A stretch of DNA of 64,000 nt. It comes from Rhizobium tropici CIAT 899. Lineage in GTDB: Bacteria > Pseudomonadota > Alphaproteobacteria > Rhizobiales > Rhizobiaceae. A model generated the notes under the pieces. It had not been told where the DNA came from. It searched no databases and worked only from the letters and a program-made list of their open reading frames with translations. A program made the translations under genes and the position numbers. The stretch is taken from NCBI RefSeq assembly GCF_000330885.1, contig NC_020060.1:62001-126000 (forward strand). The letters run 5' to 3'. This document shows positions 1 to 64,000 of the stretch, one piece after another (positions within the stretch are counted from its first letter, which is position 1; every line of letters begins with the position of its first letter).

Positions 1-506
1 TCCTCGGCGATGTAGGCGCCGTATTCGAGCCTGAAGAGCCGCCGCTGAACGACATCGGCAGTGTTGAAGGGAACGATACGAAAAGCGACGTCGGCCTCCC
101 GCTGAGCGAGGTTGAACAGGCGCGTACCGGTCAGGATCTCGACGTCGACATTGGGGTAGGCGTTCGAAAAATCTGCTAGAACTGGAGGCAGTACATAGGC
201 TCCGAACCAGTCTGCTGACGAAATCCTCAGACTGCCTTTGAGATCCTGCTCCTGCCCCGCAAGCCGGCGCTGCATGGCCAGCGCGCCCTCTTCCATTTGT
301 TCCGCCAGCGCGATGATTCCATGGCCCTCTTCTGTCAGGACAAGACCGTCCGCAGTCCGCTGGAAGAGCGTGTGACCGATCGCCTGCTCAAGTGCGCGCA
401 GGCGCCTGCCGACGGTCGGATGGCTTGTCTGAAGAGAACGTGCGGCGCCGCCGAGCGTGCCGGATCGCGCGACAGCAAGAAAGATTCTGACGTCACTCCA
501 TTCCAT
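1..506 (-). CDS. LysR-family transcriptional regulator (3' end outside window)
   Basis: About 168 N-terminal residues are present; the rest lies before base 1. The start is the ATG at 506, reading MEWSDVRIFLAVARSGTLGG, a typical LysR opening. The winged helix-turn-helix (about residues 1-60) contains AARSLQTSHPTVGRRLRALE. A linker helix follows, then the start of the periplasmic-binding-like effector domain (GSLRISSADWFGAYVLPPVL). LysR proteins normally regulate divergent neighbours, and this gene is divergent from the SDR at 681 across 174 bases. I infer, without direct proof, that it controls the 681-3939 hydrolase/oxidoreductase set. The effector is unknown. Confidence 0.9.
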   Translation of the reverse strand, partial: MEWSDVRIFLAVARSGTLGGAARSLQTSHPTVGRRLRALEQAIGHTLFQRTADGLVLTEEGHGIIALAEQMEEGALAMQRRLAGQEQDLKGSLRISSADWFGAYVLPPVLADFSNAYPNVDVEILTGTRLFNLAQREADVAFRIVPFNTADVVQRRLFRLEYGAYIAE

Positions 507-680
507 CGTCACCCCCGAACAAAACTGAACGCCGAGAATACAGTTCTGTCACTTAAAGAACAAATCTAAACACCTAGATTTTTGTCATCGCCTCCTGCAG
601 CTTCGACGACTTTCATAAGGTCGCTCGGCTGAAGGAGACGCGCCATTGGCGTCGTCTGAAAACAACTCGGAGAAAAACTC

Positions 681-1505
681 ATGAAAACTTGGCTCATCAC
701 GGGCTGCTCAAGCGGCTTCGGCCAGCGGCTCGCGCTCGCTGCGGCACATCGCGGCGATCAGGTCATCGCGACTGCCCGTAATGGCAAAACGATCGAAGAA
801 ATGGCTGAACCCTTCGGCGGTCGTATGATCACCTTGCCGCTCGACGTGACGGATGCGGCCGCAGCCAAGGCCGCGGTCGAAAAGGCGGTGGAGACATTCG
901 GCGGCTTTGATGTACTCGTAAACAATGCCGGCTACGGACTGTTTGGTGCGATCGAGGAAGGCACCCCGGAAGAATATCGGCCTATGTTCGAGGTCAACGT
1001 CTTCGGGCTGATCGAAACCACAAGAGCAGCCCTGCCGATCCTGCGACGTTCTGGCGGAACGATCGTCAACATGTCGTCTGGCGCAGGCATCGCGGGCAGC
1101 GGCGGCGCTGGATATTACAATGCCGCCAAGTTCGCCGTGGAAGGGATTTCCGAAGCGCTCGCCGGCGAACTGAAGCCGTTCGGCATCCGCGTGCTGATCG
1201 TCGAGCCTGGGCCGTTCCGCACCGATTTCCTTGGCCGTTCAATCACCATGGCGGCCAACGAGATGCCGGAATATGCCGCGAGCTCGCGCAAGGACTATCG
1301 CGAAACCAACAACGGCCATCAGGCGGGCGATCCCGATAAGGCGATCGCGGTGATCCTGCGGGCAGTCGATGCGGATGATGTCCCGCTTCATCTGCCGCTC
1401 GGCCCGATTGCGCATTCGATCGCCGAGCGAAAGCTGGCTTCCTTTCGCCGCGATATCGACGCCTGGCGCGACATCACGATCGCCACCGATTTCGACCAGC
1501 CATGA
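681..1505 (+). CDS. Short-chain dehydrogenase/reductase (SDR)
   Basis: This 274-residue classical SDR should be a cytosolic NAD(P)-dependent oxidoreductase. The cofactor motif TGCSSGFG is at residues 7-14 and NNAGYG at 81-86. The catalytic Ser is near 132 and the YxxxK pair is Y146/K150 (YNAAK). The length and layout fit the subgroup annotated as oxidoreductases acting on alcohols or ketones, but the substrate cannot be read from sequence. GGAG precedes the ATG. It is the first gene of a co-directional set (1558, 2510, 3181) that looks like a small-molecule detoxification cluster. Confidence 0.9.
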   Translation: MKTWLITGCSSGFGQRLALAAAHRGDQVIATARNGKTIEEMAEPFGGRMITLPLDVTDAAAAKAAVEKAVETFGGFDVLVNNAGYGLFGAIEEGTPEEYRPMFEVNVFGLIETTRAALPILRRSGGTIVNMSSGAGIAGSGGAGYYNAAKFAVEGISEALAGELKPFGIRVLIVEPGPFRTDFLGRSITMAANEMPEYAASSRKDYRETNNGHQAGDPDKAIAVILRAVDADDVPLHLPLGPIAHSIAERKLASFRRDIDAWRDITIATDFDQP

Positions 1506-1557
1506 GCGCTGGCCGTAACCTCAGCTTTGAACTTTAACATCGACTGGAAAAGTCATC

Positions 1558-2406
1558 ATGATCGCAACTTTGAAAGGGTTTACCCAGCAGCTGGTGCCGG
1601 TGAATGGCATCAAGATCAACGCCGTCACGGGCGGCTCCGGCCCGCCGATCCTTCTGCTTCACGGTTGGCCGGAAACATGGTGGGAATGGCACCATGTAAT
1701 GCCACTGCTGGCGGAGCATTTCAGCGTGGTGGCCATTGATCTGCGTGGGGCGGGCTTTTCCGACTGCCCGCTTGACGGCTATGACAAGGCGACGATGGCG
1801 CGAGATGCGCACGAGGTCATGGTTGTCCTTGGGCATGAACGCTACGCCGTCTGCGGCCATGACATTGGCGGAATGGTGGCATTGCCCCAGGCCGCCATTT
1901 ATCGGGAGGCTGTCACCCACCTGGCAGTGCTCGACGTTCCGCTTCCCGGCTGGACGCAATGGGAGGCGACGACGGCAAGGATCTGGCACTTCAGCTTCCA
2001 TATGAACCGGGATCTACCGGAACGCCTGATCCATGGCCGCGAATATGATTATGTTTCGGCCTTCATGGCAGAGCGGTTCTACGATCACAGCACCTTCAAT
2101 CCGGCGGACATCGAGATCTACGCCAAGGCGATGGCTCTTCCTGGTCGCACGCGTGGTGGCATGGAATGGTACCGCACCCTGAACGCTGACGATGCGGCTG
2201 CACTCGAGTACAAAAAGCGACCGCTCGAGATACCCGTGCTCGGTCTCGGCGGAGAGCAGCGCTTCGGTCCGCATATGGTCCCGATGCTCAAGGAGTTTGC
2301 CGCCAATGTCATGGGCGGTTCGATTGCGCGGTGCAGCCATTATGTTGCCGACGAGCGGCCGGACGAAGTCGTGGCCGCTCTGATCGATTTTCTCAAGCCT
2401 AATTAA
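1558..2406 (+). CDS. Alpha/beta hydrolase, epoxide hydrolase / haloalkane dehalogenase-like
   Basis: A 282-residue soluble alpha/beta hydrolase. HGWPET at residues 35-40 forms the oxyanion-hole motif typical of epoxide hydrolases and dehalogenases. The nucleophile elbow GHDIGG places an Asp nucleophile at about residue 102, so this is not a serine esterase. The catalytic His is probably in CSHYVADERP (about 261). Asp-nucleophile enzymes of this family open epoxides or release halides by hydrolysis; which one applies is undetermined. It lies 52 bases after the SDR gene, on the same strand. Confidence 0.85.
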   Translation: MIATLKGFTQQLVPVNGIKINAVTGGSGPPILLLHGWPETWWEWHHVMPLLAEHFSVVAIDLRGAGFSDCPLDGYDKATMARDAHEVMVVLGHERYAVCGHDIGGMVALPQAAIYREAVTHLAVLDVPLPGWTQWEATTARIWHFSFHMNRDLPERLIHGREYDYVSAFMAERFYDHSTFNPADIEIYAKAMALPGRTRGGMEWYRTLNADDAAALEYKKRPLEIPVLGLGGEQRFGPHMVPMLKEFAANVMGGSIARCSHYVADERPDEVVAALIDFLKPN

Positions 2407-2509
2407 AATTCCGCAACGCCCCGTCACGGGTGGGCGGACCACGACAGCGCAGGCGGGTCGCGCCCACACCTGTCGCGTTCGATCGACTAAACGAGAAAGG
2501 AAGACTGTC

Positions 2510-3040
2510 ATGACCGCACCTCAAATTCGCGGCGTCAATCACATCGGCATCACGGTGCCCGACATCGAAGCAGCAAAATCATTCCTGGTGGAAGCTTTCG
2601 GCGGCCAGGTGATCTACCAGTCCTTCGGACCGCAGGATCCGCCGCGGCAGGGACCCGAATTCGAGCGGGCCACGGGTGCCTTCCCCGGAACGGTCGTGCA
2701 CGCGCAGGCGATGGTCAAGATTGGAACCGGGCCTGACATCGAGCTCTTTGAGATGCACGGCTCCGAACAAGCCCAGCCGGTTCGAGCGAGCGACTTCGGC
2801 ATTACCCACTTCGGTGTCTACACCGACGATATCGACGCATCGGTAGAGCGCTTCGAAAAGGCCGGGGGGACGTCTCTCACCGCGCCGCGCGCTATTCCCT
2901 ATGCAACCGAGAAAGGTCCTGGAAACAAGGTCTGCTACTGCCGCATGCCGTGGGGTACGACGATTGAGTTTATCACCACGCCCGACCGCATGGGCTATCG
3001 CGACCAAACTGATCTGCGCAGGTGGCAGGACGAGGAATGA
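2510..3040 (+). CDS. VOC (glyoxalase/bleomycin-resistance fold) family protein
   Basis: This 176-residue protein has the paired beta-alpha-beta-beta-beta modules of the vicinal oxygen chelate superfamily. The N-terminal module begins VNHIGITVPDIEAAKSFL and the C-terminal one ITHFGVYTDDIDASVERF. Candidate metal ligands are the His in NHIGIT, the Glu in IELFEMHG, the His in THFGVY and the Glu in TTIEFIT. Members include dioxygenases, isomerases and lyases, and the specific reaction cannot be inferred. GAAAGGAAG precedes the ATG. It sits between two hydrolases in the same cluster. Confidence 0.85.
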   Translation: MTAPQIRGVNHIGITVPDIEAAKSFLVEAFGGQVIYQSFGPQDPPRQGPEFERATGAFPGTVVHAQAMVKIGTGPDIELFEMHGSEQAQPVRASDFGITHFGVYTDDIDASVERFEKAGGTSLTAPRAIPYATEKGPGNKVCYCRMPWGTTIEFITTPDRMGYRDQTDLRRWQDEE

Positions 3041-3180
3041 GTGTGAGCTTTGAGAGCATAACGTCTCGCCGCAGCTTTCCGTCGGGATGGCTGCGGCCTC
3101 GGTGCTGGCAGGTTGCGCCTCCACCTCCGGCACCGGATCAAGACCGATTTCGCAATACAGATATGAAGGAACTACCGACC

Positions 3181-3939
3181 ATGTCGATTTTCAACAAAGC
3201 AGCCGTTGGCCTTACGGCCGTACTTTTGTCTTCTGCTGCGGCGACAGCGCCCGCCTTAGCCGGCCCGCGAAATATCGTGCTCGTCCACGGAGCGCTCGTG
3301 GATGGCTCCGGTTGGCGCGGCGTTTATGACATCCTGACTCGGGACGGCTATAATGTCAGCATTGTCCAGCAGCCGCTGACAAGCTTGGACCAGGACGTTG
3401 CAGCCACGAAAAGTGTGCTTGATCAGCAGGACGGAGACGTCGTTCTCGTCGGTCACAGCTACGGGGGTACGATCATCACGGCGGCAGGAGATGATCCTAA
3501 GGTGAAGGCCCTTGTCTATGTCGCGGCGCTGCAGCCCGAAAAAGGCGAAAGCACTGCACAGTTGCTCCAATCGATGCCTGCGCCGACGAATGATATCAGA
3601 CCAACCAAGGATGGCTTCCTGCTTATCGACCGAGAGAAGTTCGCCGCAGATTTCGGGGCAGATCTACCCAAGGATCAGGCGGAGTTCATGGCCCGGTCTC
3701 AGATGCCTGTCGCCGTCGCGGCCACCAATTCGCAGGTTCCAGTTGCGGCTTGGCACGACAAGCCTAGCTACGGAATTGTCGCGAAAAACGATATGACGAT
3801 AAAGCCCGACCTAGAGCGTTGGATGTACAAGCGTGCTGGTTCAACGGTGACAGAGGTGGAGGGCAGCCACGCTATCTACATCTCACAGGCGGCTGTAGTC
3901 GCAAAGGTTATCGAGGAAGCAGTCAAGGCTACCAAATAG
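3181..3939 (+). CDS. Exported alpha/beta hydrolase (serine type)
   Basis: I start this gene at the ATG at 3181, which follows GAAGGA and gives a clean signal peptide (about residues 1-28, cleavage after ALA). The open frame extends upstream, but that extension is not protein-like. The mature part begins RNIVLVHGALVDGSGW and carries the Ser nucleophile in GHSYGG (about residue 93). A His near the end (EGSHAIYI) probably completes the triad. The family resembles salicylate esterase/EstC-like hydrolases. It acts in the periplasm; the substrate is unknown. It is the last gene of the 681-3939 set. Confidence 0.85.
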   Translation: MSIFNKAAVGLTAVLLSSAAATAPALAGPRNIVLVHGALVDGSGWRGVYDILTRDGYNVSIVQQPLTSLDQDVAATKSVLDQQDGDVVLVGHSYGGTIITAAGDDPKVKALVYVAALQPEKGESTAQLLQSMPAPTNDIRPTKDGFLLIDREKFAADFGADLPKDQAEFMARSQMPVAVAATNSQVPVAAWHDKPSYGIVAKNDMTIKPDLERWMYKRAGSTVTEVEGSHAIYISQAAVVAKVIEEAVKATK

Positions 3940-4318
3940 CTGCGGCATGCCGTCTGTAGAAGGCGCTTGTGTCGATCAACTTGCTCGCTGTGTCAGGTCT
4001 CGGAACGTGACGCAGCGATTTTGAGACAAGTGCCTTAACTCGGTAAAAAGCCTTCCTAAACACAGCTGTCTATGGCTCAACGATAAAGAGCGTCATCGGC
4101 TGAGTTACCCTTACACCTTGTGAGGTCCGTCACCGTTTGTGCCACGTGATGAACCTCTTCGACTTCAACTGCAAACACGCAGATGCATTCCGGCGGTCGA
4201 CGTGAAAAGATAACTGTACCGTTGGTCATTCGTACTGGCTGACCCAGCGGCTCCTAAGATTTTCGCGACACATGTTCCAGCGCCGCTGGCAACCACACCA
4301 GAGATTGCGAGGACCACT
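3940..4318 (+). other. Intergenic, no gene recognised
   Basis: I see no convincing coding sequence between the hydrolase and the RidA start. A short minus-strand reading around 4080-4200 looks faintly protein-like but has no start, stop context or identifiable family. Confidence 0.5.
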
Positions 4319-4447
4319 ATGGATCGAGAGATCATCATACCCGATGAGATGCGGGAGATCGTCAGCCGCGCAGGCTATGCTCCTGCGGTTAAAGTCGGAG
4401 ACACAATTTACGTCGTTGGCCAAGTAGGACGGACAAAGGATCTAAAG

Positions 4448-4455
4448 ATTATTCA
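4448..4455 (+). repeat. Target site duplication, left copy (ATTATTCA)
   Basis: This 8-bp direct repeat abuts the left end of the IS256-family element. An identical copy is at 5814-5821. Eight to nine bases is the usual duplication for this family. Confidence 0.95.
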
Positions 4456-5813
4456 GATCATGTCCCAGGACGTGGTGTAGCTTAGACGACCACGGCTCAT
4501 CCCAGAGGGTCGGATGAGTATCAGCTTGCTGCTGGCAGGCTGATGAGCGGATCATCGCTCATTGTGGCGATTGTCTCAAGTGTCATGTAGCGGGATCGCT
4601 GGACGGCCCATTCATCGTTCTGTTCGAGCAGCAGCGCACCGACCAGGCGCACGATGGCGTCGTCGTTGGGGAAAATGCCGACGACCTCTGTGCGCCGCTT
4701 GATCTCACCGTTCAATCGCTCAATGGGGTTGGTCGAGTGAAGTTTGGCCCAATGCTGCTTGGGAAAGGTCATGTAGGCGAGCACGTCTTGCTCGGCACTG
4801 TCCATGAGACTGGCGAGCTTCGGTACCTTTGGCCTGATCTGGTCGGCGACGTTGCGCCACTGAGTGCTTGCGGCCTCCGGCGTGTCCTGAGCGAAGGCCG
4901 TTGCAATGAACGCGGAGACAACCCGGCGTCCGCTCTTTCCAGCATGGGCCAAGGCATTGCGCATAAAGTGCACCCTGCAGCGCTGCCAGGTGGCGGAAAG
5001 CACTTTCGATACTGCGGCCTTGATGCCCTCATGGGCATCGGAGACGACGAGCTTGACGCCGCGCAGCCCCCGCCTGATCAGCTTTCGAAGAAACTCGGTC
5101 CAGATCGCCTCGGCCTCGGACGTGCCGATCTCCATGCCGAGCACTTCGCGTCGGCCATCGGTGTTGACGCCGACGGCGATGATTACGGCGACGGAGACAA
5201 TACGACCACCGCGCCGAACCTTGAGGTAGGTCGCATCGATCCACAGGTAGGGCCATTCTCCTTCGATGGGCCTGTCGAGGAAGGCCTTCACCTTCTCATC
5301 GATCTCCTCGCAGAGCCGGGACACCTGACTTTTGGAGATGCCCGACATGCCCATGGCCTTGACGAGGTCATCAACAGAGCGGGTCGAAACACCCTGGATA
5401 TAAGCCTCCTGGATGACCGCCGTCAGAGCCTTCTCGGCCATGCGGCGCGGCTCCAGGAAGCTCGGGAAGTAGCTGCCGGTGCGAAGCTTGGGAATGCGCA
5501 GCTCGACGGTGCCCGCCCGTGTCTCCCAATCCCGGTCGCGATAGCCGTTACGCTGGGCCAGCCGGAAGCCATTCTTCTCGCCATAGGCCGCGCCGGTCTT
5601 CGTGCCGACCTCCAGCGCCATCAGCTTCTCGGCAGCAAAGCCGATCATCTCCCGCAGCAAATCGGCATCAGCGCTCTTCTCAACGAGTGAGCGCAGGTTC
5701 ATCATGTCGTCGGTCATCGGTGGTGTCCCTCAGGTTGGCTCTAAGCAACCCGACCCTACCGGAAATCACCGATGGCTATGAAATCAAGCTACACCACTCC
5801 ATGGGACACGATC
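4456..5813 (-). mobile_element. Complete IS256-family insertion sequence
   Basis: The element is 1358 bp, with imperfect 28-bp terminal inverted repeats at 4456-4483 and 5786-5813 that match at about 24 of 28 positions. Both begin GATC and share TGTCCCA and TGGTGTAGCTT. It encodes one transposase on the minus strand. The perfect ATTATTCA duplication and intact transposase frame point to a fairly recent insertion into the RidA gene. Confidence 0.95.
4521..5717 (-). CDS. IS256-family (mutator-type) transposase
   Basis: A 398-residue DDE transposase of normal length for the family. Candidate catalytic residues are the Asp in [11 protein letters not shown], the Asp in [13 protein letters not shown] and the Glu in [13 protein letters not shown]. 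The N-terminal part ([17 protein letters not shown], then [20 protein letters not shown]) is the characteristic mutator-type DNA-binding region. It is the only gene of the element and looks intact. Confidence 0.95.
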
Positions 5814-5821
5814 ATTATTCA
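5814..5821 (+). repeat. Target site duplication, right copy (ATTATTCA)
   Basis: Identical to 4448-4455 and flanks the right inverted repeat of the IS256-family element. Confidence 0.95.
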
Positions 5822-6234
5822 CGATCCGTCAGAACAATTCAGAGCTATGTGGGACAACTTACGGATTGTCCTGGAAGCCGCTCATTGCACGTTCGATGAC
5901 ATCGTGGAAATGACAAGCTATCACGTCGAAATGTCCAAGCACATGGACGTGTTCCGGACTGTTAAAAACGAGGTATTTCCGAAGGGAACCTATGCGTGGA
6001 CCCGAATAGGTGTCTCCGAGCTCGCCCACCCGGGACTCCTCGCTGAGGTGAAATGTGTTGCCGTTAAGCGATAATGGAAACTATTTTGTCGCGAGCGATC
6101 CCTTTACGCTGAAGCATAAAGTTTACAACCGCTTAGAGAAGCCAAGGCGACGAACTATGGTTCGTGTCCCATCAAGAGCGTCGAGTATGGCTATTGTCGA
6201 AGAGCGCTACAGCGCGGCGCTTAAGTTTAGCTCC

Positions 6235-6765
6235 TTATGGTGAGGTGTTTTCGCGCGATGTCCCGGCATAACGCACGCCAATAAACGCCATCAGACTGGC
6301 GACTGCAAAAACGTTGATGCTCGACAATGTCGCGATTTGGTCGCCGGTCCATGGAAAAACGGGTTCCTTGAGCCTCCACCAGCATGCCGCAAAGCAAACG
6401 AAGATGAAACAGGTAAGGCCTCGCTGCCACCATTTCTCGACGGGATCGAACGAGACCAGTGTCAGCGCCATGCAGGGTGCAAGGAATAGGAGTGTGGCAG
6501 ACGCTCTTCCGAAAACGATGGATTCGCATACGGTATCGATCGTGCCGATCAGCGGCAGCGCCAGCCGGGCACTAAACGGCGATTTTCTAGCGATCAAAGG
6601 TACCGCCAGAAAAAAGGCAATGGCGACGAGCGTTATGGCTGATGTTTCAACGCCATCGCCAACCAGCCACCAGACATAAAAAGGGTAGAACGGTTTATTG
6701 GCTATGATGACCCAGGCGATCGTGACGGTTGCTCCGGTCCTTGGATCCAGCGCCGGCCGCCTCAT
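6235..6765 (-). CDS. Integral membrane protein of unknown function
   Basis: A 176-residue protein with about five hydrophobic segments, including TIAWVIIANKPFYPFYVWWL, a stretch around VAIAFFLAVPLIA, LLFLAPCMALTLV and INVFAVASLMAFIG. I do not recognise the family. Its start overlaps the stop of the upstream methyltransferase gene by 4 bases (6762-6765), so it is the third gene of the minus-strand operon DUF1295 protein, methyltransferase, membrane protein. Co-transcription suggests a role in lipid or envelope remodelling; that is inference only. Confidence 0.75.
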   Translation of the reverse strand: MRRPALDPRTGATVTIAWVIIANKPFYPFYVWWLVGDGVETSAITLVAIAFFLAVPLIARKSPFSARLALPLIGTIDTVCESIVFGRASATLLFLAPCMALTLVSFDPVEKWWQRGLTCFIFVCFAACWWRLKEPVFPWTGDQIATLSSINVFAVASLMAFIGVRYAGTSRENTSP

Positions 6766-7790
6766 CCTGCTGGCCTCAGGAGATAATGACCTACCCCCCA
6801 GACATCACCGTTGTCATGGCCAAAGAGGCCCGCGGTGGCGAGGAAAAAGAGCCGCCAACGGCGCTGCCAAACCGCGCTGTCCCTCCCATAGACCTTGGCG
6901 AAGATCGGCTGGATGCGGTCGATCTCACGGTCGAAATTGGCGAGCCAGTCGAGCGCCGTTCGGCGATAATGGGTTCCCGACCAGCGCCATTCCTTTTCGA
7001 CTGAAAACAGATCGGCAAAGCGACGCGGCAGATCATGTGCCGGCATGATGCCGCCGGTAAAGAAATGACGGGCAATCCAATCGGCCGGATCCTGGTGGTT
7101 GAAGCGATAGGAGCGGTCCTTGTGAGTGAAGACATGGAGGAAAAGCTTGCCGTGCGGATTGAGCCATCCGCGGACACGCTCGAGCAAGGTGCGCCAGTTG
7201 GACATATGCTCGAACATCTCGATCGAGATCACTCGATCAAAGCTTCCATCGGTCGTAAAGTCGTTCATATCTGCCGTGATGACGGTAAGATTGCCGAGAT
7301 CGTGCTTCTGCGACATGGCGAGAATGTATTCGCGCTGTGAGGTGGAATTTGAAACCGATGTAATCCGCGAATTGGGAAATTGCTTTGCAAGATAAAGGGA
7401 CAGTGAACCCCAGCCGCAACCAAGCTCCAGGATACTGTTTCCATCCTCGATTTCGGCATGCTCCACGGTTTCGGCAAGTGCATAAGTCTCGGCTTCCGCC
7501 AGCGTCGTATGGGGTGCGGGATAAAGGCAGCACGAGTATTTTCGTTGAGGTCCCAGGGTTAAGCTGAAGAATTCCGCCGGGACTTCATAATGCTGTCGGT
7601 TGGCCTCATCGGTGTGTGTCGCTACCGGAAAATTTCCCATTGCTTCGACAAACAAATTTTCCGCGTCTTGCGACGTCGTCGATAGACGGTGTTTGGTGCG
7701 TGCACAGAGAAAATCTATCCCAGCCAGCGTCATGCTGTCCGTAAGCGGAGCGCGCTCTGCGGCGTTGATCGCAAATGCCAGCATATTCAT
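6762..7790 (-). CDS. CFA synthase-like SAM-dependent methyltransferase
   Basis: A 342-residue class I methyltransferase related to cyclopropane fatty acid synthases, but shorter than canonical Cfa (about 380-410). The SAM-binding motif is ILELGCGWGSL at residues 120-130. FDRVISIEMFEHMSNW is the post-II motif of the CFA family. RQHYEVPAEFF replaces the usual H(Y)D(L)G(N)xFY lead-in. Such enzymes transfer methyl or methylene groups to unsaturated lipid chains. The start at 7790 follows GGAG by nine bases. It lies 3 bases after the DUF1295 gene in the same operon. Confidence 0.85.
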   Translation of the reverse strand: MNMLAFAINAAERAPLTDSMTLAGIDFLCARTKHRLSTTSQDAENLFVEAMGNFPVATHTDEANRQHYEVPAEFFSLTLGPQRKYSCCLYPAPHTTLAEAETYALAETVEHAEIEDGNSILELGCGWGSLSLYLAKQFPNSRITSVSNSTSQREYILAMSQKHDLGNLTVITADMNDFTTDGSFDRVISIEMFEHMSNWRTLLERVRGWLNPHGKLFLHVFTHKDRSYRFNHQDPADWIARHFFTGGIMPAHDLPRRFADLFSVEKEWRWSGTHYRRTALDWLANFDREIDRIQPIFAKVYGRDSAVWQRRWRLFFLATAGLFGHDNGDVWGVGHYLLRPAG

Positions 7791-7793
7791 CGG

Positions 7794-8594
7794 CTATTCT
7801 CCTTGAGAAACGAATTCGGATTTGCGTGGACCTGGGAAGAAGGCGTTCACACGCTTCCGCAGCGCGCGAAATTTATCACCGCGCGATCGCAGCATATGTT
7901 CTTCCAGTGGCGGAATTCCGGAGACATGCACCAGCAGCCAATACATCAACGCCGGTGCGAGCAGCGATAACAAGCTCGTTGGCGAGCTTGTGACGGCAAA
8001 TAGCGGCAGGCAGCACCAGAACAGCCACTCGAAAAAATAGTTGGGATGGCGGGAATAACGCCACAGCCCCGTCTCGCAGACCTCACTCCTGGCTTCCGGC
8101 CTTCGACGAAATCGGGCGAGCTGTGCGTCCGAGATTGTCTCGCCGGCGAGAGCCGTGGCGGCAAGTAACACGGCAAGCCAATCCGTTACCGCCGGATAGG
8201 CCTTGTCATTGATCGCCGCGAGATAGATGGCGAATACGAGGACGAAAGCCGCAAGCGCCTGAACCTGCAGAAAGATAAAGAGCCGCGAGCTGGCACTGGC
8301 GCCCCAGTCCCTCATCAGTTTGGCATAGCGTGGATCTTCTCCGCCGCCTTTGGTGCGAACTCCAATATGCCCGGCGAGCCGCAGCGCCCAGGCTGCCACG
8401 ATGATTATCACGGTCATCCGGCGCGAGAATGGGCCTTCTGCACAGCCGGCAGTGAAGATGCCGCCCAAGCCGACGGCCGCAGACCAAATGGTGTCGATCC
8501 AGCCGCTCATGCCGGTTGTACGCTGCACGATCCAGGCTCCGGCCATCGCCAGCGATATGCCGGCCGCCACGATTGCTAGAAGAAACAAATCCAT
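7794..8594 (-). CDS. DUF1295 membrane protein (steroid 5-alpha-reductase-like fold)
   Basis: A 266-residue multispanning protein of the DUF1295/isoprenylcysteine methyltransferase-steroid reductase superfamily. The C-terminal signature includes GLWRYSRHPNYFFEWLFW, with the RHPNYF motif seen in family members, followed by PLEEHMLRSRGDKFRAL. The family is thought to be NAD(P)H- or SAM-dependent enzymes acting on membrane lipids; the exact reaction is unknown. It is the first gene of the minus-strand operon and is divergent from the FAD oxidoreductase. Confidence 0.85.
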   Translation of the reverse strand: MDLFLLAIVAAGISLAMAGAWIVQRTTGMSGWIDTIWSAAVGLGGIFTAGCAEGPFSRRMTVIIIVAAWALRLAGHIGVRTKGGGEDPRYAKLMRDWGASASSRLFIFLQVQALAAFVLVFAIYLAAINDKAYPAVTDWLAVLLAATALAGETISDAQLARFRRRPEARSEVCETGLWRYSRHPNYFFEWLFWCCLPLFAVTSSPTSLLSLLAPALMYWLLVHVSGIPPLEEHMLRSRGDKFRALRKRVNAFFPGPRKSEFVSQGE

Positions 8595-8630
8595 CCGTCG
8601 CTCGCATTACGCTTTTGTGTCGCGATACGT

Positions 8631-8660
8631 TATTTACGGACGGTCCTTTGAACTGGTTTC
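8631..8660 (-). promoter_or_regulatory. Possible ECF-type promoter for the DUF1295 operon
   Basis: On the minus strand, GAAACC (8660-8655) is followed after 18 bases by TAAATA (8636-8631), about 37 bases before the DUF1295 ATG. The 18-base spacing and TA at -10 match the GATCC promoters at 13647, 13678 and 25197, but the -35 differs. Tentative. Confidence 0.35.
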
Positions 8661-8689
8661 GTGCTGCTAGAAAAAATCTCACGTCGTGC

Positions 8690-8719
8690 GAAACCGGCGG
8701 TCGTCTACCTCCGTATCTG
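8690..8719 (+). promoter_or_regulatory. Possible ECF-type promoter for the FAD oxidoreductase operon
   Basis: GAAACC (8690-8695), 18 bases, TATCTG (8714-8719), with the ATG at 8763. The same GAAACC-N18-TA pattern points the other way at 8660-8631, so each divergent lipid operon has one. Tentative, because the -35 differs from the GATCC form. Confidence 0.35.
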
Positions 8720-8762
8720 TCTTGAAAGCCGAGAGCTTGTTGCGGGAGACCGGGGGTATTTG

Positions 8763-10136
8763 ATGGGTCGCTACGATCGAAACGACGGCAGCCGTCGACT
8801 TAACATTGCAGTTATAGGAAGTGGCATTTCGGGACTGTCGGCAGCTTGGCTTCTCTCAAATCGCCATGACGTGACTGTCTTCGAAGCAAGCGATCGGCTC
8901 GGCGGCCATAGTAATACGGTGACATTCGAAAGCGCCGCGGGTCCTGTATCCGTCGATACCGGTTTCATAGTCTACAACGAGGTTACATATCCCAACTTAA
9001 CGGCCTTGTTCCGCACACTCGACGTTCCAACGGCTGCATCCAATATGTCTTTTGCAGTTTCGATCAATGATGGTGCCTTCGAATATTCCGGTGGTACGGG
9101 CCTCGGTCTCTTCGCGCAGAAATCGAACATTGTCCGCCCGCGTTTCTGGTCGATGATGCGCGATCTGGTGCGCTTCTATCGCAATGCCCCGCGGGACTTG
9201 CTCGACACGGATGGCATCTCCCTTGATGACTATCTCTCATGCAACGGCTATGGTCGCGCCTTTCGCGACGACCATTTGTACCCGATGGCCGCGGCTATCT
9301 GGTCTACCCCTGCGATGGAGATCGGCGCTTATCCAGCGGCAAGTTTTGTCCGCTTCTGTAACAATCATGGCTTGCTCAATCTATGGGATCGGCCGATTTG
9401 GCGCACTGTAAGGGGCGGCAGCCGCGAATACATTGCCCGCATGACCCACGGCTTTACCGACCGCATCCGGTTATCGACGCCAGTGAAGGCGATAAGACGC
9501 GGACCACAAGGCGTAGAGCTTGAGGACAGTACCGGCGGCCATCACGCTTTCGACGATGTGGTGATCGCAACCCATGCCGACCAGGCGCTTCGAATGCTTG
9601 TGGATGCAAGCGCCGATGAAAGACGCATTCTGGGTGCCTTCCGCTATTCGCGTAACGAAGCGGTCCTGCATAGCGATGTCTCGTTCATGCCGAAACGGCG
9701 CGCTGCCTGGTCTAGCTGGAACTATATGGCTGATACGCGCGGCGGACCGAGCCAACCCTCCATCACCTATTGGATGAATAAGCTGCAGCCGCTGGGTTTA
9801 GCGCCGCCGACTTTTGTCACCCTCAATCCGCGCCGAGCGCCAAAGGAGGAAACCGTCATCTGCCGTGAGATATATGAACATCCAGTTTTCGATCTCAAGA
9901 CCGATTGCGCACAGAAGGAAATCTGGTCGCTTCAAGGCATCCGCAATACCTGGTTTTGTGGCGCGCATTTCGGTTCTGGTTTCCACGAGGATGGCATCCA
10001 GGCGGGCCTTGCGGCGGCTGAGGATCTCGGTGGCTTTCGGCGGCCCTGGCAAGTCTCGCAGGAAAGTGGTCGTATCGTCCGTCAGCCGATTAGCCGGCCT
10101 GTCAAGTTGCTGCCAAGCGTGGAGGTTACCGCATGA
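8763..10136 (+). CDS. FAD-dependent oxidoreductase (flavin amine oxidase/desaturase-like)
   Basis: A 457-residue flavoprotein. I chose the ATG at 8763 because it follows a GGGGG-rich ribosome site and places the dinucleotide-binding motif VIGSGISGL at residues 17-25, followed by the FAD-binding E and GG (FEASDRLGGH). The C-terminal FAD signature is FCGAHFGSGFHEDGIQAGL. This is the family commonly found beside Cfa genes. A relative in Rhodobacter sphaeroides (UfaD, from memory) desaturates methylated fatty acyl chains en route to furan fatty acids. It overlaps the DUF1365 gene by 4 bases. A lipid-chain oxidation role is inferred. Confidence 0.85.
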   Translation: MGRYDRNDGSRRLNIAVIGSGISGLSAAWLLSNRHDVTVFEASDRLGGHSNTVTFESAAGPVSVDTGFIVYNEVTYPNLTALFRTLDVPTAASNMSFAVSINDGAFEYSGGTGLGLFAQKSNIVRPRFWSMMRDLVRFYRNAPRDLLDTDGISLDDYLSCNGYGRAFRDDHLYPMAAAIWSTPAMEIGAYPAASFVRFCNNHGLLNLWDRPIWRTVRGGSREYIARMTHGFTDRIRLSTPVKAIRRGPQGVELEDSTGGHHAFDDVVIATHADQALRMLVDASADERRILGAFRYSRNEAVLHSDVSFMPKRRAAWSSWNYMADTRGGPSQPSITYWMNKLQPLGLAPPTFVTLNPRRAPKEETVICREIYEHPVFDLKTDCAQKEIWSLQGIRNTWFCGAHFGSGFHEDGIQAGLAAAEDLGGFRRPWQVSQESGRIVRQPISRPVKLLPSVEVTA

Positions 10137-10966
10137 GTGCGGAACTTCAATCTGCGCTTTTTTCCGGCCTGGTCACACATGCTCGTGTAAGGCCCAAGCA
10201 GCACAGGCTTAGCTACCGGATCTATTCTCTGCTGCTCGATCTCGATGAGCTTGACCAGATCGATCGGCGGTTCCGCCTTCTCTCCATCGATCGTTTCAAC
10301 CTTTTCTCCTTCTATCGCAAGGATCGAGGCGACCGGTCTGGATCCGATCTGAGGAAACAGCTCGAGGGGAACATGCGAAGCGCCGGTATCGAGCCGGATG
10401 GCGGTCCAATACTGCTGCTGACAATGCCGCGACTGTTCGGTTGGGCTTTCAATCCGCTCAGTGTCTTCTTCTGTTATTCGAAGGATGCGTCGCTCAAAGC
10501 CATACTCTGGGAAGTGGACAATACGTTCGGTGAGCGTCACGGCTATATGATCCCGGTCGAGGCGAGCGATGCGCCTGAAATTATCCAGCAGTGCGACAAG
10601 GCTTTCTACGTCTCGCCTTTTATGGAGATGGATCTGCGGTATCAGTTTCGCGTGTCGCCACCCACCGACGTTCTTTCCATCCGTATCGAGACTTTCGATC
10701 GCGATGGGCCGGTATTGACCGCCAGGCATGTGGCGCGTCGTAGCGAGCTTACGGATCGCGCATTGCTTAAAGCGTTTTTCGCGATCCCTTTTCTGACGCT
10801 TCGTGTCGTCGGAGGCATTCATTGGGAAGCGATGAAGATCTGGCTGAAAGGTATTGGATTGCGGGCACGTCCCCATCCTCCGGAAAGCTCTGTTTCATTC
10901 GGTTGCTTATCCCCCACTGAAGTGAAAATACCCAAGTCCAAGGTTGACATTCATGAGCCATTTTGA
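10133..10966 (+). CDS. DUF1365 domain protein
   Basis: A 277-residue DUF1365 protein. Characteristic segments are TPHTR-like THARVRPKQHRLSYRI near the N-terminus and GWAFNPLSVFFCY around residue 102. The family is almost always encoded between an FAD amine-oxidase-like protein and a CFA synthase, as here, but its biochemical role is not settled. A contribution to acyl-chain modification is inferred from this conserved context. The start ATG at 10133 overlaps the preceding stop (ATGA), and its 3' end overlaps the CFA synthase start, so the three genes are translationally coupled. Confidence 0.85.
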   Translation: MSAELQSALFSGLVTHARVRPKQHRLSYRIYSLLLDLDELDQIDRRFRLLSIDRFNLFSFYRKDRGDRSGSDLRKQLEGNMRSAGIEPDGGPILLLTMPRLFGWAFNPLSVFFCYSKDASLKAILWEVDNTFGERHGYMIPVEASDAPEIIQQCDKAFYVSPFMEMDLRYQFRVSPPTDVLSIRIETFDRDGPVLTARHVARRSELTDRALLKAFFAIPFLTLRVVGGIHWEAMKIWLKGIGLRARPHPPESSVSFGCLSPTEVKIPKSKVDIHEPF

Positions 10967-12185
10967 CGATTTCTCCCGCGCGTCGATGCGTCCGTCCGAT
11001 AGCACCGAGGGGTTTGGTTTCGTCGACCGACTTCTCATGAGGCTGATGCGCGACGTTCGCTACGGCCACGTGAAGATTTCGTTGCCGTCAGGGCAGGTCG
11101 TCGAAAAATACGGCGTTGAGCCGGGCCCAGAGGCTATCATTAACATTAGGCGTTGGCGCTGGTTACCTCGCCTGATCCTTGCAGGAGATATCGGTTTTGC
11201 GGAGAGTTACCTCGATGAGGACTGGACAACTCCAGATTTGACCGCAGTCATCCGCTTCGCCGCCAAAAACATCGACGCGCTAGCGCCGGCTATCGAAGGC
11301 CGTGCGATGATGCGGCTCTTCAACAGGGCAAAACATCTGTTCAATGCCAATACGAAGAAAGGCAGCCGTCGTAACATCGAGGCGCATTACGATCTCGGCA
11401 ACGAATTCTACAAGCAATGGCTCGACTCCACGATGCTCTATTCATCGGGAATTTTTGACACTTCTACAGATACCCTCGAAGCTGCTCAGCAAAAGAAACT
11501 TGATCATATTCTGCAAAAACTTGATCTCACTCGTGATGATAGTGTTTTGGAGATCGGCTGCGGCTGGGGTGCTCTTTCCATATTCATGGCAGCTCGTGCC
11601 AACGCCAAGGTGACCGGCATCACCTTGTCACCTTCACAGTTCGCCTGGGCAAGGGAGGCTGCCGCGAGTGCGGGAGTGCAGCAGCAGTTGAACCTGCGCC
11701 TCCAAGACTACCGCGATCTCGATGGGCAGTTCGATCGCATCGTCTCGATCGAAATGTTCGAGGCAGTAGGGGAGACCTATTGGCCGGACTATTTCTCGAC
11801 GTTGAAACGTTGCTTAAGACCCGGTGGCAAGGCTGTGCTGCAGGTGATCTCGATTGATGAGAAACGTTTCGATGCCTATCGGCGCGGTTCCGATTTCATC
11901 CAGAAGTATATTTTTCCCGGCGGTTTTCTGCCCTCCGATTCAGCATTGGAGGCGGCTGTTGTAAAGGCAGGCTTCAGGCTCGCAGCAAGGGAGCATTTCG
12001 GCAAATCCTACGCACGAACACTTCTCGAGTGGCGTACCCGCTTTCATGCGCGCTGGCCGGCAATTGCCGCCCTCGGCTTTGATGAGCGGTTCCGTCGCCT
12101 TTGGCATTACTATCTGTGTTATTGCGAAGCCGGCTTTGAGGAGGGGAGCATCGACGTCGGGCTTTATACACTTGAGCACGCGTGA
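10953..12185 (+). CDS. cfa: Cyclopropane-fatty-acyl-phospholipid synthase
   Basis: This 410-residue protein has the full Cfa length. HYDLGNEFYKQWLD precedes the SAM motif VLEIGCGWG (about residues 198-206), and FDRIVSIEMFEAVGE and the C-terminal W-R-x-R-F segment follow. Cfa enzymes add a methylene from SAM across cis double bonds of membrane phospholipids. The ATG at 10953 is preferred over the upstream TTG at 10944. The gene overlaps the DUF1365 gene by 14 bases. With the shorter paralogue at 6762, the locus has two different CFA-type methyltransferases, so one of them may make a methylated rather than cyclopropane product. Confidence 0.9.
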   Translation: MSHFDDFSRASMRPSDSTEGFGFVDRLLMRLMRDVRYGHVKISLPSGQVVEKYGVEPGPEAIINIRRWRWLPRLILAGDIGFAESYLDEDWTTPDLTAVIRFAAKNIDALAPAIEGRAMMRLFNRAKHLFNANTKKGSRRNIEAHYDLGNEFYKQWLDSTMLYSSGIFDTSTDTLEAAQQKKLDHILQKLDLTRDDSVLEIGCGWGALSIFMAARANAKVTGITLSPSQFAWAREAAASAGVQQQLNLRLQDYRDLDGQFDRIVSIEMFEAVGETYWPDYFSTLKRCLRPGGKAVLQVISIDEKRFDAYRRGSDFIQKYIFPGGFLPSDSALEAAVVKAGFRLAAREHFGKSYARTLLEWRTRFHARWPAIAALGFDERFRRLWHYYLCYCEAGFEEGSIDVGLYTLEHA

Positions 12186-12213
12186 AGGTCGGCGGTCAAA
12201 AGGAGGTCCAGGC

Positions 12214-12585
12214 ATGAGAGCGATGATTGGAGCGATTGCTTATCTGGCTGCAGCATTTGTAACTGACGCGCAAGCGGCCGGAATCGAAGGCCAGTGGGCG
12301 CGAGGAGATGGCAACGCCAAAGTGAGAATTGCCCCCTGCGGATCGGCCATCTGTGCAACAAATACCTGGATCAAGCCGGGAACGCCGAGCGAAAAAGCCG
12401 GTGACAAGCTGGTGATGACGATCAAGCCCAGTGAAGAGGGCGTCTATTCCGGTGAGGCTTTCGATCCCCAACGTGATTTGAACTACAGGATCACAGTGAA
12501 AGTGGATGGTGACCGGATGTCCACGAGGGGCTGTGTTATTGCCGGGCTGATTTGCCGCGATGTCGATTGGACACGCATCCGCTGA
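12214..12585 (+). CDS. DUF2147 exported protein
   Basis: A 123-residue protein with a signal peptide (residues 1-21, cleavage after AQA). The DUF2147 fold begins IEGQWARGDGNAKVRIAPCG and ends in CRDVDWTRIR. Four cysteines (CGSAIC and GCVIAGLIC) may form disulfides. The start at 12214 follows a strong AAGGAGG, which rejects the longer upstream frame. DUF2147 proteins are small periplasmic beta-barrel-like proteins without a firm function. It is the fourth gene of the plus-strand lipid operon. Confidence 0.85.
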   Translation: MRAMIGAIAYLAAAFVTDAQAAGIEGQWARGDGNAKVRIAPCGSAICATNTWIKPGTPSEKAGDKLVMTIKPSEEGVYSGEAFDPQRDLNYRITVKVDGDRMSTRGCVIAGLICRDVDWTRIR

Positions 12586-12605
12586 TCGACCGAAGGAAGG
12601 CCGCT

Positions 12606-13037
12606 ATGGAGAATGTGGTGAAAACCTACGTCGTTGCCTATATCGTTACACTGGTTGTGTTCATCGCCATCGATTTTATCTGGCTGAGCAGCATGACCGA
12701 CCGTCTTTACCGGCCTGTAATGGCAGAGATACTGACAGCGGACTTCCGACTCGCGCCTGCCATCGCCTTCTACCTGATTTATGCGTTTGGACTTACGGTT
12801 CTCGCCGTTCGCCCGGGGCTGATCGGGGAGTCGATCCAGACTGCGATAGTGTGCGGGGCGATGCTCGGCTTTACGGCTTATGCCACCTATGATCTGACCA
12901 ATCAGGCGACACTCAAGAACTGGTCGACTATTCTGACCTTAGCCGATCTTTTTTGGGGTACGATCCTCTCAGGCTTTGCTGCCGGTTGCGGGCAATGGAT
13001 AACGGCGCGTCTCCTCGGAACTCTTACACATGGCTGA
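12606..13037 (+). CDS. DUF2177 membrane protein
   Basis: A 143-residue protein with four hydrophobic segments. The family signature is FIAIDFIWLSSMTDRLYRPV near the N-terminus, and ATYDLTNQATLKNW follows in the third segment. GAAGGAAGG precedes the ATG at 12606. Function is unknown; the family recurs next to Cfa/DUF1365 clusters. It ends the plus-strand operon and converges on the TspO gene 38 bases away. Confidence 0.85.
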   Translation: MENVVKTYVVAYIVTLVVFIAIDFIWLSSMTDRLYRPVMAEILTADFRLAPAIAFYLIYAFGLTVLAVRPGLIGESIQTAIVCGAMLGFTAYATYDLTNQATLKNWSTILTLADLFWGTILSGFAAGCGQWITARLLGTLTHG

Positions 13038-13075
13038 AGATCAGGGGTGAGTGCTATTCGCGATAGCCCGCACAT

Positions 13076-13576
13076 TCAAAGATTTAACCGCCAAATTTCG
13101 AAATTGAGCGCTATCGCGAAAGCAACCCAAACAGCGAGAGGTACAAGACTGTAACTAGCGATTCGGTCGAGAAGGCGAAACTTGAAGATTGTGAGCAGGA
13201 TTAAAGTCCATTGCGGAACGATGTTGATAAGGCCAAGCAGCGGGCTATGGAGCGCAAAGAAGGCCCACGACCATGCGGCATTGAACGCCAGTTGCAGATA
13301 AAAGCAAATGAGCGCCGCCGACTTTTGCGGTTGGTCTCCTGGAAGTATCCATATGCGCCAGACTGCAAACGACATAGATGCGTAAAGGAGGGTCCAGACC
13401 GGCCCAAAGATCCAATTCGGTGGATTGAATGCGGGCTTGGCAAGGCCTGCGTACCAACCCTCAATGTTCGGCAGGGTCGCCCACTGTCCGAGAAGAAGGG
13501 TTAAGATAACCGGGATCGCCGCGAGGCCGGCCTTCACTAAAGGCTTTTGTTGGTCCAATGTTTTTCGCGGCATCAT
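13076..13576 (-). CDS. tspO: TspO/MBR family tryptophan-rich sensory protein
   Basis: A 166-residue protein with five predicted transmembrane helices, the standard TspO topology. Diagnostic residues lie in WYAGLAKPAFNPPNWIFGPV and WTLLYASMSFAVW. TspO binds porphyrins and degrades or transports tetrapyrroles; in photosynthetic and rhizobial alphaproteobacteria it has been tied to oxygen, light or nutrient stress. It is divergent from the ECF sigma factor. A TGATCC-type promoter with an adjacent, back-to-back -35 lies 70-100 bases upstream, so it is probably a direct sigma target. Confidence 0.9.
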   Translation of the reverse strand: MMPRKTLDQQKPLVKAGLAAIPVILTLLLGQWATLPNIEGWYAGLAKPAFNPPNWIFGPVWTLLYASMSFAVWRIWILPGDQPQKSAALICFYLQLAFNAAWSWAFFALHSPLLGLINIVPQWTLILLTIFKFRLLDRIASYSLVPLAVWVAFAIALNFEIWRLNL

Positions 13577-13646
13577 AATCTCTCTTCTGGCCCGCTTCCT
13601 GCACTGCGTTTGCCAAACCGAAGCCTTTGTTCCTGCTCTTCAAATC

Positions 13647-13675
13647 TGATACGTGGATTTTTCTGGATCGGATCA
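13647..13675 (-). promoter_or_regulatory. ECF-type promoter for tspO
   Basis: On the minus strand TGATCC (13675-13670) is followed by 17 bases and GTATCA (13652-13647), that is TGATCC-N18-TATCA. This fits the TGATCC-N18-TA form I recall for RpoE/ChrR sigma factors. Its -35 lies almost directly against the -35 of the sigma gene promoter within GGATCATGGGATCC. Confidence 0.65.
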
Positions 13676-13677
13676 TG

Positions 13678-13706
13678 GGATCCAAGCGGCATTGCCCATC
13701 GTAGAA
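13678..13706 (+). promoter_or_regulatory. ECF-type autoregulatory promoter of the sigma factor gene
   Basis: GGATCC (13678-13683), 17 bases, GTAGAA (13701-13706). Spacing and -10 are the same as at folE (25225-25197). A transcript starting near 13713 would exclude the ATG at 13712 and favours the GTG at 13787. Confidence 0.65.
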
Positions 13707-13786
13707 AGCGCATGAATGTTTCAGCACCGCCTATCGATAGCCATGGCAAACAGAACAGCATCATCTCCTTCGAAAGGAGACGAGCG

Positions 13787-14365
13787 GTGACGACTTTGCA
13801 CGAGCACGATCCATTGTCGCGCGAAGCGGTCAATCAACTTGTTCTTACGATAGCAACCCGTCAGGATCGTCAGGCCTTTGCCGAGCTCTTCAATTTTGCT
13901 GCGCCAAGGATCAAGGCGTTTATGATGCGCTCCGGTTCTTCAGCTGAACTTTCCGAGGAAATCGCCCAGGAGGCGATGCTCTTGGTCTGGCGCAAGGCCA
14001 CTTATTTCGATCCTGCGCGCGCCAGTGCCATGACGTGGATTTTCACAATCGCCCGCAATTTGCGCATCGATTTTCAACGCAAGTCAAGGTCGTCAAAGCA
14101 AGCGTCTGAAGACGGAACGGAGGTCATGCAGGCCGCGGAGCCGACGCCTGAAGAGATTTTGTTTGTCAGAGCGGATGAAGAAAAGGTTCGCGTAGCGCTT
14201 CAGGCGCTGAGTTCCGAACAGGAAGAGATCATCAGATTGTCCTTTTTCCGTGATCGTCCTCACTCTGAAATTGCCAGGGAATTGGATTTGCCACTCGGCA
14301 CTGTGAAGTCTCGTATCAGGCGTGCGCTTGGAAAACTTAGGGATATGCTGGAAGAAACACTATGA
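13787..14365 (+). CDS. ECF RNA polymerase sigma factor, RpoE/ChrR type
   Basis: A 192-residue ECF sigma factor. Region 2 contains FAELFNFAAPRIKAFMM and the DNA-melting segment AMTWIFTIARNLRIDFQR. Region 4 is QEEIIRLSFFRDRPHSEIAR followed by LPLGTVKSRIRRALGKL. The GTG at 13787 has GGAG at optimal spacing; the upstream in-frame ATG at 13712 has no good site and coincides with the predicted transcription start. The next gene is a ChrR-like anti-sigma factor overlapping by 4 bases, so it belongs to the singlet-oxygen-responsive group (ECF11-like). Predicted targets are itself, tspO, folE-phrB, and possibly the lipid operons. Confidence 0.9.
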   Translation: MTTLHEHDPLSREAVNQLVLTIATRQDRQAFAELFNFAAPRIKAFMMRSGSSAELSEEIAQEAMLLVWRKATYFDPARASAMTWIFTIARNLRIDFQRKSRSSKQASEDGTEVMQAAEPTPEEILFVRADEEKVRVALQALSSEQEEIIRLSFFRDRPHSEIARELDLPLGTVKSRIRRALGKLRDMLEETL

Positions 14366-15012
14366 CGAACAAGCATCATCCCAGCGATCAGACACTCGTG
14401 CGTTTTGCTGCAGGCACGCTGCCGGCCGGTCCGTCACTCGTTGTTGCCGCTCATTTGAGTGGTTGCCCCTTCTGTCAAAGGCGCGTGGCGACCTTTGAGG
14501 CCGTTGGCGGAGAGATGCTGATCCGAACGGAACCCCAGGCGCTTTCTCCTCGCGCTCTTCAACAAACGCTTGCGCGTTTGGATGTAGTTGGGAGGCCCAG
14601 CCATATCGCGCCGCACCGCTCACCGCCTTCCATCGATGGCATTATTCTTCCAAGCCCACTGGCTGGTTGCGAAGTAGGTCCCTGGCGTCCTGTGGGACCG
14701 GGGGTGAGGCTTAGCCGCATTCGTGTGCCTCACGCGCCGAAAGCGAACGTTATTCTGCTGAAGGTAAAAGCGAATAAGCACATGCCGGCGCACGGGCATA
14801 CGGACCTGGAGGTGACGCAGGTTCTGAAAGGATCGTTTTCCGATGGCAATAATCGTTACGAGCCCGGTGACTTTGTCGAGGGAGACGACGAGACGGATCA
14901 TCGTCCGGTGATCGGCAGCGACGGTGAGTGCATATCCCTGGCGGCGATCGAAGGACAGGTCCGTTTCAAGGGGTTACTTGGCAGATTGCTGGGGCCTTTC
15001 GCCGGCATCTGA
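14362..15012 (+). CDS. chrR: ChrR-like zinc anti-sigma factor with cupin domain
   Basis: A 216-residue two-domain protein. The N-terminal zinc anti-sigma domain has His6, then H31-x3-C35-x2-C38 (AAHLSGCPFC). The C-terminal cupin (about residues 125-205) includes HMPAHGHTDLEVTQVLKGSF and a second motif ending in DHRP. In Rhodobacter sphaeroides ChrR the first domain binds the sigma factor and the cupin is needed to release it on singlet oxygen. The same logic is inferred here from domain order and the 4-base overlap with the sigma gene. Confidence 0.9.
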   Translation: MTNKHHPSDQTLVRFAAGTLPAGPSLVVAAHLSGCPFCQRRVATFEAVGGEMLIRTEPQALSPRALQQTLARLDVVGRPSHIAPHRSPPSIDGIILPSPLAGCEVGPWRPVGPGVRLSRIRVPHAPKANVILLKVKANKHMPAHGHTDLEVTQVLKGSFSDGNNRYEPGDFVEGDDETDHRPVIGSDGECISLAAIEGQVRFKGLLGRLLGPFAGI

Positions 15013-15367
15013 TTGCCTTTGACTGAATGCTAATGCCGTTGGAGTTTGGCAATGGTTTAGTTGGAACAATAATTCGTCCTGATCATTTCGATTATGGAGT
15101 TAAACGGGTAGCAGTACGAATGGTATTCGGATCGAGATAGAACAATTCGGGCGAAAGCGCCAGTGAGTGGCAGCTGTGGCGAGAATATCAACGCAGATGT
15201 TCATTTGAGTTGATATGAATTACTAAGCTTTATTGTTGGCTTTGGTCATATTAAAAAGGTTGCCTATCGAAAACTTGCTCTATCTGTTCGATCAATTGAA
15301 AAACCACTACTCTTGAAATTAATCGGCTATCCCCAATGTCGCTCCTCTAGGTACGGGATCGAGTATT
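15013..15367 (+). other. AT-richer intergenic region before the LOV kinase
   Basis: No gene is recognised. The stretch is visibly more AT-rich than its neighbours, as expected for a promoter region. I found no GATCC-N18-TA promoter in it, so the LOV kinase may not be a direct sigma target. Confidence 0.4.
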
Positions 15368-16474
15368 ATGGACCGAGATCAGGATCAGGAAGATGCAAGG
15401 CAAGCGGGTGAACGGCTTGTAGCGGCTCATGCGAGCGAGGACCCCTTCGCCGCGGCATTCAAAGCGACGCGTATGCCGATGATTATTACCGACCCAAACC
15501 AGCATGATAACCCGATAATTTTTTGCAACGGCGCGTTCGAGCGGCTGACTGGTTATTCGAGCGATGAATTGATCGGGCGCAATTGTCGAATTCTGCAAGG
15601 TCCGGAGACGAGTCGAGACACCGTCGCTGTCGTCCGCGATGCGGTCGCTGGGGGACGCAGCGTATCCGTCGACATTTTGAACTATAAGAAGGATGGCAGC
15701 GCGTTCTGGAATGCATTGTTCATCAACCCCGTTTGGGACCGCCAAGGCCAGATTACTTATTTCTTCGCTTCGCAACTCGACTTTACGAACATCAAAAGCA
15801 GGGAAGCGGACCTGGCATCAGCGCGTCATCAGGCCGAAGAAGAGGTCAAGGATCGCACTAACGATTTGCGCGCTGCACTGACGGCAAAGACCCTGTTGAT
15901 TCATGAGGTTGATCATCGTGTCAGAAACAATCTTCTGACCATGGCTTCGATCGTCAAGATGCAGTTGAGGTTGACAAAGGATCAGGGTCAGCAAGATGCC
16001 TTGATGGCAGTGCTCAACCGGATCGAAGCAATCAGTATCGTCCAGCGTAAGCTTTTTACAACCAACGACGTCACTCGCTTTGACTTGGGTGATTTCGCGT
16101 ATGAGCTCGTTTTGGACCTGCTCGGAGCTATGAAGCGTGATGATATACGACTGACGCTCGATATTTCGCCAGCCTATGTTCCAGCCCTGAAGGCGTCTCC
16201 GCTGTCGCTTATCTTGAACGAGTTGATCGGCGATGCCCTCAGTCGTGGGATCAGGGACAGCGGAGGTGACATCCATGTTGTCATCAAACAGTTCAACGAA
16301 CGCCTCCTCATCAGGGTGGAGGATATATCGGAACCGATTATCCCGGATGAGATGAGCGCAGAATTGAGTCGGCTGCTCCTTGAGAGGTCGGCGCTTCAGG
16401 TGGGCGCGACAATCGAGCGAAAGTGCGAAGAGCGGCATACGACCGTGGACGTCACTTTACGGGTCGAAAGCTAG
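15368..16474 (+). CDS. LOV-domain blue-light histidine kinase (HWE/HisKA_2 type)
   Basis: A 368-residue cytosolic kinase without membrane segments. The PAS/LOV core contains GRNCRILQG with the adduct-forming Cys at about residue 73, plus NYKKDGSAFWN and YFFASQLDF, the flavin-contacting strands. A coiled linker leads to the HisKA_2 box LIHEVDHRVRNNLL with the phospho-acceptor His at about 183. The ATPase region is divergent. LOV kinases of this layout sense blue light through FMN in Brucella and rhizobia. The next gene is its likely receiver partner. Confidence 0.9.
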   Translation: MDRDQDQEDARQAGERLVAAHASEDPFAAAFKATRMPMIITDPNQHDNPIIFCNGAFERLTGYSSDELIGRNCRILQGPETSRDTVAVVRDAVAGGRSVSVDILNYKKDGSAFWNALFINPVWDRQGQITYFFASQLDFTNIKSREADLASARHQAEEEVKDRTNDLRAALTAKTLLIHEVDHRVRNNLLTMASIVKMQLRLTKDQGQQDALMAVLNRIEAISIVQRKLFTTNDVTRFDLGDFAYELVLDLLGAMKRDDIRLTLDISPAYVPALKASPLSLILNELIGDALSRGIRDSGGDIHVVIKQFNERLLIRVEDISEPIIPDEMSAELSRLLLERSALQVGATIERKCEERHTTVDVTLRVES

Positions 16475-16488
16475 GAGGAACTACTGCT

Positions 16489-16911
16489 TTGAAAGTCATG
16501 ATCGTTGAAGACGAAATGTTGCTTGCGATGGAGCTGCAATGGGAGATCGAGGCAGCCGGTCATACGGTTGTCGGACAGGCGGCAAGTGGCGCTCAAGCGC
16601 TGGAGCTTTTGGAAGCATCTCCACCGGAATTTGCATTTGTGGACATCCAGTTGCAGGACGGTCCGAAGGGAATCGATTTTGGGCGAGCGCTGGCTGAAAG
16701 GAGTATCCCGTACGTCTTCGTCAGCGGCAATATCAAAAAGCTGCCGCCGGACTTCGCGGGTGCGATGGGCGCTATTGAGAAGCCTTACACAATGAACGGA
16801 ATTGCGAACGCGCTTGAATATATATCGGCGGTTGTTTCAGGAGATGAGGATCGACTGCCGCCGGCAAGCCTCGTTCTGGCTGCAGACTATCTTCGAATCA
16901 ATTCCAAATAG
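16489..16911 (+). CDS. Single-domain response regulator (receiver only)
   Basis: A 140-residue receiver domain with no output domain. The acidic pocket is VEDE near residues 6-9, the phospho-acceptor Asp is at about 52 (FVDIQLQDG), and the conserved Lys is at about 98 (EKPY). I favour the TTG at 16489, ten bases after AGGAGG; the longer upstream frame would run inside the kinase gene. It lies 14 bases after the LOV kinase and is very probably its phosphorylation partner. Receiver-only partners of LOV or HWE kinases often act as phosphate sinks or relays. Confidence 0.85.
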   Translation: MKVMIVEDEMLLAMELQWEIEAAGHTVVGQAASGAQALELLEASPPEFAFVDIQLQDGPKGIDFGRALAERSIPYVFVSGNIKKLPPDFAGAMGAIEKPYTMNGIANALEYISAVVSGDEDRLPPASLVLAADYLRINSK

Positions 16912-17112
16912 TCGTTAGCGACTTTGCCGTTCGAATTGCTGGATGACCTCCTGATAACGTACGCGCAGGTTGAAATCGTGATCATTTCGGCGGTTAGTAC
17001 AGTTTGTGGCCTGACATGCGGCGGAACTCTTTCGCGTTAGATCTCCAGTCGATGCTTTGCTAAGCGATATAGCGACAGCAGGCCGGGTTTATCTGTCTTG
17101 CGAAATCTAAGA

Positions 17113-20100
17113 TCAGTGGGCGATAGACCCCGCCATGGATCGAACTTCGATTTGGCCATCAGGGCTGTCGCTGCGTTTATTGCGAAGCCTGTCGAGCAAG
17201 AGATAGATGACCGGGGTTGTATAAAGGGTAAGCACCTGGCTGACCATAAGGCCGCCGACGATGGCGTAGCCGAGCGGCTGGCGTAATTCGGAGCCCGCTC
17301 CATGCCCTATGGCCAACGGAAGCCCGCCAAGAAGGGCGGCCATCGTCGTCATCAGGATCGGGCGAAATCGCATTTGCGCGGCTTTGACAATGGCGTCCCG
17401 GCTGTCGAGGCCTTCATCACGTTCCGCCTGTATTGCAAAGTCAACGAGCATGATCCCGTTCTTTTTGACGATGCCGATCAGAAGGATCACGCCGATCATC
17501 GCAACTAGGCCGAAGTCGAATCCTGCCAGTTGCAGGGCGAGTAATGCGCCCAGACCAGCCGAGGGCAGGGTGGAAAGGATTGTCAGTGGGTGAATAAGGC
17601 TTTCGTAGAGAACGCCGAGAATGATGTAGACCACCAGCAGTGATGCCAATATTAGAAGTGGCACCGTACCGAGCGAATCCTTGAACGCCTTGGCGCTTCC
17701 GGAGAAGCTCGTCTGCAGCGTGGCGGGCGGATGCATTTCCGCGACGGCTTTCTCGATTGCCTGGGTGGCTTCTCCGAGTGCTACATTCGGCGCGAGGTTG
17801 AAGGATATGGTAACGGCTGGCGATTGACCCTGATGGGAGATCGAGACCGGCGACACACTGTTTGTCGTCCATTTCGCAACGACTGAAAGCGGCACCAAGG
17901 TTCCATTGCTTGCACGAACCGAAAGACGGTCAAGCGTTGCAATATCACGCTGAAGGTTCGGCAGGACTTCAAGAATAACACGGAATGTATCTGTCTGGGT
18001 CGAGTAGGAGGCAACTTGCCGTTGACCGAAGGCATCGTAAAGGGTCTCGTCGATCGTAGATGGAAGGACCCCGTAAAGGGATGCCGCCGCGCGGTCTATC
18101 TTGATGGCGAGGTTGGGGGCCTCTGCCTGTTGATCACTGCCGACATCGCGCAGCGAGGAGAGCCCCTGAAGGCCGTTGGTCACCTTCACTGCCCAATCTC
18201 CGAGCTCTTGAATATCGGCGTCCTGCAGCGTGAACTGGTATTGCGTCTTGGCGGGGCGTGCCCCGATATTTATATCCTGGGCCGACTGCATGAAGAGCTT
18301 GATACCCTGTTGCGAGGCCAGCGCGGTGCCTAGTCTGTCTATGACTTGCTTGGCACTGGCGTCTCTATCTTTCAGAGGTTTCAAGGTTATGTTGTCATGG
18401 CCCTGGTTGAGAGCGTTCCCGCCATTGCCGCCACCGATATCCATGAATACGCTATAGACGGCCGGATCTTTCATGATGATGGCGCTGACGCGTTCCTGGA
18501 GCTTTGCCATTTCCGTGAAGGAAATGTCGGGCGAAGCTTGCGACAAGCCGGCAATGAAGCCGGTATCCTGCTCCGGAAAGAACCCTTTCGGAGCGATGAT
18601 GAAAAGATAGGCTGTGATTGCGATCGTACCGACAAAAACGAAAAGTGTCAGGAACTTATGAGCGATCACAGGCTCAAGGCTTCGGATATAGAGGCTAGTT
18701 AAACGGTCGAAGAAGGCCTCACCTGCGCGATAAATGCGCCCGCGCGAATGATCGTTGACTGGACGAACGAGCTTGGCCGCCAGCATTGGTGTCAGCGTAA
18801 GAGAGACGATAGCGGAAATGACGATCGTGATGGTCAAAGTCACCGCAAACTCGCGAAACAACCGACCGACAATGCCGCCCATCAGAAGGATGGGGATCAA
18901 TACTGCAATCAGCGATAGGCTGATCGAGACGATCGTAAAGCCGATCTCGCGAGCGCCCCTGCGAGCTGCCTGAATTGGTTCCATGCCGGCTTCTATATGC
19001 CGCGTTATATTCTCGAGCATGACGATTGCGTCATCGACGACAAAGCCTACCGCCACCACAAGCGCCATCAATGAGAGATTATCCAGGCTGAAACCGAGTG
19101 CCCACATCGGCGCAAGCGATCCGGCGAGCGCTATAGGAAGGGTAAGCACCGGAATGACGGTAGCGCGCAGATTGCGCAAGAACAGGAAAATCACCACGAC
19201 AACGAGGCCGATCGACAAGATCAGCGTAAACTGAACATCGTCCACAGATGCCCTGATCGTCGAGGTGCGATCCGTCACCAGCTCGAGCTTTATAGACCTC
19301 GGCAGTGATGCCTGGAGGGCGGGCAATTGTTCTTTGACCGCATCGACGACCGCAATGACATTCGCGCCAGGCTGGCGGAAGACGTCCAGCGCTATGCCAC
19401 GCTTCCCGTTTGTCCAGTGCGCCATCTTGTTATCCTCGGCGCCATCGATAGCCTGGCCGATGTCACGAATTCGCACGGGACCACCATTGCGATAGGCGAT
19501 GACAGCATCATTCCATTCCGCGCTGCTGCGGATCTGGTCGTTCGTTTCAATCGGAAAGGTTCGGGTCGGATCGTCAATATTGCCCTTGGGTGCGCTCAGA
19601 CTCAGATTTCCGATTGCGCTCCGCACATCCTCCAAGGTGACATCTGCCTGAGCCAGCCTGCCTGGATCGACCGCGACGCGAATTGCCGGCTTCTGCTTGC
19701 CCCCGATATTGACGAAGGCGACCCCAGAAACTTGCCCGATCTTCGATGCAACATTGCGCTCGATATATTCGTCAAGCTCCGGAAGAGTGAGAGTGTCGGA
19801 GGTGGCAGATAGCTGCATGACTGGAGCGTCGGCGGGATTTGCCTTGTGCACCGTTGGCGATGAAGGCATATCTTTGGGCAGCTGACCGCTCGCCTCGCTG
19901 ATCGCGGTCTGAACGTCGCTGGCAGCAGTTTGGATGTTCTGGTTCAAGCCGAACTGGACCGTGATCGAGGTCGTCCCCAGCGAACTGTTGGAGGTCATTT
20001 CGGTGATACCGCTGACACGCGACAATGCATCCTCGATCGGTTGCGCGACACTCGCCGCCATCGTCTCCGGCGAAGCACCCGGAAGGCTGGCGGCAATCTG

Positions 20101-20271
20101 TATCGTCGGAAAGTCGATCTGAGGAAGGGCCGATACCGGCATGAATGGATAGCAGATCGCACCCAGCAGGAACAGACCACTCATAATCAGCCCGGTTGCA
20201 ACCGGATGTGTAATGAAGAAATCGAAAAAGCCACCGGCTCTTGAAGAAGAGGCACCGTCTTGACTGGTCAT
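17113..20271 (-). CDS. RND multidrug efflux permease, MdtB/MdtC-like
   Basis: A 1052-residue inner-membrane proton antiporter of the HAE1 class. It has 12 predicted transmembrane helices and two large periplasmic loops. Characteristic pieces are FPTIQIAASLPGASPETMA, the TM4 acidic pair in VVAVGFVVDDAIVMLENI, and the C-terminal repeat GIVKKNGIMLVDFAIQAERD. Length and motifs match MdtB/MdtC rather than AcrB. It overlaps the adaptor gene by 4 bases (20268-20271). No outer-membrane TolC gene is next to it, so it probably uses one encoded elsewhere. Confidence 0.92.
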   Translation of the reverse strand: MTSQDGASSSRAGGFFDFFITHPVATGLIMSGLFLLGAICYPFMPVSALPQIDFPTIQIAASLPGASPETMAASVAQPIEDALSRVSGITEMTSNSSLGTTSITVQFGLNQNIQTAASDVQTAISEASGQLPKDMPSSPTVHKANPADAPVMQLSATSDTLTLPELDEYIERNVASKIGQVSGVAFVNIGGKQKPAIRVAVDPGRLAQADVTLEDVRSAIGNLSLSAPKGNIDDPTRTFPIETNDQIRSSAEWNDAVIAYRNGGPVRIRDIGQAIDGAEDNKMAHWTNGKRGIALDVFRQPGANVIAVVDAVKEQLPALQASLPRSIKLELVTDRTSTIRASVDDVQFTLILSIGLVVVVIFLFLRNLRATVIPVLTLPIALAGSLAPMWALGFSLDNLSLMALVVAVGFVVDDAIVMLENITRHIEAGMEPIQAARRGAREIGFTIVSISLSLIAVLIPILLMGGIVGRLFREFAVTLTITIVISAIVSLTLTPMLAAKLVRPVNDHSRGRIYRAGEAFFDRLTSLYIRSLEPVIAHKFLTLFVFVGTIAITAYLFIIAPKGFFPEQDTGFIAGLSQASPDISFTEMAKLQERVSAIIMKDPAVYSVFMDIGGGNGGNALNQGHDNITLKPLKDRDASAKQVIDRLGTALASQQGIKLFMQSAQDINIGARPAKTQYQFTLQDADIQELGDWAVKVTNGLQGLSSLRDVGSDQQAEAPNLAIKIDRAAASLYGVLPSTIDETLYDAFGQRQVASYSTQTDTFRVILEVLPNLQRDIATLDRLSVRASNGTLVPLSVVAKWTTNSVSPVSISHQGQSPAVTISFNLAPNVALGEATQAIEKAVAEMHPPATLQTSFSGSAKAFKDSLGTVPLLILASLLVVYIILGVLYESLIHPLTILSTLPSAGLGALLALQLAGFDFGLVAMIGVILLIGIVKKNGIMLVDFAIQAERDEGLDSRDAIVKAAQMRFRPILMTTMAALLGGLPLAIGHGAGSELRQPLGYAIVGGLMVSQVLTLYTTPVIYLLLDRLRNKRSDSPDGQIEVRSMAGSIAH

Positions 20272-21425
20272 GGCCTAGCCTCTTCGGTGAGCTCGCCGAT
20301 CGGAGATCCCGACCAGGGAGTGACCGAAACCTTGGCACCATCACCGATGCGCGACTGACCGTCCATGACGACTTGTTCGCCATCCTTTATGCCCTCGGTC
20401 ACAAGCGCCCTCGCGCCCGTGACAAAGGCGGTTTTGACGGCTCTCTTTTCGACTGTCGCATCCGATCGGACGACGTAGGCATAGAGCCCATCACGGCCCC
20501 TGGCCAGTGCCTTGTCTGGGACGACGACCCCAGAGCGCTTTTCCACGGTCAGTGTCGTTGCAACCGGAAGACCAGGCCACAGAATGCCAGCCTTATTGTC
20601 GAAGCTCGCTTTGAGATGGATGGAGCCCGTCGCGGTGTCGACTGCGTTGTCGAGGGTAGTCAATTTGCCCTTGGCTAGGGTTCGGCTGCTATCCGTGCTC
20701 GTCAGCGTAACCTCGGCAATGCCCTTGACAAGCGCGTGCCTAATTTCTCCGAACCTGTCACCTGGCGCAACGAACGATACGGCGATCGGGTCCATCTGTG
20801 TGATGGTCACAATACCGGTCGTCGAACTCGCGCTGACGACGCTTCCAACATCCACCTGCTTGAATCCGGTGCGCCCGGAGAGTGGGGCGGTGACAGTTGC
20901 AAATCCGAGCTGGGTTTTCGCATTCTCGACGACAGCCTGGTCGTATTGCACCGCGGCCGCATACTGCTCGCTGGATGCGGTTTTCTGTTCGAGCGTCGCG
21001 GCCGAGGCTACGCCTTTATCTGCAAGCGCCACATAACGCTGTGCGTCTGCGCGCGCACTGTTCAATTGCGCCTCATCCTGAGCTTGCTTTGCTTTGGCGG
21101 AGGCCAGCGCCGACAGGAGCTCGCGGTCATCGAGCCGAAGCAAAACATCTCCCTTCTCCACCATCTGCCCCTCGGTAAACGGCATGTCGACGACCTGGCC
21201 ATCAACGCGCGGGCGAACGGTGACAGACTGGAGGGGGGCGACGGTACCTATGCCATTGATCACTCGATCGATGGTCTCTGTGTGTGCCACGATGGCAGTC
21301 ACCGGAACGGCAGGAATCTCCGTTGCGGATAAAGTCCCGAAGGGAGCGGCAATAACGTTTACGGCGGCAGCAAATAAGCTTCGCATGCAGCAAGTAGCAA
21401 GCGGCTGAACTAAAAATTTGATCAT
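20268..21425 (-). CDS. RND efflux periplasmic adaptor (membrane fusion protein), MdtA-like
   Basis: About 385 residues with an N-terminal signal or anchor (CCMRSLFAAAVNVIAAPFG). A lipoyl/barrel-sandwich half follows (VTVRPRVDGQVVDMPFTEGQ), then an alpha-helical hairpin rich in Ala/Gln around residues 95-165, the second lipoyl half (VTAPLSGRTGFKQVDVGSVV) and a beta-barrel. It bridges the permease to an outer-membrane channel. An in-frame ATG at 21464 is an alternative start; 21425 gives the cleaner leader. It is the first gene of the two-gene efflux operon. Confidence 0.9.
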   Translation of the reverse strand: MIKFLVQPLATCCMRSLFAAAVNVIAAPFGTLSATEIPAVPVTAIVAHTETIDRVINGIGTVAPLQSVTVRPRVDGQVVDMPFTEGQMVEKGDVLLRLDDRELLSALASAKAKQAQDEAQLNSARADAQRYVALADKGVASAATLEQKTASSEQYAAAVQYDQAVVENAKTQLGFATVTAPLSGRTGFKQVDVGSVVSASSTTGIVTITQMDPIAVSFVAPGDRFGEIRHALVKGIAEVTLTSTDSSRTLAKGKLTTLDNAVDTATGSIHLKASFDNKAGILWPGLPVATTLTVEKRSGVVVPDKALARGRDGLYAYVVRSDATVEKRAVKTAFVTGARALVTEGIKDGEQVVMDGQSRIGDGAKVSVTPWSGSPIGELTEEARP

Positions 21426-21464
21426 ATCTGCTGTTCCGTTGACGCGCGTGATAACGATGCGCAA

Positions 21465-22313
21465 GACTTTAGTTCGATATTAGGTCCAACTCTCTTCACC
21501 AAATGCGAAGCGTCTGACGCGGCGGACGATGCCTTCAAACTTCTATTTGACACGATGACGACCATCAGAGGGGCCGTTGGGAAGGGATTGCAAAATTGCC
21601 GCTGGCGGGGCCGATATAATTATCAGTCATCCAAGAGCTCATCCATTATTTTGGCGATATTTTTGACGTAGAGGCTACGACACCGCTGCTTTGACTGACC
21701 GGCAAAGCCGGCTGATCAGTAATTTCCAGGCATAATTCGCACGACTCTCCAATAACCATGGACGTTCAGTCTTCGCTGACCCATGGCGGATGATCGCATG
21801 AACAACAGAAGATGCGGGATTTTCGGAATGGTTTGCTGCTATGACCGATGCTGTTGATAACGCAACGTGGAAAAATTGCTCCTTCATACGCGACTACGGC
21901 TCCCATATCGCAGGTATCGGTCTGATACAGTAGCTAGCCTCACCTACGGTGAAAACTTAGCACATCTTAAAAACTGCTTGCCGAGGACCGGCCGCTGCGG
22001 GGCGGGCAAATGCGGCCGGTCCAGCGTCGCTCAAGCGCATTGTCTGTCGCCGATGTTCGACAGACGCCTTCAATACGCAATCAAGAAACAGTCAGATGCA
22101 TGCTCAATCGAATTAGTGTAGGCATCGAAACAAAATGGTCGCATTATTTACTAACCCTTGCCAGAGGGCCTCGCGACGTCCGCTATGAAGATTTCACTGA
22201 AGCACGGTGTTGGACAAGCTTTTTCCAGTTCTATCGTAGTTTTCGAAAATATGCCGCCACCGCAGCCATCTGTAGAAATTCACAAGCGGTTTGGCCCTAG
22301 GTCCACGTCGTTT
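21465..22313 (+). other. Intergenic region, no gene supported
   Basis: Roughly 850 bases between the efflux operon start and the end of the SDR gene. Open frames here are short, lack ribosome sites and have unlikely compositions. It presumably contains the promoter of the efflux operon. I see no repeats or RNA gene that I can defend. Confidence 0.4.
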
Positions 22314-23015
22314 CTACCAGCTAATCTGGCTGCCGTCATAGGCGAAAAATCCGCCGCTTTGCTCGGGCGTTAAGCTGTTGGCGACCTGGAGGATGGATCT
22401 TGCCGCTTCTTGTGGTGAAAGATGATGTCCATTGGAAAACGGTGCCGAAAGTGGCGTTTCAACAGTTCCGGGATGTATGGCGGCGAGTACATACAGGGGA
22501 TGTGTCCTCAAAAGTTCGATCGATGCTGTCTTTACGATTTGGTTCAGCGCCGCTTTCGAGCTGCGATAGGAGATCAATCCACCAAGCCCATTATCGCTGA
22601 TAGACCCCAGGCGTGCGGATAGCACGACCATTAATGCTCGGTCCTTATTCGCCATCAAGGGGGTGAAGTGCTTTAACACGAGCGCGGGGCCGACCGCGTT
22701 AACCGCGAACTGACGCATCATAGTGCTGAGGTCGATTTGGCGTATGCTCTTTTCTGGGCGAGAGCCATCTATTGTGAGCGCCCCGGTTGCGCAGACAATC
22801 AAGTGAAGCGGTGCAACGAGCGCGTCCGAATGTCTACGCACGCTCATTTCATCTTCCAAATCGAAGCCATTCGTCGATCGGGACAAAGTCGAGACACTGG
22901 CAACTCTTGGGTCGCGCGCAAGCATAATAGATATTGCCGAACCGATACCACCCGATCCCCCGATCACCAAAGCCCGGTATCCTGTGGTAAGGGAAGTCAT
23001 GGAAAACACCGTCAA
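22314..23015 (-). CDS. SDR family protein, C-factor (CsgA)-like
   Basis: A 233-residue SDR with cofactor motif VIGGSGGIGSA near residue 18 and YxxxK in SYRSSKAALNQI. The usual NNAG is replaced by ICATGAL, as in the CsgA/YciK-like branch. Substrate is unknown. Its start overlaps the photolyase stop by 4 bases (23012-23015), making it the third gene of a folE-photolyase-SDR operon. Many photolyase or cryptochrome operons carry such an SDR; a role in pterin or fatty-alcohol reduction is possible but unproven. Confidence 0.82.
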   Translation of the reverse strand: MTVFSMTSLTTGYRALVIGGSGGIGSAISIMLARDPRVASVSTLSRSTNGFDLEDEMSVRRHSDALVAPLHLIVCATGALTIDGSRPEKSIRQIDLSTMMRQFAVNAVGPALVLKHFTPLMANKDRALMVVLSARLGSISDNGLGGLISYRSSKAALNQIVKTASIELLRTHPLYVLAAIHPGTVETPLSAPFSNGHHLSPQEAARSILQVANSLTPEQSGGFFAYDGSQISW

Positions 23016-24634
23016 ACTCCCTCAGGTTGGGAAAGTTTTGAAAGGTAACGGGCAGCGCTTTCGATAATCTCCACGCGATCAGCCTCGTACATTCGATCCC
23101 AGTTTGCGTATTGCCGTGAAAGTCTCCGATTTACGGAAAGGCGGTTGCGGTTGCGCGCGAGAAAGTCCCAGTAAAGAAAATTGAAAGGACAAGCGTCGTC
23201 CCCGGTTCGCTTTTCCACGCTGAACCGGCAGTTGGCACAGTAATCCGACATGTGCGATATGTACTTGCCGCTTGCAGCATAGGGTTTCGTACCGACGATA
23301 CCACCGTCGGCAAATTGACTCATGCCGATCACGTTAGGTACTTCAACCCATTCGTAGGCGTCCGCATAAACTTCAAGGTACCACTCGTGCACCTGTCTGG
23401 GATCGACACCCGCGATAAGAGCGAAGTTGCCAGTGATCATCAGGCGTTGAATATGATGCGCATAGGCGTTCGCTCGTGTTTCGCGCACCACCGTGGCCAC
23501 ACAGTTCATGTCGGTTTCGCCTGACCAATAAAATGCAGGGAGTGGCCGCTCGCTGTTGAAAAAATTCATTTCGCGGTAAGCGCGCATGCTAAGCCAATAG
23601 ATACCGCGCATATATTCGCGCCAGCCTATGATCTGCCGTATGAATCCTTCCACGGAATTCAGTGGTGCACGACCGTCGAGATACGCGCTTTCCGCTCGTC
23701 TGCAAAGGTCGAGAGGATCGATGAACCCCACGTTAATGTAGAATGATAGCAGGGAATGATTTAGGAATGGATCGTCCGCCAGCATCGCGTCTTGGGTGGA
23801 ACCGAACTCGGCCAGGTGGTTACGCAAAAAGTCATCAGAGATGCGTATCGCCTCGGAACTTGTTACCGCAAAGTTGAAATCATTCAATTCGCCGAAGTTG
23901 TCGGGGAATAACCGTCCAACAATGCCAATTACCTCATCAGTTACCGCGTCCTGACTGGTGACCCGGCGTTCGGGTCGAAACATATCAGGATTTGCCGGGC
24001 GTCTGTTCTCAGTGTCGAAGTTCCATTTACCACCGACAGGCTCGTCGCCTTGCATTAGGAGGCCGGTCTTACGCCGCATTTCGCGGTAGAAGAACTCCAT
24101 TACGAATGTTTTTCGCCCCGCCGCCCATGCGGCAAACTCGGCTTTACTGCAGATAAACCGCTTGTCCTCAACTATCTTTACCGGTGTGTTCAATGAAGCT
24201 TGCCAGCCACAGACAATCTCATGGACACGCCACTCGCCAGGTTCTGTGAGCTGTATGCTCTTAGGACACATATCGCTGACGGCGCGGCGAAGCTCGCCAT
24301 CAAATGAACCGGAGTTTGCTGGATCATCAATCGTAACATAGCGGACGTGGTAGCCCCTATCACGAAGCTCTTGGGCGAAATGCCTCATCGAACTAAATAT
24401 GAAAGCGATCTTCTTCTTGTGATGCCCGACGTAGGTTGCCTCGGCCATGACCTCGCACATGAGAATGGCATCCGATGCGGAGTTGAAGCCATCCAAACTG
24501 GAGATTGAGTGGGATAGCTGGTCGCCTAGGATGAAGACGAGTGTCTCGACTGTCGCGGCCTCGCCTTTACCTTCATCTCTTAACACAGCTAAAAAATCTC
24601 GCCTGCAGAGCAGGGTCCTTCTGAAACATGCCAT
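23012..24634 (-). CDS. phrB: Iron-sulfur bacterial photolyase/cryptochrome (PhrB / FeS-BCP family)
   Basis: Up to 540 residues and closely similar in layout to Agrobacterium PhrB, a (6-4) photolyase using FAD, a 4Fe-4S cluster and a lumazine antenna. Seen here are [29 protein letters not shown], the FAD region ([20 protein letters not shown]) and the four cluster cysteines in MNCVA, CANC and ACPFN. It repairs UV lesions or signals by light. The ATG at 24634 overlaps folE by 62 bases; a GTG at 24586 is an alternative. Part of an operon with a predicted ECF promoter. Confidence 0.92.
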
Positions 24635-25175
24635 TGAACGTGCTGGTCAGCGTGCGCGATCCACTTTTTGACACGCCGCGCATCGACATGCACATATGCT
24701 CGGCCTCGATAATCACACCAGCCCCTTTTGTTTGCAGGCACCGATCGAGCGCAACGGCGATTTCGCTGGTCATGCGCTCCTGTATCTGGAGCCGCCGTGC
24801 GAATAATTCGACAAGACGAGCGATTTTGGACAGCCCTACAACCCGCTCGCTAGGGACATAGGCGACATGGGCAACACCGTGAAACGGCAGCATATGGTGC
24901 TCGCAGTGAGAGAAGAACGGGATATCTCGGACGATTACTACGTCCTGGTAGCCGGCAACCTCGCCAAAGGTCGTCTTCAGAACGTCGTCCGCTGTCTCAT
25001 GATATCCCGCAAAAAGCTGCTGATATGCTTTTGCCACTCGAGCGGGGGTATCCTTGAGACCTTCCCGACCCGGATTGTCGCCCGCCCAAGCGAGAAGAAC
25101 GCGAACTGCATTTTGCACTTCTTCAAATGTTGGAACGACCGACGCCTGAGATGTCTCTGTAACGATTTGATCCAT
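24573..25175 (-). CDS. folE: GTP cyclohydrolase I, type 1
   Basis: A 200-residue enzyme converting GTP to dihydroneopterin triphosphate, the first step of folate/pterin synthesis. Zinc and substrate motifs are [39 protein letters not shown] and [14 protein letters not shown] eight bases upstream selects the ATG at 25175 over a longer frame to 25253, and the predicted ECF promoter at 25225-25197 lies inside that longer frame. Coupling to a photolyase suggests a dedicated pterin supply, perhaps for a cofactor or antenna; that link is inference. Confidence 0.93.
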
Positions 25176-25196
25176 TTTTGTCTCCGTATCACCAGC

Positions 25197-25225
25197 TTCT
25201 ACGATCTGTACGGATGACCGGATCG
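25197..25225 (-). promoter_or_regulatory. ECF-type promoter of the folE-phrB-SDR operon
   Basis: On the minus strand CGATCC (25225-25220), 17 bases, GTAGAA (25202-25197). Five of six -35 bases, the spacing and all six -10 bases match the sigma factor gene promoter at 13678-13706. Predicted leader to the folE ATG is about 15 bases and includes its GGAG. Confidence 0.6.
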
Positions 25226-25602
25226 CTTCCCGGAACAATTTTTCTGACGGCAAGACGCCATTCGCCGTAGCCGCGGCTTAAGCGACATCAACGTTACAGA
25301 CCTTTCAAAAGCAGAGCATCTGGTCGGCAAGTGCCCGCATTAACGAGACGCTTCGGATGCACTGGTCGCCGCTTGCCGCTCATTGGGCCTTGCAGGTCCG
25401 CGCGGCCGTCGCGTGGCCCCCGATATGGGACGTGCCGTTCGTCGAAGCATGTAACGTGAGTCAATGCTGCAACAGAGCCCAAACAATCGAATACCAAGTT
25501 AAATTCGCGCTAGATCTGCTTCCTGAACTCACGTTATCCATGAATTGCGGAATGATTTGAACGTGCGCGATGGCCGCCTTCATTTCCGCGAGGGGATATG
25601 TC
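25226..25602 (+). other. Intergenic, no gene recognised
   Basis: Holds only the upstream side of the folE promoter and the leader of the small gene at 25603. No other feature can be supported. Confidence 0.4.
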
Positions 25603-25839
25603 ATGACGGCGCAGATTGTTGCGGCATGGGCAACACTGAATGGTTTCGATTTGCTGGAATCAGGGAAGTATCGCCGGACTGACGACGCGCGCACACTTAC
25701 CATCGAGATCAAAAAGCTCTCGGTCGTATTCATCGATGAAAGGGCTGGCTTGCGTCCGCGGGTGAACTCGACCCTTTTCAAAGATCTCCTATACGGTAGC
25801 CCCAACAATAGACTTGAGCGCCTTTTCCGAGGCATTTGA
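25603..25839 (+). CDS. Small protein of unknown function
   Basis: A 78-residue product starting MTAQIVAAWATLNGFDLLES, with an alternating pattern TLTIEIKKLSVVFIDERAG and a C-terminal STLFKDLLYG. GAGGGG lies upstream of the ATG at 25603. The reading has plausible amphipathic helix and strand patterns, unlike the antisense frame at the same place. I do not recognise a family, and no motif predicts a function. Confidence 0.45.
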   Translation: MTAQIVAAWATLNGFDLLESGKYRRTDDARTLTIEIKKLSVVFIDERAGLRPRVNSTLFKDLLYGSPNNRLERLFRGI

Positions 25840-25918
25840 AGTGCGCCATGTTGAGTTCCCGCTCCGCCGAGTGCTGCTGTCGCAGCTGAGGTGCGATCTC
25901 GCTTCGCGTACGATTAAT

Positions 25919-26809
25919 TTAGGATAGGGCTGCGGCTGAACAAACCGTATTCCTTCCGGACCGCTTTGCTGAGTAGAGTTGGTGGTCAGCGGCTTTGAGC
26001 ATCGTCTTTAGGGACTGTTTAGCCGGATCCGCTTGGTAGACCCCAAAGCTCGCCGTCACCCGTCCGTTTGGCAGAGGATTTATGATGATCCTTTCCAATC
26101 GTGTCTTCAGCCGATTGGCAATTTCGACAGCAGTGTCCAGATTGGTGTTCGCTAGCACGATGGAGAACTCCTCCCCCCCTATGCGAGCGGCGACGTCGTG
26201 TGGTCGAAGGCAATCCTGGATCGTCGCGCCCGCTGCCATCAAAACCTTGTCACCGACGTCATGACCGTACTCATCGTTTATACGCTTGAAGTGGTCGAGG
26301 TCGAGCAAGATCAGCGCGAGCGGTGTCTTATCCCGAGCGGCGCGACTTATTTCCCGGGCCGCGGCTTCGTTGAACCAATGGCGATTACCCAGCCCGGTAA
26401 GCGGATCGGTGTAAGCTTGCCGCCGAAGTTGCTCTATCTTTCGGTCGAGTTCGCGGATTAAATTTGCCACTCCATTCGTCACGACGCCGATCTCGTCCTG
26501 GCGCAGGCTGCTGATTTTCTCGACGTGACCCTTTACGCGATAAATTTCGATTGCGCGGGTGACCTGCCTGAGCGGATGGAGAAAAATCCAAACCGAGCCA
26601 AGGCAAAATATCGTTCCGACAAGCGTGGCGGACAAAACAACGATGAAAATCGGACCGAGATTTCCATGCGAGCTCATTGTCAGGTATACGGCAAGTGAAA
26701 TGAGCGGCAGATGTGTAGACAGGAAGCAGGTGCAGAAGATTTTGAGCGTAAGTGAAGAATTGAATGTCGTTTTAAGGCCAGCTAGCCGCATCTGATGCTC
26801 CGTGGTCAT
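25919..26809 (-). CDS. Membrane diguanylate cyclase (HAMP-GGDEF)
   Basis: A 296-residue protein. Two hydrophobic segments (about residues 21-43 and 50-75) bracket a short periplasmic loop. A HAMP-like segment (LRQVTRAIEIYRVKGHVEKI) is followed by a GGDEF domain with the active-site motif RIGGEEFSIVL. An I-site RPHD lies five residues before GGEEF, so product inhibition by c-di-GMP is expected. It makes c-di-GMP from two GTP at the inner membrane and lacks an EAL domain. Monocistronic; target process unknown. Confidence 0.92.
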   Translation of the reverse strand: MTTEHQMRLAGLKTTFNSSLTLKIFCTCFLSTHLPLISLAVYLTMSSHGNLGPIFIVVLSATLVGTIFCLGSVWIFLHPLRQVTRAIEIYRVKGHVEKISSLRQDEIGVVTNGVANLIRELDRKIEQLRRQAYTDPLTGLGNRHWFNEAAAREISRAARDKTPLALILLDLDHFKRINDEYGHDVGDKVLMAAGATIQDCLRPHDVAARIGGEEFSIVLANTNLDTAVEIANRLKTRLERIIINPLPNGRVTASFGVYQADPAKQSLKTMLKAADHQLYSAKRSGRNTVCSAAALS

Positions 26810-27409
26810 ACTCTTTTTGGTCGGGGAAATTGACTCTGGTTTATTGCGCGATCGATAACGACATTCGTCGAATTTTAATGAGTTTATCGCGGCGGAACTA
26901 CACTGACCGCTACATATGTTGCGAGATAAGGAATGTAAGGGAATTTTAAAATACTGCTTCGTAGGTGGAAAATTTTATGTTGCCTATGTCTCTTCTCCGC
27001 GAAGGCGACGGAGCGTGAGATAGAGCCGAAATGCAGCGGCGACGTTAAACCGTTGTCTCGATCCGCGCTTGAAGATCAATTTGCCAACTCGCTTTGGAAG
27101 CTGTCCTTCTCGTTCCCTTCAGGTGAAATCGAAGCCGGGACCCGCAGGTTCGTTTGAAACAACCGGTCGTAAAGACGGATCTAAACAGACGAGCAGAGCG
27201 ACTGCATTTCACTTATCGGTCACGATGTCGGATTCAATGCTACCCGGTCCGCCTCGCAATCTCGCCATAGGGGATCGTTGCATAAAAGAGTGAAGAGACA
27301 CGGTTTGAGGAGACAGGCCGCGTTTTTCTGTCCGCTATGTTGGTTAGCGAGCTGTTTTTTGGGGCTGTTTTTGATTTGAGGGGGCAGCGGACGGAGTCCG
27401 TGCGCTGGC
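26810..27409 (+). other. Intergenic region running into IS debris
   Basis: No gene recognised. The part nearest 26810 is AT-rich and probably holds the cyclase promoter. From about 27290 the sequence belongs to the end of the IS5-type remnant that follows; its terminal repeat is not resolved. Confidence 0.4.
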
Positions 27410-27755
27410 TCAGGTGCTCAGCGTCACCCAGCGGCGCATGTTGAAGGCGATTGCCGTCATCAGCACCTGGGCTTGCGCCTTGATCAGCCCGCGATAACGG
27501 ATGACCGAAAGACCCATGCGGCGCTTCCATGTGGCAAAGGTCGTCTCGACGGCCGCGCGCCGGCGGGCGATCAAATCATTCAAGCGCTGCAGTTTCGGTG
27601 GCAATGTGCGGTGATGCTTGTTGGGCCGGCGCATCAGCCGCGCCTTGATGCCTCTGGCCTTCAGCGTCTTCTCACGGGCATGGGTATGATAAGCGCTGTC
27701 GGCCAATACCGCCTGTTCGTCACCGCAGATCAGATCATCGGCGCAGACAGGTTAA
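27410..27755 (-). pseudogene. Truncated IS5-family transposase (C-terminal part)
   Basis: The reading contains CGDEQAVLADSAYHTHAR, RRAAVETTFATWKRRMGL, and a C-terminal AQAQVLMTAIAFNMRRW. These are the last third of an IS5-type DDE transposase with the catalytic Glu in VETTF. The frame has no N-terminal two-thirds: it breaks off near 27755, leaving no start or first catalytic residues. A remnant only. Confidence 0.75.
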
Positions 27756-27950
27756 AGCGGTCAGCCATTTGTCGGGCCTGAGCGCGCCCTCCCGGGCTGC
27801 CTGAGCAAATAAACCAGAGCGATCTCAGCTCTCGAGCCTCAAAGGCCTCACACCACCCTCAATTCGCTCCAGAAAATGCTGGGTCTGAGCATCTAGAAGC
27901 TCTCGAGTATCGTAGTAGCCGCAGAAGTTCTAATGGGGACAGGGTGAGTG

Positions 27951-28610
27951 ATGGCAACGGGAGGAAAGAAGGTCGAACAGCGCGTTGACTTTTTTGAGGC
28001 CTATTCGCAAGATGCGGCTTGCTGGAATCTAAACATGTTTGTCTCAGGCTGGCATTGGTCGATTCACACCGCCGGCAGAGAATACAAATCCGGCAAAATC
28101 CGTATGCAATCGCTGCATTCAGCCACTATCATCAGCGCGGAACGTTCAGCTGGGCTTATCGGGGTCGCGGAATATGATGTTCAACAAGTAAATATACTAT
28201 TCGTGCTTTGCGGGGAAATCGAAGTTGAGAGTGCAGAGATGCAGGCTCTTTTGCACATACCCGCCGATCACGTTGCCATTGTTAGCGGTCATGACGGCAC
28301 GCGTATTGCGATTAAGCCATGCAGCTCATGGTTACTTTTTCAAGTTCCTGAGCTGGCGATCAGGCGCTATTTCGAGAATGTGACCGGGCAGCCATACCGG
28401 AGAAAATTGGCGCTTTCGCCGGTCAATTTTCGTCAAAACGATGCGCGAGAGTTCTTCCAGGTGTTGAAGCAAGCCGAGAAAGATTTATTTCGGTGCCGCC
28501 CCACCGAAAGAGCTATGCTTGCGAAAGTTTATCATGAGTTGATTCTTGTTAAAGCGTTCGCCAAGCTCCCACATAACCTCCGTGATAGCTTCGATCACGG
28601 GCTTGGCTAA
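27951..28610 (+). pseudogene. AraC-family regulator, N-terminal effector domain only (truncated)
   Basis: About 219 residues matching the AraC-binding-like (cupin) domain of AraC regulators such as those preceding an HTH_18. The text LLFQVPELAIRRYFENVTGQ and AEKDLFRCRPTERAMLAKVY is typical. The frame stops at GLG where the IS5-type element at 28611 begins, and no helix-turn-helix follows. The C-terminal DNA-binding region is therefore lost and the product cannot bind DNA in the normal way. The start could be the GTG at 27948 or the ATG at 27951. Confidence 0.7.
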
Positions 28611-29465
28611 GAAGCTGACTCAAAAAGACGTCGGCAATATCTGTATCTTGCGAGCCGCCGCGTGAGGATGCGGATGTGGGCGATTGTGATCCATGCCTCA
28701 GCGGAGGCGACCGTTTTCTCCCAATCCTTGGCCAGTCTGCGGCAACGACCGAGCCAGGCGAAGGTCCGTTCCACCACCCAGCGGCGCGGCAGCACGGTGA
28801 AGCCCTCGGCCTTGTCGGAACGCTTGCCGATTTCCATCGTCCACTGGCCGAGCTTCGCCAATCTCCCCTTCAGCTTGTCGCCCGCATAGCCACCATCGGC
28901 GAAGACATGCCGGAGCCAGGGCCAGCGGTGGCGGATTGATTTCAGGAGGCCGGGGGCCCCCATCACGGTCCTGAATGTCGGCGCCATGCACCATCACGCC
29001 GACCATCAGCCCCAGCGTGTCGACAATGATGTGGCGCTTGCGCCCCTTGATCTTCTTGCCAGCGTCATAGCCCGAAATCCCGCCGCTTTCGGTGGTTCTC
29101 ACGCTCTGGCTGTCGATCACGCCAGCAGACGGCGAGGCTTGCCTACCTTCCAACTCGCGCGTCTCCATCACAAGACGATGGTTGATCCGGCTCCATAAGC
29201 CCATGGCCCGCCACTCGTAGAAATAGGCCTGAACTGTCGTAAACGGAGGAAAGTCTTTTGGCAGCATCCGCCACTGGCAACCCGTCGAAGCAATATAAAG
29301 CAGCGCATTCACAACCTCGCGAAGATCGGTGCAACGTGGCCTGCCCAAACGCCTTGGCCCAGGCAGGTAAGGCGAGATCAATCCCCATTCCCGGTCCGTC
29401 AGATCACTTGCATAACGACTGGCGCGTCGGGCATATTGCCGACGGGTGAAATCAGTCCAACCCAT
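28607..29465 (-). pseudogene. IS5-family transposase in two frames (frameshift at G5C5 run)
   Basis: The N-terminal frame starts at 29465 (MGWTDFTRRQYARRASRY) and carries a DDE Asp in GVIDSQSVRTTESGG. The C-terminal frame carries FADGGYAGDKLKG and RRWVVERTFAWLGRCRRLAK with the catalytic Glu. They join near 28955 at GGGGGCCCCC. One G fewer would give the continuous product DRDGAPGLLKSIR. The stop codon TAG is completed by the flanking TAA duplication. It is either a one-base insertion or the programmed frameshift known for this IS group. Confidence 0.8.
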
Positions 29466-29543
29466 TGTGGTCTCCGTTCGTCCTAAGCAAACAAACAGAA
29501 TCACAAATGACTGATTTCACTCAACTCTTTTTCGGTCAGGCTC
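28611..29543 (-). mobile_element. IS5-family (IS427-like) insertion sequence
   Basis: The element is 933 bp. The left end starts GAAGCTGACTCAAAAAGAC and the right end, read inward, GAGCCTGACCGAAAAAGAG (about 14 of 19 matches). It is flanked by TAA on both sides (28608-28610 and 29544-29546), the TNA duplication typical of this subgroup. It separates the AraC stub from an IS903-like remnant. Confidence 0.85.
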
Positions 29544-29546
29544 TAA

Positions 29547-30134
29547 GAAATTCGCAGTTTGGGTCCAACTTCATGAGGCCTTGGTGCATCGATCGGAGAG
29601 AGGGCGGATTTCCGTCTTTGATGCGCTGTCCACTCCGCGATCAAGTTGCAGCGGACGGATTTCGAGCGTCCGCAAGCCAGCATTCGATTGAGGAGGGCGC
29701 AACGCAATTTGATACTATGCTTCTCCTCCAGCCAATGACCAGCGCCGTAGACCTGCAACCTCGTGCTATCGATGAGGACATGAACAGGTCCATTCTCGCG
29801 GGCATAACCATGATTATCGCGCCGCCTTTTCAGCAATCGCGACTTGCGTGCCCTCCGGCTCAAGGTTGTGTGATCGGGAACGGCGAGATCCAGCCCCATC
29901 AGGTTCAGCACCCACATCACAAAACCCTCCGTCTGACGAAGACGCGGGCCGAACACCCGTCCCAACGTCAAGGCGATCTCGATCGTCAAATTGGAATAGC
30001 GCGACTGGCCACCGGGCGTTGTCCGCTTCGTCGCCTGCCGGGACGACAGAGCCCGGGCGTCATCCAAAGGGTCAGGCTGCCGAGCCGCTGACGACCTGCC
30101 TCGTATTCCACCTAGTTTGGGCCTTGAACTTCAT
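29547..30134 (-). pseudogene. Truncated IS903-like (IS5-family) transposase
   Basis: The reading starts MKFKAQTRWNTRQVV (30134) and shifts frame near 30085, where the family motif GSLTLW appears in another frame. It continues with GGQSRYSNLTIEIALTLGRV, TEGFVMWVLNLMGLDLAVPD and HVLIDSTRLQVYGAG. It stops at the neighbouring element, so the C-terminal catalytic half is missing. Non-functional remnant. Confidence 0.75.
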
Positions 30135-30362
30135 CTCGCTGATATGATGGTGACGGGAGGCGATGTGCTTAAAAGGCATAATCAGAAGGTTGGCTTGTTA
30201 CGGTCCGGATCGAGTACTTCAGCCGTGATGAACGATCCATGCACCAACGCTGAAAGCACTCGGTTCATGTCGCGCTGGCGCGATCGATAACATTCAAGTC
30301 GGCGTTCGGATGCTGCGCGGCGAACCGCTCCATCTTGCAATACCGGTCTATGCGGATTAAAT

Positions 30363-30378
30363 GTGGTTACGTAACCAC
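30363..30378 (+). promoter_or_regulatory. Perfect palindrome GTGGTTACGTAACCAC, probable toxin-antitoxin operator
   Basis: A perfect 16-bp inverted repeat 18 bases before the antitoxin ATG. Phd/VapB-type antitoxins bind such palindromes and repress their own operon. Position and symmetry make it the likely operator. Confidence 0.75.
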
Positions 30379-30396
30379 GATTCTTGGAGGTTCGCT

Positions 30397-30651
30397 ATGA
30401 CCGTCACCACGCTTTCAGGGCGAGAACTTAATCAGGACCTTGGGCGCGCAAAGCGCGCCACCAAGGACGGGCCTGTCATTATCACCGACAGGGGTCGGCC
30501 TGCGCATGTCCTTTTGTCGTTCGATGAATACAAGCGGCTTACAGGCAAAATGCGAACGCTTGGTGACATGTTGGCAGCGCCGGGGGCGGAAGACGTTGAC
30601 TTGCCGCTCCCGCAGCGCATGGAACGTGCCCAGCCGGTTGATCTGGCCTGA
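30397..30651 (+). CDS. Type II antitoxin, Phd/YefM family
   Basis: An 84-residue protein. The N-terminal Phd/YefM DNA-binding domain reads TVTTLSGRELNQDLGRAKRA, then GPVIITDRGRPAHVLLSFDE. The acidic C-terminal tail (APGAEDVDLPLPQRMERAQP) should fill the toxin active site. TTGGAGG precedes the ATG at 30397. The stop overlaps the toxin start (TGATG), giving translational coupling. It neutralises the PIN toxin and probably represses through the palindrome at 30363. Confidence 0.9.
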   Translation: MTVTTLSGRELNQDLGRAKRATKDGPVIITDRGRPAHVLLSFDEYKRLTGKMRTLGDMLAAPGAEDVDLPLPQRMERAQPVDLA

Positions 30652-31076
30652 TGCTGTTGCTCGATACTAATGTCGTGTCCGAGCTGCGCAAGGTCGCGAG
30701 CGGCAAGGCTGATCCCAACGTCATGGTCTGGAACGAAACCGTCGATCCGGCCGAGACCTTCATTTCCTCCGTTGTCCTGCACGAACTGGAGATTGGCGTT
30801 CGGTTGGTGGAGCATAACGATGCCACCGCCGGAAAGGTGCTGCGCAACTGGCTGGAAAATACCGTTCTCACGGCGTTTTCCGGCCGCATCCTGCCCCTGG
30901 ATGAGGCGGCGGCTGTTCAGGCGGCGAAATGGCATGTGCCAAATCCCAAGCCGATCAATGACGCCTATATTGCGGCGACAGCCGTCACCCGTCGGATGAC
31001 GCTGGTCACGCGCAATATTAAGGATTTCGAGGGCATGGGTATCGCGCTCGTGAATCCTTGGGATATGTCGGCATAA
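30651..31076 (+). CDS. Type II toxin, PIN-domain ribonuclease (VapC/FitB-like)
   Basis: A 141-residue PIN-domain protein. Conserved acidic residues are Asp5 (LLLDTNVVSEL), the Glu in VVLHELEIGVRL, the Asp in PINDAYIAATA and a further Asp in TRNIKDFEGMG. PIN toxins cleave RNA, usually tRNA or rRNA, when freed from the antitoxin. It is the second gene of a two-gene operon in an IS-rich zone, as is usual for plasmid or island stabilisation modules. Confidence 0.92.
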   Translation: MLLLDTNVVSELRKVASGKADPNVMVWNETVDPAETFISSVVLHELEIGVRLVEHNDATAGKVLRNWLENTVLTAFSGRILPLDEAAAVQAAKWHVPNPKPINDAYIAATAVTRRMTLVTRNIKDFEGMGIALVNPWDMSA

Positions 31077-31576
31077 AAATCGTCTGAATCATCTGATTGC
31101 ATCTCGACCGGTTTTCTAGCCGCAACGGCAAGACTACGGCTGGAGCGAGCTGCACGCGAGCGATCGCCAAGCGGAGGAACCGCTTCGACTTGCGGCTACA
31201 TGCCACACTTGCAGGTACACGAGTCGGCGCGGAATCTACTTTGCTTTCTGTTCCATAAATCTGGCTATGCCAGATCGGATGCCTAAGTCATTGATAATGT
31301 GGAATGCGACGCGAAAACAAGGGTTCGATTCCTATCACATCATACAGATCTCATTTTTGGCTATAGAGGGTCGTTTGCGGAAGGGGGGCGGAATCTTGCG
31401 TTAAGCAAAAGTTCGCAGAGCAGAGGGATATCGCGAAGTCCCTCAGAAAGTGCTGTCAACTCACTCAAGGGCCTGGACTCGATAAGCGCGACCCAACCAA
31501 CGCCCTCGTCAGGCAGGCCAGATATAGCTTTCGACTAGGCTCCGCCCCCTTTGATTTTGTTGGCCCCGAACGCAAG
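31077..31576 (+). other. Intergenic, no gene recognised
   Basis: Five hundred bases with no credible coding frame. A GGTTCGATTCC string near 31321 resembles a tRNA T-arm, but no acceptor, D or anticodon stems can be built around it. Confidence 0.4.
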
Positions 31577-32908
31577 CTAAGCCCTAATTGGGGCCATTCG
31601 TACAACGAGGCCCGCAAGAAGGCCAGGCCTGTCCTCGCGCATGGCGAGTGTGAGCCGCGCTCCTTGCCTTTCTGCTGCGGCTTTCGCGATCGCCAGCCCT
31701 AAGCCGCTCCCCTCGCTATCCTGGGGCCTTGACCTGAAGAACCGTTCAAAGACGCGTGGCATCTCTTCCTCCGCGATGCCCGGACCTGTGTCGCGGACCT
31801 CGATCCGTGCCTCGCGCCCGGCTACGGCCACCGCGACATCGACGGTTCCATTCGGTGGCGTGTACCGCACGGCGTTCTCGACCAGATTGTCGAGGATAAT
31901 CTCAAAATCAGCTAGAGCACCGATCGTGACGGCCTTGTCCCGGCGCGTGATGCCAAGGTCGATCCCTCGGCTCTCGGCGAGCGGGGTCAGGCGCGCAATG
32001 GTGTCAAGCGCAAGCTGCACGAGGTCGATCGGTTGCGGCGGGGGCGCGGTCTCGTGGGCGTCGTAGCGCGCGAGGCGCAACAGCTTGCTCACGAGGCTGG
32101 TGGCCCTGCGGATCCCAGCTTCGAGCTCGGTCAAGCGCTCGGAAAATCGGCCATCCCGGTCGTCGTGCCTAAGGTTGTCGATTTGAATTTGCAGCGCCGA
32201 GAGCGGTGTGCGCAATTCGTGGGCCGCATCGGAAATAAACCGCCGCTGTTTCTCCAGCAATGCGCGGAGCCGGGCGAGCAACAGATTGATCGAACTTACG
32301 AAGGGAATGACTTCGGCGGGAACGTCGTCGGTCGGAACGGGGCTGTCCACCGTCGTGTCTCGGGAGGCGACCGCGGTGGCGAGGCGATTGAGCCGGGCCA
32401 TGATCCGATCGATGATCCAGCTCAGCGTCAGCAAAGACAACGGAATGAGAACGATGATCGGAAGTGCCGCCTGGAGCGCTGCACTAGCCGCCAGTTCCTC
32501 CCGGACGCTCATATCCTGGGAAACCTGAACAGTTCGATCCGGTGCGACCAACGTGTAGACGCGCCAACTGCCACTACCGGTCGAAGCGTCAGCAAATCCG
32601 GTCGCCGATTGGCGGGGAATACCAATGGTAGGATGCGATTGCCGCAACGTGCTTCCGGCCGCATCCCAGACCTGGATGACGAAGTCGTCTTCGGGATCGT
32701 GCGGTGCACCGCTGTCTGGCCCTGTTACGGGTGATGAACGCGTATCCCCGACATAAAGGGCGATCTGCCGAAGCTGGTTGTCAAGGAAGTCGGATGCCTC
32801 GTTCCGAGCGAGGAAGTATGACGTTGTCGCCGCGCAGGCGCCGATGGTCGCCATCAAGCCAGCAAGCCAAAAGAAAGCAGTGCGTCGGATCGATATGGTG
32901 TTTATCAC
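31577..32908 (-). CDS. Two-component sensor histidine kinase (QseC/TctE-like)
   Basis: A 443-residue inner-membrane kinase. TM1 is near residues 11-30 (FFWLAGLMATIGACAATTSY). A periplasmic sensor loop of about 125 residues follows, then TM2 (LQAALPIIVLIPLSLLTLSW) and a HAMP linker. The HisKA box is FISDAAHELRTPLSALQIQ, and the ATPase has DNLVENAVRYTP, DTGPGI and GSGLGLAI. It overlaps the response regulator gene by 4 bases (32905-32908). The signal is unknown; divergent neighbours suggest it senses an envelope condition handled by the ABC system. Confidence 0.93.
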   Translation of the reverse strand: MINTISIRRTAFFWLAGLMATIGACAATTSYFLARNEASDFLDNQLRQIALYVGDTRSSPVTGPDSGAPHDPEDDFVIQVWDAAGSTLRQSHPTIGIPRQSATGFADASTGSGSWRVYTLVAPDRTVQVSQDMSVREELAASAALQAALPIIVLIPLSLLTLSWIIDRIMARLNRLATAVASRDTTVDSPVPTDDVPAEVIPFVSSINLLLARLRALLEKQRRFISDAAHELRTPLSALQIQIDNLRHDDRDGRFSERLTELEAGIRRATSLVSKLLRLARYDAHETAPPPQPIDLVQLALDTIARLTPLAESRGIDLGITRRDKAVTIGALADFEIILDNLVENAVRYTPPNGTVDVAVAVAGREARIEVRDTGPGIAEEEMPRVFERFFRSRPQDSEGSGLGLAIAKAAAERQGARLTLAMREDRPGLLAGLVVRMAPIRA

Positions 32909-33561
32909 TTGGGGACCATCCAGCCTGCCCCTCGGACGTTGCGTATGATGTCCTTGTCGAACTTGCGTCGGACGTAATGGATGAGGACGTCGATGGCGTT
33001 GCTTTCCACCTCCTCACCCCAACCATAGAGCCTTTCCTCAAGTTGGGTGCGAGAAAGAATAGTTCCGGGACGCTCCAGCAATGCCTGAAGCAGGGCAAAT
33101 TCGCGCGCTGGCAATACTTCGCCGCACCCACGATATTTCACCTCATGGCTAGATAGGTCGAGCTCGATTTCGCTCGTGTAGAGGATCGAAATCGCCTGAC
33201 CTCCGTGGCGGCGCAAGACAGCGCGCATGCGTGCGAGTAGTTCTTTAACCTCGAACGGCTTCACCAGGTAGTCGTCGGCACCAAGGTCCAGCCCTGTGAT
33301 GCGATCGTCGAGTTCGTCACGGGCGGTGATCACCAGAATTGGCCTCTTGTCTCCAACTGCCCGCAGCGAGCTAAGAATTTCAAGGCCGGAACGGCCCGGC
33401 AAGCCGAGGTCAAGCAGCACAAGGCCATGCCCGCCAACCGTGACGGCTTCATGCCCCAGGTGGCCATCCCGCACCCAGTCCACCGACATGCCTGCATCGT
33501 CGAGCGCTCGTACGAGAGCCCGGCCGAGCATGACATCATCTTCAATCACAAGAACACGCAT
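32905..33561 (-). CDS. OmpR-family response regulator (QseB/TctD-like)
   Basis: A 218-residue regulator. The receiver has acidic residues in VIEDDVMLG, phospho-Asp in VLLDLGLPG and the switch Lys in DDYLVKPFEVKELL. The C-terminal winged helix ends NAIDVLIHYVRRKFDK. It is transcribed before, and coupled to, the kinase at 31577. It is divergent from the secreted-protein/ABC operon at 33696 across 134 bases, which makes that operon a good candidate target. Confidence 0.94.
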   Translation of the reverse strand: MRVLVIEDDVMLGRALVRALDDAGMSVDWVRDGHLGHEAVTVGGHGLVLLDLGLPGRSGLEILSSLRAVGDKRPILVITARDELDDRITGLDLGADDYLVKPFEVKELLARMRAVLRRHGGQAISILYTSEIELDLSSHEVKYRGCGEVLPAREFALLQALLERPGTILSRTQLEERLYGWGEEVESNAIDVLIHYVRRKFDKDIIRNVRGAGWMVPK

Positions 33562-33695
33562 GCTTCAAAGTAACCTAAACGCATCCACCTGGACAGATTT
33601 GGTTTAAGCCTACTCCACGACGGCTGATCATCTAAGACCCTCCTAATTCTGCTGGCGTCACATGCCTGCTCAAATCCGCAGAGGAGCGCTCAATC

Positions 33696-34268
33696 ATGAC
33701 TGTCCGCTATCGAATATCCGCCGCAATAGCCTTGCTGCTCATGATGTCATCCGGCGCGTTTCCTCCCGCTTTGGCACAGGAGAAGCTCGCCGCGCCGGAG
33801 ACGACCCCGCCGGGTGACATTCCGGACAATCAGGTCTTCATCACCTACACCTCTCCTGACGGATATGCTCTGAAGGTGCCAGAAGGATGGTCACGCGCCG
33901 AGATCGACCATGGCGTTCGGTTCTCCGATAAATACGATGAGATAGATGCTACCCTTGGCGCCGCGAGTGCTGCTCCAACAGCGTCCTCAGCCAATGCACA
34001 CGAAATCCCGGACCTCAAAGCGGCGGGGCACGCAGTCAAAGTCACTGCCGTCAAGAATGTAAAGCTTGCAGCGGGGCCGGCCGTTCGCATCAGTTATGTG
34101 TCGAATTCCGTGGCAAATCCGGTGACGAACAAGCAGATCAGGCTCGAGCACGAGCGCTTCATTCTGTTCAAGGATGGCAAGACGGTCACGCTCGATCTCG
34201 CCGCACCGGCCGGTGCAGACAATGTCGACCAGTGGCAGTGGATCTCCAACTCTTTGCAGTGGAGATGA
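33696..34268 (+). CDS. Secreted protein of unknown function
   Basis: A 190-residue protein with an N-terminal signal peptide (residues 1-28, cleavage after ALA). The mature part has a beta-rich pattern (DNQVFITYTSPDGYALKVPE) resembling small periplasmic proteins that accompany LolD/FtsX-type exporters. I do not recognise a named family. It is the first gene of the operon with the two ATPases and the permease, starting 4 bases before the first ATPase gene, so it is probably the periplasmic partner of that transporter. Confidence 0.8.
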   Translation: MTVRYRISAAIALLLMMSSGAFPPALAQEKLAAPETTPPGDIPDNQVFITYTSPDGYALKVPEGWSRAEIDHGVRFSDKYDEIDATLGAASAAPTASSANAHEIPDLKAAGHAVKVTAVKNVKLAAGPAVRISYVSNSVANPVTNKQIRLEHERFILFKDGKTVTLDLAAPAGADNVDQWQWISNSLQWR

Positions 34269-34272
34269 CCAC

Positions 34273-34935
34273 ATGAGCGTACTGGAGGCGGCCGAGCTTT
34301 ATCGCTTCTATCATGCAGGTGACGACGAAGTCGTGGCTTTGCGTGGGGTTGCCCTCGCGCTCGATGCCGGAGAATTCACCGCTTTGAGAGGCCCGTCGGG
34401 CAGCGGGAAATCGACGCTGCTTGCCTGTCTTGCCGGGCTCGACGAGCCGGACGGCGGCGTGGTGTCTGTCCTGGGCGAGCGCATGACCCGGCGCCCCGAG
34501 CCGGAGCGGGCTCGGCTTAGGGCGCGCCATTTTGGCATGCTGATGCAGTCGGGAAATCTTTTCGATCATCTGACGGTACGAGGCAACATCCGTCTACAGA
34601 TGGAGATCTCCGGCCACGGACGATCGGATGAGATCGATAGCCTTCTCGACAGCCTGGGCCTTGATGGTCTGGCGGATGTCTTGCCCGCGCACCTTTCAGG
34701 CGGTGAGGCGGCGCGCGCTGGCCTGGCCGTGGCGCTTGCCGCAAAACCGTTGATCCTGCTTTGCGATGAGCCCACTGCCGAGGTCGATGCGGCGACGGAA
34801 CAACTCGTCATGGATCGTCTAATGGCAACTTGCCGCAGCGGTGCCGCCATCCTGATCGTCACGCACAGCCCCGCGCTTGCCGCACGGGCCGATCGCATTG
34901 TCGACATCCGTGATGGAGGCATTGTGCATGGCTAG
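34273..34935 (+). CDS. ABC transporter ATP-binding protein (LolD/MacB-like), first copy
   Basis: A 220-residue ATPase. Walker A is GPSGSGKST, the signature LSGGEAARAGLAVAL is slightly divergent (no Q after GG), and Walker B is LILLCDEPTAEVDAA. The ATG at 34273 is chosen because the upstream part of the frame lies inside the previous gene. It overlaps the second ATPase gene by 8 bases. LolD-type ATPases power FtsX-fold permeases that act on periplasmic substrates rather than translocating them. Here two different ATPases serve one large permease. Confidence 0.9.
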   Translation: MSVLEAAELYRFYHAGDDEVVALRGVALALDAGEFTALRGPSGSGKSTLLACLAGLDEPDGGVVSVLGERMTRRPEPERARLRARHFGMLMQSGNLFDHLTVRGNIRLQMEISGHGRSDEIDSLLDSLGLDGLADVLPAHLSGGEAARAGLAVALAAKPLILLCDEPTAEVDAATEQLVMDRLMATCRSGAAILIVTHSPALAARADRIVDIRDGGIVHG

Positions 34936-35668
34936 AGCTTTACTTGTGGCCGTCGACGACCTTTGGCGCAGCTTCCAGCGTGAGCGAGGCGTCGTGTCAG
35001 CCGTTAAAGGCTGCTCTTTCAGGATTAGCGCCGGCGAAAACATCGCCATCATGGGACCGTCTGGCTGTGGAAAGACGACGCTTTTGAACCTGATCGCGGG
35101 ACTGGACATCCCGAGCTCAGGACGAGTGGAGTGGCCTGGGCTTGGTTCGTCCGACACATTGCGCCCGGAGCGGATCGGCGTCGTTTTCCAATCCGCGAAC
35201 CTGATGCCCGCGCTCACCGCCGTCGAGAACGTCGAGCTGCCGATCCTTCTCGGTAACGGTTCCGACGCCCGCGCTCGCGCCCTGACAGCGCTTGCCACTT
35301 TTGGGGTCGAGCTCCTTGCGCAGAAGCTTCCCGAGCAACTCTCCGGCGGCCAGGCTGAAAGGATCGCCGTCGCTAGAGCCATTGTGACCAATCCAGAATT
35401 GATTGTCGCCGACGAGCCGACGGGCCAACTCGATCAAGCCGGCGGTGCAATATTGGTCGACCGCCTGCTTGCCTGGGGGCGGCAAACCGGAAGTGCCATC
35501 ATCATCGCAACGCATGACGAGCGTGTGGCGGCAAAGATGAACCAAGTTTGGCGGATGCGTCACGGCAGAATAGAGAGCATGATTGGGAGGTCCACATGTA
35601 CGGGCATTGGTTGCTCGGACTTATCCGAACCCGTTCCGGCCGCCTCGTCGGCACCATCGGCGGTGTAG
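34928..35668 (+). CDS. ABC transporter ATP-binding protein (LolD/MacB-like), second copy
   Basis: A 246-residue ATPase with Walker A GPSGCGKTT, signature LSGGQAERIAVARA, Walker B LIVADEPTGQLDQ and the H-loop ATHDE. It is better conserved than its upstream neighbour. The ATG at 34928 overlaps the previous gene, and its 3' end overlaps the permease start by 73 bases. The pair may form a heterodimer, consistent with the duplicated FtsX domains of the permease; that pairing is inference. Confidence 0.9.
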   Translation: MARALLVAVDDLWRSFQRERGVVSAVKGCSFRISAGENIAIMGPSGCGKTTLLNLIAGLDIPSSGRVEWPGLGSSDTLRPERIGVVFQSANLMPALTAVENVELPILLGNGSDARARALTALATFGVELLAQKLPEQLSGGQAERIAVARAIVTNPELIVADEPTGQLDQAGGAILVDRLLAWGRQTGSAIIIATHDERVAAKMNQVWRMRHGRIESMIGRSTCTGIGCSDLSEPVPAASSAPSAV

Positions 35669-38251
35669 CGCTGACAGTCGCCTTCATCGCGTGCCTCGGC
35701 GCCTTTTTAAAATCCAGTGCGACTGAGATGACGGCACGGTCGGTCGCCCAAGTGTCCGTCGACTGGCAAGTCCAGGCGCTGCCGGGGACAGATCATGGTG
35801 CAGTCGAGGCTGCGATCCGCTCGGCCGCGCCGGTCACTGCCGTGCAGTTGATCAACTATGCCGACATACCAAGCTTTGAGGCGAACACGGGAGGCACCGT
35901 GCAGACCACGGGTGGCGGCACGGTGCTTGGGATTGGACCGGGCTATTTCGACCAATTCCCCGGACAAGTCCGACGGCTGGTCGGGTCGGTCGATGGCAAC
36001 CTGATAGCACAGCAGACTGCCGCCAACCTGCATGTCGCGGTGGGGGATGAGGTTGTCATCCACCGTCACCAAGCACCTGATGTCAGCGTGACGATCGGCC
36101 GGCATCGTCGATTTACCGAACGCCGATGCGATGTTTCAGGCAATTGGTGTTGCGGCTGGCGCCGCACCGCAAGCCCCGCCCGACAACGTTCTGCTATTGC
36201 CGATGTCTCAGTGGCAGCAGGTGTTTGAGCAGCAAGACGCCAGCCGGCCCGATACCATTCGCACCGAGTTTCACGTCAAGCTCGATCATCATGATTTATC
36301 CTCCGACCCGGTTGCAGCGGGCATCTGGGCAACTGAGCGCGGCCACAATTTCGAGGCTCGCGCCGTTGGAACCGCGCTGCTTGCAAACAACCTGGCAGCT
36401 CGATTGGAGGCAGTCCGCGAGGATGCCCTCTATGCGCGGCTGATTTTCCTGTTCCTCGGCGCGCCTGGGGCCATCCTCGCCATCCTGCTGACGCTTGCCG
36501 TAGCTGGAGCGGGACGGGACAAACGCCGGCGCGACCAGACGTTGCTGCGCTTGCGGGGGGCAACGGTCGATACAGTTCTTCGCCTGGCTACCGCTGAAGC
36601 AGCAGTTGCGGGTGTCGGGGGTGCGATCCTCGGTATTCTGCTTGCTGCTCTTGCCGCGCATTTCATCCTCGGGATGGTGCTCTTGCGGGCCGCAGCTGCT
36701 CCTTTGCTCAGCGCTGTGGCGGTGGCCGGGATCGCGCTTTCGCACGCAGCGATCCTGATCCCCGCGTGGCGCGATACCCGCGGTTCGACCGTTGTGGCCG
36801 CGCGGCGGCCAATCGGTAATGATCGCGCACCGCTTTGGGCCCGCTTCTATCTCGACCTGGTGTTACTGGTGCTCGCTGCGACGCTCTACTGGCGTTCGGC
36901 AGCCAGCGGATACCTGGTTGTTCTTGCGCCGGAAGGTGTGGCAGCGGCTGCGGTCGACTACACCGCCTTCCTCGCCCCTTTGCTGCTCTGGACTGGCTTG
37001 GCGCTATCGGCCATGCGGCTCGTTGGGGCAGTGCTGCAGCAAGGCCGGCCGGTGATCGCCAAGGGCTTGCGGCCCGTCGCCGGTCGTCTCGCGGATGTGG
37101 TGGCCGCAACAATTGGACGGCAAGGTCCGCGACTGACTGCTGGCATCGGCCTGGCTGCGCTTGCCTTTGCCTTCGCCGCATCGACCGCGATTTTCAACGC
37201 CACCTACGAAGCTCAGGCCCGGGTTGACGCTGAACTGACCAACGGGGCTGACATCACCGTCACAGGCACATCCGCCACGCCCGCATCCCAGGCGCTCGAG
37301 CGTCTTTCCAAGCTGCCGGGCGTCGCGGCGGCCCAGCCGATGCAACATCGATACGCTTACGTCGGAACCGACCTTCAGGATCTCTACGGCATCGATCCGA
37401 TGCGCATCGGGACAGCCACGGCGATGTCCGACGCCTATTTTGCCAATGGCGACGCCACGGCGACACTCACCGACCTCGCACAAACGCCGGACGGCGTGCT
37501 GGTATCGCAGGAAACTGTGAACGACTATCAGCTCAGTCGCGGCGACGGCATCAATCTTCGCCTGCAAAACACGGCCGACCACCAATATCATGTCGTGTCC
37601 TTCCACATTGTCGGCGTGGTGCGCGAATTCCCGACTGCACCCAAGGATTCGTTTCTGGTTGCCAACGCCGCTTATATTGCGCAGCAGACAGGTTCCGCGG
37701 AAAGTGAGATCGTTCTTATTAGGACTAACGGCGATCCGGCCCGGATCGCACGGGCCGCCCAAAGCGCGACTGCGGGTCTTCCTGGGCTCAAGGTCAGTCA
37801 GATCGGTGATGCGGTTGCCTTGATCGGGTCGAGCCTCACCGCGGTTGATCTCGCCGGTTTGACAAGGCTTGAGCTGATCTTCGCGTTGGTCATGCTGGCC
37901 GCCTCGAGCGGATTGGTGCTTGGCCTCGGCTTTGCCGACCGCGAGCGCTCCTTCGCAGTCCTCGTCGCGCTCGGGGCCCGACCAAAACAACTCGGTGCGT
38001 TCGTTTGGAGCGAGGCCGCACTGGTCATCGGTAGCGGCATGGTCCTGGGTCTCCTGGTTGGCGCCCTGATTGCCTATGTGCTCGTCAAGCTGCTGACCGG
38101 CGTGTTCGACCCGCCGCCCGATGTGCTTTCCGTGCCTTGGCTCTATCTCGCTGCCCTCATCGTGACGGCCGCCGGCGCGGCTTTGCTGGCCGCGACGGGC
38201 GAAGCGATGCGCAGCCTTGAACACGTCACCGAGAAGCTTAGAGGTGAATGA
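35596..38251 (+). pseudogene. FtsX-type ABC permease, frameshifted near 36100
   Basis: The N-terminal frame (ATG 35596 after GGGAGG) has TM1 RLVGTIGGVALTVAFIACLG and runs to DVSVTIG. The second frame resumes with AGIVDLPNADAMFQAIG and continues to 38251 with the remaining membrane and periplasmic domains. One extra G or C in ATCGGCCGGCATC breaks the frame; ATCGCCGGCATC would restore VTIAGIVDLP and a protein of about 884 residues with two FtsX domains. It is either a true mutation inactivating the exporter or a sequence error. Confidence 0.85.
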
Positions 38252-38333
38252 GGACGGGCGTTGCTTAGCAAGACCATGCTGCCATTGTGAAAGTTTGCAG
38301 AGATGGGGCTGAAACCATGAAAGGAAAACGAGA

Positions 38334-38585
38334 ATGAAAACGCAAATGCTTATAGTCGCGATATTGGTGCTGGCGCCGATCAGTACGGCATTCGCTGCCC
38401 AGGCGTCCGGCACGATCACTGCAATCAGCAAGAATGCCGATACGATCACGCTGTCGGACGGCAAGACTTACGTCCTGCCCGAAGGGATCGAAGACACCAA
38501 ACTCCGCGTCGGTGAGAAGGTCCAGCTAACCTATGTGGATAAGGGTGGTAAGGCGGTTGTCTCGCGTCTCGTTCCGCAAAAATGA
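38334..38585 (+). CDS. DUF1344 exported small protein
   Basis: An 83-residue protein with a signal peptide (residues 1-22, cleavage after AFA). The DUF1344 core begins ASGTITAISKNADTITLSDG and continues LRVGEKVQLTYVDKGGKAVV, an OB-like beta pattern. The family is small, periplasmic and common in Rhizobiales, with no established function. It lies 83 bases after the permease and is followed by a strong hairpin, so it may be the last gene of the 33696 operon. Confidence 0.88.
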   Translation: MKTQMLIVAILVLAPISTAFAAQASGTITAISKNADTITLSDGKTYVLPEGIEDTKLRVGEKVQLTYVDKGGKAVVSRLVPQK

Positions 38586-38590
38586 ACATT

Positions 38591-38621
38591 GCGGCGGCCG
38601 GTGGCATTACCCGGCCGCCGC
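38591..38621 (+). terminator. Perfect 11-bp stem hairpin after the DUF1344 gene
   Basis: GCGGCGGCCGG (38591-38601) pairs perfectly with CCGGCCGCCGC (38611-38621) around a 9-base loop. It starts 6 bases after the stop. There is no T run, so it may be a weak terminator or an mRNA-stabilising 3' structure. Confidence 0.6.
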
Positions 38622-38826
38622 ACACGGTTGATTACTATCGGTGTTACGTCAGCATCCGCTCTAATTCTCAGCTAATTAAACCCGCGTAGTCAGAACAGGC
38701 CAGCCGAACGCCGCCGGCAAAAGAGCGAACACATCGCGCTGCCACCGCAGTCGCGCCATTCAACCGGCGCGGGGCGACATTGAAGTGACGCCTTCCTTGC
38801 AAGACTAAATTCGGGGGAATCCACTG

Positions 38827-39216
38827 ATGAGACAGATCTTTCTTGTCATCGCGCTCATTGCCGCCCCGGTAGCGGCCTTCACGAGTTTTGAACTCTACGC
38901 CAACAATGCGCCCGCCAAAGCGGCGAATCTAGGCGATCTATCATCGTTCAAAGCCATCGTCGCCGACGTTCAGACCCTCGCTTCCAAGGGAGATCTGTCG
39001 GCCGCCGCAAAGCGCATTACCGACTATGAGACGGCCTGGGACCAGGCCGAGACCGCGATCCGTCCGATAAACCCGAACGACTGGAACAACATTGACACTG
39101 CCTCCGACGCGGCGCTGAAGGCGCTGCGTCAATCCCCTCCGTCGGTTGATAAAGTCAACAAAACGCTCGCAGCCCTCATGGCGGTTCTCAACAATCCGGC
39201 CCAGCCTGCTCGATAG
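38827..39216 (+). CDS. Secreted small helical protein of unknown function
   Basis: A 129-residue protein with an N-terminal signal or anchor (MRQIFLVIALIAAPVAAFTS). The rest is mostly alpha-helical, including LSSFKAIVADVQTLASKGDL, KRITDYETAWDQAETAIRPI and VNKTLAALMAVLNN. It resembles small periplasmic helical proteins found near COG4705 genes in rhizobia. I cannot assign a function. The next gene, 75 bases downstream, encodes a COG4705 membrane protein, so the two are probably co-transcribed. Confidence 0.75.
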   Translation: MRQIFLVIALIAAPVAAFTSFELYANNAPAKAANLGDLSSFKAIVADVQTLASKGDLSAAAKRITDYETAWDQAETAIRPINPNDWNNIDTASDAALKALRQSPPSVDKVNKTLAALMAVLNNPAQPAR

Positions 39217-39290
39217 GCAGCGTCGGATCGCGTTACCTCACGTCAGAATTGCCCAATGGGACGTTCAACGCTCGTTCAAGGAGACTCGTG

Positions 39291-40130
39291 ATGTCTGCAC
39301 CGATTGCCAAGGCTGTCGTTTATAATCGTGTTCCCCGCGTCACGGCCGATTTCTGGCTTATTAAGCTGATGGCCGTTACGATGGGTGAAACGGCGGCCGA
39401 CTATCTCAACGTGCGAATGGGTCTAGGGCTCACGGCGACATCGCTGGTTATGTCCGCTATTCTGGCCGTCGCATTGGTATGGCAGTTTGCGCAGAAGAAA
39501 TATGTTCCCGCTGCCTACTGGCTTTCCGTAGTGCTGATCAGCATCGTTGGTACGTTGATCACCGACAACCTAGTCGACAATTTCCATGTGCCGCTGCTGG
39601 CTACGACGATAGCGTTCTCGGTCGTCCTGGCGCTGACGTTCTTGCTGTGGTTTCAAGCGGAGCGGACGCTTTCGATCCACTCGATATTCACTGTGCGGCG
39701 TGAGGCCTTTTATTGGCTCGCTATCCTGTTCACCTTCGCGCTCGGCACGGCTGCGGGCGATCTGGTGGCGGAGAAATTCGCGCTCGGATACCTGGCTACC
39801 GGCATCTTGTTTGGGATGATCATCGCCTCGCTCGCAATCGGCTACTTCTTCCTCGGTCTCGATCCGATCCTTGGCTTCTGGCTGGTCTATATTTTGACCA
39901 GACCCCTTGGTGCCTCGTTCGGCGACCTGATGTCTCAGCCAGCGCAATATGGTGGCCTGGGCCTGGGCACTATCGTGACAAGCGCAATTTTCCTTGCTGC
40001 GATCGTGACGATCGTCGCCTTCATGAGCGTGCGGGGCGAAGGCGAGGAACTCGCTGAAATCAACGAGGATGGAAAATTCGGAAAGCCCGGCCAGCGCGAG
40101 AGGCTTACGGTTGCCCGAGAAGAGCGTTAA
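39291..40130 (+). CDS. COG4705-type integral membrane protein
   Basis: A 279-residue protein with about eight transmembrane helices arranged as four similar pairs. Repeated elements are MGETAADYLN, ITDNLVDNF, GTAAGDLVAEKF and LGASFGDLMSQP, each with an acidic residue in a conserved GxxxxD context. This repeat pattern defines the COG4705 family of predicted membrane-anchored proteins with unknown function. AAGGAG before the ATG at 39291 sets the start. Conserved acidic residues in the membrane suggest ion transport; that is inference. Confidence 0.85.
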   Translation: MSAPIAKAVVYNRVPRVTADFWLIKLMAVTMGETAADYLNVRMGLGLTATSLVMSAILAVALVWQFAQKKYVPAAYWLSVVLISIVGTLITDNLVDNFHVPLLATTIAFSVVLALTFLLWFQAERTLSIHSIFTVRREAFYWLAILFTFALGTAAGDLVAEKFALGYLATGILFGMIIASLAIGYFFLGLDPILGFWLVYILTRPLGASFGDLMSQPAQYGGLGLGTIVTSAIFLAAIVTIVAFMSVRGEGEELAEINEDGKFGKPGQRERLTVAREER

Positions 40131-40313
40131 CGCGGGTTTGGCAGGGCAGGCACGTTTCATGTAATCGACCAGTCGCAAATTCACCCCATGCCTTAAAAGG
40201 CGATCGGGCAGTGTCTCAAGAGTGGGAAACTTCGTCGCTGCTGCCTCGATAATTCACCATCGGAGGTGCTGTTTCGGCGCAGGCTTCCGGAGCCGCTCTC
40301 GCTTGCCGCAATC

Positions 40314-41189
40314 ATGGAAAAATCCCGTAGAGCCGAGACCATGCCCGAAACAGACCTTGCGCGTCTATCCCTGAAGGTTTTCGTCATCAATCTCGATCGC
40401 GCCGTCGACCGCATGTCGCACATGCGGGAGATGCTTGATCGCCTTGAGATCCCGTTCGAGCGAGTGACGGCAATCGAGGGGCGGGCGATCGTTTTACCCA
40501 TCAGAGAATTCGACGAGATTGGATACCGCGTTCTCCACGGCAGGAAACCCAACCCCGCAGAGATCGGCTGCTATCTCAGCCATATCGAATGCGCCCGCCG
40601 ATTTCTCGAAACGGAAAATGCCTTCTCCCTCATATTGGAGGACGACCTCAAGCTTCCCTTCGATCTCATCAACATTCTGGAAGGTGCGATCCGGGCGGAA
40701 AGCGATTGGGACATTCTGCGCCTGTCGACGGTCAGCAGCGGCAGGAAATACGCCTTCCGTGCCCTGGATGGCCACCGCTGCCTTGCGATCGCTCTCACCA
40801 GAGAAAAGGGCTCAGGCGCGTATCTGATCAACCGTGCAGCGGCGCGATGGTTCCTCAACGCATTGCTACCGATGCGGCTTCCCTTCGACCTTGCATTCGA
40901 TCTCGAATTCCTAGCCGGGCTCAAATCCGCTTTCGTTTACCCCCTACCGATCAGTCAGGATCTCCACGTGCCATCGCAGATACAGGGCAATCGCGGAAGC
41001 TTTCATCTGTCGCGATGGCGCTATGCGAGCGTCTTGCCGTTCCGGGCTGGGCTAGAAATCGCGCGCGCGCTCATGCGAACGTCCCGGCTGTGTTTCCTCA
41101 GGCTACGCCTAGTCGCGACGTTCGCCCAAGCGCGGCGCAGCCTTGCCCTATTCTGTCGGAAAAATCGTCGAAAGACGAATGCACGCTGA
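40314..41189 (+). CDS. Glycosyltransferase family 25 (LPS biosynthesis type)
   Basis: About 291 residues. The GT25 opening is KVFVINLDRAVDRMSHMREM, followed by FERVTAIEGR, GCYLSHIECARRFLE and the probable donor/metal motif LILEDDLKLP. These enzymes usually add galactose to lipooligosaccharide or other surface glycans, on the cytoplasmic face. Start choice is uncertain: GTG 40266, ATG 40314 and ATG 40341 are all in frame, and none has a strong ribosome site. No other surface polysaccharide genes lie nearby. Confidence 0.85.
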   Translation: MEKSRRAETMPETDLARLSLKVFVINLDRAVDRMSHMREMLDRLEIPFERVTAIEGRAIVLPIREFDEIGYRVLHGRKPNPAEIGCYLSHIECARRFLETENAFSLILEDDLKLPFDLINILEGAIRAESDWDILRLSTVSSGRKYAFRALDGHRCLAIALTREKGSGAYLINRAAARWFLNALLPMRLPFDLAFDLEFLAGLKSAFVYPLPISQDLHVPSQIQGNRGSFHLSRWRYASVLPFRAGLEIARALMRTSRLCFLRLRLVATFAQARRSLALFCRKNRRKTNAR

Positions 41190-41335
41190 GCGGCAGATCG
41201 CAAATGCCTATCCGGAGGTGGCCGGCCGTAATGAAGCGTGCACGATTTGCGGATGAACAGACCCCGGAATGCTGAGTGGCCAGGAGACCGGACAGCGCGA
41301 GAACAATGCCGGCCTTTCCCTTCAGGCGGGATGCC

Positions 41336-42737
41336 TCACATTCTCAGTGAATATGATTTGCCCGCACGTTGTCCCGCGATCGACGCGGCCGGAGCCGTTA
41401 CAAGGCGAATGCGCGTACCGATCTTTGGAGAGGTGATTTCAAGATGCATGCCATGCAGTCTTGCAATTGCCGAGACGAGACTGAGGCCCAGGCCATTGCC
41501 GGGAGTATGCCGGCTCTTCTCGGCTCTATAGAAACGGCGGAGCACGGCGTCGGCATCCTCTGAGCGGATTCCTATGCCGGTGTCCTCCACCGTGACGGAC
41601 ACATGGTGGCCATCGCCTTCGACCTTAACGAGCGCTAGTCCGCCCTTTGGCGTGAACTTGATCGCGTTGTCGATCAAGTTGGCTATCGCTTCGAAAATGA
41701 GGTTGGGATCACCAGAAATGATGGCTGGCTCGTCGGTGCTCGATTGGTACGAAAGAATGATACCGGCTTCATCGGCGGCAGGCTCGAAGAACTCAACCGC
41801 ATCGCTTGCAACTGCTTTCAGATCGATGTCTATGAAGCCAGACCGCCTCAGCCCGTCTTCTACCTCCGAGATTCGCAAAAGCGCACCAAACGTCTTATGG
41901 ATGCCGCGTATTTCGTCAAGCGCTTCATCGATATAGCCGTGATATTCATCGATATTGGTCGCGCGCCGACGTGCACGCTCAAGACTGCCCAGTAGGCGGG
42001 TGAGCGGGGTGCGCATATCGTGGGCGATATTGTCGCAAACGCCCTTGACTTCTTGCATCAGGCGCTCGATTTCGTCGAGCATTTCATTGACCACTTTGGC
42101 GAGGCGATCGATGTCGCCGCCAGCGCGGCCTGTCGGCAGTCGCTGTTTGAGGTCTCCCTTCATGATTTGCGCGGCCGCATCGGACATTGCGTCCAGCCGA
42201 CGAACCGCGCCGAAGCCGACAGCAATTGCGCCTGCAAGTCCCAATATCGCGGTTGTGAGCGATGCGAACAGCGTCGCGTTTTCGAGGCGTTCGCGAAATT
42301 CGCGCTGCTCATGGAGACTTTGCGCGATGAGAATGGAGCTGCCGTCTGCACGGCGATGCAGCAATCCTCTGTAATGATCTTTCTTTGCGGCGCTGCGGTC
42401 GGCGAAATCGAAGGGAGTGTACAAAAATAGGTCGTTCTGGAAAGGCCAGGGGGACTCCTGCAACAAGCTTGCCGCTTTGGTCGAAGAGCGAAAAGGGCCG
42501 TTCGGTGGTCGTCAAATCCCGGCTTCGGGCGGATAGGCGTGAAACGATCTCGTTGGCGGGTAGGCTTTGAAGCGACTGCATTTCGCGCGTAAGCCATTCA
42601 TCGCTTCTCTGGTCGAGAAAGCTCTGCATCTGCCAATCGACGAACAGAAACAGCGCACTTGCCGCCGCGCCGAACACAAGCAGGAAGGCAACCGCCAATC
42701 GGAAGCCGCTCGTCCTGAAAAGTTCAATCAGTCGCAT
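41336..42737 (-). pseudogene. HAMP sensor histidine kinase, frameshifted near 42440
   Basis: The N-terminal frame (ATG 42737) gives TM1 FRLAVAFLLVFGAAASALFL and a periplasmic part to LVAGVPLAF. The other frame continues QNDLFLYTPFDFADR, then TM2, HAMP, HisKA (CDNIAHDMRTPLTRLLGSL) and ATPase motifs DNAIKFTPKGG, DTGIGI and GNGLGLSL, ending at 41336. A one-base indel near 42440 (CCTTTCCAG) would join them. It overlaps its response regulator gene by 14 bases. Without repair the kinase domain is cut off from its sensor. Confidence 0.82.
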
Positions 42738-43407
42738 CGAGAACATAACCTGAGCCACGAAGCGTTCGGATCAGGGGCGCAAGCCCAGGCAGATCCAGCT
42801 TCTTACGAAGCTTGCTGATATGCACGTCGATGACATTCGTCGCCTCGCCGTAGCGGTAGTGCCAGACTTCTTCGAACATCATCGTGCGAGTAACGATCTG
42901 ACCTGAGTGCCGGGCGAGATATTCAAGCAACTGATATTCCCGTGGTAGAAGATCGATTGCGGTACCCGCCCGGCTGGCGGTATGCGTCAGGAGATTGATT
43001 TCAAGATCGCCGACTTTGAGAACCGTCTCCTGAGCCGTGTTGGTTCGCCGGCGCATGAGGACATCCAGCCGCGCCGTCAGCTCGAGCGCTTCAAATGGCT
43101 TCGTCAGATAGTCGTCGCCTCCAGCCTTGAGACCGCGTACCCGTTCGTCAACCGCTGAAAGCGCGCTCAAAATCAGGACCGGGGTTTGTACCGAAGCTGC
43201 CCGCAAGGCAGAGAGCATTGCGAGCCCATCAAGGGTGCCGGGCAGCATGCGATCGAGCACGATGGCGTCAAATGTGCCGGAAATCGCCTTGACCAGCCCA
43301 TCGCGACCATCGGCCGACTGTGTAACGGTGCAGCCGTGGTCCACAAGTGCCGCCTCGATTTCCGACGCTGTCCCCAGGTCGTCCTCGACCACGAGTATCT
43401 TCGACAC
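42724..43407 (-). CDS. OmpR-family response regulator
   Basis: A 227-residue regulator starting at a GTG (43407) preceded by GGAGG; the longer upstream frame is not protein-like. The receiver has VVEDDLG, phospho-Asp in IVLDRMLPG and Lys in DDYLTKPFEALEL. The winged helix carries LLPREYQLLEYLARHSGQIV and NVIDVHISKLRKKLD. It is paired with the frameshifted kinase downstream. It is divergent from a second, truncated regulator at 43543 that has similar receiver text, possibly an old duplication. Confidence 0.93.
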   Translation of the reverse strand: MSKILVVEDDLGTASEIEAALVDHGCTVTQSADGRDGLVKAISGTFDAIVLDRMLPGTLDGLAMLSALRAASVQTPVLILSALSAVDERVRGLKAGGDDYLTKPFEALELTARLDVLMRRRTNTAQETVLKVGDLEINLLTHTASRAGTAIDLLPREYQLLEYLARHSGQIVTRTMMFEEVWHYRYGEATNVIDVHISKLRKKLDLPGLAPLIRTLRGSGYVLDATD

Positions 43408-43542
43408 ATTTCCTCCAAGAATGCTGACTAGTTTCCGCGCAATATCTAGATAATCAATGTTGAATATTCGTTCGCCTGAACATGAAATCAATTTCATCTT
43501 CGCGAGCGCTTGGAACGACGTGCTGTCTTCAACGAGGATTGA

Positions 43543-43788
43543 ATGCGCCTGCTGGTAGTTGAAGATGATGACCGAAGTGCGGCCTATCTGAAGCGAGGCC
43601 TCTCCGAATCCGGGCATGTCGTTGATGTCGCGGGCGATGGCGAACTCGGCCTCGTACTTGCAATGGAGCTGATTTACGACGGGCTGGTGGTGGACCGACT
43701 TCTGCCGAAGCTTGACGGCATCGAGCTCGTCAGGCGCCTTCGCGAGATGAAGGTCAATGTGCCGGTGATCATGGTGAGCGCGCTGGCG
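43543..43788 (+). pseudogene. OmpR-type response regulator stub truncated by IS6-family element
   Basis: The first 82 or so residues of a receiver domain: MRLLVVEDDDRSAAYLKRGL, phospho-Asp in VVDRLLPKLDG, and PVIMVSALAG. The reading then runs into the IS at 43789. The Lys switch and the whole DNA-binding domain are missing. Text resembles CopR/CusR-type regulators. Non-functional. Confidence 0.85.
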
Positions 43789-44606
43789 GGCACTGTAGAG
43801 TTAACGTGCTCCAGCCGAAAAAAGGGCGCTTCGCTTTCGCTTATACGGTCTGCAGGCGTGCGATTTCATTCCACATCTGTGTGGCTGCTGTTCGCAGCTC
43901 ACGGTGATGGTCGGATGGAATATCGTGGCGGGGAATATAAAAGAGATTGGCAACCGGGTCATGCATGGACACAAAACGCTGGAGATGTCGGGGCGACTTA
44001 AACCCCTTCATGATCCGTTCTCGCCGCCGGATCGGTTGATGGGAATTCTCGGCCCGGTTGTTCAGCCCTTTGTGGGATCGATGTTCGACGCCTGGCATGA
44101 TGTCGCGCTTTGCCGCGCCGTAAGATCGCAGCTTGTCGGTGATCATCACTCGAGGTGATCGTCCCTGTCCTTTAAGAAGCTTTCGCATCAGGCGTTTAGC
44201 GGCCTTGGTATTGCGGCGGCTCTGCACTAGCACATCGAGGACGAAGCCATCCTGATCGACTGCCCGCCACAGCCAATGTTTCTTGCCGCCAATGGAAATT
44301 ACGACCTCATCAAGATACCATTTGTCGCCAAGCCGACCGGCGGAACGCCGCCGGATTTCATTGGCAAAGTGCCGACCAAATTTCTCGACCCAAAGGCGCA
44401 CGGTCTGGTGCGAGACATTGATCCCACGCGCGGCCAGCAAATCTTCGACCATCCGCAAACTGAGCGGGAAACGGAGATAGAGCCAGACGGCGTGAGCAAT
44501 GACTTCAGATGGGAACCGGTGACGACGATAGAGGGTATCACGAGTGGCTTGGGTCATGCCGAAAAATCGCACAGGTAAATCGCTGACCGATTAACGTTAC
44601 GATGCC
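43789..44606 (-). mobile_element. IS6-family insertion sequence
   Basis: About 818 bp. The ends are short inverted repeats: left GGCACTGTAGAGTTAA and, read inward from the right, GGCATCGTAACGTTAA. I see no matching 8-bp target duplication (GCGCTGGCG on the left, CGATCACT on the right). The element therefore sits at a deletion or recombination junction between a regulator stub and an ArdC stub, a known outcome of IS6 activity. Confidence 0.85.
43841..44572 (-). CDS. IS6-family transposase
   Basis: A 243-residue DDE transposase of normal IS6/IS26 length. Motifs are FPSEVIAHAVWLYLRFPLSL, the first Asp in KWYLDEVVISIGGKKHWLWR, the second in VMITDKLRSYGAAKRD and the Glu in NNRAENSHQPIRRRERIMKG. 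It appears intact and able to mediate cointegrate formation. Confidence 0.95.
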   Translation of the reverse strand: MRFFGMTQATRDTLYRRHRFPSEVIAHAVWLYLRFPLSLRMVEDLLAARGINVSHQTVRLWVEKFGRHFANEIRRRSAGRLGDKWYLDEVVISIGGKKHWLWRAVDQDGFVLDVLVQSRRNTKAAKRLMRKLLKGQGRSPRVMITDKLRSYGAAKRDIMPGVEHRSHKGLNNRAENSHQPIRRRERIMKGFKSPRHLQRFVSMHDPVANLFYIPRHDIPSDHHRELRTAATQMWNEIARLQTV

Positions 44607-44757
44607 CGATCACTTCTTCCGCAATACGGGGGCAGTCATCCGGCACGGCGGCAATCAAGCCTACTATTCTCCGGTTATGGACTACATCCAGATGCCGCCC
44701 TTCGAGGCCTTCCGCGATGCTGCCGGGTACACGGCCGTCTTAAGCCATGAGGCGACC
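44607..44757 (+). pseudogene. ArdC-like antirestriction protein fragment
   Basis: About 50 residues: DHFFRNTGAVIRHGGNQAYY, then DYIQMPPFEAFRDAAGYTAV and LSHEATH. This matches the C-terminal zincin-like domain of ArdC (DUF1738) proteins, ending at the HExxH zinc motif. The N-terminus is cut by the IS6 element and the C-terminus by the RIT element. ArdC genes travel on plasmids and conjugative elements, which fits a plasmid or island origin. Confidence 0.8.
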
Positions 44758-44758
44758 C

Positions 44759-44842
44759 ATTATGCCGTAAGCCAGATTATGCCGCATGGCCGATTTTCAG
44801 AGCGGGGTCCCGCCCCCTCAGCCATGCGGCGTTCGGCATAAT
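44759..44842 (+). repeat. RIT end: ATTATGCCG repeats and nested hairpins
   Basis: ATTATGCCG occurs at 44759-44767 and 44776-44784 in direct orientation and as CGGCATAAT at 44834-44842. Inside, GCCGCATGGC (44781-44790) pairs perfectly with GCCATGCGGC (44821-44830), enclosing a smaller GCGGG/CCCGC hairpin. These are likely recombinase binding sites of the element end. Confidence 0.7.
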
Positions 44843-45834
44843 CAGAGCGATTCAAGGAACGCGAGCAGTTCGTCGTTGGGACGATACCGCCCAGGATGGG
44901 CTTCCGGTCTTGCGACTTGGGAAAGCGCCTTCTCTTTCAACCGCATGTCGGCGTGGATATAAATCTGTGTCGTCTCCACGGATTCATGCCCGAGCCAGAG
45001 CGCGATCACAGACTGGTCGACCCCATGATGGAGCAACTCCATCGCTGTGCTGTGCCGCAATGTGTGCGGCGTTACGCGCTTGCTCGCGAGGCTCGGACAC
45101 GCTCGGGATGCGGTGAGGCAATGCTTGCGCACCAGATGTTCGAGCGCATCACGGCTAAGCCGCTCGCCCCGTATCGAGGTGAACAGGGGACTGTCGCTGT
45201 CACGACGCTCCCCAATCCAATCCTGGATCAGCTTTGCCGAATCGCGACGGAGAGGCGTACTGCGTTCCTTTCGCCCTTTCCCGACGCAACGGATGTGGGC
45301 GCCTGCCCCAAGGACCACGTCTTTGCAGCGCAGATTGATCAACTCGGAGGCCCGCAATCCCGTCTGCAACGCGAGCAACAGCAGGGCGTGATCTCGCCGG
45401 CCCACCCACATAGTTCGATCTGGCGCAGCCAGCAGCGCCGCTATCTCCCCTGCGTCGAGGAACGTCACACTTCGCTTTACGTATCGCTTGCTCGGCATAG
45501 ATAGAATGCGCTGGCAGTGAAGAAGCCAGGACGGATCGGCCATCGCGACGTATCGAAAGAAAGAGCGAATGGCGGCAAGACGCGTATTGCGGGTTCGTGC
45601 CGTGTTACCGCGCACCGTTTCAACATGCGTCAGGAAGTCGGCGACAAGATCGGCGTCGAGATCTTCGATCGTCAGCTTCGTGGACGGCTTTCTACGTCGC
45701 GAGCCAGCGTATCGTATCAGCAGCCGGAATGTGTCCCGATAACCGGCGATGGTGTGGGGGCTTGCCTCCATCTGTGTGCAGAGCCGGTCAGTGAAGAAGC
45801 GCTGGATGAGCGCAGGGAAGTTGGTCGCCTTCAT
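44842..45834 (-). CDS. Tyrosine recombinase, third gene of the RIT trio
   Basis: A 330-residue site-specific recombinase. The N-terminal SAM-like core-binding domain covers about residues 1-110. The catalytic domain has Arg in LQTGLRASELINLRCKD, HxxR in TPHTLRHSTAMELLHHGVDQ, His in LGHES and the nucleophile Tyr in TTQIYIHADM. The ATG at 45834 overlaps the previous stop as ATGA, which rejects a longer frame to 45909. Its stop lies inside the ATTATGCCG inverted copy at the element end. Confidence 0.9.
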   Translation of the reverse strand: MKATNFPALIQRFFTDRLCTQMEASPHTIAGYRDTFRLLIRYAGSRRRKPSTKLTIEDLDADLVADFLTHVETVRGNTARTRNTRLAAIRSFFRYVAMADPSWLLHCQRILSMPSKRYVKRSVTFLDAGEIAALLAAPDRTMWVGRRDHALLLLALQTGLRASELINLRCKDVVLGAGAHIRCVGKGRKERSTPLRRDSAKLIQDWIGERRDSDSPLFTSIRGERLSRDALEHLVRKHCLTASRACPSLASKRVTPHTLRHSTAMELLHHGVDQSVIALWLGHESVETTQIYIHADMRLKEKALSQVARPEAHPGRYRPNDELLAFLESL

Positions 45835-46769
45835 TGCTCTTCCTCTGCCGCACCCGTAATTCGAGCGGAAGCCAACTCCAGCAATTCCGGGACCGCTTCC
45901 AGATACCAATAGGTATTGGCCGGACTCGCGTGTCCAAGCCAGGTCGTGAGTTTGATCATCTCGCGCCCTACATCTTGGCCGGAACGATACCAGTTCAGCA
46001 GCGTCCGAACCGCGAAGGTGTGGCGAAGGTCGTGGATGCGTGGCCCGCGCCCATGGCGCTTGTTATCCTGCCTCGGCCTCAAACCGATCTGCTGGCAGAC
46101 GAGCGCGAAGTTGTAACGCGCGCCGCAATCGCCGAGACGATGGCCATCGCACGTGACAAACATGGGCTCGGATCGGTGCCCCATTAGCCGATCCCGTTCA
46201 CGCCTATAAATCTCGAGTTGGTGCACGACGGTTTGATCGAGCGGCAAAAGCCGCTCCTTTCCAAGCTTTCCGAAGCGGACACGAAGGACGCCGGTCTCGA
46301 CATCAAGATCAGACTGGTCGAGGCCCAGCGCTTCGTTAATCCGAAGTCCGGTCGCGGCGATCAGGCCGAAGAGCGTCGAAGAGGTGAGACCGCGCATGCC
46401 ATAGACCGACGGTAACATGCGGGCATGCTCGACAATCGTGATGATTTCGGCGTCGCTGTAGATGTGTGGATGGGCCCGTTGGACGTAAGCAGGCACCAAA
46501 CCTTGCGGCGGAACCTCGTGCCGCGGATCCATCCCGTGCAGCCAGAGCGCAAATTGACGAGCGACTCGGAAGCGAGCGCCCCGTGTTCCGGCACTGGCAG
46601 AGGGGAGGCTTTCGAGCCAGCGCATGATCAATCTGGTATCGACGTATTCCGCGCCGGTATTGTCAGCGAAGGAGGTAAAGCGACGTAAAATGCGTTCGTC
46701 TGTACTCAAGTCGGCGCCCAGCCGCCTTCTGATGCTGATGTAGCGATTCTGTTCGGCAAGGAAGCTCAT
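45831..46769 (-). CDS. Tyrosine recombinase, second gene of the RIT trio
   Basis: A 312-residue recombinase with Arg in IAATGLRINEALGLDQSDLD, HxxR in IHDLRHTFAVRTLLNWY, His in TWLGHASPANT and Tyr in YWYLEAVPEL. An insertion between HxxR and the LGH box (about 20 residues) is typical of this subfamily. The ATG at 46769 overlaps the first gene by 4 bases. All catalytic residues are present. Confidence 0.9.
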   Translation of the reverse strand: MSFLAEQNRYISIRRRLGADLSTDERILRRFTSFADNTGAEYVDTRLIMRWLESLPSASAGTRGARFRVARQFALWLHGMDPRHEVPPQGLVPAYVQRAHPHIYSDAEIITIVEHARMLPSVYGMRGLTSSTLFGLIAATGLRINEALGLDQSDLDVETGVLRVRFGKLGKERLLPLDQTVVHQLEIYRRERDRLMGHRSEPMFVTCDGHRLGDCGARYNFALVCQQIGLRPRQDNKRHGRGPRIHDLRHTFAVRTLLNWYRSGQDVGREMIKLTTWLGHASPANTYWYLEAVPELLELASARITGAAEEEQ

Positions 46770-47986
46770 TGTGCTGCCTCCGCAATTGGCCAAGGCTGAG
46801 CAATAGTACGCAATCCATCCGTGTCGAGCTTCGCATAGATCATCGTTGTTGCACGCGATCGATGCCGCAACAGATCGCCGATCTCCTCTAGGGAGGCACC
46901 GGCGCGAACCAGGTTTGTCGCGAGGCTGTGACGCAGAACATGCGATCCGACATAGGGTGTCGACGGTTTCACCCCGGTTATCGCGAACGCCTCCCGCAAA
47001 ATCGAGTTGATGATCTGACTATCCTTGAACGGACGATTTGGTGCCCGATGACTCACGAACAGCGTGCGGGTTGTCGTTGACGTGCGCTCCTCGCGCAAAT
47101 ACCTGCTGATTGCTTCGCCGACGTCTGGCGGGATTGGCAAACGGTCATGACGTTGACCTTTTCCGCGAACCAGAAGCTCGCCGGCCCGCCAGTCGATGTC
47201 ATCGAGCTGGATCGCCATGACCTCCGGTGCGCGAATGCCGAGCCTCGCCATCAACAGCAGCATCGCGTAGTCACGGGCGCCTCGCCGCGGATGGGTCGCG
47301 ACCGATGCCAGAACGGCCTCCACTTCATCGGGCGACAGATATCGCGGAAGCCTCTCACCCCAGGGCTTGTGCACCCTAGGCACGCAGAGGGAGAGGTTGG
47401 TGGTGGTGAGCCCCTGAGCGAACAGATATTGGAAGAAGCAGCGCAGATGCGTGGACAAAGTCTTGTCGCGGTAGGGCGTCTTGCGAGCGACAACATGCTC
47501 CATGAATGCAATGACGTCCCGAGCGCTTAGCGCAGCAAGATCCAGCATGGTGTCTCCGAAGCGATGAGCCAGGAACCGGACAGCGAACCCCAGAACATGT
47601 TTGACCGATCGTGGGCTGAGACCGCGCTGCCGAAGAAGGTAAAGCTCAAGGCTACCGAGGAGCTCATGGCGTTCGGCTTGGGCAGCAGTGAGTGGCGGGC
47701 GTGTCGCCACGCCGATTTCGATCAGGTGCTGGACAAACAGCTTTGCAAGGTTGGGAACCTTGATCTGGGCCTTGGGTGACGTGGGTACTCTCCGCCCCAG
47801 TTCGACGGCAAGTTCGGCCGTCAATGCCGAGGGCGCAATGCCCTCGCCATCAATCAAGCGGCCCAACCGCCGCAACAGATTACGATAATTTTGCAGCGTG
47901 GCAGGCTTGTAGTTCCTGGCGAAGAGGCTTTCCTCGAAAGAGCCAAAATAAGGATCGAGGCTGGTAGTTTGGTCTAATGGTTCCAT
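46766..47986 (-). CDS. Tyrosine recombinase, first gene of the RIT trio
   Basis: A 406-residue recombinase, the longest of the three. An extra N-terminal region of about 100 residues precedes the core-binding domain. Catalytic residues are Arg in LLMARLGIRAPEVMAIQLDD, HxxR in SHVLRHSLATNLVRAGAS, His/Arg in DLLRHRSRATT and Tyr in MIYAKLDTDGL. It is the promoter-proximal gene. All three recombinases look intact, so the element may still be mobile. Confidence 0.9.
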   Translation of the reverse strand: MEPLDQTTSLDPYFGSFEESLFARNYKPATLQNYRNLLRRLGRLIDGEGIAPSALTAELAVELGRRVPTSPKAQIKVPNLAKLFVQHLIEIGVATRPPLTAAQAERHELLGSLELYLLRQRGLSPRSVKHVLGFAVRFLAHRFGDTMLDLAALSARDVIAFMEHVVARKTPYRDKTLSTHLRCFFQYLFAQGLTTTNLSLCVPRVHKPWGERLPRYLSPDEVEAVLASVATHPRRGARDYAMLLLMARLGIRAPEVMAIQLDDIDWRAGELLVRGKGQRHDRLPIPPDVGEAISRYLREERTSTTTRTLFVSHRAPNRPFKDSQIINSILREAFAITGVKPSTPYVGSHVLRHSLATNLVRAGASLEEIGDLLRHRSRATTMIYAKLDTDGLRTIAQPWPIAEAAQ

Positions 47987-48182
47987 TTCAGTGCTCCCTT
48001 TAGTGGAGCCACGAATTTCACATTAGATCTGTTGTACAATCGGCGCTTCTTTATTGAGAATTAGAGCGAGCTGACGATCTCGCCTTACTCCGGAATAGTG
48101 CGAACTGTCGGAACGTTGAGCGGTCGTTATCGGGCTTTGCAATAAAGCCGAAGGCGCCGATGGGCTATCAAACTACGGCAGG

Positions 48183-48818
48183 CTACATAAAATACGGCTT
48201 GTCGCCATCCGTACCAGGCTTGTTGACGCCAATGTTGGCGTGGACCTGTGTATCGGGTGATCGGACGATCCTCTCAATCAAATCGCCAACGCTTTTGCGC
48301 GACACGACAGTGCCCTTGAAGGGCTCGCCTTTTACGGTCGTCTCGTAGTCTATCTCATCCGTGTCCGTCAGCCAGGCCGGCCGGATCATGGTGTAGTCGA
48401 GACCGGACGCCTCGATAATATCGGCGGCGCGCCGGAACGGCTTCAAGTCTTCCCCGATCGTACGACGGTTCCATTCGCCGAACTTGCCCGGTACTTCGTC
48501 GTAGATGCCGAGCGACAGCACGAAGATGAGGCGCTTGACCCCGACCGCTTGCATCGATGCGGCAATGTTTAGTGCCTGATCGTCGAGGTCTTCGCCTGTC
48601 AGGTTGGCGTAGACGGAATCCTGACCAGCCATCACTGCATCGAGGTCGGCGCGATCGAGAACATTGCCTTGAATGACATTTGCATTTGATGGCGTTTTCG
48701 ACATCCTGCGCGCGTCGCGGAGAAAGAGCGTCATAGCGATCCGATTGTCGCCAGCGAGCGCGGCGATGACGTGGCGAGCGATCTGGCCGCCTGCTCCAAG
48801 GATGAGAAGATTGGTCAT
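48183..48818 (-). CDS. NAD(P)-binding atypical SDR (NmrA-like)
   Basis: A 211-residue protein. The Rossmann motif is LLILGAGGQIARHVIAALAG near residues 4-23, a form of GxGGxxG. The text NVIQGNVLDRADLDAVMAGQ and DYTMIRPAWLTDT is typical of NmrA-like or flavin-reductase-like atypical SDRs. There is no classical YxxxK, so it may be a redox sensor or reductase. GGAAG precedes the ATG at 48818. It lies downstream of the two hydrolase genes on the same strand, and may be co-transcribed with them. Confidence 0.85.
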   Translation of the reverse strand: MTNLLILGAGGQIARHVIAALAGDNRIAMTLFLRDARRMSKTPSNANVIQGNVLDRADLDAVMAGQDSVYANLTGEDLDDQALNIAASMQAVGVKRLIFVLSLGIYDEVPGKFGEWNRRTIGEDLKPFRRAADIIEASGLDYTMIRPAWLTDTDEIDYETTVKGEPFKGTVVSRKSVGDLIERIVRSPDTQVHANIGVNKPGTDGDKPYFM

Positions 48819-48922
48819 TTGTGTGCTTCCTGCCCTCTTAAGGCGCGAGCGGCGCACACCCGCGCCACCCGCATCATACCGTTTTCCAATGAAGGGTGCG
48901 GCTTCGTTATCGCCGAGTAGCC

Positions 48923-49885
48923 CTATTCCGCAGCCATCGTCTGGCGCGCTGTTGCCGTGGCACTCAGATGCATCCTGAAGAATGGCACCAGCTTTTCGAG
49001 TGCGAGTCCGACCGGCTCCGGCTTGTCGTAGAGGTCGTAGTGTGACCAGCCTTCGGCGACGACCAGTTCCTTGTTCGTCGAGGCGGCTCGGCCGTAGATC
49101 TCCATGCCGTCGCGGTAGGCACCAAAGCCGCCTGGCTTGTCGCCGAAGATCACCATCATCGGCTGCGTCAGCAGAGTTTCGGCGAAGGCGAAGGCATCCC
49201 ATGCTATTGCCGGCGCGGCGTGCGAGACCAGCATCCGCGTCCCCGATCCTTCGGCAGGACAGCGATTGCGGTAATAGTCCGTCGCTTCCAGCACGTCGAT
49301 GTCGTTGATGCCAGCCGCTTTTCCCTCTTCGACGCTGGCGGGCAGGAAGATGTTAATCCGCTCATCGCCGCCCGCGTTCTCGGCGGTACGCTGTGCGGCC
49401 ATATCCTCAAGCGCGCCGACTGGATCGAAGTTGCTGAAGCCTTCACGCATCAGACGTCCGAAGTTGACGCCCGTGATGCTGACCAGGGCCTTGATCCGCT
49501 TGTCGATGATCGTGGCCTTGATCGAATAGCCGCCGCCGCCGCAGATGCCGAGGATGCCGATCCGCTCCGGGTCGACATAGGGCAGGGATTGGGCGTAGTC
49601 GATGACATCCCGATAGTCCTTGACGCGCTGCTCCGGATCTTCGATCCAGCGCGGTTCGCCGCCGCTGCCGCCCTGGTAGCTGGCGTCGGGCACGATGACC
49701 ACGAAGCCTGCTTTTGCCAGCGCCGCCCCATAGATGTTGCCAGAAGTCTGCTCCTTGCAACTGCCGATGGGATGGTTCGAAACGATCGCCGGATACTGTT
49801 TGCCCGCCTGGAATTCTGGCGGGAAGTGAATGTTGGCGGCGATGTCCCAATGCATGCCGGGATTGCGGATTTTTACGGTTTCCAT
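48923..49885 (-). CDS. Alpha/beta hydrolase with cysteine nucleophile elbow (paralogue A)
   Basis: A 320-residue hydrolase. The nucleophile elbow reads GILGICGGGGYS, giving Cys instead of Ser, as in dienelactone hydrolase and YcjY-like proteins. It has a probable acid in VIFGDKPGG and His in AEGWSHYDLYDKPE. Text is strongly similar to the neighbour at 49944 (for example PDASYQGGSGGEPR against YDASYQGESGGEPR), so the two are tandem duplicates. GGAG lies upstream of the ATG at 49885. Substrate unknown. Confidence 0.87.
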   Translation of the reverse strand: METVKIRNPGMHWDIAANIHFPPEFQAGKQYPAIVSNHPIGSCKEQTSGNIYGAALAKAGFVVIVPDASYQGGSGGEPRWIEDPEQRVKDYRDVIDYAQSLPYVDPERIGILGICGGGGYSIKATIIDKRIKALVSITGVNFGRLMREGFSNFDPVGALEDMAAQRTAENAGGDERINIFLPASVEEGKAAGINDIDVLEATDYYRNRCPAEGSGTRMLVSHAAPAIAWDAFAFAETLLTQPMMVIFGDKPGGFGAYRDGMEIYGRAASTNKELVVAEGWSHYDLYDKPEPVGLALEKLVPFFRMHLSATATARQTMAAE

Positions 49886-49943
49886 TTCTTCTTCTCCTGC
49901 GTTGGAGGATTGCCGGCGCGGACGCGTCCGGCACGGAGGGCGA

Positions 49944-50891
49944 TCATTCCGCAGCTTGCCTTGCAAGAGCAGCCGCCTTCAGCTTGGCCTTGAAGAACGG
50001 CGCGAGAACCGACACTGCCTCTTCGATATATTTCTGGCCGTCATAGAGCTCCATGTGGTTGGCGCCCTCGATAACGTGGAAGGACTTGTCGGTGCTGGCG
50101 GCGCGGTCGAACAGGTCATCGCTCATCCATTTGCTGCCAGCCTTGCTACCCGCGACGATCTGGATCGGTTGCGTCAGATAGATATCCGCCATGTGATAGG
50201 CGTCGTAGGTGATGATCTGGTTCAGGCTGCGCAGCGTCGCAAAGCCCGGCGCGGTCGCGTATTCGGCGCGCGGCGTGTGGTAATATTCCCAGGCTTGGCG
50301 GAGTTCCTCGTTCGGTGCGTCCGCCTCCGTCAGCGGTGCCAGCGGCATAGTGGCCACGGCGGCACCACTTGCGTCCGAGGTACGGGCGTTCGAGCCGGCC
50401 TCGACATAAGGCAGCGCGTCGATCGACTTGACGTTGTTTTCCCAGCCGTTGCGGAACATGGAGCCGATATTGACGGCGCTCACCGTGCCGATCGCCTTGA
50501 TGCGGCGATCCTGGATCGCCGCATTGGCTGTGTAACCGGCACCCGCACAGATACCCATTGCACCGACCCGGCCCTTGTCGACATAGGGCAGCGTGGTCAG
50601 GTAGTCGATGACGGCGCTGACATCCTCCGTGCGGATATAGGGGTTTTCGAGCTGGCGCGGCTCGCCGCCGCTCTCGCCTTGATAGGAGGCGTCATAGGCG
50701 ATGGTGACGAAGCCCTGTTCGGCAAGCTTCTTGGCGTAGGTGCCAGCGGTCTGCTCCTTCACGCCGCCGCCCGGATGCGAGACAACGATTGCCGGATAGC
50801 TCTTTTTCTCGTCGAAGCCTTCGGGGAAGTTGATCACTGCCGACATGGTGATCGTCTTGTTATTCGAATTGGCGAAGCTGATCTTACCCAT
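49944..50891 (-). CDS. Alpha/beta hydrolase with cysteine nucleophile elbow (paralogue B)
   Basis: A 315-residue paralogue of the 48923 product. The elbow is GAMGICAGAGYT with a Cys nucleophile, the acid probably sits in VAGSKAGSKW, and His in IEGANHMELYDGQKY. It starts MGKISFANSNNKTITMSAVI, without a signal peptide. It is the first gene of the minus-strand set and is divergent from the LysR gene 141 bases away, which likely controls it. Confidence 0.88.
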   Translation of the reverse strand: MGKISFANSNNKTITMSAVINFPEGFDEKKSYPAIVVSHPGGGVKEQTAGTYAKKLAEQGFVTIAYDASYQGESGGEPRQLENPYIRTEDVSAVIDYLTTLPYVDKGRVGAMGICAGAGYTANAAIQDRRIKAIGTVSAVNIGSMFRNGWENNVKSIDALPYVEAGSNARTSDASGAAVATMPLAPLTEADAPNEELRQAWEYYHTPRAEYATAPGFATLRSLNQIITYDAYHMADIYLTQPIQIVAGSKAGSKWMSDDLFDRAASTDKSFHVIEGANHMELYDGQKYIEEAVSVLAPFFKAKLKAAALARQAAE

Positions 50892-51032
50892 TTCCAGTCT
50901 CCTTGGTTGAAGCCTTTTGGTCGACTCCGATGATCTTCGCGGATCGTCTCTTGCCGATGAACGTAATCTAGGCCAAAAAGATTGAGTGGATTAGACGGGT
51001 AATTCTTATTAGGCCTATCATTGAGATGATGA

Positions 51033-51926
51033 ATGAGACGGGATGAGATCGCCGATCTTGCGGCTTTCGTGGTGGTGGCCGAGGAGCGCAGTTTCACCAA
51101 AGCGGCGCAACGCCTCGGTATGGCGCAATCCGCGCTCAGTCAGATCGTGCGGCGGATCGAGGGGCGGCTGGGTATGCGGCTGCTGTCGCGGACGACGCGC
51201 AGCGTGGCGCCAACGGAAGCGGGTGAGCGGTTGATCGCAACGCTTGGACCTATGCTGCATGATCTCGATACCGCTGTGGCCTCGCTCGGCGATCTGCGAG
51301 ACCGTCCATCTGGAACAATCCGCATAACCACAGTGGAACATGCTGCTAAGACGATCATCGTTCCGGCGATGAAGCGGCTGCTGCCGGATAATCCGGATAT
51401 CACGGTGGATCTTACCATCGATTACGGCCTTGCCGATGTTGTCGCAGATCGTTTCGACGCCGGTGTTCGGCTCGGTGGCGAGGTGGCGAAAGACATGATC
51501 GCAGTGCGTATCGGGCCCGACATCCCGATGGCAATCGTCGGCTCGCCGGACTATTTCCGTAGGCACACTGTTCCGAATTCGCCGGCACAACTGATTGATC
51601 ACCGTGCGATCAATTTGCGGCTGCCGACTTCTGGCACTCTAAATAAATGGCGATTAATGCGCGGCGGCCGCGAGACGCGGGTGAGGATCGATGGGCCGCT
51701 CGTCTTCAACACGATCGATCTGATCCTTGATGCCGCGCTCGACGGACATGGGCTCGCCTATCTACCGCTCGATCAAGTTCAGGCAAACCTGGATACTGGG
51801 CGGCTGACGCGGGTGCTGAGCAAGTTCACGCCAGACCTGCCTGGTTATCACCTCTATTATCCGCACCGGCGGCACGCCTCGTCCGCCTTCAGCTTGTTCG
51901 TTGAGGCAATCAGGTTCAGAACATAA
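51033..51926 (+). CDS. LysR-family transcriptional regulator
   Basis: A 297-residue LysR protein. The winged helix (residues 1-60) reads MRRDEIADLAAFVVVAEERS, then FTKAAQRLGMAQSALSQIV. The effector domain begins PSGTIRITTVEHAAKTIIVP. It belongs to the large subgroup related to AaeR/DmlR-type regulators. It is divergent from the tandem hydrolases, and by the usual LysR rule should bind the 141-base gap and respond to a hydrolase substrate or product. Confidence 0.93.
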   Translation: MRRDEIADLAAFVVVAEERSFTKAAQRLGMAQSALSQIVRRIEGRLGMRLLSRTTRSVAPTEAGERLIATLGPMLHDLDTAVASLGDLRDRPSGTIRITTVEHAAKTIIVPAMKRLLPDNPDITVDLTIDYGLADVVADRFDAGVRLGGEVAKDMIAVRIGPDIPMAIVGSPDYFRRHTVPNSPAQLIDHRAINLRLPTSGTLNKWRLMRGGRETRVRIDGPLVFNTIDLILDAALDGHGLAYLPLDQVQANLDTGRLTRVLSKFTPDLPGYHLYYPHRRHASSAFSLFVEAIRFRT

Positions 51927-52095
51927 ACGCCAAGTGCCCGAAACAGTTTATGTGTCAATCGGCGTTGTAACGGGACCCCTTATCGGCTCCCAAAAGGGAC
52001 CCCTGCCTCTGGTTGCATAGGGTCAGCGCGCGTAGGCCCGGAGCATTCCATTTAGCGCAGGGGCCTGCGGGCGCGGATTGTTTGTCTTTTCGGCT

Positions 52096-52830
52096 TTAGC
52101 TTTGAGAGCGGTTTTTGAAGCGCCAGGATTCATTTCCGGTCTCAACGATCTCGCAATGATGAGTGAGTCTGTCGAGCAGAGCGGCGGTCATCTTGGCGTC
52201 GCCGAACACGGCCGGCCACTCGCCGAACGCCAGGTTCGTCGTGACGATGATTGAGGTCCGCTCGTAGAGCCTGCTGATCAGATGGAAGAGGAGCTGCCCG
52301 CCGGCCTGGGCGAATGGGAGGTAGCCGAGCTCGTCCATGATGACGAAGTCGAGCCTGGTGATGAAGTCGGCCAGCCGCCCTTGCTTTCCGCCACGTGCCT
52401 CTGTCTCAAGCCGATTGACAAGGTCAACGACATTGAAGAAGCGCCCGCGTGCTCCGTTGCGGATCAGAGCACGAGCAAGCGCGATGGACAGGTGGGACTT
52501 TCCTGTGCCGGTCCCGCCGACCAGAACGATGTTGTGCTGCTCGGCAAGGAAGGCTCCGGTCGCGAGCTGGCGCACCAGCCCTTCATTGACCGGTGTGTCG
52601 GTAAAGTCGAAGTCGTCGATGTCTTTGGCCAGCGGCAGCTTGGCAACAGCGATCTGGTATTTGATGGAGCGAGACTGCTTCTCGGCGATCTCTGACTGCA
52701 GTAGGTCGCCCACGATGCGCGGCGGTTCGTGCTGGCGCTTTATGCCGGAGGCCATGATCTCGTCATAGGCGCTGCGCATGCCGAACAGCTTCAGCGTGCC
52801 CATCATGTCGAGGATTTGGGGTCGTTCCAT
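52096..52830 (-). CDS. istB: IS21-family helper ATPase IstB
   Basis: A 244-residue AAA+ protein related to DnaC. Walker A is [12 protein letters not shown] and Walker [13 protein letters not shown], with a sensor region [20 protein letters not shown]. IstB assembles on target DNA and licenses IstA. The ATG at 52830 follows the istA stop by one base. Intact. Confidence 0.95.
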
Positions 52831-52831
52831 A

Positions 52832-54331
52832 TCAGCTTGCCCTCCTGAGGCTGTCGTAACGGGCGCAATCGGCCAGAGGCTCATGAGTCAGGCGAAGCGC
52901 ATCGGGAATGGAAAGGATGGCAGCCGGCTGCGGGTCACGCTTGCGGGCCAGAATGTTGATGATGACGGCGGCCGAGAACACGCCCTGATCGAGCGCCTCC
53001 TGGCAGGCCGCCTCGACGGCAGGGAGCCCGTCCAGACCGACACATTCGAGGATCGACACCATCTGCCGGTCGCCGTCATGCATGCCCTTCAGCCGGCGTC
53101 GCACTTTCTCCATGGCGGCAGGCAAAACCCAATCGTGGAACGGCGCACCATTGCGCAATGCTCCCGGCTTTCGAGTCAGGACCGGCACATAATGCCATGG
53201 ATTATAGACCGTCTCGCCGCGGCCGTAGCTGCGGTCGTGCCGGCCTATCTCGACGCCGTCCTGACGGATGATGATGCGGTCGGCATAGGCATGTATCTCG
53301 GCCGGGCGACCGACCGAGGTCGACAGCACAGAATATTTGTTGTTATCGAAGCGCACGAGGCAGGTCTTGCCGATCGAGGCCTGCACAGCATGGAAGCCAT
53401 CGAACGGACCGGGATAACTGACTAGATGCGGCTTCTCCGTTTCGAACACCTCCCAGATCGTGCGCTCTGTCTGGTCGACATGCTTATGGGCGCGGGCGTA
53501 GCTGATGCATTTGTCCAGCAGCCAGCCATTCAGCTCGTCGTAGGATTTGAAGCGCAGTCGGGGGGTGAAGAAGCGTTCCCGCACCAGATTGACCTGGTTC
53601 TCGACCTGGCCTTTCTCCCATCCTGACGCCGGAGTGCAGGCCACCGGCTCGATCAGGTAGTGGCTGCACATCTGCAGGAAGCGGCGATTGTATTGCCGTT
53701 GCTTGCCGACGAAGACCGTTTCCACCGCGGTCTTCATATTATCATAAATGCCGCGCGTGCAGGCCCCGCCGAAGAACGCGAACGCCCGGTCATGGGCATC
53801 GAAGACCATCTCCTGCGTCTCGCGCGGATAGGCTCTCACATACATCATCCGGCTATGGCAGAGCCGGACATGCGCCACCTTCACCGTCGTCGTCACGCCA
53901 TTCAGCACGACGATCTCGTGGCTCCAGTCAAACTGGTAAGCCTCGCCCGGCGCATAATAGAGCGGCACATAGGCTTCCGCCGTCACCGAGCCGCGCTCCT
54001 TCGCCCAGGTTCGGGCATAGCGCCGGACGGTGTCGTAACCGCCCTGGTAGCCGAGTTCGCGCAAATCCTCGAACAGCCGGATCAGCGTCAGCCGTTCCCG
54101 AGAGGATTTGGCCTCATTGGCAAACAGCATTCCATCGAGCTGATTGCGCCAAGGACCGAGCTTCGGCTGAGGTTGGCGGGCCCGCTCGTATTTGAACTCC
54201 GTCTCATCGCTGCGCAGAACCTTCCGCACCACCTTGCGCGATATACCAAGCTCCCGGCAGATCGCCTTAATCGACTTGCCCTGCACGCGGGAAAGTCGCC
54301 GTATCTTCAGAATTGTCTCCACAACAAGCAT
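52832..54331 (-). CDS. istA: IS21-family transposase IstA
   Basis: A 499-residue DDE transposase. The N-terminal HTH contains [20 protein letters not shown]. The catalytic core has Asp in [16 protein letters not shown], Asp in [15 protein letters not shown] and Glu in [19 protein letters not shown]. The start at 54331 ([14 protein letters not shown]) is the usual one. Complete and apparently functional together with istB. Confidence 0.95.
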
Positions 54332-54414
54332 CCAAATAAAAAGCCTCCGATTAAACCGGAGGCTGTTGTAACCCCATCGCAAATGGGGGTCCCGTTTGGA
54401 TGCCGATCACCCCA

Positions 54415-54745
54415 AATGCGGGGTCCTTATTCCATGCCTAATCACAGCGAGCGGCCACCGAGCACGATATGCGCCGTCTTCTGTCCTTCTCACCAGTCTA
54501 TGCGCTGACGACTTCAAGGCCATAGCTGTAGGACCGTGTCAGATCGCGCTCCGGGCGGCGCTATCCGCGACTTAAGAGCCCGCAAGTCTATGGCTGTCAG
54601 ACACGACGAGCAGGCAAAGCTGTCGCGAAGAGATCAATTGAGGCTGGCAGCTCTCAGACAATCTGGATTGATATTAAGAGCGAATGCCTCCATATGTAGA
54701 GAATGATTTAGCGCGGCGTGAGCCGATTACAGGTGTTGGCGGGCG
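54415..54745 (+). other. Intergenic region upstream of the GntR gene
   Basis: No gene recognised. It should contain the GntR promoter and holds one operator-like sequence at 54649-54661. The boundary with the IS21 element lies at about 54414. Confidence 0.45.
54649..54661 (+). promoter_or_regulatory. Operator-like site upstream of the GntR gene
   Basis: TCAGACAAT (54653-54661) equals the reverse complement of ATTGTCTGA, the better half of the operators at 55445 and 56451. The other half is degenerate. It sits about 85 bases before the GntR ATG, suitable for autoregulation. Confidence 0.5.
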
Positions 54746-55429
54746 ATGCAGACGGACCTACAGATATCCAGACAAAGTGCGACGTTGCGCGTAAAAGTTG
54801 AGGAGACTCTACGTCAGGCGATAGCCAGTGGGCGATTTAAGCCCGGCCAGCGACTGGTAGAGCGAGAACTTTGCGAAATGCTGGGCGTCGGCAGGACCTC
54901 GGTTCGCGAGGCAATGCGACAGCTCGAAGCTGAAGGCATTATCACAAGCTATCCCCATAAGGGACCGGTCGTCAGTACGATCACCTACGAGGAAGCGCAG
55001 CAACTCTATACCGTTCGGGCTCTTCTTGAAGGATTCGCGGGCCAGCAGTTCGCTGAACATGGCACTGCCGCCGACATAGCGACACTTCTAGCCGCGGTGG
55101 TCGAATTCGAAGCCGCTGCCGAAAGTGGCGTCGGTGCGCGCCTCATAGATGCGAAAAACGCGTTTTACAACTGTTTGATGGACGGCAGCAAAAACGTGTT
55201 CGTAAGGCAAATGCTGACAGCTCTGCATAATCGGATAAATCTCCTTCGAATGACAACCATGACGCAACCGGGACGGCTTGCGCATAGCATTGCCGAAATT
55301 AGGGATATTGCGAACGCAATCCAGAATCGCAACGGGCCGTTGGCGGCGGCGGCCTGCAAATTCCATATCGACCAGGCTGCCAAGGTCGCACTTGAATACC
55401 TCCGGAAGAACGCAGCGCCAGAAACTTAA
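54746..55429 (+). CDS. GntR-family regulator, FCD (FadR) subfamily
   Basis: A 227-residue regulator. The winged HTH covers about residues 13-78, with LVERELCEMLGVGRTSVREA and MRQLEAEGIITSYPHKGPVV. The all-helical FCD ligand domain follows (ALLEGFAGQQFAEHG, with candidate metal-binding His and Asp in the C-terminal part, such as CKFHIDQA). FCD regulators sense small carboxylates or sugar acids and usually repress. It is the first gene of the catabolic locus, and identical near-palindromes lie behind it at 55441 and at 56447. Confidence 0.92.
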   Translation: MQTDLQISRQSATLRVKVEETLRQAIASGRFKPGQRLVERELCEMLGVGRTSVREAMRQLEAEGIITSYPHKGPVVSTITYEEAQQLYTVRALLEGFAGQQFAEHGTAADIATLLAAVVEFEAAAESGVGARLIDAKNAFYNCLMDGSKNVFVRQMLTALHNRINLLRMTTMTQPGRLAHSIAEIRDIANAIQNRNGPLAAAACKFHIDQAAKVALEYLRKNAAPET

Positions 55430-55440
55430 AATTTTGATTG

Positions 55441-55458
55441 ACAGATTGTCTGATAATC
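55441..55458 (+). promoter_or_regulatory. Probable GntR operator, copy 1 (ACAGATTGTCTGATAATC)
   Basis: The core ATTGTCTGATAAT (55445-55457) is a near-perfect palindrome with a central T. It lies 60 bases before the dehydrogenase ATG. An identical 18-bp copy is at 56447-56464, also in front of a gene of the same locus. Confidence 0.75.
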
Positions 55459-55517
55459 TTTTTAATCCTCTCTGAAGGAAGGCGGGTTTCATTGCTCGCA
55501 CGCGTCCGGAGGAAAAA

Positions 55518-56405
55518 ATGTCATCGACACTCAACGCAACGCGCGTGGCCTTTATAGGGCTGGGCGCGATGGGCCAGCCTATGGCTCAACATCTCATTTC
55601 GGCGGGCTTCGATGTCGTCGGTTTCGACCTCTCGAAAGACGCCAAGATAAAGCTCGCTGATGCGGGCGGGCGAGCCGCCGAAACGATTTCTGACGCCATG
55701 GTCGGGGCCAGTTTCGTGATCACCATGCTTCCGAACGGCAAGATCGTGCGCGAGGCGCTGCTGGGCGAAAACGCCTGTGGCGGCCTGAAGCAGAATGCCG
55801 TCGTCATAGACATGAGTTCGTCTGCTCCAAACGACACAAGGGAACTCGGTCTCGAACTTGCTTCTCGTGGCCTTCGGCTGGTTGACGCCCCGGTCTCCGG
55901 AGGCGTCAAGCGCGCCGTTTCTGGCACCTTGACAATCATGGCCGGTGGGGAGGATGCTGATATCGAGGAGGCCGAGCCGCTGCTGAAGGCAGTGGGACAA
56001 CAGGTGTTCCGGACGGGGCCAGTTGGCTCGGGTCACGCGATGAAAGCGATTAACAACTTCGTATCCGGTGCAGGTGTGCTGGCGGCGATCGAGGGTGTCC
56101 TTCTTGGACGCGCCTTCGGCCTGGAGCCGGCAACGATCGTCGATATTCTCAACTCGTCGTCTGGAAAGAACAACGCCACCGAAGTGAAGATGAAGCAGTT
56201 CATCCTCTCTGAGACGTTCGGGTCGGGATTTGCCATTGGCCTGATGGCCAAGGATATCCGCATCGCCGCCGATCTCGCCAAGACGCTTGGTCTTCGCCTT
56301 GATGCTCTCGCCAGCACGGCAGACGCCTGGGATGCTGCACAGAAGGCGCTAGGCCCATCCGAGGACCACACCCGCATCATCCGATACATCGAAGATCACA
56401 ATTAG
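55518..56405 (+). CDS. 3-hydroxyisobutyrate dehydrogenase-family NAD(P) oxidoreductase
   Basis: A 295-residue beta-hydroxyacid dehydrogenase. The Rossmann motif is VAFIGLGAMGQPMAQHLI (residues 10-27), the substrate motif DAPVSGGVKRAVSGTLTIM, and the catalytic Lys is in GSGHAMKAINNF. Such enzymes oxidise 3-hydroxy acids such as 3-hydroxyisobutyrate, tartronate semialdehyde or sugar-derived acids. GGAGGAAAA precedes the ATG. A GntR operator lies immediately upstream. With the aldehyde dehydrogenase at 63145 it could form two oxidation steps. Confidence 0.9.
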   Translation: MSSTLNATRVAFIGLGAMGQPMAQHLISAGFDVVGFDLSKDAKIKLADAGGRAAETISDAMVGASFVITMLPNGKIVREALLGENACGGLKQNAVVIDMSSSAPNDTRELGLELASRGLRLVDAPVSGGVKRAVSGTLTIMAGGEDADIEEAEPLLKAVGQQVFRTGPVGSGHAMKAINNFVSGAGVLAAIEGVLLGRAFGLEPATIVDILNSSSGKNNATEVKMKQFILSETFGSGFAIGLMAKDIRIAADLAKTLGLRLDALASTADAWDAAQKALGPSEDHTRIIRYIEDHN

Positions 56406-56446
56406 CCTCGGAAACTCGCGAATTCGGGCTAAACAGACAGATTGTC

Positions 56447-56464
56447 TGATAATCAGTTGATCTT
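56447..56464 (+). promoter_or_regulatory. Probable GntR operator, copy 2 (ACAGATTGTCTGATAATC)
   Basis: Identical over 18 bases to 55441-55458 and 33 bases before the next ATG (56497). A second operator here suggests that a separate promoter drives the 56497-64000 genes. Confidence 0.75.
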
Positions 56465-56496
56465 GTCGTAGACAGTAAAGCTAGGAGCGTTGTCGA

Positions 56497-56925
56497 ATGA
56501 CCGCCACGAAAGAAACGAAAGTGAAAACACACGGCAAGGAGCGGCCTGTCCCTTCGAAACAGTTCGCTCAAGGGCTGGCGACGCGTCGTGAAGTCATGGG
56601 CGATGCCTATGTCGACGCAGCACTCGGTAAGGCGACCGACTTCACCTGGCCTATGCAGCAGCTCGTCACTGAGTATTGCTGGAACGAGATCTGGAATCGA
56701 CCAGGCCTCGACAGGCGCGCGCGGTCCATTCTGAACCTTGGCATGATCTCTGTCCTCAATCGTCCGCATGAGCTCAAGGGCCACGTGCGCGGCGCGATCA
56801 ACAACGGCCTCACCAAGGAGGAAATCCAGGAGATTTTCCTGCAGGTCGCGATCTACGCCGGCGTACCGGCGGGCATCGACAGCTTCCGAAACGCCCAGGA
56901 GGTCTTCAACGAAATGGGCATCTGA
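56497..56925 (+). CDS. Carboxymuconolactone decarboxylase-family protein
   Basis: A 142-residue protein close to PcaC in layout: ATDFTWPMQQLVTEYCWNEI, PGLDRRARSILNLGMISVLN, RPHELKGHVRGAINNGLTKE and IYAGVPAGIDSF. PcaC decarboxylates 4-carboxymuconolactone; the family also includes AhpD-like peroxidase proteins with a CxxC, which is absent here (single Cys in EYCWNE). No other beta-ketoadipate pathway genes are nearby, so the substrate is probably a different lactone or keto acid. Confidence 0.88.
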   Translation: MTATKETKVKTHGKERPVPSKQFAQGLATRREVMGDAYVDAALGKATDFTWPMQQLVTEYCWNEIWNRPGLDRRARSILNLGMISVLNRPHELKGHVRGAINNGLTKEEIQEIFLQVAIYAGVPAGIDSFRNAQEVFNEMGI

Positions 56926-57004
56926 AGCCGCCGCCGCTGGGCGTGGCGGAAAATTTTGAAAGGCGTGGATCGGCCGCGCCGTTTTAACCAGGGAGGAGCC
57001 GAAC

Positions 57005-57388
57005 TTGGCCATCGATCTCGAGAAGTTCAAAAAACTGGCGCTGGAGGACTTCGAGTTCAAGCGCGAAACCCGTTATCTCAACGGCATTATCAAATGCGAT
57101 TTTCCGAGCCGCAGCGTCGCACTCCACTTCGAAGACGGCAAGATGGTGAAGGTCGAAGAAGCCGCCTACGACGACGAGAAGTGCAAGATCGTCATCCGGG
57201 GCACGGGTGAACAGTGGGACGCGCTTCTCCAGAAGAAGCCGCGGCCGTTTTATCAGTGCCTGCAGTCGTCAAACATCAAACACGGTCTGTTCCTTAGCAA
57301 CAATAACGAAACCTTCGCGTATCTCCCTGCGCTCAATCGCATGACGAACCTGATGCGCGAAGCCCGCCCGGAAGGAGTAGCAGCATGA
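57005..57388 (+). CDS. Small protein, possibly SCP2-like ligand-binding
   Basis: A 127-residue protein starting at TTG 57005, which has GGAGGAGCC at good spacing. The pattern SVALHFEDGKMVKVEEAAYD, then CKIVIRGTGEQWDALLQKKP and FYQCLQSSNIKHGLFLSNN resembles the SCP2 sterol-carrier fold, but I am not sure. No catalytic motif is visible. It overlaps the hydrolase gene by 4 bases (ATGA at 57385), so the two are made together. It may bind or deliver the same hydrophobic intermediate. Confidence 0.75.
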   Translation: MAIDLEKFKKLALEDFEFKRETRYLNGIIKCDFPSRSVALHFEDGKMVKVEEAAYDDEKCKIVIRGTGEQWDALLQKKPRPFYQCLQSSNIKHGLFLSNNNETFAYLPALNRMTNLMREARPEGVAA

Positions 57389-58281
57389 CCAGGCATGATC
57401 CAATCACGGGCCGTTACGTCTACCTGACGATCGAAGGCATCGAATATCGCGTCTATTACGAGGAAGCCGGAGAGGGCATTCCCTTGCTTGTCGGTCACAC
57501 GGCGGGCTCCGACGGCCGCCAGTACCGCCACACGCTCTGCGACGAAGACGTGACCAAGAACTTCCGCGTTATCGCGTTCGACTTGCCCTATCACGGGAAG
57601 TCTCTTCCTCCACACGGCGTTCGCTGGTGGGAGAAAGAGTACAACATGACCAAGAAGTTCATGATGGATTTCCAACTGGAACTCTCTAAAGCTCTTGGTC
57701 TGGACCGCCCCGTTTATATGGGTAGCTCGATGGGCGGACATCTTGCTATCGATCTGGCGTCGAATTACCCCGACAACTTCCGTGCTACTATCTCCGTCGA
57801 AGGGGCACTGCGCTCGGCTGCCGAATATGTCGATGTCGGCATGGCAGGCATTAGGAAAGAATTCGACAACCCAAACGTGAACCGCACCTCCATCGGCGCG
57901 GCCATGATGCTCAATATCTCGCCCTACTCACCAGAAGCCAATGTCCGCGAAATCCAGTGGGAATATAGCTGCGGCGGTCCGGGCGTCTTCGCAGGTGACC
58001 TCTATTACTACTACTACGACCACAATGTCTCACCCGAAGAGGCGAGCAAGATCGATACGTCGAAGTGCATGCTGTACTTCCTGACGGGCGAATACGATCC
58101 GAATACCTCCCCGGCCGACACCAAGATCGCCGCCGATCTCGTCAAGGGCAGCAAGTTCTGGACGATGGAGAAGCTCGGTCATTTCCCGGTCACCGAAGAC
58201 TACACCGAGTTCAGAAAATACCTGCTGCCGATCCTCGAGGAAATCCGGCAGGCATCCGCAACCAGGGCGAAAGTCGCCTGA
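57385..58281 (+). CDS. Alpha/beta hydrolase (serine type)
   Basis: A 298-residue hydrolase. The oxyanion region is LLVGHTAGSDGRQYRH, the nucleophile Ser is in YMGSSMGGHLAIDL, the acid Asp is in LTGEYDPNTSP and the His is in KLGHFPVTEDY. The family includes enol-lactone and carbon-carbon bond hydrolases (PcaD/MhpC-like). No signal peptide, so cytosolic. Position after the decarboxylase-like gene suggests hydrolysis of a lactone or beta-diketone intermediate; that is inference. Confidence 0.88.
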   Translation: MTRHDPITGRYVYLTIEGIEYRVYYEEAGEGIPLLVGHTAGSDGRQYRHTLCDEDVTKNFRVIAFDLPYHGKSLPPHGVRWWEKEYNMTKKFMMDFQLELSKALGLDRPVYMGSSMGGHLAIDLASNYPDNFRATISVEGALRSAAEYVDVGMAGIRKEFDNPNVNRTSIGAAMMLNISPYSPEANVREIQWEYSCGGPGVFAGDLYYYYYDHNVSPEEASKIDTSKCMLYFLTGEYDPNTSPADTKIAADLVKGSKFWTMEKLGHFPVTEDYTEFRKYLLPILEEIRQASATRAKVA

Positions 58282-58306
58282 AACAATCTCTTGGGAGGAG
58301 CATCCA

Positions 58307-59473
58307 ATGAGACGGAGTTTAACCGGAACCATGGGGGCGCTGATCGCGGTCAGCGCCCTGACGACCACGGCCTGGGCTGACGGCGTCGACCAGCTCCCCG
58401 CCAACGAGAAGAAAATCTACGAGGTCGTCGACCCGCAGGTTCCGCTCGGAGCGAGTGCCTACAAGGACTTCAAACCGAAGAAGGGACCGCCTTGGAAGAT
58501 CGGCTACGCCAGTAGCTATGCCGGCAATACGTGGCGCGCAGCGGCCCTCGATGCCGTCATGAATGACCTCTTGCCGCGCTCCAAAAAAGCGGGGCTCGTA
58601 TCTGAAGTCGTGGTCACTCAGTCCGACCTCAAGGACGCCGTCCAGATTCAGCAGATGCGCCAGATGGTTGATGATGGTGTTGATGCCATCATCATCTGCT
58701 GCTCGAACGTCACCGCTCTCAATCAGACGATCGAGTACGCCTATAAGGCAGGCGTTCCTGTCTTCTCGTTTTCGGGATACGTGACGTCGCCTTACGCGAT
58801 CAACGGCGCTGCCAATCACGCGCAGGGCGGCGGCGAGATGGCGATCTGGCTCGCAGACAAGATCGGCAAGAAAGGCAACGTGCTTCTCGTGTCGGGCATC
58901 CCTGGCTTCGCCTCATCCGACAGCTTCGACAAGGCCGCCAAAGACGCGCTGGCAAAGTATCCCGACATCAAGATTGTCGGCGAAGTGGCTGGCAAGTGGA
59001 CCGACCAGGTAGCACAGGTCGAGGTGCAGAAATTTTTGGCGACGAACCCCATCCAGATTGACGGTATTCTGACACAGGGCGCGCAGGAGAACGGCGTGTT
59101 GAACGCCATGCTCCAGTCGGGCCGCGACATGGTGCCTATTACGCTAGGCGGCGAGGCTTCGGCGGCATGTTACTGGCGCAAGAATCCGGAATGGATCGAT
59201 GCCGGCTTCCATATCTGGCCGCCGCGCCGCGAGATGCAGCAGATGTGGGAGATCATGCTTCGCACGCTCGAAGGGCAGGGGCCAAAGGTGCAGTCCTTCC
59301 TGCGCCCAGTCCTGCCGTTCACAATCGATGACGTTCGCGCTGCGATCCCCGAGGATTGCGATTTGAACTCGACTGATTTCGTCGAACCTAAGGCGGACGG
59401 ATGGTTCCCAAGTGCGATTGCCGACCAGTACTTCGAGCGTCCTGCCGATCCCTGGAAGCCGGTAGCCCAGTAA
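58307..59473 (+). CDS. Periplasmic substrate-binding protein of a CUT2-type ABC transporter
   Basis: A 388-residue type I periplasmic binding protein with a signal peptide (residues 1-24, cleavage after AWA). The first lobe starts WKIGYASSYAGNTWRAAALD and continues QQMRQMVDDGVDAIIICCSN, as in ribose/xylose-type receptors. It is longer than typical RbsB (about 290 residues), with an extra N-terminal and C-terminal segment. It supplies ligand to the ATPase and permeases that follow. The GGGAGGAG site upstream is strong. The ligand is unknown. Confidence 0.92.
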   Translation: MRRSLTGTMGALIAVSALTTTAWADGVDQLPANEKKIYEVVDPQVPLGASAYKDFKPKKGPPWKIGYASSYAGNTWRAAALDAVMNDLLPRSKKAGLVSEVVVTQSDLKDAVQIQQMRQMVDDGVDAIIICCSNVTALNQTIEYAYKAGVPVFSFSGYVTSPYAINGAANHAQGGGEMAIWLADKIGKKGNVLLVSGIPGFASSDSFDKAAKDALAKYPDIKIVGEVAGKWTDQVAQVEVQKFLATNPIQIDGILTQGAQENGVLNAMLQSGRDMVPITLGGEASAACYWRKNPEWIDAGFHIWPPRREMQQMWEIMLRTLEGQGPKVQSFLRPVLPFTIDDVRAAIPEDCDLNSTDFVEPKADGWFPSAIADQYFERPADPWKPVAQ

Positions 59474-59480
59474 GCCGGAT

Positions 59481-59507
59481 CCGCCCGGTGGCTTAACCGC
59501 CGGGCGG
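59481..59507 (+). terminator. Intercistronic hairpin between binding protein and ATPase genes
   Basis: CCGCCCGGTGG (59481-59491) pairs with CCGCCGGGCGG (59497-59507) except for one G-T position, with a 5-base loop CTTAA. No T run follows. It is placed exactly where many importer operons use a hairpin to stabilise the binding-protein mRNA and reduce downstream expression. Confidence 0.65.
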
Positions 59508-59564
59508 GACCTTGGATGATCGTAAAAGCCGCCTTGGCGGACGTTGCGGGGTGGGAGGTCTGCG

Positions 59565-61118
59565 ATGGGCAGCGAGATAACAGTCAGAATGATAGATGTC
59601 GCCAAGGCGTTCGGGGAGACGAGGGCACTCAAGAAGTGCGACTTCGAGGCCCGCGCCGGAGAGGTGCACGCCATTGTCGGCGAGAACGGCAGCGGCAAGA
59701 GCACGATGGCCAAGATCATGTCGGGCGTTTTGCACCCGGACGCTGGCAAAGTCACGATCCTGGGTGAAAAGGTTGCCTCGCCCGTCGACGCCAAGCGGGT
59801 CGGCCTGACCACCATCTTCCAGGAAGTACTGGTTGCCGACGAGGCCAGCGTGTTCGAGAACCTCTATGTCGGTCGTGACGGTGTCTTTCGTTCGCAGTCG
59901 ACCGGCGATCGGCGGACAGAAGCGGCTGAAATCGTGGCGCGGCTCGTCGGAAAATCCGTAGACCTCGATCAACTGGCAGGCAGCCTCCCACTCAGCATCA
60001 AACAGTGGATCGTCATCGCCCGGGCTATCCTTCGCAAGCCGCAGGTGCTGATTCTCGACGAATCTTCGGCCGCGCTCGACCTCGACTCGACCCTCCGGCT
60101 CCATGCGGAAATCGACCGCCTTCGTGCCGAGGGCGCGACGATCCTCATCGTCACCCACCGGATCGCGGAACTCGTGCGTATCGCCGACCGTGCGACGATC
60201 CTGCGTGATGGGATAACTGTCGGTACGCTCGGAAAGGACGAGATCACCGAGGAAAACCTGCTGTCCATGATGACGCCGGCAGATCGGCGCGCCAGCGATG
60301 CGACAGAATACGCCTCCCGAAAGAAGGCGCTCTCGGCCCCTCTAATACTAACTGCGACTGGTCTCGCCGCGCACCGGTCGGCGCGCCTGTTCGATTTCGA
60401 CCTTCCCAAGGGGAGCATCGTCGGCGTGGCCGGGCTTGATGGGCAGGGGCAGGACGCTTTTATCCGCGCCTTGGCCGGCATCATCCAGCCGTTCGGTGGC
60501 GAGGTGAAGGTCCGCTCGGTGGATACGGACAAGATGGTCCCGCTGCGATCGCTCGACGATGCTGCAAACCTCGGTGTTTCCTACGTCTCCGGGGACCGCA
60601 AGCGCGAGGGTATTTTCCCGCAACAAAGCATCTTCGAAAACCTCGCCATCGGTGTCTACAGGAAGAAGCTCGGCCCCCTGGGTGTGATCCGCAAGCCCAC
60701 GCTGAAACCGATGTTCAAGCGCGAAGTGGATCGTCTGCGCATCAAGATCGGCAGCCCGTCGAACAGGATCACCTCACTGTCGGGTGGCAACCAACAGAAG
60801 GTGCTCATCGGGCGCGCCTTCGCAAACGATCCCCAAGTCATCCTCCTGAATGACCCCGCCCGCGGCGTCGATCTCGGCACCAAGCGCGACCTCTACCGCG
60901 AACTCCGCCTGTTTGCTGAAAAAGGCGGCAGTGTCATCTACCTGTCGACTGAGATCGAGGAGTTCATCGGGTTTGCCGATCGCGTCGACGTGTTCTTCGG
61001 GGGAACGTTGTTTCGATCCCTGACCGGCGAGGAAATCGCCGAGGCACCAATCCTCGCCGCTATGTTCGGGAAAGCCCGGGACGCTTCCGTTGATTTCGAT
61101 CTGGAAAGGACCGCATGA
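59565..61118 (+). CDS. CUT2-type ABC transporter ATPase (two tandem ATPase domains)
   Basis: A 517-residue RbsA/XylG-like protein. Domain 1 has Walker A VGENGSGKST and Walker B VLILDESSAALD, but an unusual signature (LPLSIKQWIVIARA). Domain 2 lacks a proper Walker A, has signature LSGGNQQKVLIGRAF and a degenerate Walker B (VILLNDPARGVD, with Asn-Asp in place of Asp-Glu). That asymmetry is usual for the family, although the domain 1 signature is atypical. The ATG at 59565 follows GGGAGG. It overlaps the first permease gene by 4 bases. Confidence 0.92.
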   Translation: MGSEITVRMIDVAKAFGETRALKKCDFEARAGEVHAIVGENGSGKSTMAKIMSGVLHPDAGKVTILGEKVASPVDAKRVGLTTIFQEVLVADEASVFENLYVGRDGVFRSQSTGDRRTEAAEIVARLVGKSVDLDQLAGSLPLSIKQWIVIARAILRKPQVLILDESSAALDLDSTLRLHAEIDRLRAEGATILIVTHRIAELVRIADRATILRDGITVGTLGKDEITEENLLSMMTPADRRASDATEYASRKKALSAPLILTATGLAAHRSARLFDFDLPKGSIVGVAGLDGQGQDAFIRALAGIIQPFGGEVKVRSVDTDKMVPLRSLDDAANLGVSYVSGDRKREGIFPQQSIFENLAIGVYRKKLGPLGVIRKPTLKPMFKREVDRLRIKIGSPSNRITSLSGGNQQKVLIGRAFANDPQVILLNDPARGVDLGTKRDLYRELRLFAEKGGSVIYLSTEIEEFIGFADRVDVFFGGTLFRSLTGEEIAEAPILAAMFGKARDASVDFDLERTA

Positions 61119-62089
61119 TGTCTGCAACCGCTTTCCGTCAAGTCACGCAGGACCGCTCGCTGTACGTTCCGGCCGGGCTTTTCCTTGTCCTCCTTTGCGC
61201 CGTCGCCTTCCGTGGCCAAGGTCTGTTCACGAACAATGGTCTGGCCGGAGCCATTCTGGTTGCAACGCCGCTGATCCTCACCGCGCTCGCGATAACACCG
61301 ATCGTCATGGCGGGCCGCGGAGCCGTGGACCTTTCCGTCGGACCGCTGATGGGCTTCGTCAACGTCACGCTCATTACGTGGCTGGTCGGCAACGGCATCA
61401 CGCACCCTGTGGCCATCATTGCCTGGGCGGTGGGATTGGGAGCGGCGTTCCAGTTGGTGCAAGCGCTCGTGATCATCTACGTGCGCGTCGCGCCCATCAT
61501 CGTCACGCTCTCCGGTTTCCTCGTTCTGTCGGGCGTCAACCTGATGGTCATGTCGCGTCCCGGCGGTGTCGCTCCAGACTGGATGCTAAGCTGGGGCGCG
61601 GGAACGAGCGTATTTTCGCCTGTCCTGTTGCTTCTGCTCGGCGCTTTCGCAATCTGGGGCGTCCTGAGGGGCACGATGTTTTACCGCAACCTGCGGATGA
61701 CAGGCGCTGACGAGCGGATGGCCTATACCAGCGGTGTGCAGGTCGACGTCGTGCGCATCATCGCCCATATGGTCGGCGGCGTTTTTGCTGGGCTCGCCGC
61801 ATTGAGCTACACCGCGCTGATCTCATCCGGCGACCCGACCCAGGGCAGCACCTACACGCTGCAAGCGGTCACGGCGCTGGTCCTTGGCGGCGCCAGTCTC
61901 TCCGGGGGGCGCGGCGGTGCGCTCGGCTCGACGCTCGGCGCGATCAACATGTTCCTCATCTCGTATCTTCTGTCCACTTTCAACTTCGGTACGGTTTCGG
62001 GCTTCGTTACGCAAATGGCCTTTGGCCTGATCCTCGTTGGATCACTTCTCGTGAACGTCTTCGTCATCAGCCGCCGCACTGTCGCGTGA
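61115..62089 (+). CDS. CUT2-type ABC transporter permease 1
   Basis: A 324-residue RbsC-like permease with about eight to ten hydrophobic segments. The family motifs are MAGRGAVDLSVGPLMGFVNV and, in the cytoplasmic coupling loop, VLGGASLSGGRGGALGSTLG. It starts at ATG 61115, overlapping the ATPase gene by 4 bases. It forms the membrane channel together with the permease at 62102, probably as a heterodimer. Confidence 0.92.
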   Translation: MMSATAFRQVTQDRSLYVPAGLFLVLLCAVAFRGQGLFTNNGLAGAILVATPLILTALAITPIVMAGRGAVDLSVGPLMGFVNVTLITWLVGNGITHPVAIIAWAVGLGAAFQLVQALVIIYVRVAPIIVTLSGFLVLSGVNLMVMSRPGGVAPDWMLSWGAGTSVFSPVLLLLLGAFAIWGVLRGTMFYRNLRMTGADERMAYTSGVQVDVVRIIAHMVGGVFAGLAALSYTALISSGDPTQGSTYTLQAVTALVLGGASLSGGRGGALGSTLGAINMFLISYLLSTFNFGTVSGFVTQMAFGLILVGSLLVNVFVISRRTVA

Positions 62090-62101
62090 GGGAGTAAGGA
62101 A

Positions 62102-63121
62102 ATGATCTCCACTGTCTTGAACACAGAAATCGGCGCGGCCCGTGGCGCCAGCCCTTTGCGCAAGCACAAGAGTATTTCGATCGGCTTTTGTCTCCTTGCA
62201 TGTCTGCTCATTCTTGGAGCGCTGCTCGTGCCGGGCTTCGTGTCGCCGCAGAACGCGCGATCGATCCTCCTGCTCGCCGCCTTCCTGGGGCTGGCGTCTG
62301 TCGGGCAGACGCTCTGCGCGCTCGTTGGAGCGCTGGATCTTTCCATCCCATACATCATCGGTGGCGCCAATATCCTGCTTCCAAGCCTCATGGTGGCGGG
62401 TCTTCCGGCGCCCGTCGCCATGATCGTCGTGCTCGTCCTTGGCACTTTGGTCGGGGCTTGCAACGGCGCCCTCAGCTTCCGGCTGCAGGGTCAGGCGCTG
62501 ATCATGTCGCTCGGCCTGGGTTTCGCGGCCGTCGGGGCGGTCCAGATCTACACCTCGCTCGGATCGCAGTTCGGCGGTACCGTCTTTGCGCCCGTCCCCG
62601 GATGGCTTCGCAACCTTTCGGCGTTCAACGGCAAGTTCTTCGGTCTGCCGTTTCCACCGGTTATCGTCATATGGGCTTTCATCGCCGTCGCCCTGGGCTG
62701 GATAATGCACAACACCTGGTTTGGCCGGAGCCTCTATGCTGTTGGCGGGAGCCGCACGGCCGCCGCCCGCCTCGGAATCTCGGAATTCAAGATCTGGACA
62801 GTGATCCACAGCGTCAGCGGGGCGATGTCGGCACTCACCGGAATGCTGCTCCTCGGTTTCTCCGGCGGCGGTTTCGTCGGGGTCGGTGATCCCTATCTGT
62901 TCACCACCGTGGCGGCGGTCGTTATCGGCGGAACATCTCTTCTAGGTGGTGCCGGCGGGTATGGAGCGACGGTCCTCGGCGTCCTCGTGCTTACTGTCCT
63001 GACCTCGCTTCTCGTCGGCCTGGGGCTCAGTTTCCCGGCACAACAGGCCGTCGTAGGGCTGCTGATCGTCCCCATGGTCGCGATCTACGCCCGCTCACCA
63101 CACATCCGTAATCAAATTTGA
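62102..63121 (+). CDS. CUT2-type ABC transporter permease 2
   Basis: A 339-residue RbsC-like permease. Motifs are VGQTLCALVGALDLSIPYII and the coupling segment VIGGTSLLGGAGGYGATVLG. It has a longer cytosolic N-terminus than permease 1. GGGAGTAAGG precedes the ATG, and only 12 bases separate it from permease 1. Two non-identical permeases with one ATPase is less common than a permease homodimer in this family. Confidence 0.92.
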   Translation: MISTVLNTEIGAARGASPLRKHKSISIGFCLLACLLILGALLVPGFVSPQNARSILLLAAFLGLASVGQTLCALVGALDLSIPYIIGGANILLPSLMVAGLPAPVAMIVVLVLGTLVGACNGALSFRLQGQALIMSLGLGFAAVGAVQIYTSLGSQFGGTVFAPVPGWLRNLSAFNGKFFGLPFPPVIVIWAFIAVALGWIMHNTWFGRSLYAVGGSRTAAARLGISEFKIWTVIHSVSGAMSALTGMLLLGFSGGGFVGVGDPYLFTTVAAVVIGGTSLLGGAGGYGATVLGVLVLTVLTSLLVGLGLSFPAQQAVVGLLIVPMVAIYARSPHIRNQI

Positions 63122-63144
63122 ACGTTGCATCGAAAGGAATATCA

Positions 63145-64000
63145 ATGGCTATCTCCACCGCTCTACTGGATCGCCTGAAAGACCCCTCCCTGGTACGCGA
63201 GGAAATGCTGGTAGGAGGCGACTGGCGAAAAGAGGGCGCGAGCGGCAAGACGATCCAGGTCCACAATCCCTCGACTGGGGACGTGATTGCGAGCCTCCCG
63301 AGCGCAGGACTCCAGGACGTCCGCGAAGCCATCGACGTCGCCAAACTCGCCCAGAAAAAGTGGGCCGCACGATCGGGCAAGGAACGTGCCGGCGTCATGC
63401 GGAAGTTCTTCGACCTCGTCACGGCCAACACCGAGGACCTCGCGATCATCCTGACGTCCGAGATGGGCAAGCCTCTGGCCGAGGCACGCGGCGAGATCGC
63501 CTACGGCGCTTCCTACATTGAATGGTTCGGGGAAGAAGCCAAGCGTGTTTACGGGGACACCATTCCGGGGCATCAGGCCGACAAGCGCCTAATAGTCATC
63601 AAACAGCCCGTCGGCGTGGTGGCGGCCATCGCGCCCTGGAACTTTCCTTCCGCCATGGTCTGCCGCAAGATCGCCCCGGCGCTGGCATCCGGCTGCGCCA
63701 TCATCTTCAAGCCGGCCGCCGAAACCCCATTGTCGGCCCTTGCTCTTGCCATCCTCGCTGAGCGTGCGGGAATACCCGGCGGCCTGTTCAGCGTCCTGCC
63801 GACAGACAACGCCCGGATGTTCGGTGAAGAAGTCTGCTCGAACCCCGTCGTCAAGAAGCTGACCTTCACAGGGTCTACCGAGGTCGGGCGCATCCTGATG
63901 GCGCAGGGCGCACAAAAGATCATGAAGCTCAGCCTCGAACTCGGCGGCAACGCTCCCTTCATCGTCTTCGACGATGCCGACCTCGACGAGGCCGTGGAAG
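63145..64000 (+). CDS. NAD(P)-dependent aldehyde dehydrogenase, succinate-semialdehyde type (3' end outside window)
   Basis: The first 285 residues of an ALDH. The GabD-like layout is visible: EEMLVGGDWRKEGASGKTIQ, PWNFPSAMVCRKIAPALASG, KPAAETPLSALALA, FTGSTEVGR and the catalytic-Glu motif LELGGNAPFIVFDDAD. The nucleophile Cys lies beyond the window. GAAAGGA precedes the ATG at 63145. It would oxidise a semialdehyde, possibly the product of the 55518 dehydrogenase. It is the eighth gene after the GntR regulator in the catabolic locus. Confidence 0.93.
   Translation, partial: MAISTALLDRLKDPSLVREEMLVGGDWRKEGASGKTIQVHNPSTGDVIASLPSAGLQDVREAIDVAKLAQKKWAARSGKERAGVMRKFFDLVTANTEDLAIILTSEMGKPLAEARGEIAYGASYIEWFGEEAKRVYGDTIPGHQADKRLIVIKQPVGVVAAIAPWNFPSAMVCRKIAPALASGCAIIFKPAAETPLSALALAILAERAGIPGGLFSVLPTDNARMFGEEVCSNPVVKKLTFTGSTEVGRILMAQGAQKIMKLSLELGGNAPFIVFDDADLDEAVE

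Follow-up and report, generated by a model that had tools for sequence, protein, structure and literature searches.

A LOV protein with degenerate ATP-binding motifs beside a probable furan fatty acid and ECF-ChrR island on a Rhizobium tropici plasmid

On a plasmid of Rhizobium tropici CIAT 899, the genes of a LOV photoreceptor and a single-domain receiver adjoin an island with an ECF sigma factor/ChrR pair and genes of probable furan fatty acid (FuFA) synthesis. Judged by its motifs, the LOV protein seems to have lost kinase function; rather than generating phosphate, it probably hands phosphate on or takes it off. The analysis covered a window of 64,000 nucleotides, part of a 216,610-bp contig, together with related loci in other genomes. 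We lean towards a reading with two separate modules as neighbours on the plasmid, of which the LOV module would be a light-gated phosphotransferase/phosphatase that sets flux in the general-stress phosphorelay. What the sequences show directly is which genes are present, which motifs were lost or kept, the pairing with a receiver, the neighbouring kinases and the promoter-like sites. The ECF11-ChrR-FuFA system is the known part, and the new point is the loss of kinase motifs in the LOV protein. If the phosphate-making part is gone in this LOV clade, predictions of light-driven phosphorylation for rhizobia and agrobacteria would need revision, and the clade would represent a natural light-controlled phosphate valve.

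The island and its promoter-like sites

An earlier note on this DNA had placed two divergent lipid operons, tspO, an ECF sigma/ChrR pair and a LOV protein with its receiver at 6235..16911, and Pfam and NCBIfam searches recovered all of these genes at those positions. Light-linked genes extend past 16911, with folE, a photolyase-related gene and an SDR gene at 22-25 kb. The features are the following:

6235..6765, minus strand: 176-aa protein of no family at the end of the minus lipid operon; the CMAS gene adjoins it in relatives
6762..7790, minus strand: CMAS-family methyltransferase, probable FufM (PF02353, 5.8e-40)
7794..8594, minus strand: DUF1295 membrane protein at the head of the minus lipid operon (PF06966, 3e-67)
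8635..8660, minus strand: promoter-like site GAAACC-N16-CGTA, minus lipid operon
8690..8715, plus strand: promoter-like site GAAACC-N16-CGTA, plus lipid operon
8763..10136, plus strand: FAD amine oxidase-like protein, probable UfaD desaturase (PF01593, 8.1e-24)
10133..10966, plus strand: DUF1365 protein, probable UfaO (PF07103, 3.1e-78)
10944..12185, plus strand: CMAS-family methyltransferase, probable UfaM (PF02353, 7.5e-86)
12214..12585, plus strand: DUF2147 protein (PF09917, 2.1e-12)
12606..13037, plus strand: DUF2177 membrane protein (PF09945, 3.1e-41)
13076..13576, minus strand: TspO (PF03073, 7.6e-41)
13650..13675, minus strand: promoter-like site TGATCC-N16-CGTA, tspO
13678..13703, plus strand: promoter-like site GGATCC-N16-CGTA, ecf-chrR
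13787..14365, plus strand: ECF sigma factor, start taken as GTG 13787 (sigma-70 regions 2 and 4)
14362..15012, plus strand: ChrR anti-sigma factor (TIGR02451, 1.1e-58)
15368..16474, plus strand: LOV-HisKA_2 protein with degenerate ATP-binding domain
16489..16911, plus strand: single-domain receiver, LovR/SdrG-like, start taken as TTG 16489 (PF00072, 2.3e-12)
22314..23015, minus strand: SDR of the folE-photolyase operon (PF00106, 1e-13)
23012..24634, minus strand: deoxyribodipyrimidine photolyase-related protein (PF04244, 1.6e-80)
24573..25175, minus strand: GTP cyclohydrolase I FolE, start set by reading (NCBIfam NF006825, 8e-78)
25200..25225, minus strand: promoter-like site CGATCC-N16-CGTA before folE

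The called ORF of the probable UfaD starts at 8661; the in-frame ATG at 8763, which lies 3' of the promoter-like site, fits better. For the 176-aa protein, Pfam gave nothing at the 0.001 threshold, the strongest of the weak hits being MASE7 at 0.11, and Rfam (gathering cutoff), tRNA and tandem-repeat searches returned no matches.

The two-domain ChrR scored 198.6 bits against TIGR02451 (cutoff 124.5) and aligned over residues 1-205 with its R. sphaeroides homologue (2z2s; 2.9e-33); we take the aligned His and Cys to be metal ligands. Judged by this ChrR partner, the sigma factor would be of the ECF11 type. Promoter-like sites of the form GATCC or GAAACC-N16-CGTA, all with one spacing, stand before the two lipid operons, tspO, ecf-chrR and the folE-photolyase-SDR operon. 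The site before ecf-chrR is present in 13 of 13 loci (the window and L063-L074) and that before tspO in all 11 loci where tspO faces ecf. Before folE the site reads TGATCC in the relatives G141 and G078 and CAATCC in G083, where FolE is 95% identical (61-62% in L205, L210 and L211). We infer that one sigma factor serves the GAAACC and the GATCC sites alike.

Domain types and gene order agree in pointing to FuFA synthesis as the probable function of the two divergent lipid operons, by analogy with known systems. From the probable UfaD onward, the plus operon has a gene order like that of R. palustris RPA2571-2569. UfaO contains DUF1365 according to PMC7380195, and analogy with the same report makes the CMAS enzyme at 6762..7790 the probable FufM, acting in the second FuFA methylation.

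To judge by sequence, the probable FuFA genes together with ChrR represent the ECF11 system known to answer singlet oxygen. The Rhodobacter sphaeroides RpoE-ChrR system (PMC6852236, PMC7074977, PMC7380195) shares with our locus a ChrR homologue and, probably, FuFA genes beside rpoE-chrR, and its regulon also has a photolyase and folE2. The R. tropici island differs from it in that (i) it is plasmid-borne, (ii) tspO stands at a sigma-type site, (iii) the LOV pair lies alongside, (iv) the photolyase is of the DPRP type and comes with folE, and (v) GAAACC replaces TGATCC at the lipid operons. In this ECF11-ChrR module, damage would remove ChrR, and the freed sigma factor would turn on its own gene, tspO, FuFA synthesis and the folE-photolyase operon through the GATCC/GAAACC-N16-CGTA promoters. 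The folE-photolyase-FuFA-TspO-ChrR set, with its one kind of promoter-like site, would make up a photoprotection regulon of a plant symbiont that lends itself to direct tests.

Adjacency of the LOV pair and the island

From the adjacency of the LOV gene to the ChrR system, the earlier note had suggested an integration of light quality and light damage in one locus; a LOV gene that is scattered and never near ChrR, together with regulons that do not respond to each other's signal, was to speak against this. The neighbourhood recurs and is not general. An island gene lies within 6 kb of lov, through several junctions, in 9 of the 80 named loci (80 retained of 132 relatives; a weak tspO-like match of 85 bits in L116 was left out of this count). 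Within the genus, 8 of 40 LOV loci, from three lineages, are within 10 kb of fufM or chrR against 0.18 expected, and the remaining 32 are not within that distance; this count leaves out LOV rows below 57% identity, short pieces and a row with an in-frame stop (G095:C22:452454). Many of the contigs are short. The lov gene is, then, scattered as the refuting finding had it, but not never near ChrR, and synteny holds for a minority of loci. On the tree, the island label needs 7 changes, at least 5 of them forced by the starred branches, for 11 marked rows, which include the window and L082 (tspO only, with an intact-motif LOV), neither of them among the 9 of 80.

One integrated light island, in which the LOV pair and ECF-ChrR would regulate one another or share targets, is in our judgement unlikely. 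The proximity repeated via different junctions would agree with it, as would the folE-photolyase operon with its sigma-type site on the other side of lov. Besides, a report on Pseudomonas (PMC9758184) describes a short LOV protein that governs photolyase, SDR, FAD oxidoreductase, ufaM and folE, that is, a FuFA, photolyase and folE set, through binding of the MerR-type repressor LitR; neither ChrR nor phosphotransfer figures in that system as described there. However, no sigma-type site was found in the 300 bases upstream of lov in any of the 80 named loci, so that integration at the promoter level is not supported, and of the integration claim it is the recurring adjacency that stands. In addition, lov is beside this ChrR in only 5 of the 11 genomes that have this ChrR, LOV and fufM lie within 10 kb in 2 of the 21 genomes of the family sample with both, and, where a contig is shared, 3.0 of 16 would be expected within 10 kb in any case. 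We keep to two modules, which in the window clade would abut with separate promoters.

Motifs lost and kept in the LOV protein and its receiver

The earlier note called the protein a LOV kinase, a label that its motifs make doubtful. The LOV protein spans LOV-HisKA_2 from about residue 27, and no membrane segment was seen by reading. The photoactive Cys in NCRxxQ is found by regular expression in 79 of the 80 named LOV proteins, L106 being a split ORF, and the H-box HEVDHRV[KR]N, of the HRxxN form, is kept in all 80 loci, with His183 as the phospho-acceptor histidine of the window protein. In the N-box, Glu is kept and Asn has become Asp in all 80 (78 by regular expression, two by eye); among 120 database proteins this position is Asp in 117 and Glu in two, with one unmatched. 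The glycine boxes are lost: DDGRGI of EL346 aligns with DISEPI in the LOV protein, and a true G2 box occurs in none of the 80, the single regular-expression match (L160) lying just behind the N-box. An AlphaFold model (mean pLDDT 61.8, weak overall) keeps the ATPase-domain fold, but where the ATP lid would be it has about 8 residues. No HATPase family matched the window protein, and HATPase_c scored above cutoff in six of six tested sisters versus none of five members of the degenerate clade. Motif loss does not by itself prove that ATP binding is gone.

The degenerate clade comprises 81 members on one branch (SH-aLRT 100, in a tree built without the ATPase region), while 17 of 21 sister LOV proteins have intact kinase motifs (L200, fetched around the ChrR of G360 without its lov, is not among the 21). 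Among the 8000 nearest candidates scored, at least 1294 database proteins match the LOV protein at E <= 1e-60, a number that may include intact sisters. Our literature search, largely confined to papers free of subscription, found no description of the degenerate clade. The motifs would imply that the LOV protein does not autophosphorylate; in PMC12148442, RT-HK N256A, alone, does not autophosphorylate.

A receiver gene adjoins lov in all 80 named loci, and its Asp context and EKPY (Lys) are likewise kept in all 80. The best solved relative is SdrG (5ieb, 9.6e-14). The motif [PS][YF][VI]FV[ST]GN is present in 78 of the 80, with two unmatched; the receiver thus reads FVSGN or FVTGN and not the FATG[GY] of SdrG, and falls outside the PFxFATG[GY] pattern of the FATGUY receivers (SdrG, MrrA).

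These observations bear on two further readings. The LOV protein might be a pure light-dependent binding partner, scaffolding or sequestering, with its histidine a relic; the loss of the catalytic motifs would suit this, and so would the direct binding of LitR by the Pseudomonas short LOV as described in PMC9758184, but the H-box and the receiver Asp context and Lys, each kept in 80 of 80, would be unexpected for a relic, and we regard this as less likely again than an integrated island. Least likely is that the protein, for all its unusual motifs, still works as a kinase, a reading for which the retained HisKA_2 domain, the ATPase-domain fold of the model and the name "blue-light-activated histidine kinase" in NCBIfam and several database entries (others say PAS-domain protein) would speak, and against which stand Asn to Asp, the loss of both glycine boxes, the roughly 8 modelled residues for the lid and the absent HATPase match. 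On the preferred phosphotransferase/phosphatase reading, the LOV receptor would have descended from HisKA_2 histidine kinases, losing the ATP-binding motifs and keeping the phospho-acceptor His and one receiver. Blue light would then gate its activity as a histidine phosphotransferase, a phosphatase or both, by which phosphate moves between HWE kinases and the receiver.

Neighbouring HWE kinases and the general-stress link

In 50 of the 80 named loci, lov has a motif-intact HWE kinase no more than 4.5 kb away, and in 44 of these it is within 500 bp; the corresponding figure among intact sisters is 1 of 17 (Fisher 1.8e-5, relatedness ignored). The tree shows 18 changes in kinase adjacency, and the 30 loci without an adjacent HWE kinase include some cut by contig ends. 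In the window clade (the window and L063-L066), no HWE kinase was found within the 20-22 kb examined, and the phosphate donor must therefore be elsewhere; among the four other family hits in the R. tropici genome itself, one HWE kinase (C1:3099505) has motifs that are intact by regular expression.

The movement of phosphate between HWE kinases and the receiver would set the flux in the general-stress phosphorelay; phosphotransfer, light gating and this general-stress link are what we infer for the pair. EcfG-type sites precede lov in 8 of the 80 named loci against 0.63 expected, 7 of the 8 at -54 to -70, and four of the eight loci (L161, L162, L165 and L171) form one close group. None was found before lov in the window clade, and none before the neighbouring kinases (0 of 48). 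Being rare before lov and absent before the kinases, these sites point to control by the general-stress sigma factor in some species at most, and such control as a general rule was rejected.

More tentatively than the two-module reading itself, we propose that the widespread rhizobial LOV family may be a light-gated histidine phosphotransferase/phosphatase rather than a kinase, serving as the photosensor of a split system with an HWE kinase that gives the phosphate and a receiver that accepts it. For the clade of R. tropici, this would place the valve next to the ECF11-ChrR-FuFA island, and light signal and light damage would be inherited as one plasmid block.

Parts of this arrangement have precedents. 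PMC5898713 describes Sphingomonas melonis PhyT, which likewise has an HRxxN histidine and a degenerated ATPase domain and works with a single-domain receiver, SdrG; PhyT sits in the membrane, carries its sensor domain in the periplasm and is encoded at phyR, whereas the R. tropici protein senses through its LOV domain. In Caulobacter crescentus, according to PMC5964349, LovK serves as phosphotransferase and LovR as phosphatase, and together they act on the general stress response as a phosphate sink. The genetic layout is alike, a LOV HWE/HisKA2-type protein with an adjoining lone receiver gene. LovK is described there as a histidine kinase that autophosphorylates to some extent, in contrast to the R. 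tropici LOV protein with its lost ATP-binding motifs. The degenerate clade differs further from LovK-LovR in that an intact HWE kinase is often encoded next door to lov.

Kinase motifs in the window-type LOV proteins

The protein that the earlier note described as a LOV kinase (15368-16474, plus strand) gave PAS and HisKA_2 matches in the family search of the window and none to a HATPase family, and its N-box and glycine boxes are degenerate throughout its clade, which makes the name "kinase" doubtful. Judged from sequence, the kinase motifs of the window-type LOV protein are lost. In 30 genus members and 80 named loci (Rhizobium, Neorhizobium, Agrobacterium, Ensifer, Shinella and others), the N-box Asn is replaced by Asp in all 30 and in 80/80 (78 by regular expression, two by eye), and among 120 listed database proteins this residue is Asp in 117, Glu in two and unmatched in one. 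The DISEPI stretch of the clade aligns with DDGRGI of EL346, and the regular expression found the G2-type box missing in 79 of the 80 named loci; the match in the remaining locus, L160, was rejected, being a GLGT that immediately follows the N-box rather than a true G2 box. The phospho-acceptor motif is present in 80/80 of these loci and the LOV Cys in 79/80.

N-box and glycine boxes are retained in 17 of 21 sister LOV proteins (38-47% identity), and were lost independently in two further lineages comprising the other four (L196-L199). The HATPase_c cutoff was passed by 6/6 tested sisters versus 0/5 clade members, whose closest approach (locus L028) was 17.3 bits against 26.4. In a quick tree of 102 rows, built from residues 22-270 only, a branch with SH-aLRT 100 sets all 81 clade members apart, and the degenerate state requires three changes. 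An AlphaFold model from 17 sequences (mean pLDDT 61.8; blocks of 63-88 from residue 241 on) has eight residues joining strand and helix at the expected lid position, and its Foldseek matches include the LOV kinases 4gcz, 4r3a and 6ph4.

What appears to be new here is the rhizobial LOV clade without kinase motifs, of which no description was found in the openly licensed papers searched. The FuFA (furan fatty acid)-ChrR island is already known in kind (PMC6852236, PMC7074977), as is LOV control of such genes: in Pseudomonas, LOV governs a similar set via LitR (PMC9758184).

The receiver and the neighbouring kinases

A lone receiver directly follows lov in 30/30 genus loci and 80/80 named loci. 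In the latter its Asp context and EKPY are present in 80/80, and VEDE and the switch motif [PS][YF][VI]FV[ST]GN in 78/80 each. Among solved structures the receiver is closest to SdrG (5ieb), and PhyR-type receivers, 4qic among them, come next. This similarity, together with EcfG-type (general-stress) sites before lov in 8/80 loci versus 0.63 expected, is the basis on which we propose that the pair may be linked to the general stress response.

Caulobacter LovK passes phosphate from MrrA to LovR and takes it off LovR again, acting as a phosphate sink for the general stress response (PMC5964349); PhyT of Sphingomonas, which carries HRxxN together with a degenerated ATPase domain, passes phosphate from SdrG to PhyR (PMC5898713); and an RT-HK whose Mg-binding Asn is replaced does not autophosphorylate alone (PMC12148442). 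The rhizobial pair joins features of LovK-LovR, PhyT-SdrG and the Asn-replaced RT-HK to a LOV sensor and, by this analogy, the LOV protein with its receiver probably works as a light-gated phosphotransferase/phosphatase.

In 50/80 named loci, an HWE/HisKA2 kinase with intact motifs is encoded no more than 4.5 kb from lov, and in 44 it is within 500 bp; the flanks of some loci stop at contig ends. These kinases occur in four orientations (23, 14, 12 and 1), and median identities between orientation classes are 30-48% (top pair 77%). Only 1/17 intact sisters has such a neighbour (most flanks about 4 kb), a difference from the clade with a Fisher value of 1.8e-5 when relatedness is ignored; on the tree, kinase adjacency takes 18 changes. 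The 22 kb read in the window and the 20 kb read in each of its relatives L063-L066 contain no intact HWE kinase. The window's own genome has five HWE_HK matches; of the four besides lov, one shows intact motifs by regular expression. One motif-less sister lineage, L198 and L199, has an intact HWE kinase nearby, which L196 and L197 have not. Nine named LOV loci encode a 481-aa protein (in L144, about 2.3 kb downstream of lov), which from its sequence we take to resemble a KaiC-type double RecA ATPase.

Island genes and the LOV-ChrR neighbourhood

All genes named in the earlier note were found by family searches where it had placed them. The window comes from a contig of 216,610 bp, and the nearest record found, a 1.5-Mb plasmid of Rhizobium sp. 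11515TR, is 89.0% identical over 98% of 6000-17100. The plus operon has the order FAD oxidase-like/DUF1365/CMAS, the same as ufaD-ufaO-ufaM of Rhodopseudomonas palustris, where UfaO is a DUF1365 protein and UfaD has an NAD-FAD-binding domain (PMC7380195). The second CMAS protein, in the minus operon, is by analogy taken for a putative FufM. ChrR matches R. sphaeroides ChrR across residues 1-205 (2z2s, 2.9e-33). A 176-aa protein without family (6235-6765) keeps its place beside the probable fufM gene across many relatives, and a Mutator-family transposase lies at the island edge (4521-5717).

Window-type ChrR (≥69% identity) occurs in 11/148 genus genomes, with ecf and tspO alongside in 11/11, and lov adjoins chrR in five of them; of the other six, G122, G103, G141 and G043 have no window-type LOV, and G104 and G095 carry it on another contig. 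Eight of 40 LOV loci (33 genomes) have fufM or chrR no further than 10 kb away, versus 0.18 expected for random placement in the genome; these eight represent three lineages (Poisson 0.0009, or 0.018 with the expectation tripled for clustering). At the level of the shared contig the test is weak, because 3.0 of 16 would be expected within 10 kb there already, given that some contigs are short. Among the named loci, an island gene lies within 6 kb of lov in 9/80, with junctions involving chrR on either side, DUF2177 or the 176-aa gene; this neighbourhood takes seven changes on the tree (11 marked rows), at least five of them forced. Of the 394 genomes in a family sample, 62 contain a LOV match (E ≤ 1e-60, intact sisters counted), 49 contain fufM and 21 contain both, and in 2/21, both from the window's genus, the two lie within 10 kb. 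A motif scan of the named loci found no sigma-type sites (GATCC or GAAACC-N16-CGTA) in the 300 bases before lov (0/80). LOV-ChrR adjacency is a recurrent neighbourhood with no sign of shared promoters, and the integration suggested in the earlier note is unproven. In G122 (L067/L209), the ChrR is 96% identical, LOV is absent, and a second tspO (51%) and more TGATCC-N16-CGTA sites stand at the lov position.

Sigma-type sites and the folE operon

Aligning 15 upstream regions and scanning for motifs revealed a divergent pair, TGATCC/GGATCC-N16-CGTA, in the tspO-ecf gap and GAAACC-N16-CGTA, one per strand, between the lipid operons. The site before ecf occurs in 13/13 loci (the window and its ecf-chrR relatives L063-L074), the tspO site in 11/11 where tspO faces ecf, and the GAAACC pair in 10/10 fetched loci of the window's clade with divergent lipid operons. 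In L073 and L074, which are more distantly related, TGATCC-N16-CGTA precedes the FAD oxidase gene, which links the two forms. L075 and L076, with a different ECF (41%), have no N16 site, and their aligned regions read GATCC-N15-CGTA instead. The window's own genome contains 33 matches to GATCC-N16-CGTA versus five for the reversed control; one, at about 37358 in the window, duplicates a site on another replicon.

An operon with a further site extends the light-linked block past the end given in the earlier note:

22314-25225, minus strand: operon headed by folE, with genes for a photolyase-related protein and an SDR; a sigma-type site stands 25 bases upstream of folE

The R. sphaeroides RpoE regulon includes photolyase, FuFA and folE2 genes (PMC7074977). 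The operon lies close to LOV in the window and in genome G083, where the site core reads CAATCC and the photolyase match has one stop. In G141 and G078, relatives of the operon are preceded by TGATCC-N16-CGTA and lie near a different ChrR/FuFA island. In a search of 16 genomes that did not include G078, the other 13 had no such photolyase (E ≤ 1e-40). Between lovR and this operon (17113-21464) lies an RND efflux pump with membrane fusion protein, found also in G083 and without a close copy in G143; upstream of the operon (25919-26809) is a GGDEF diguanylate cyclase, and G083 has one too.
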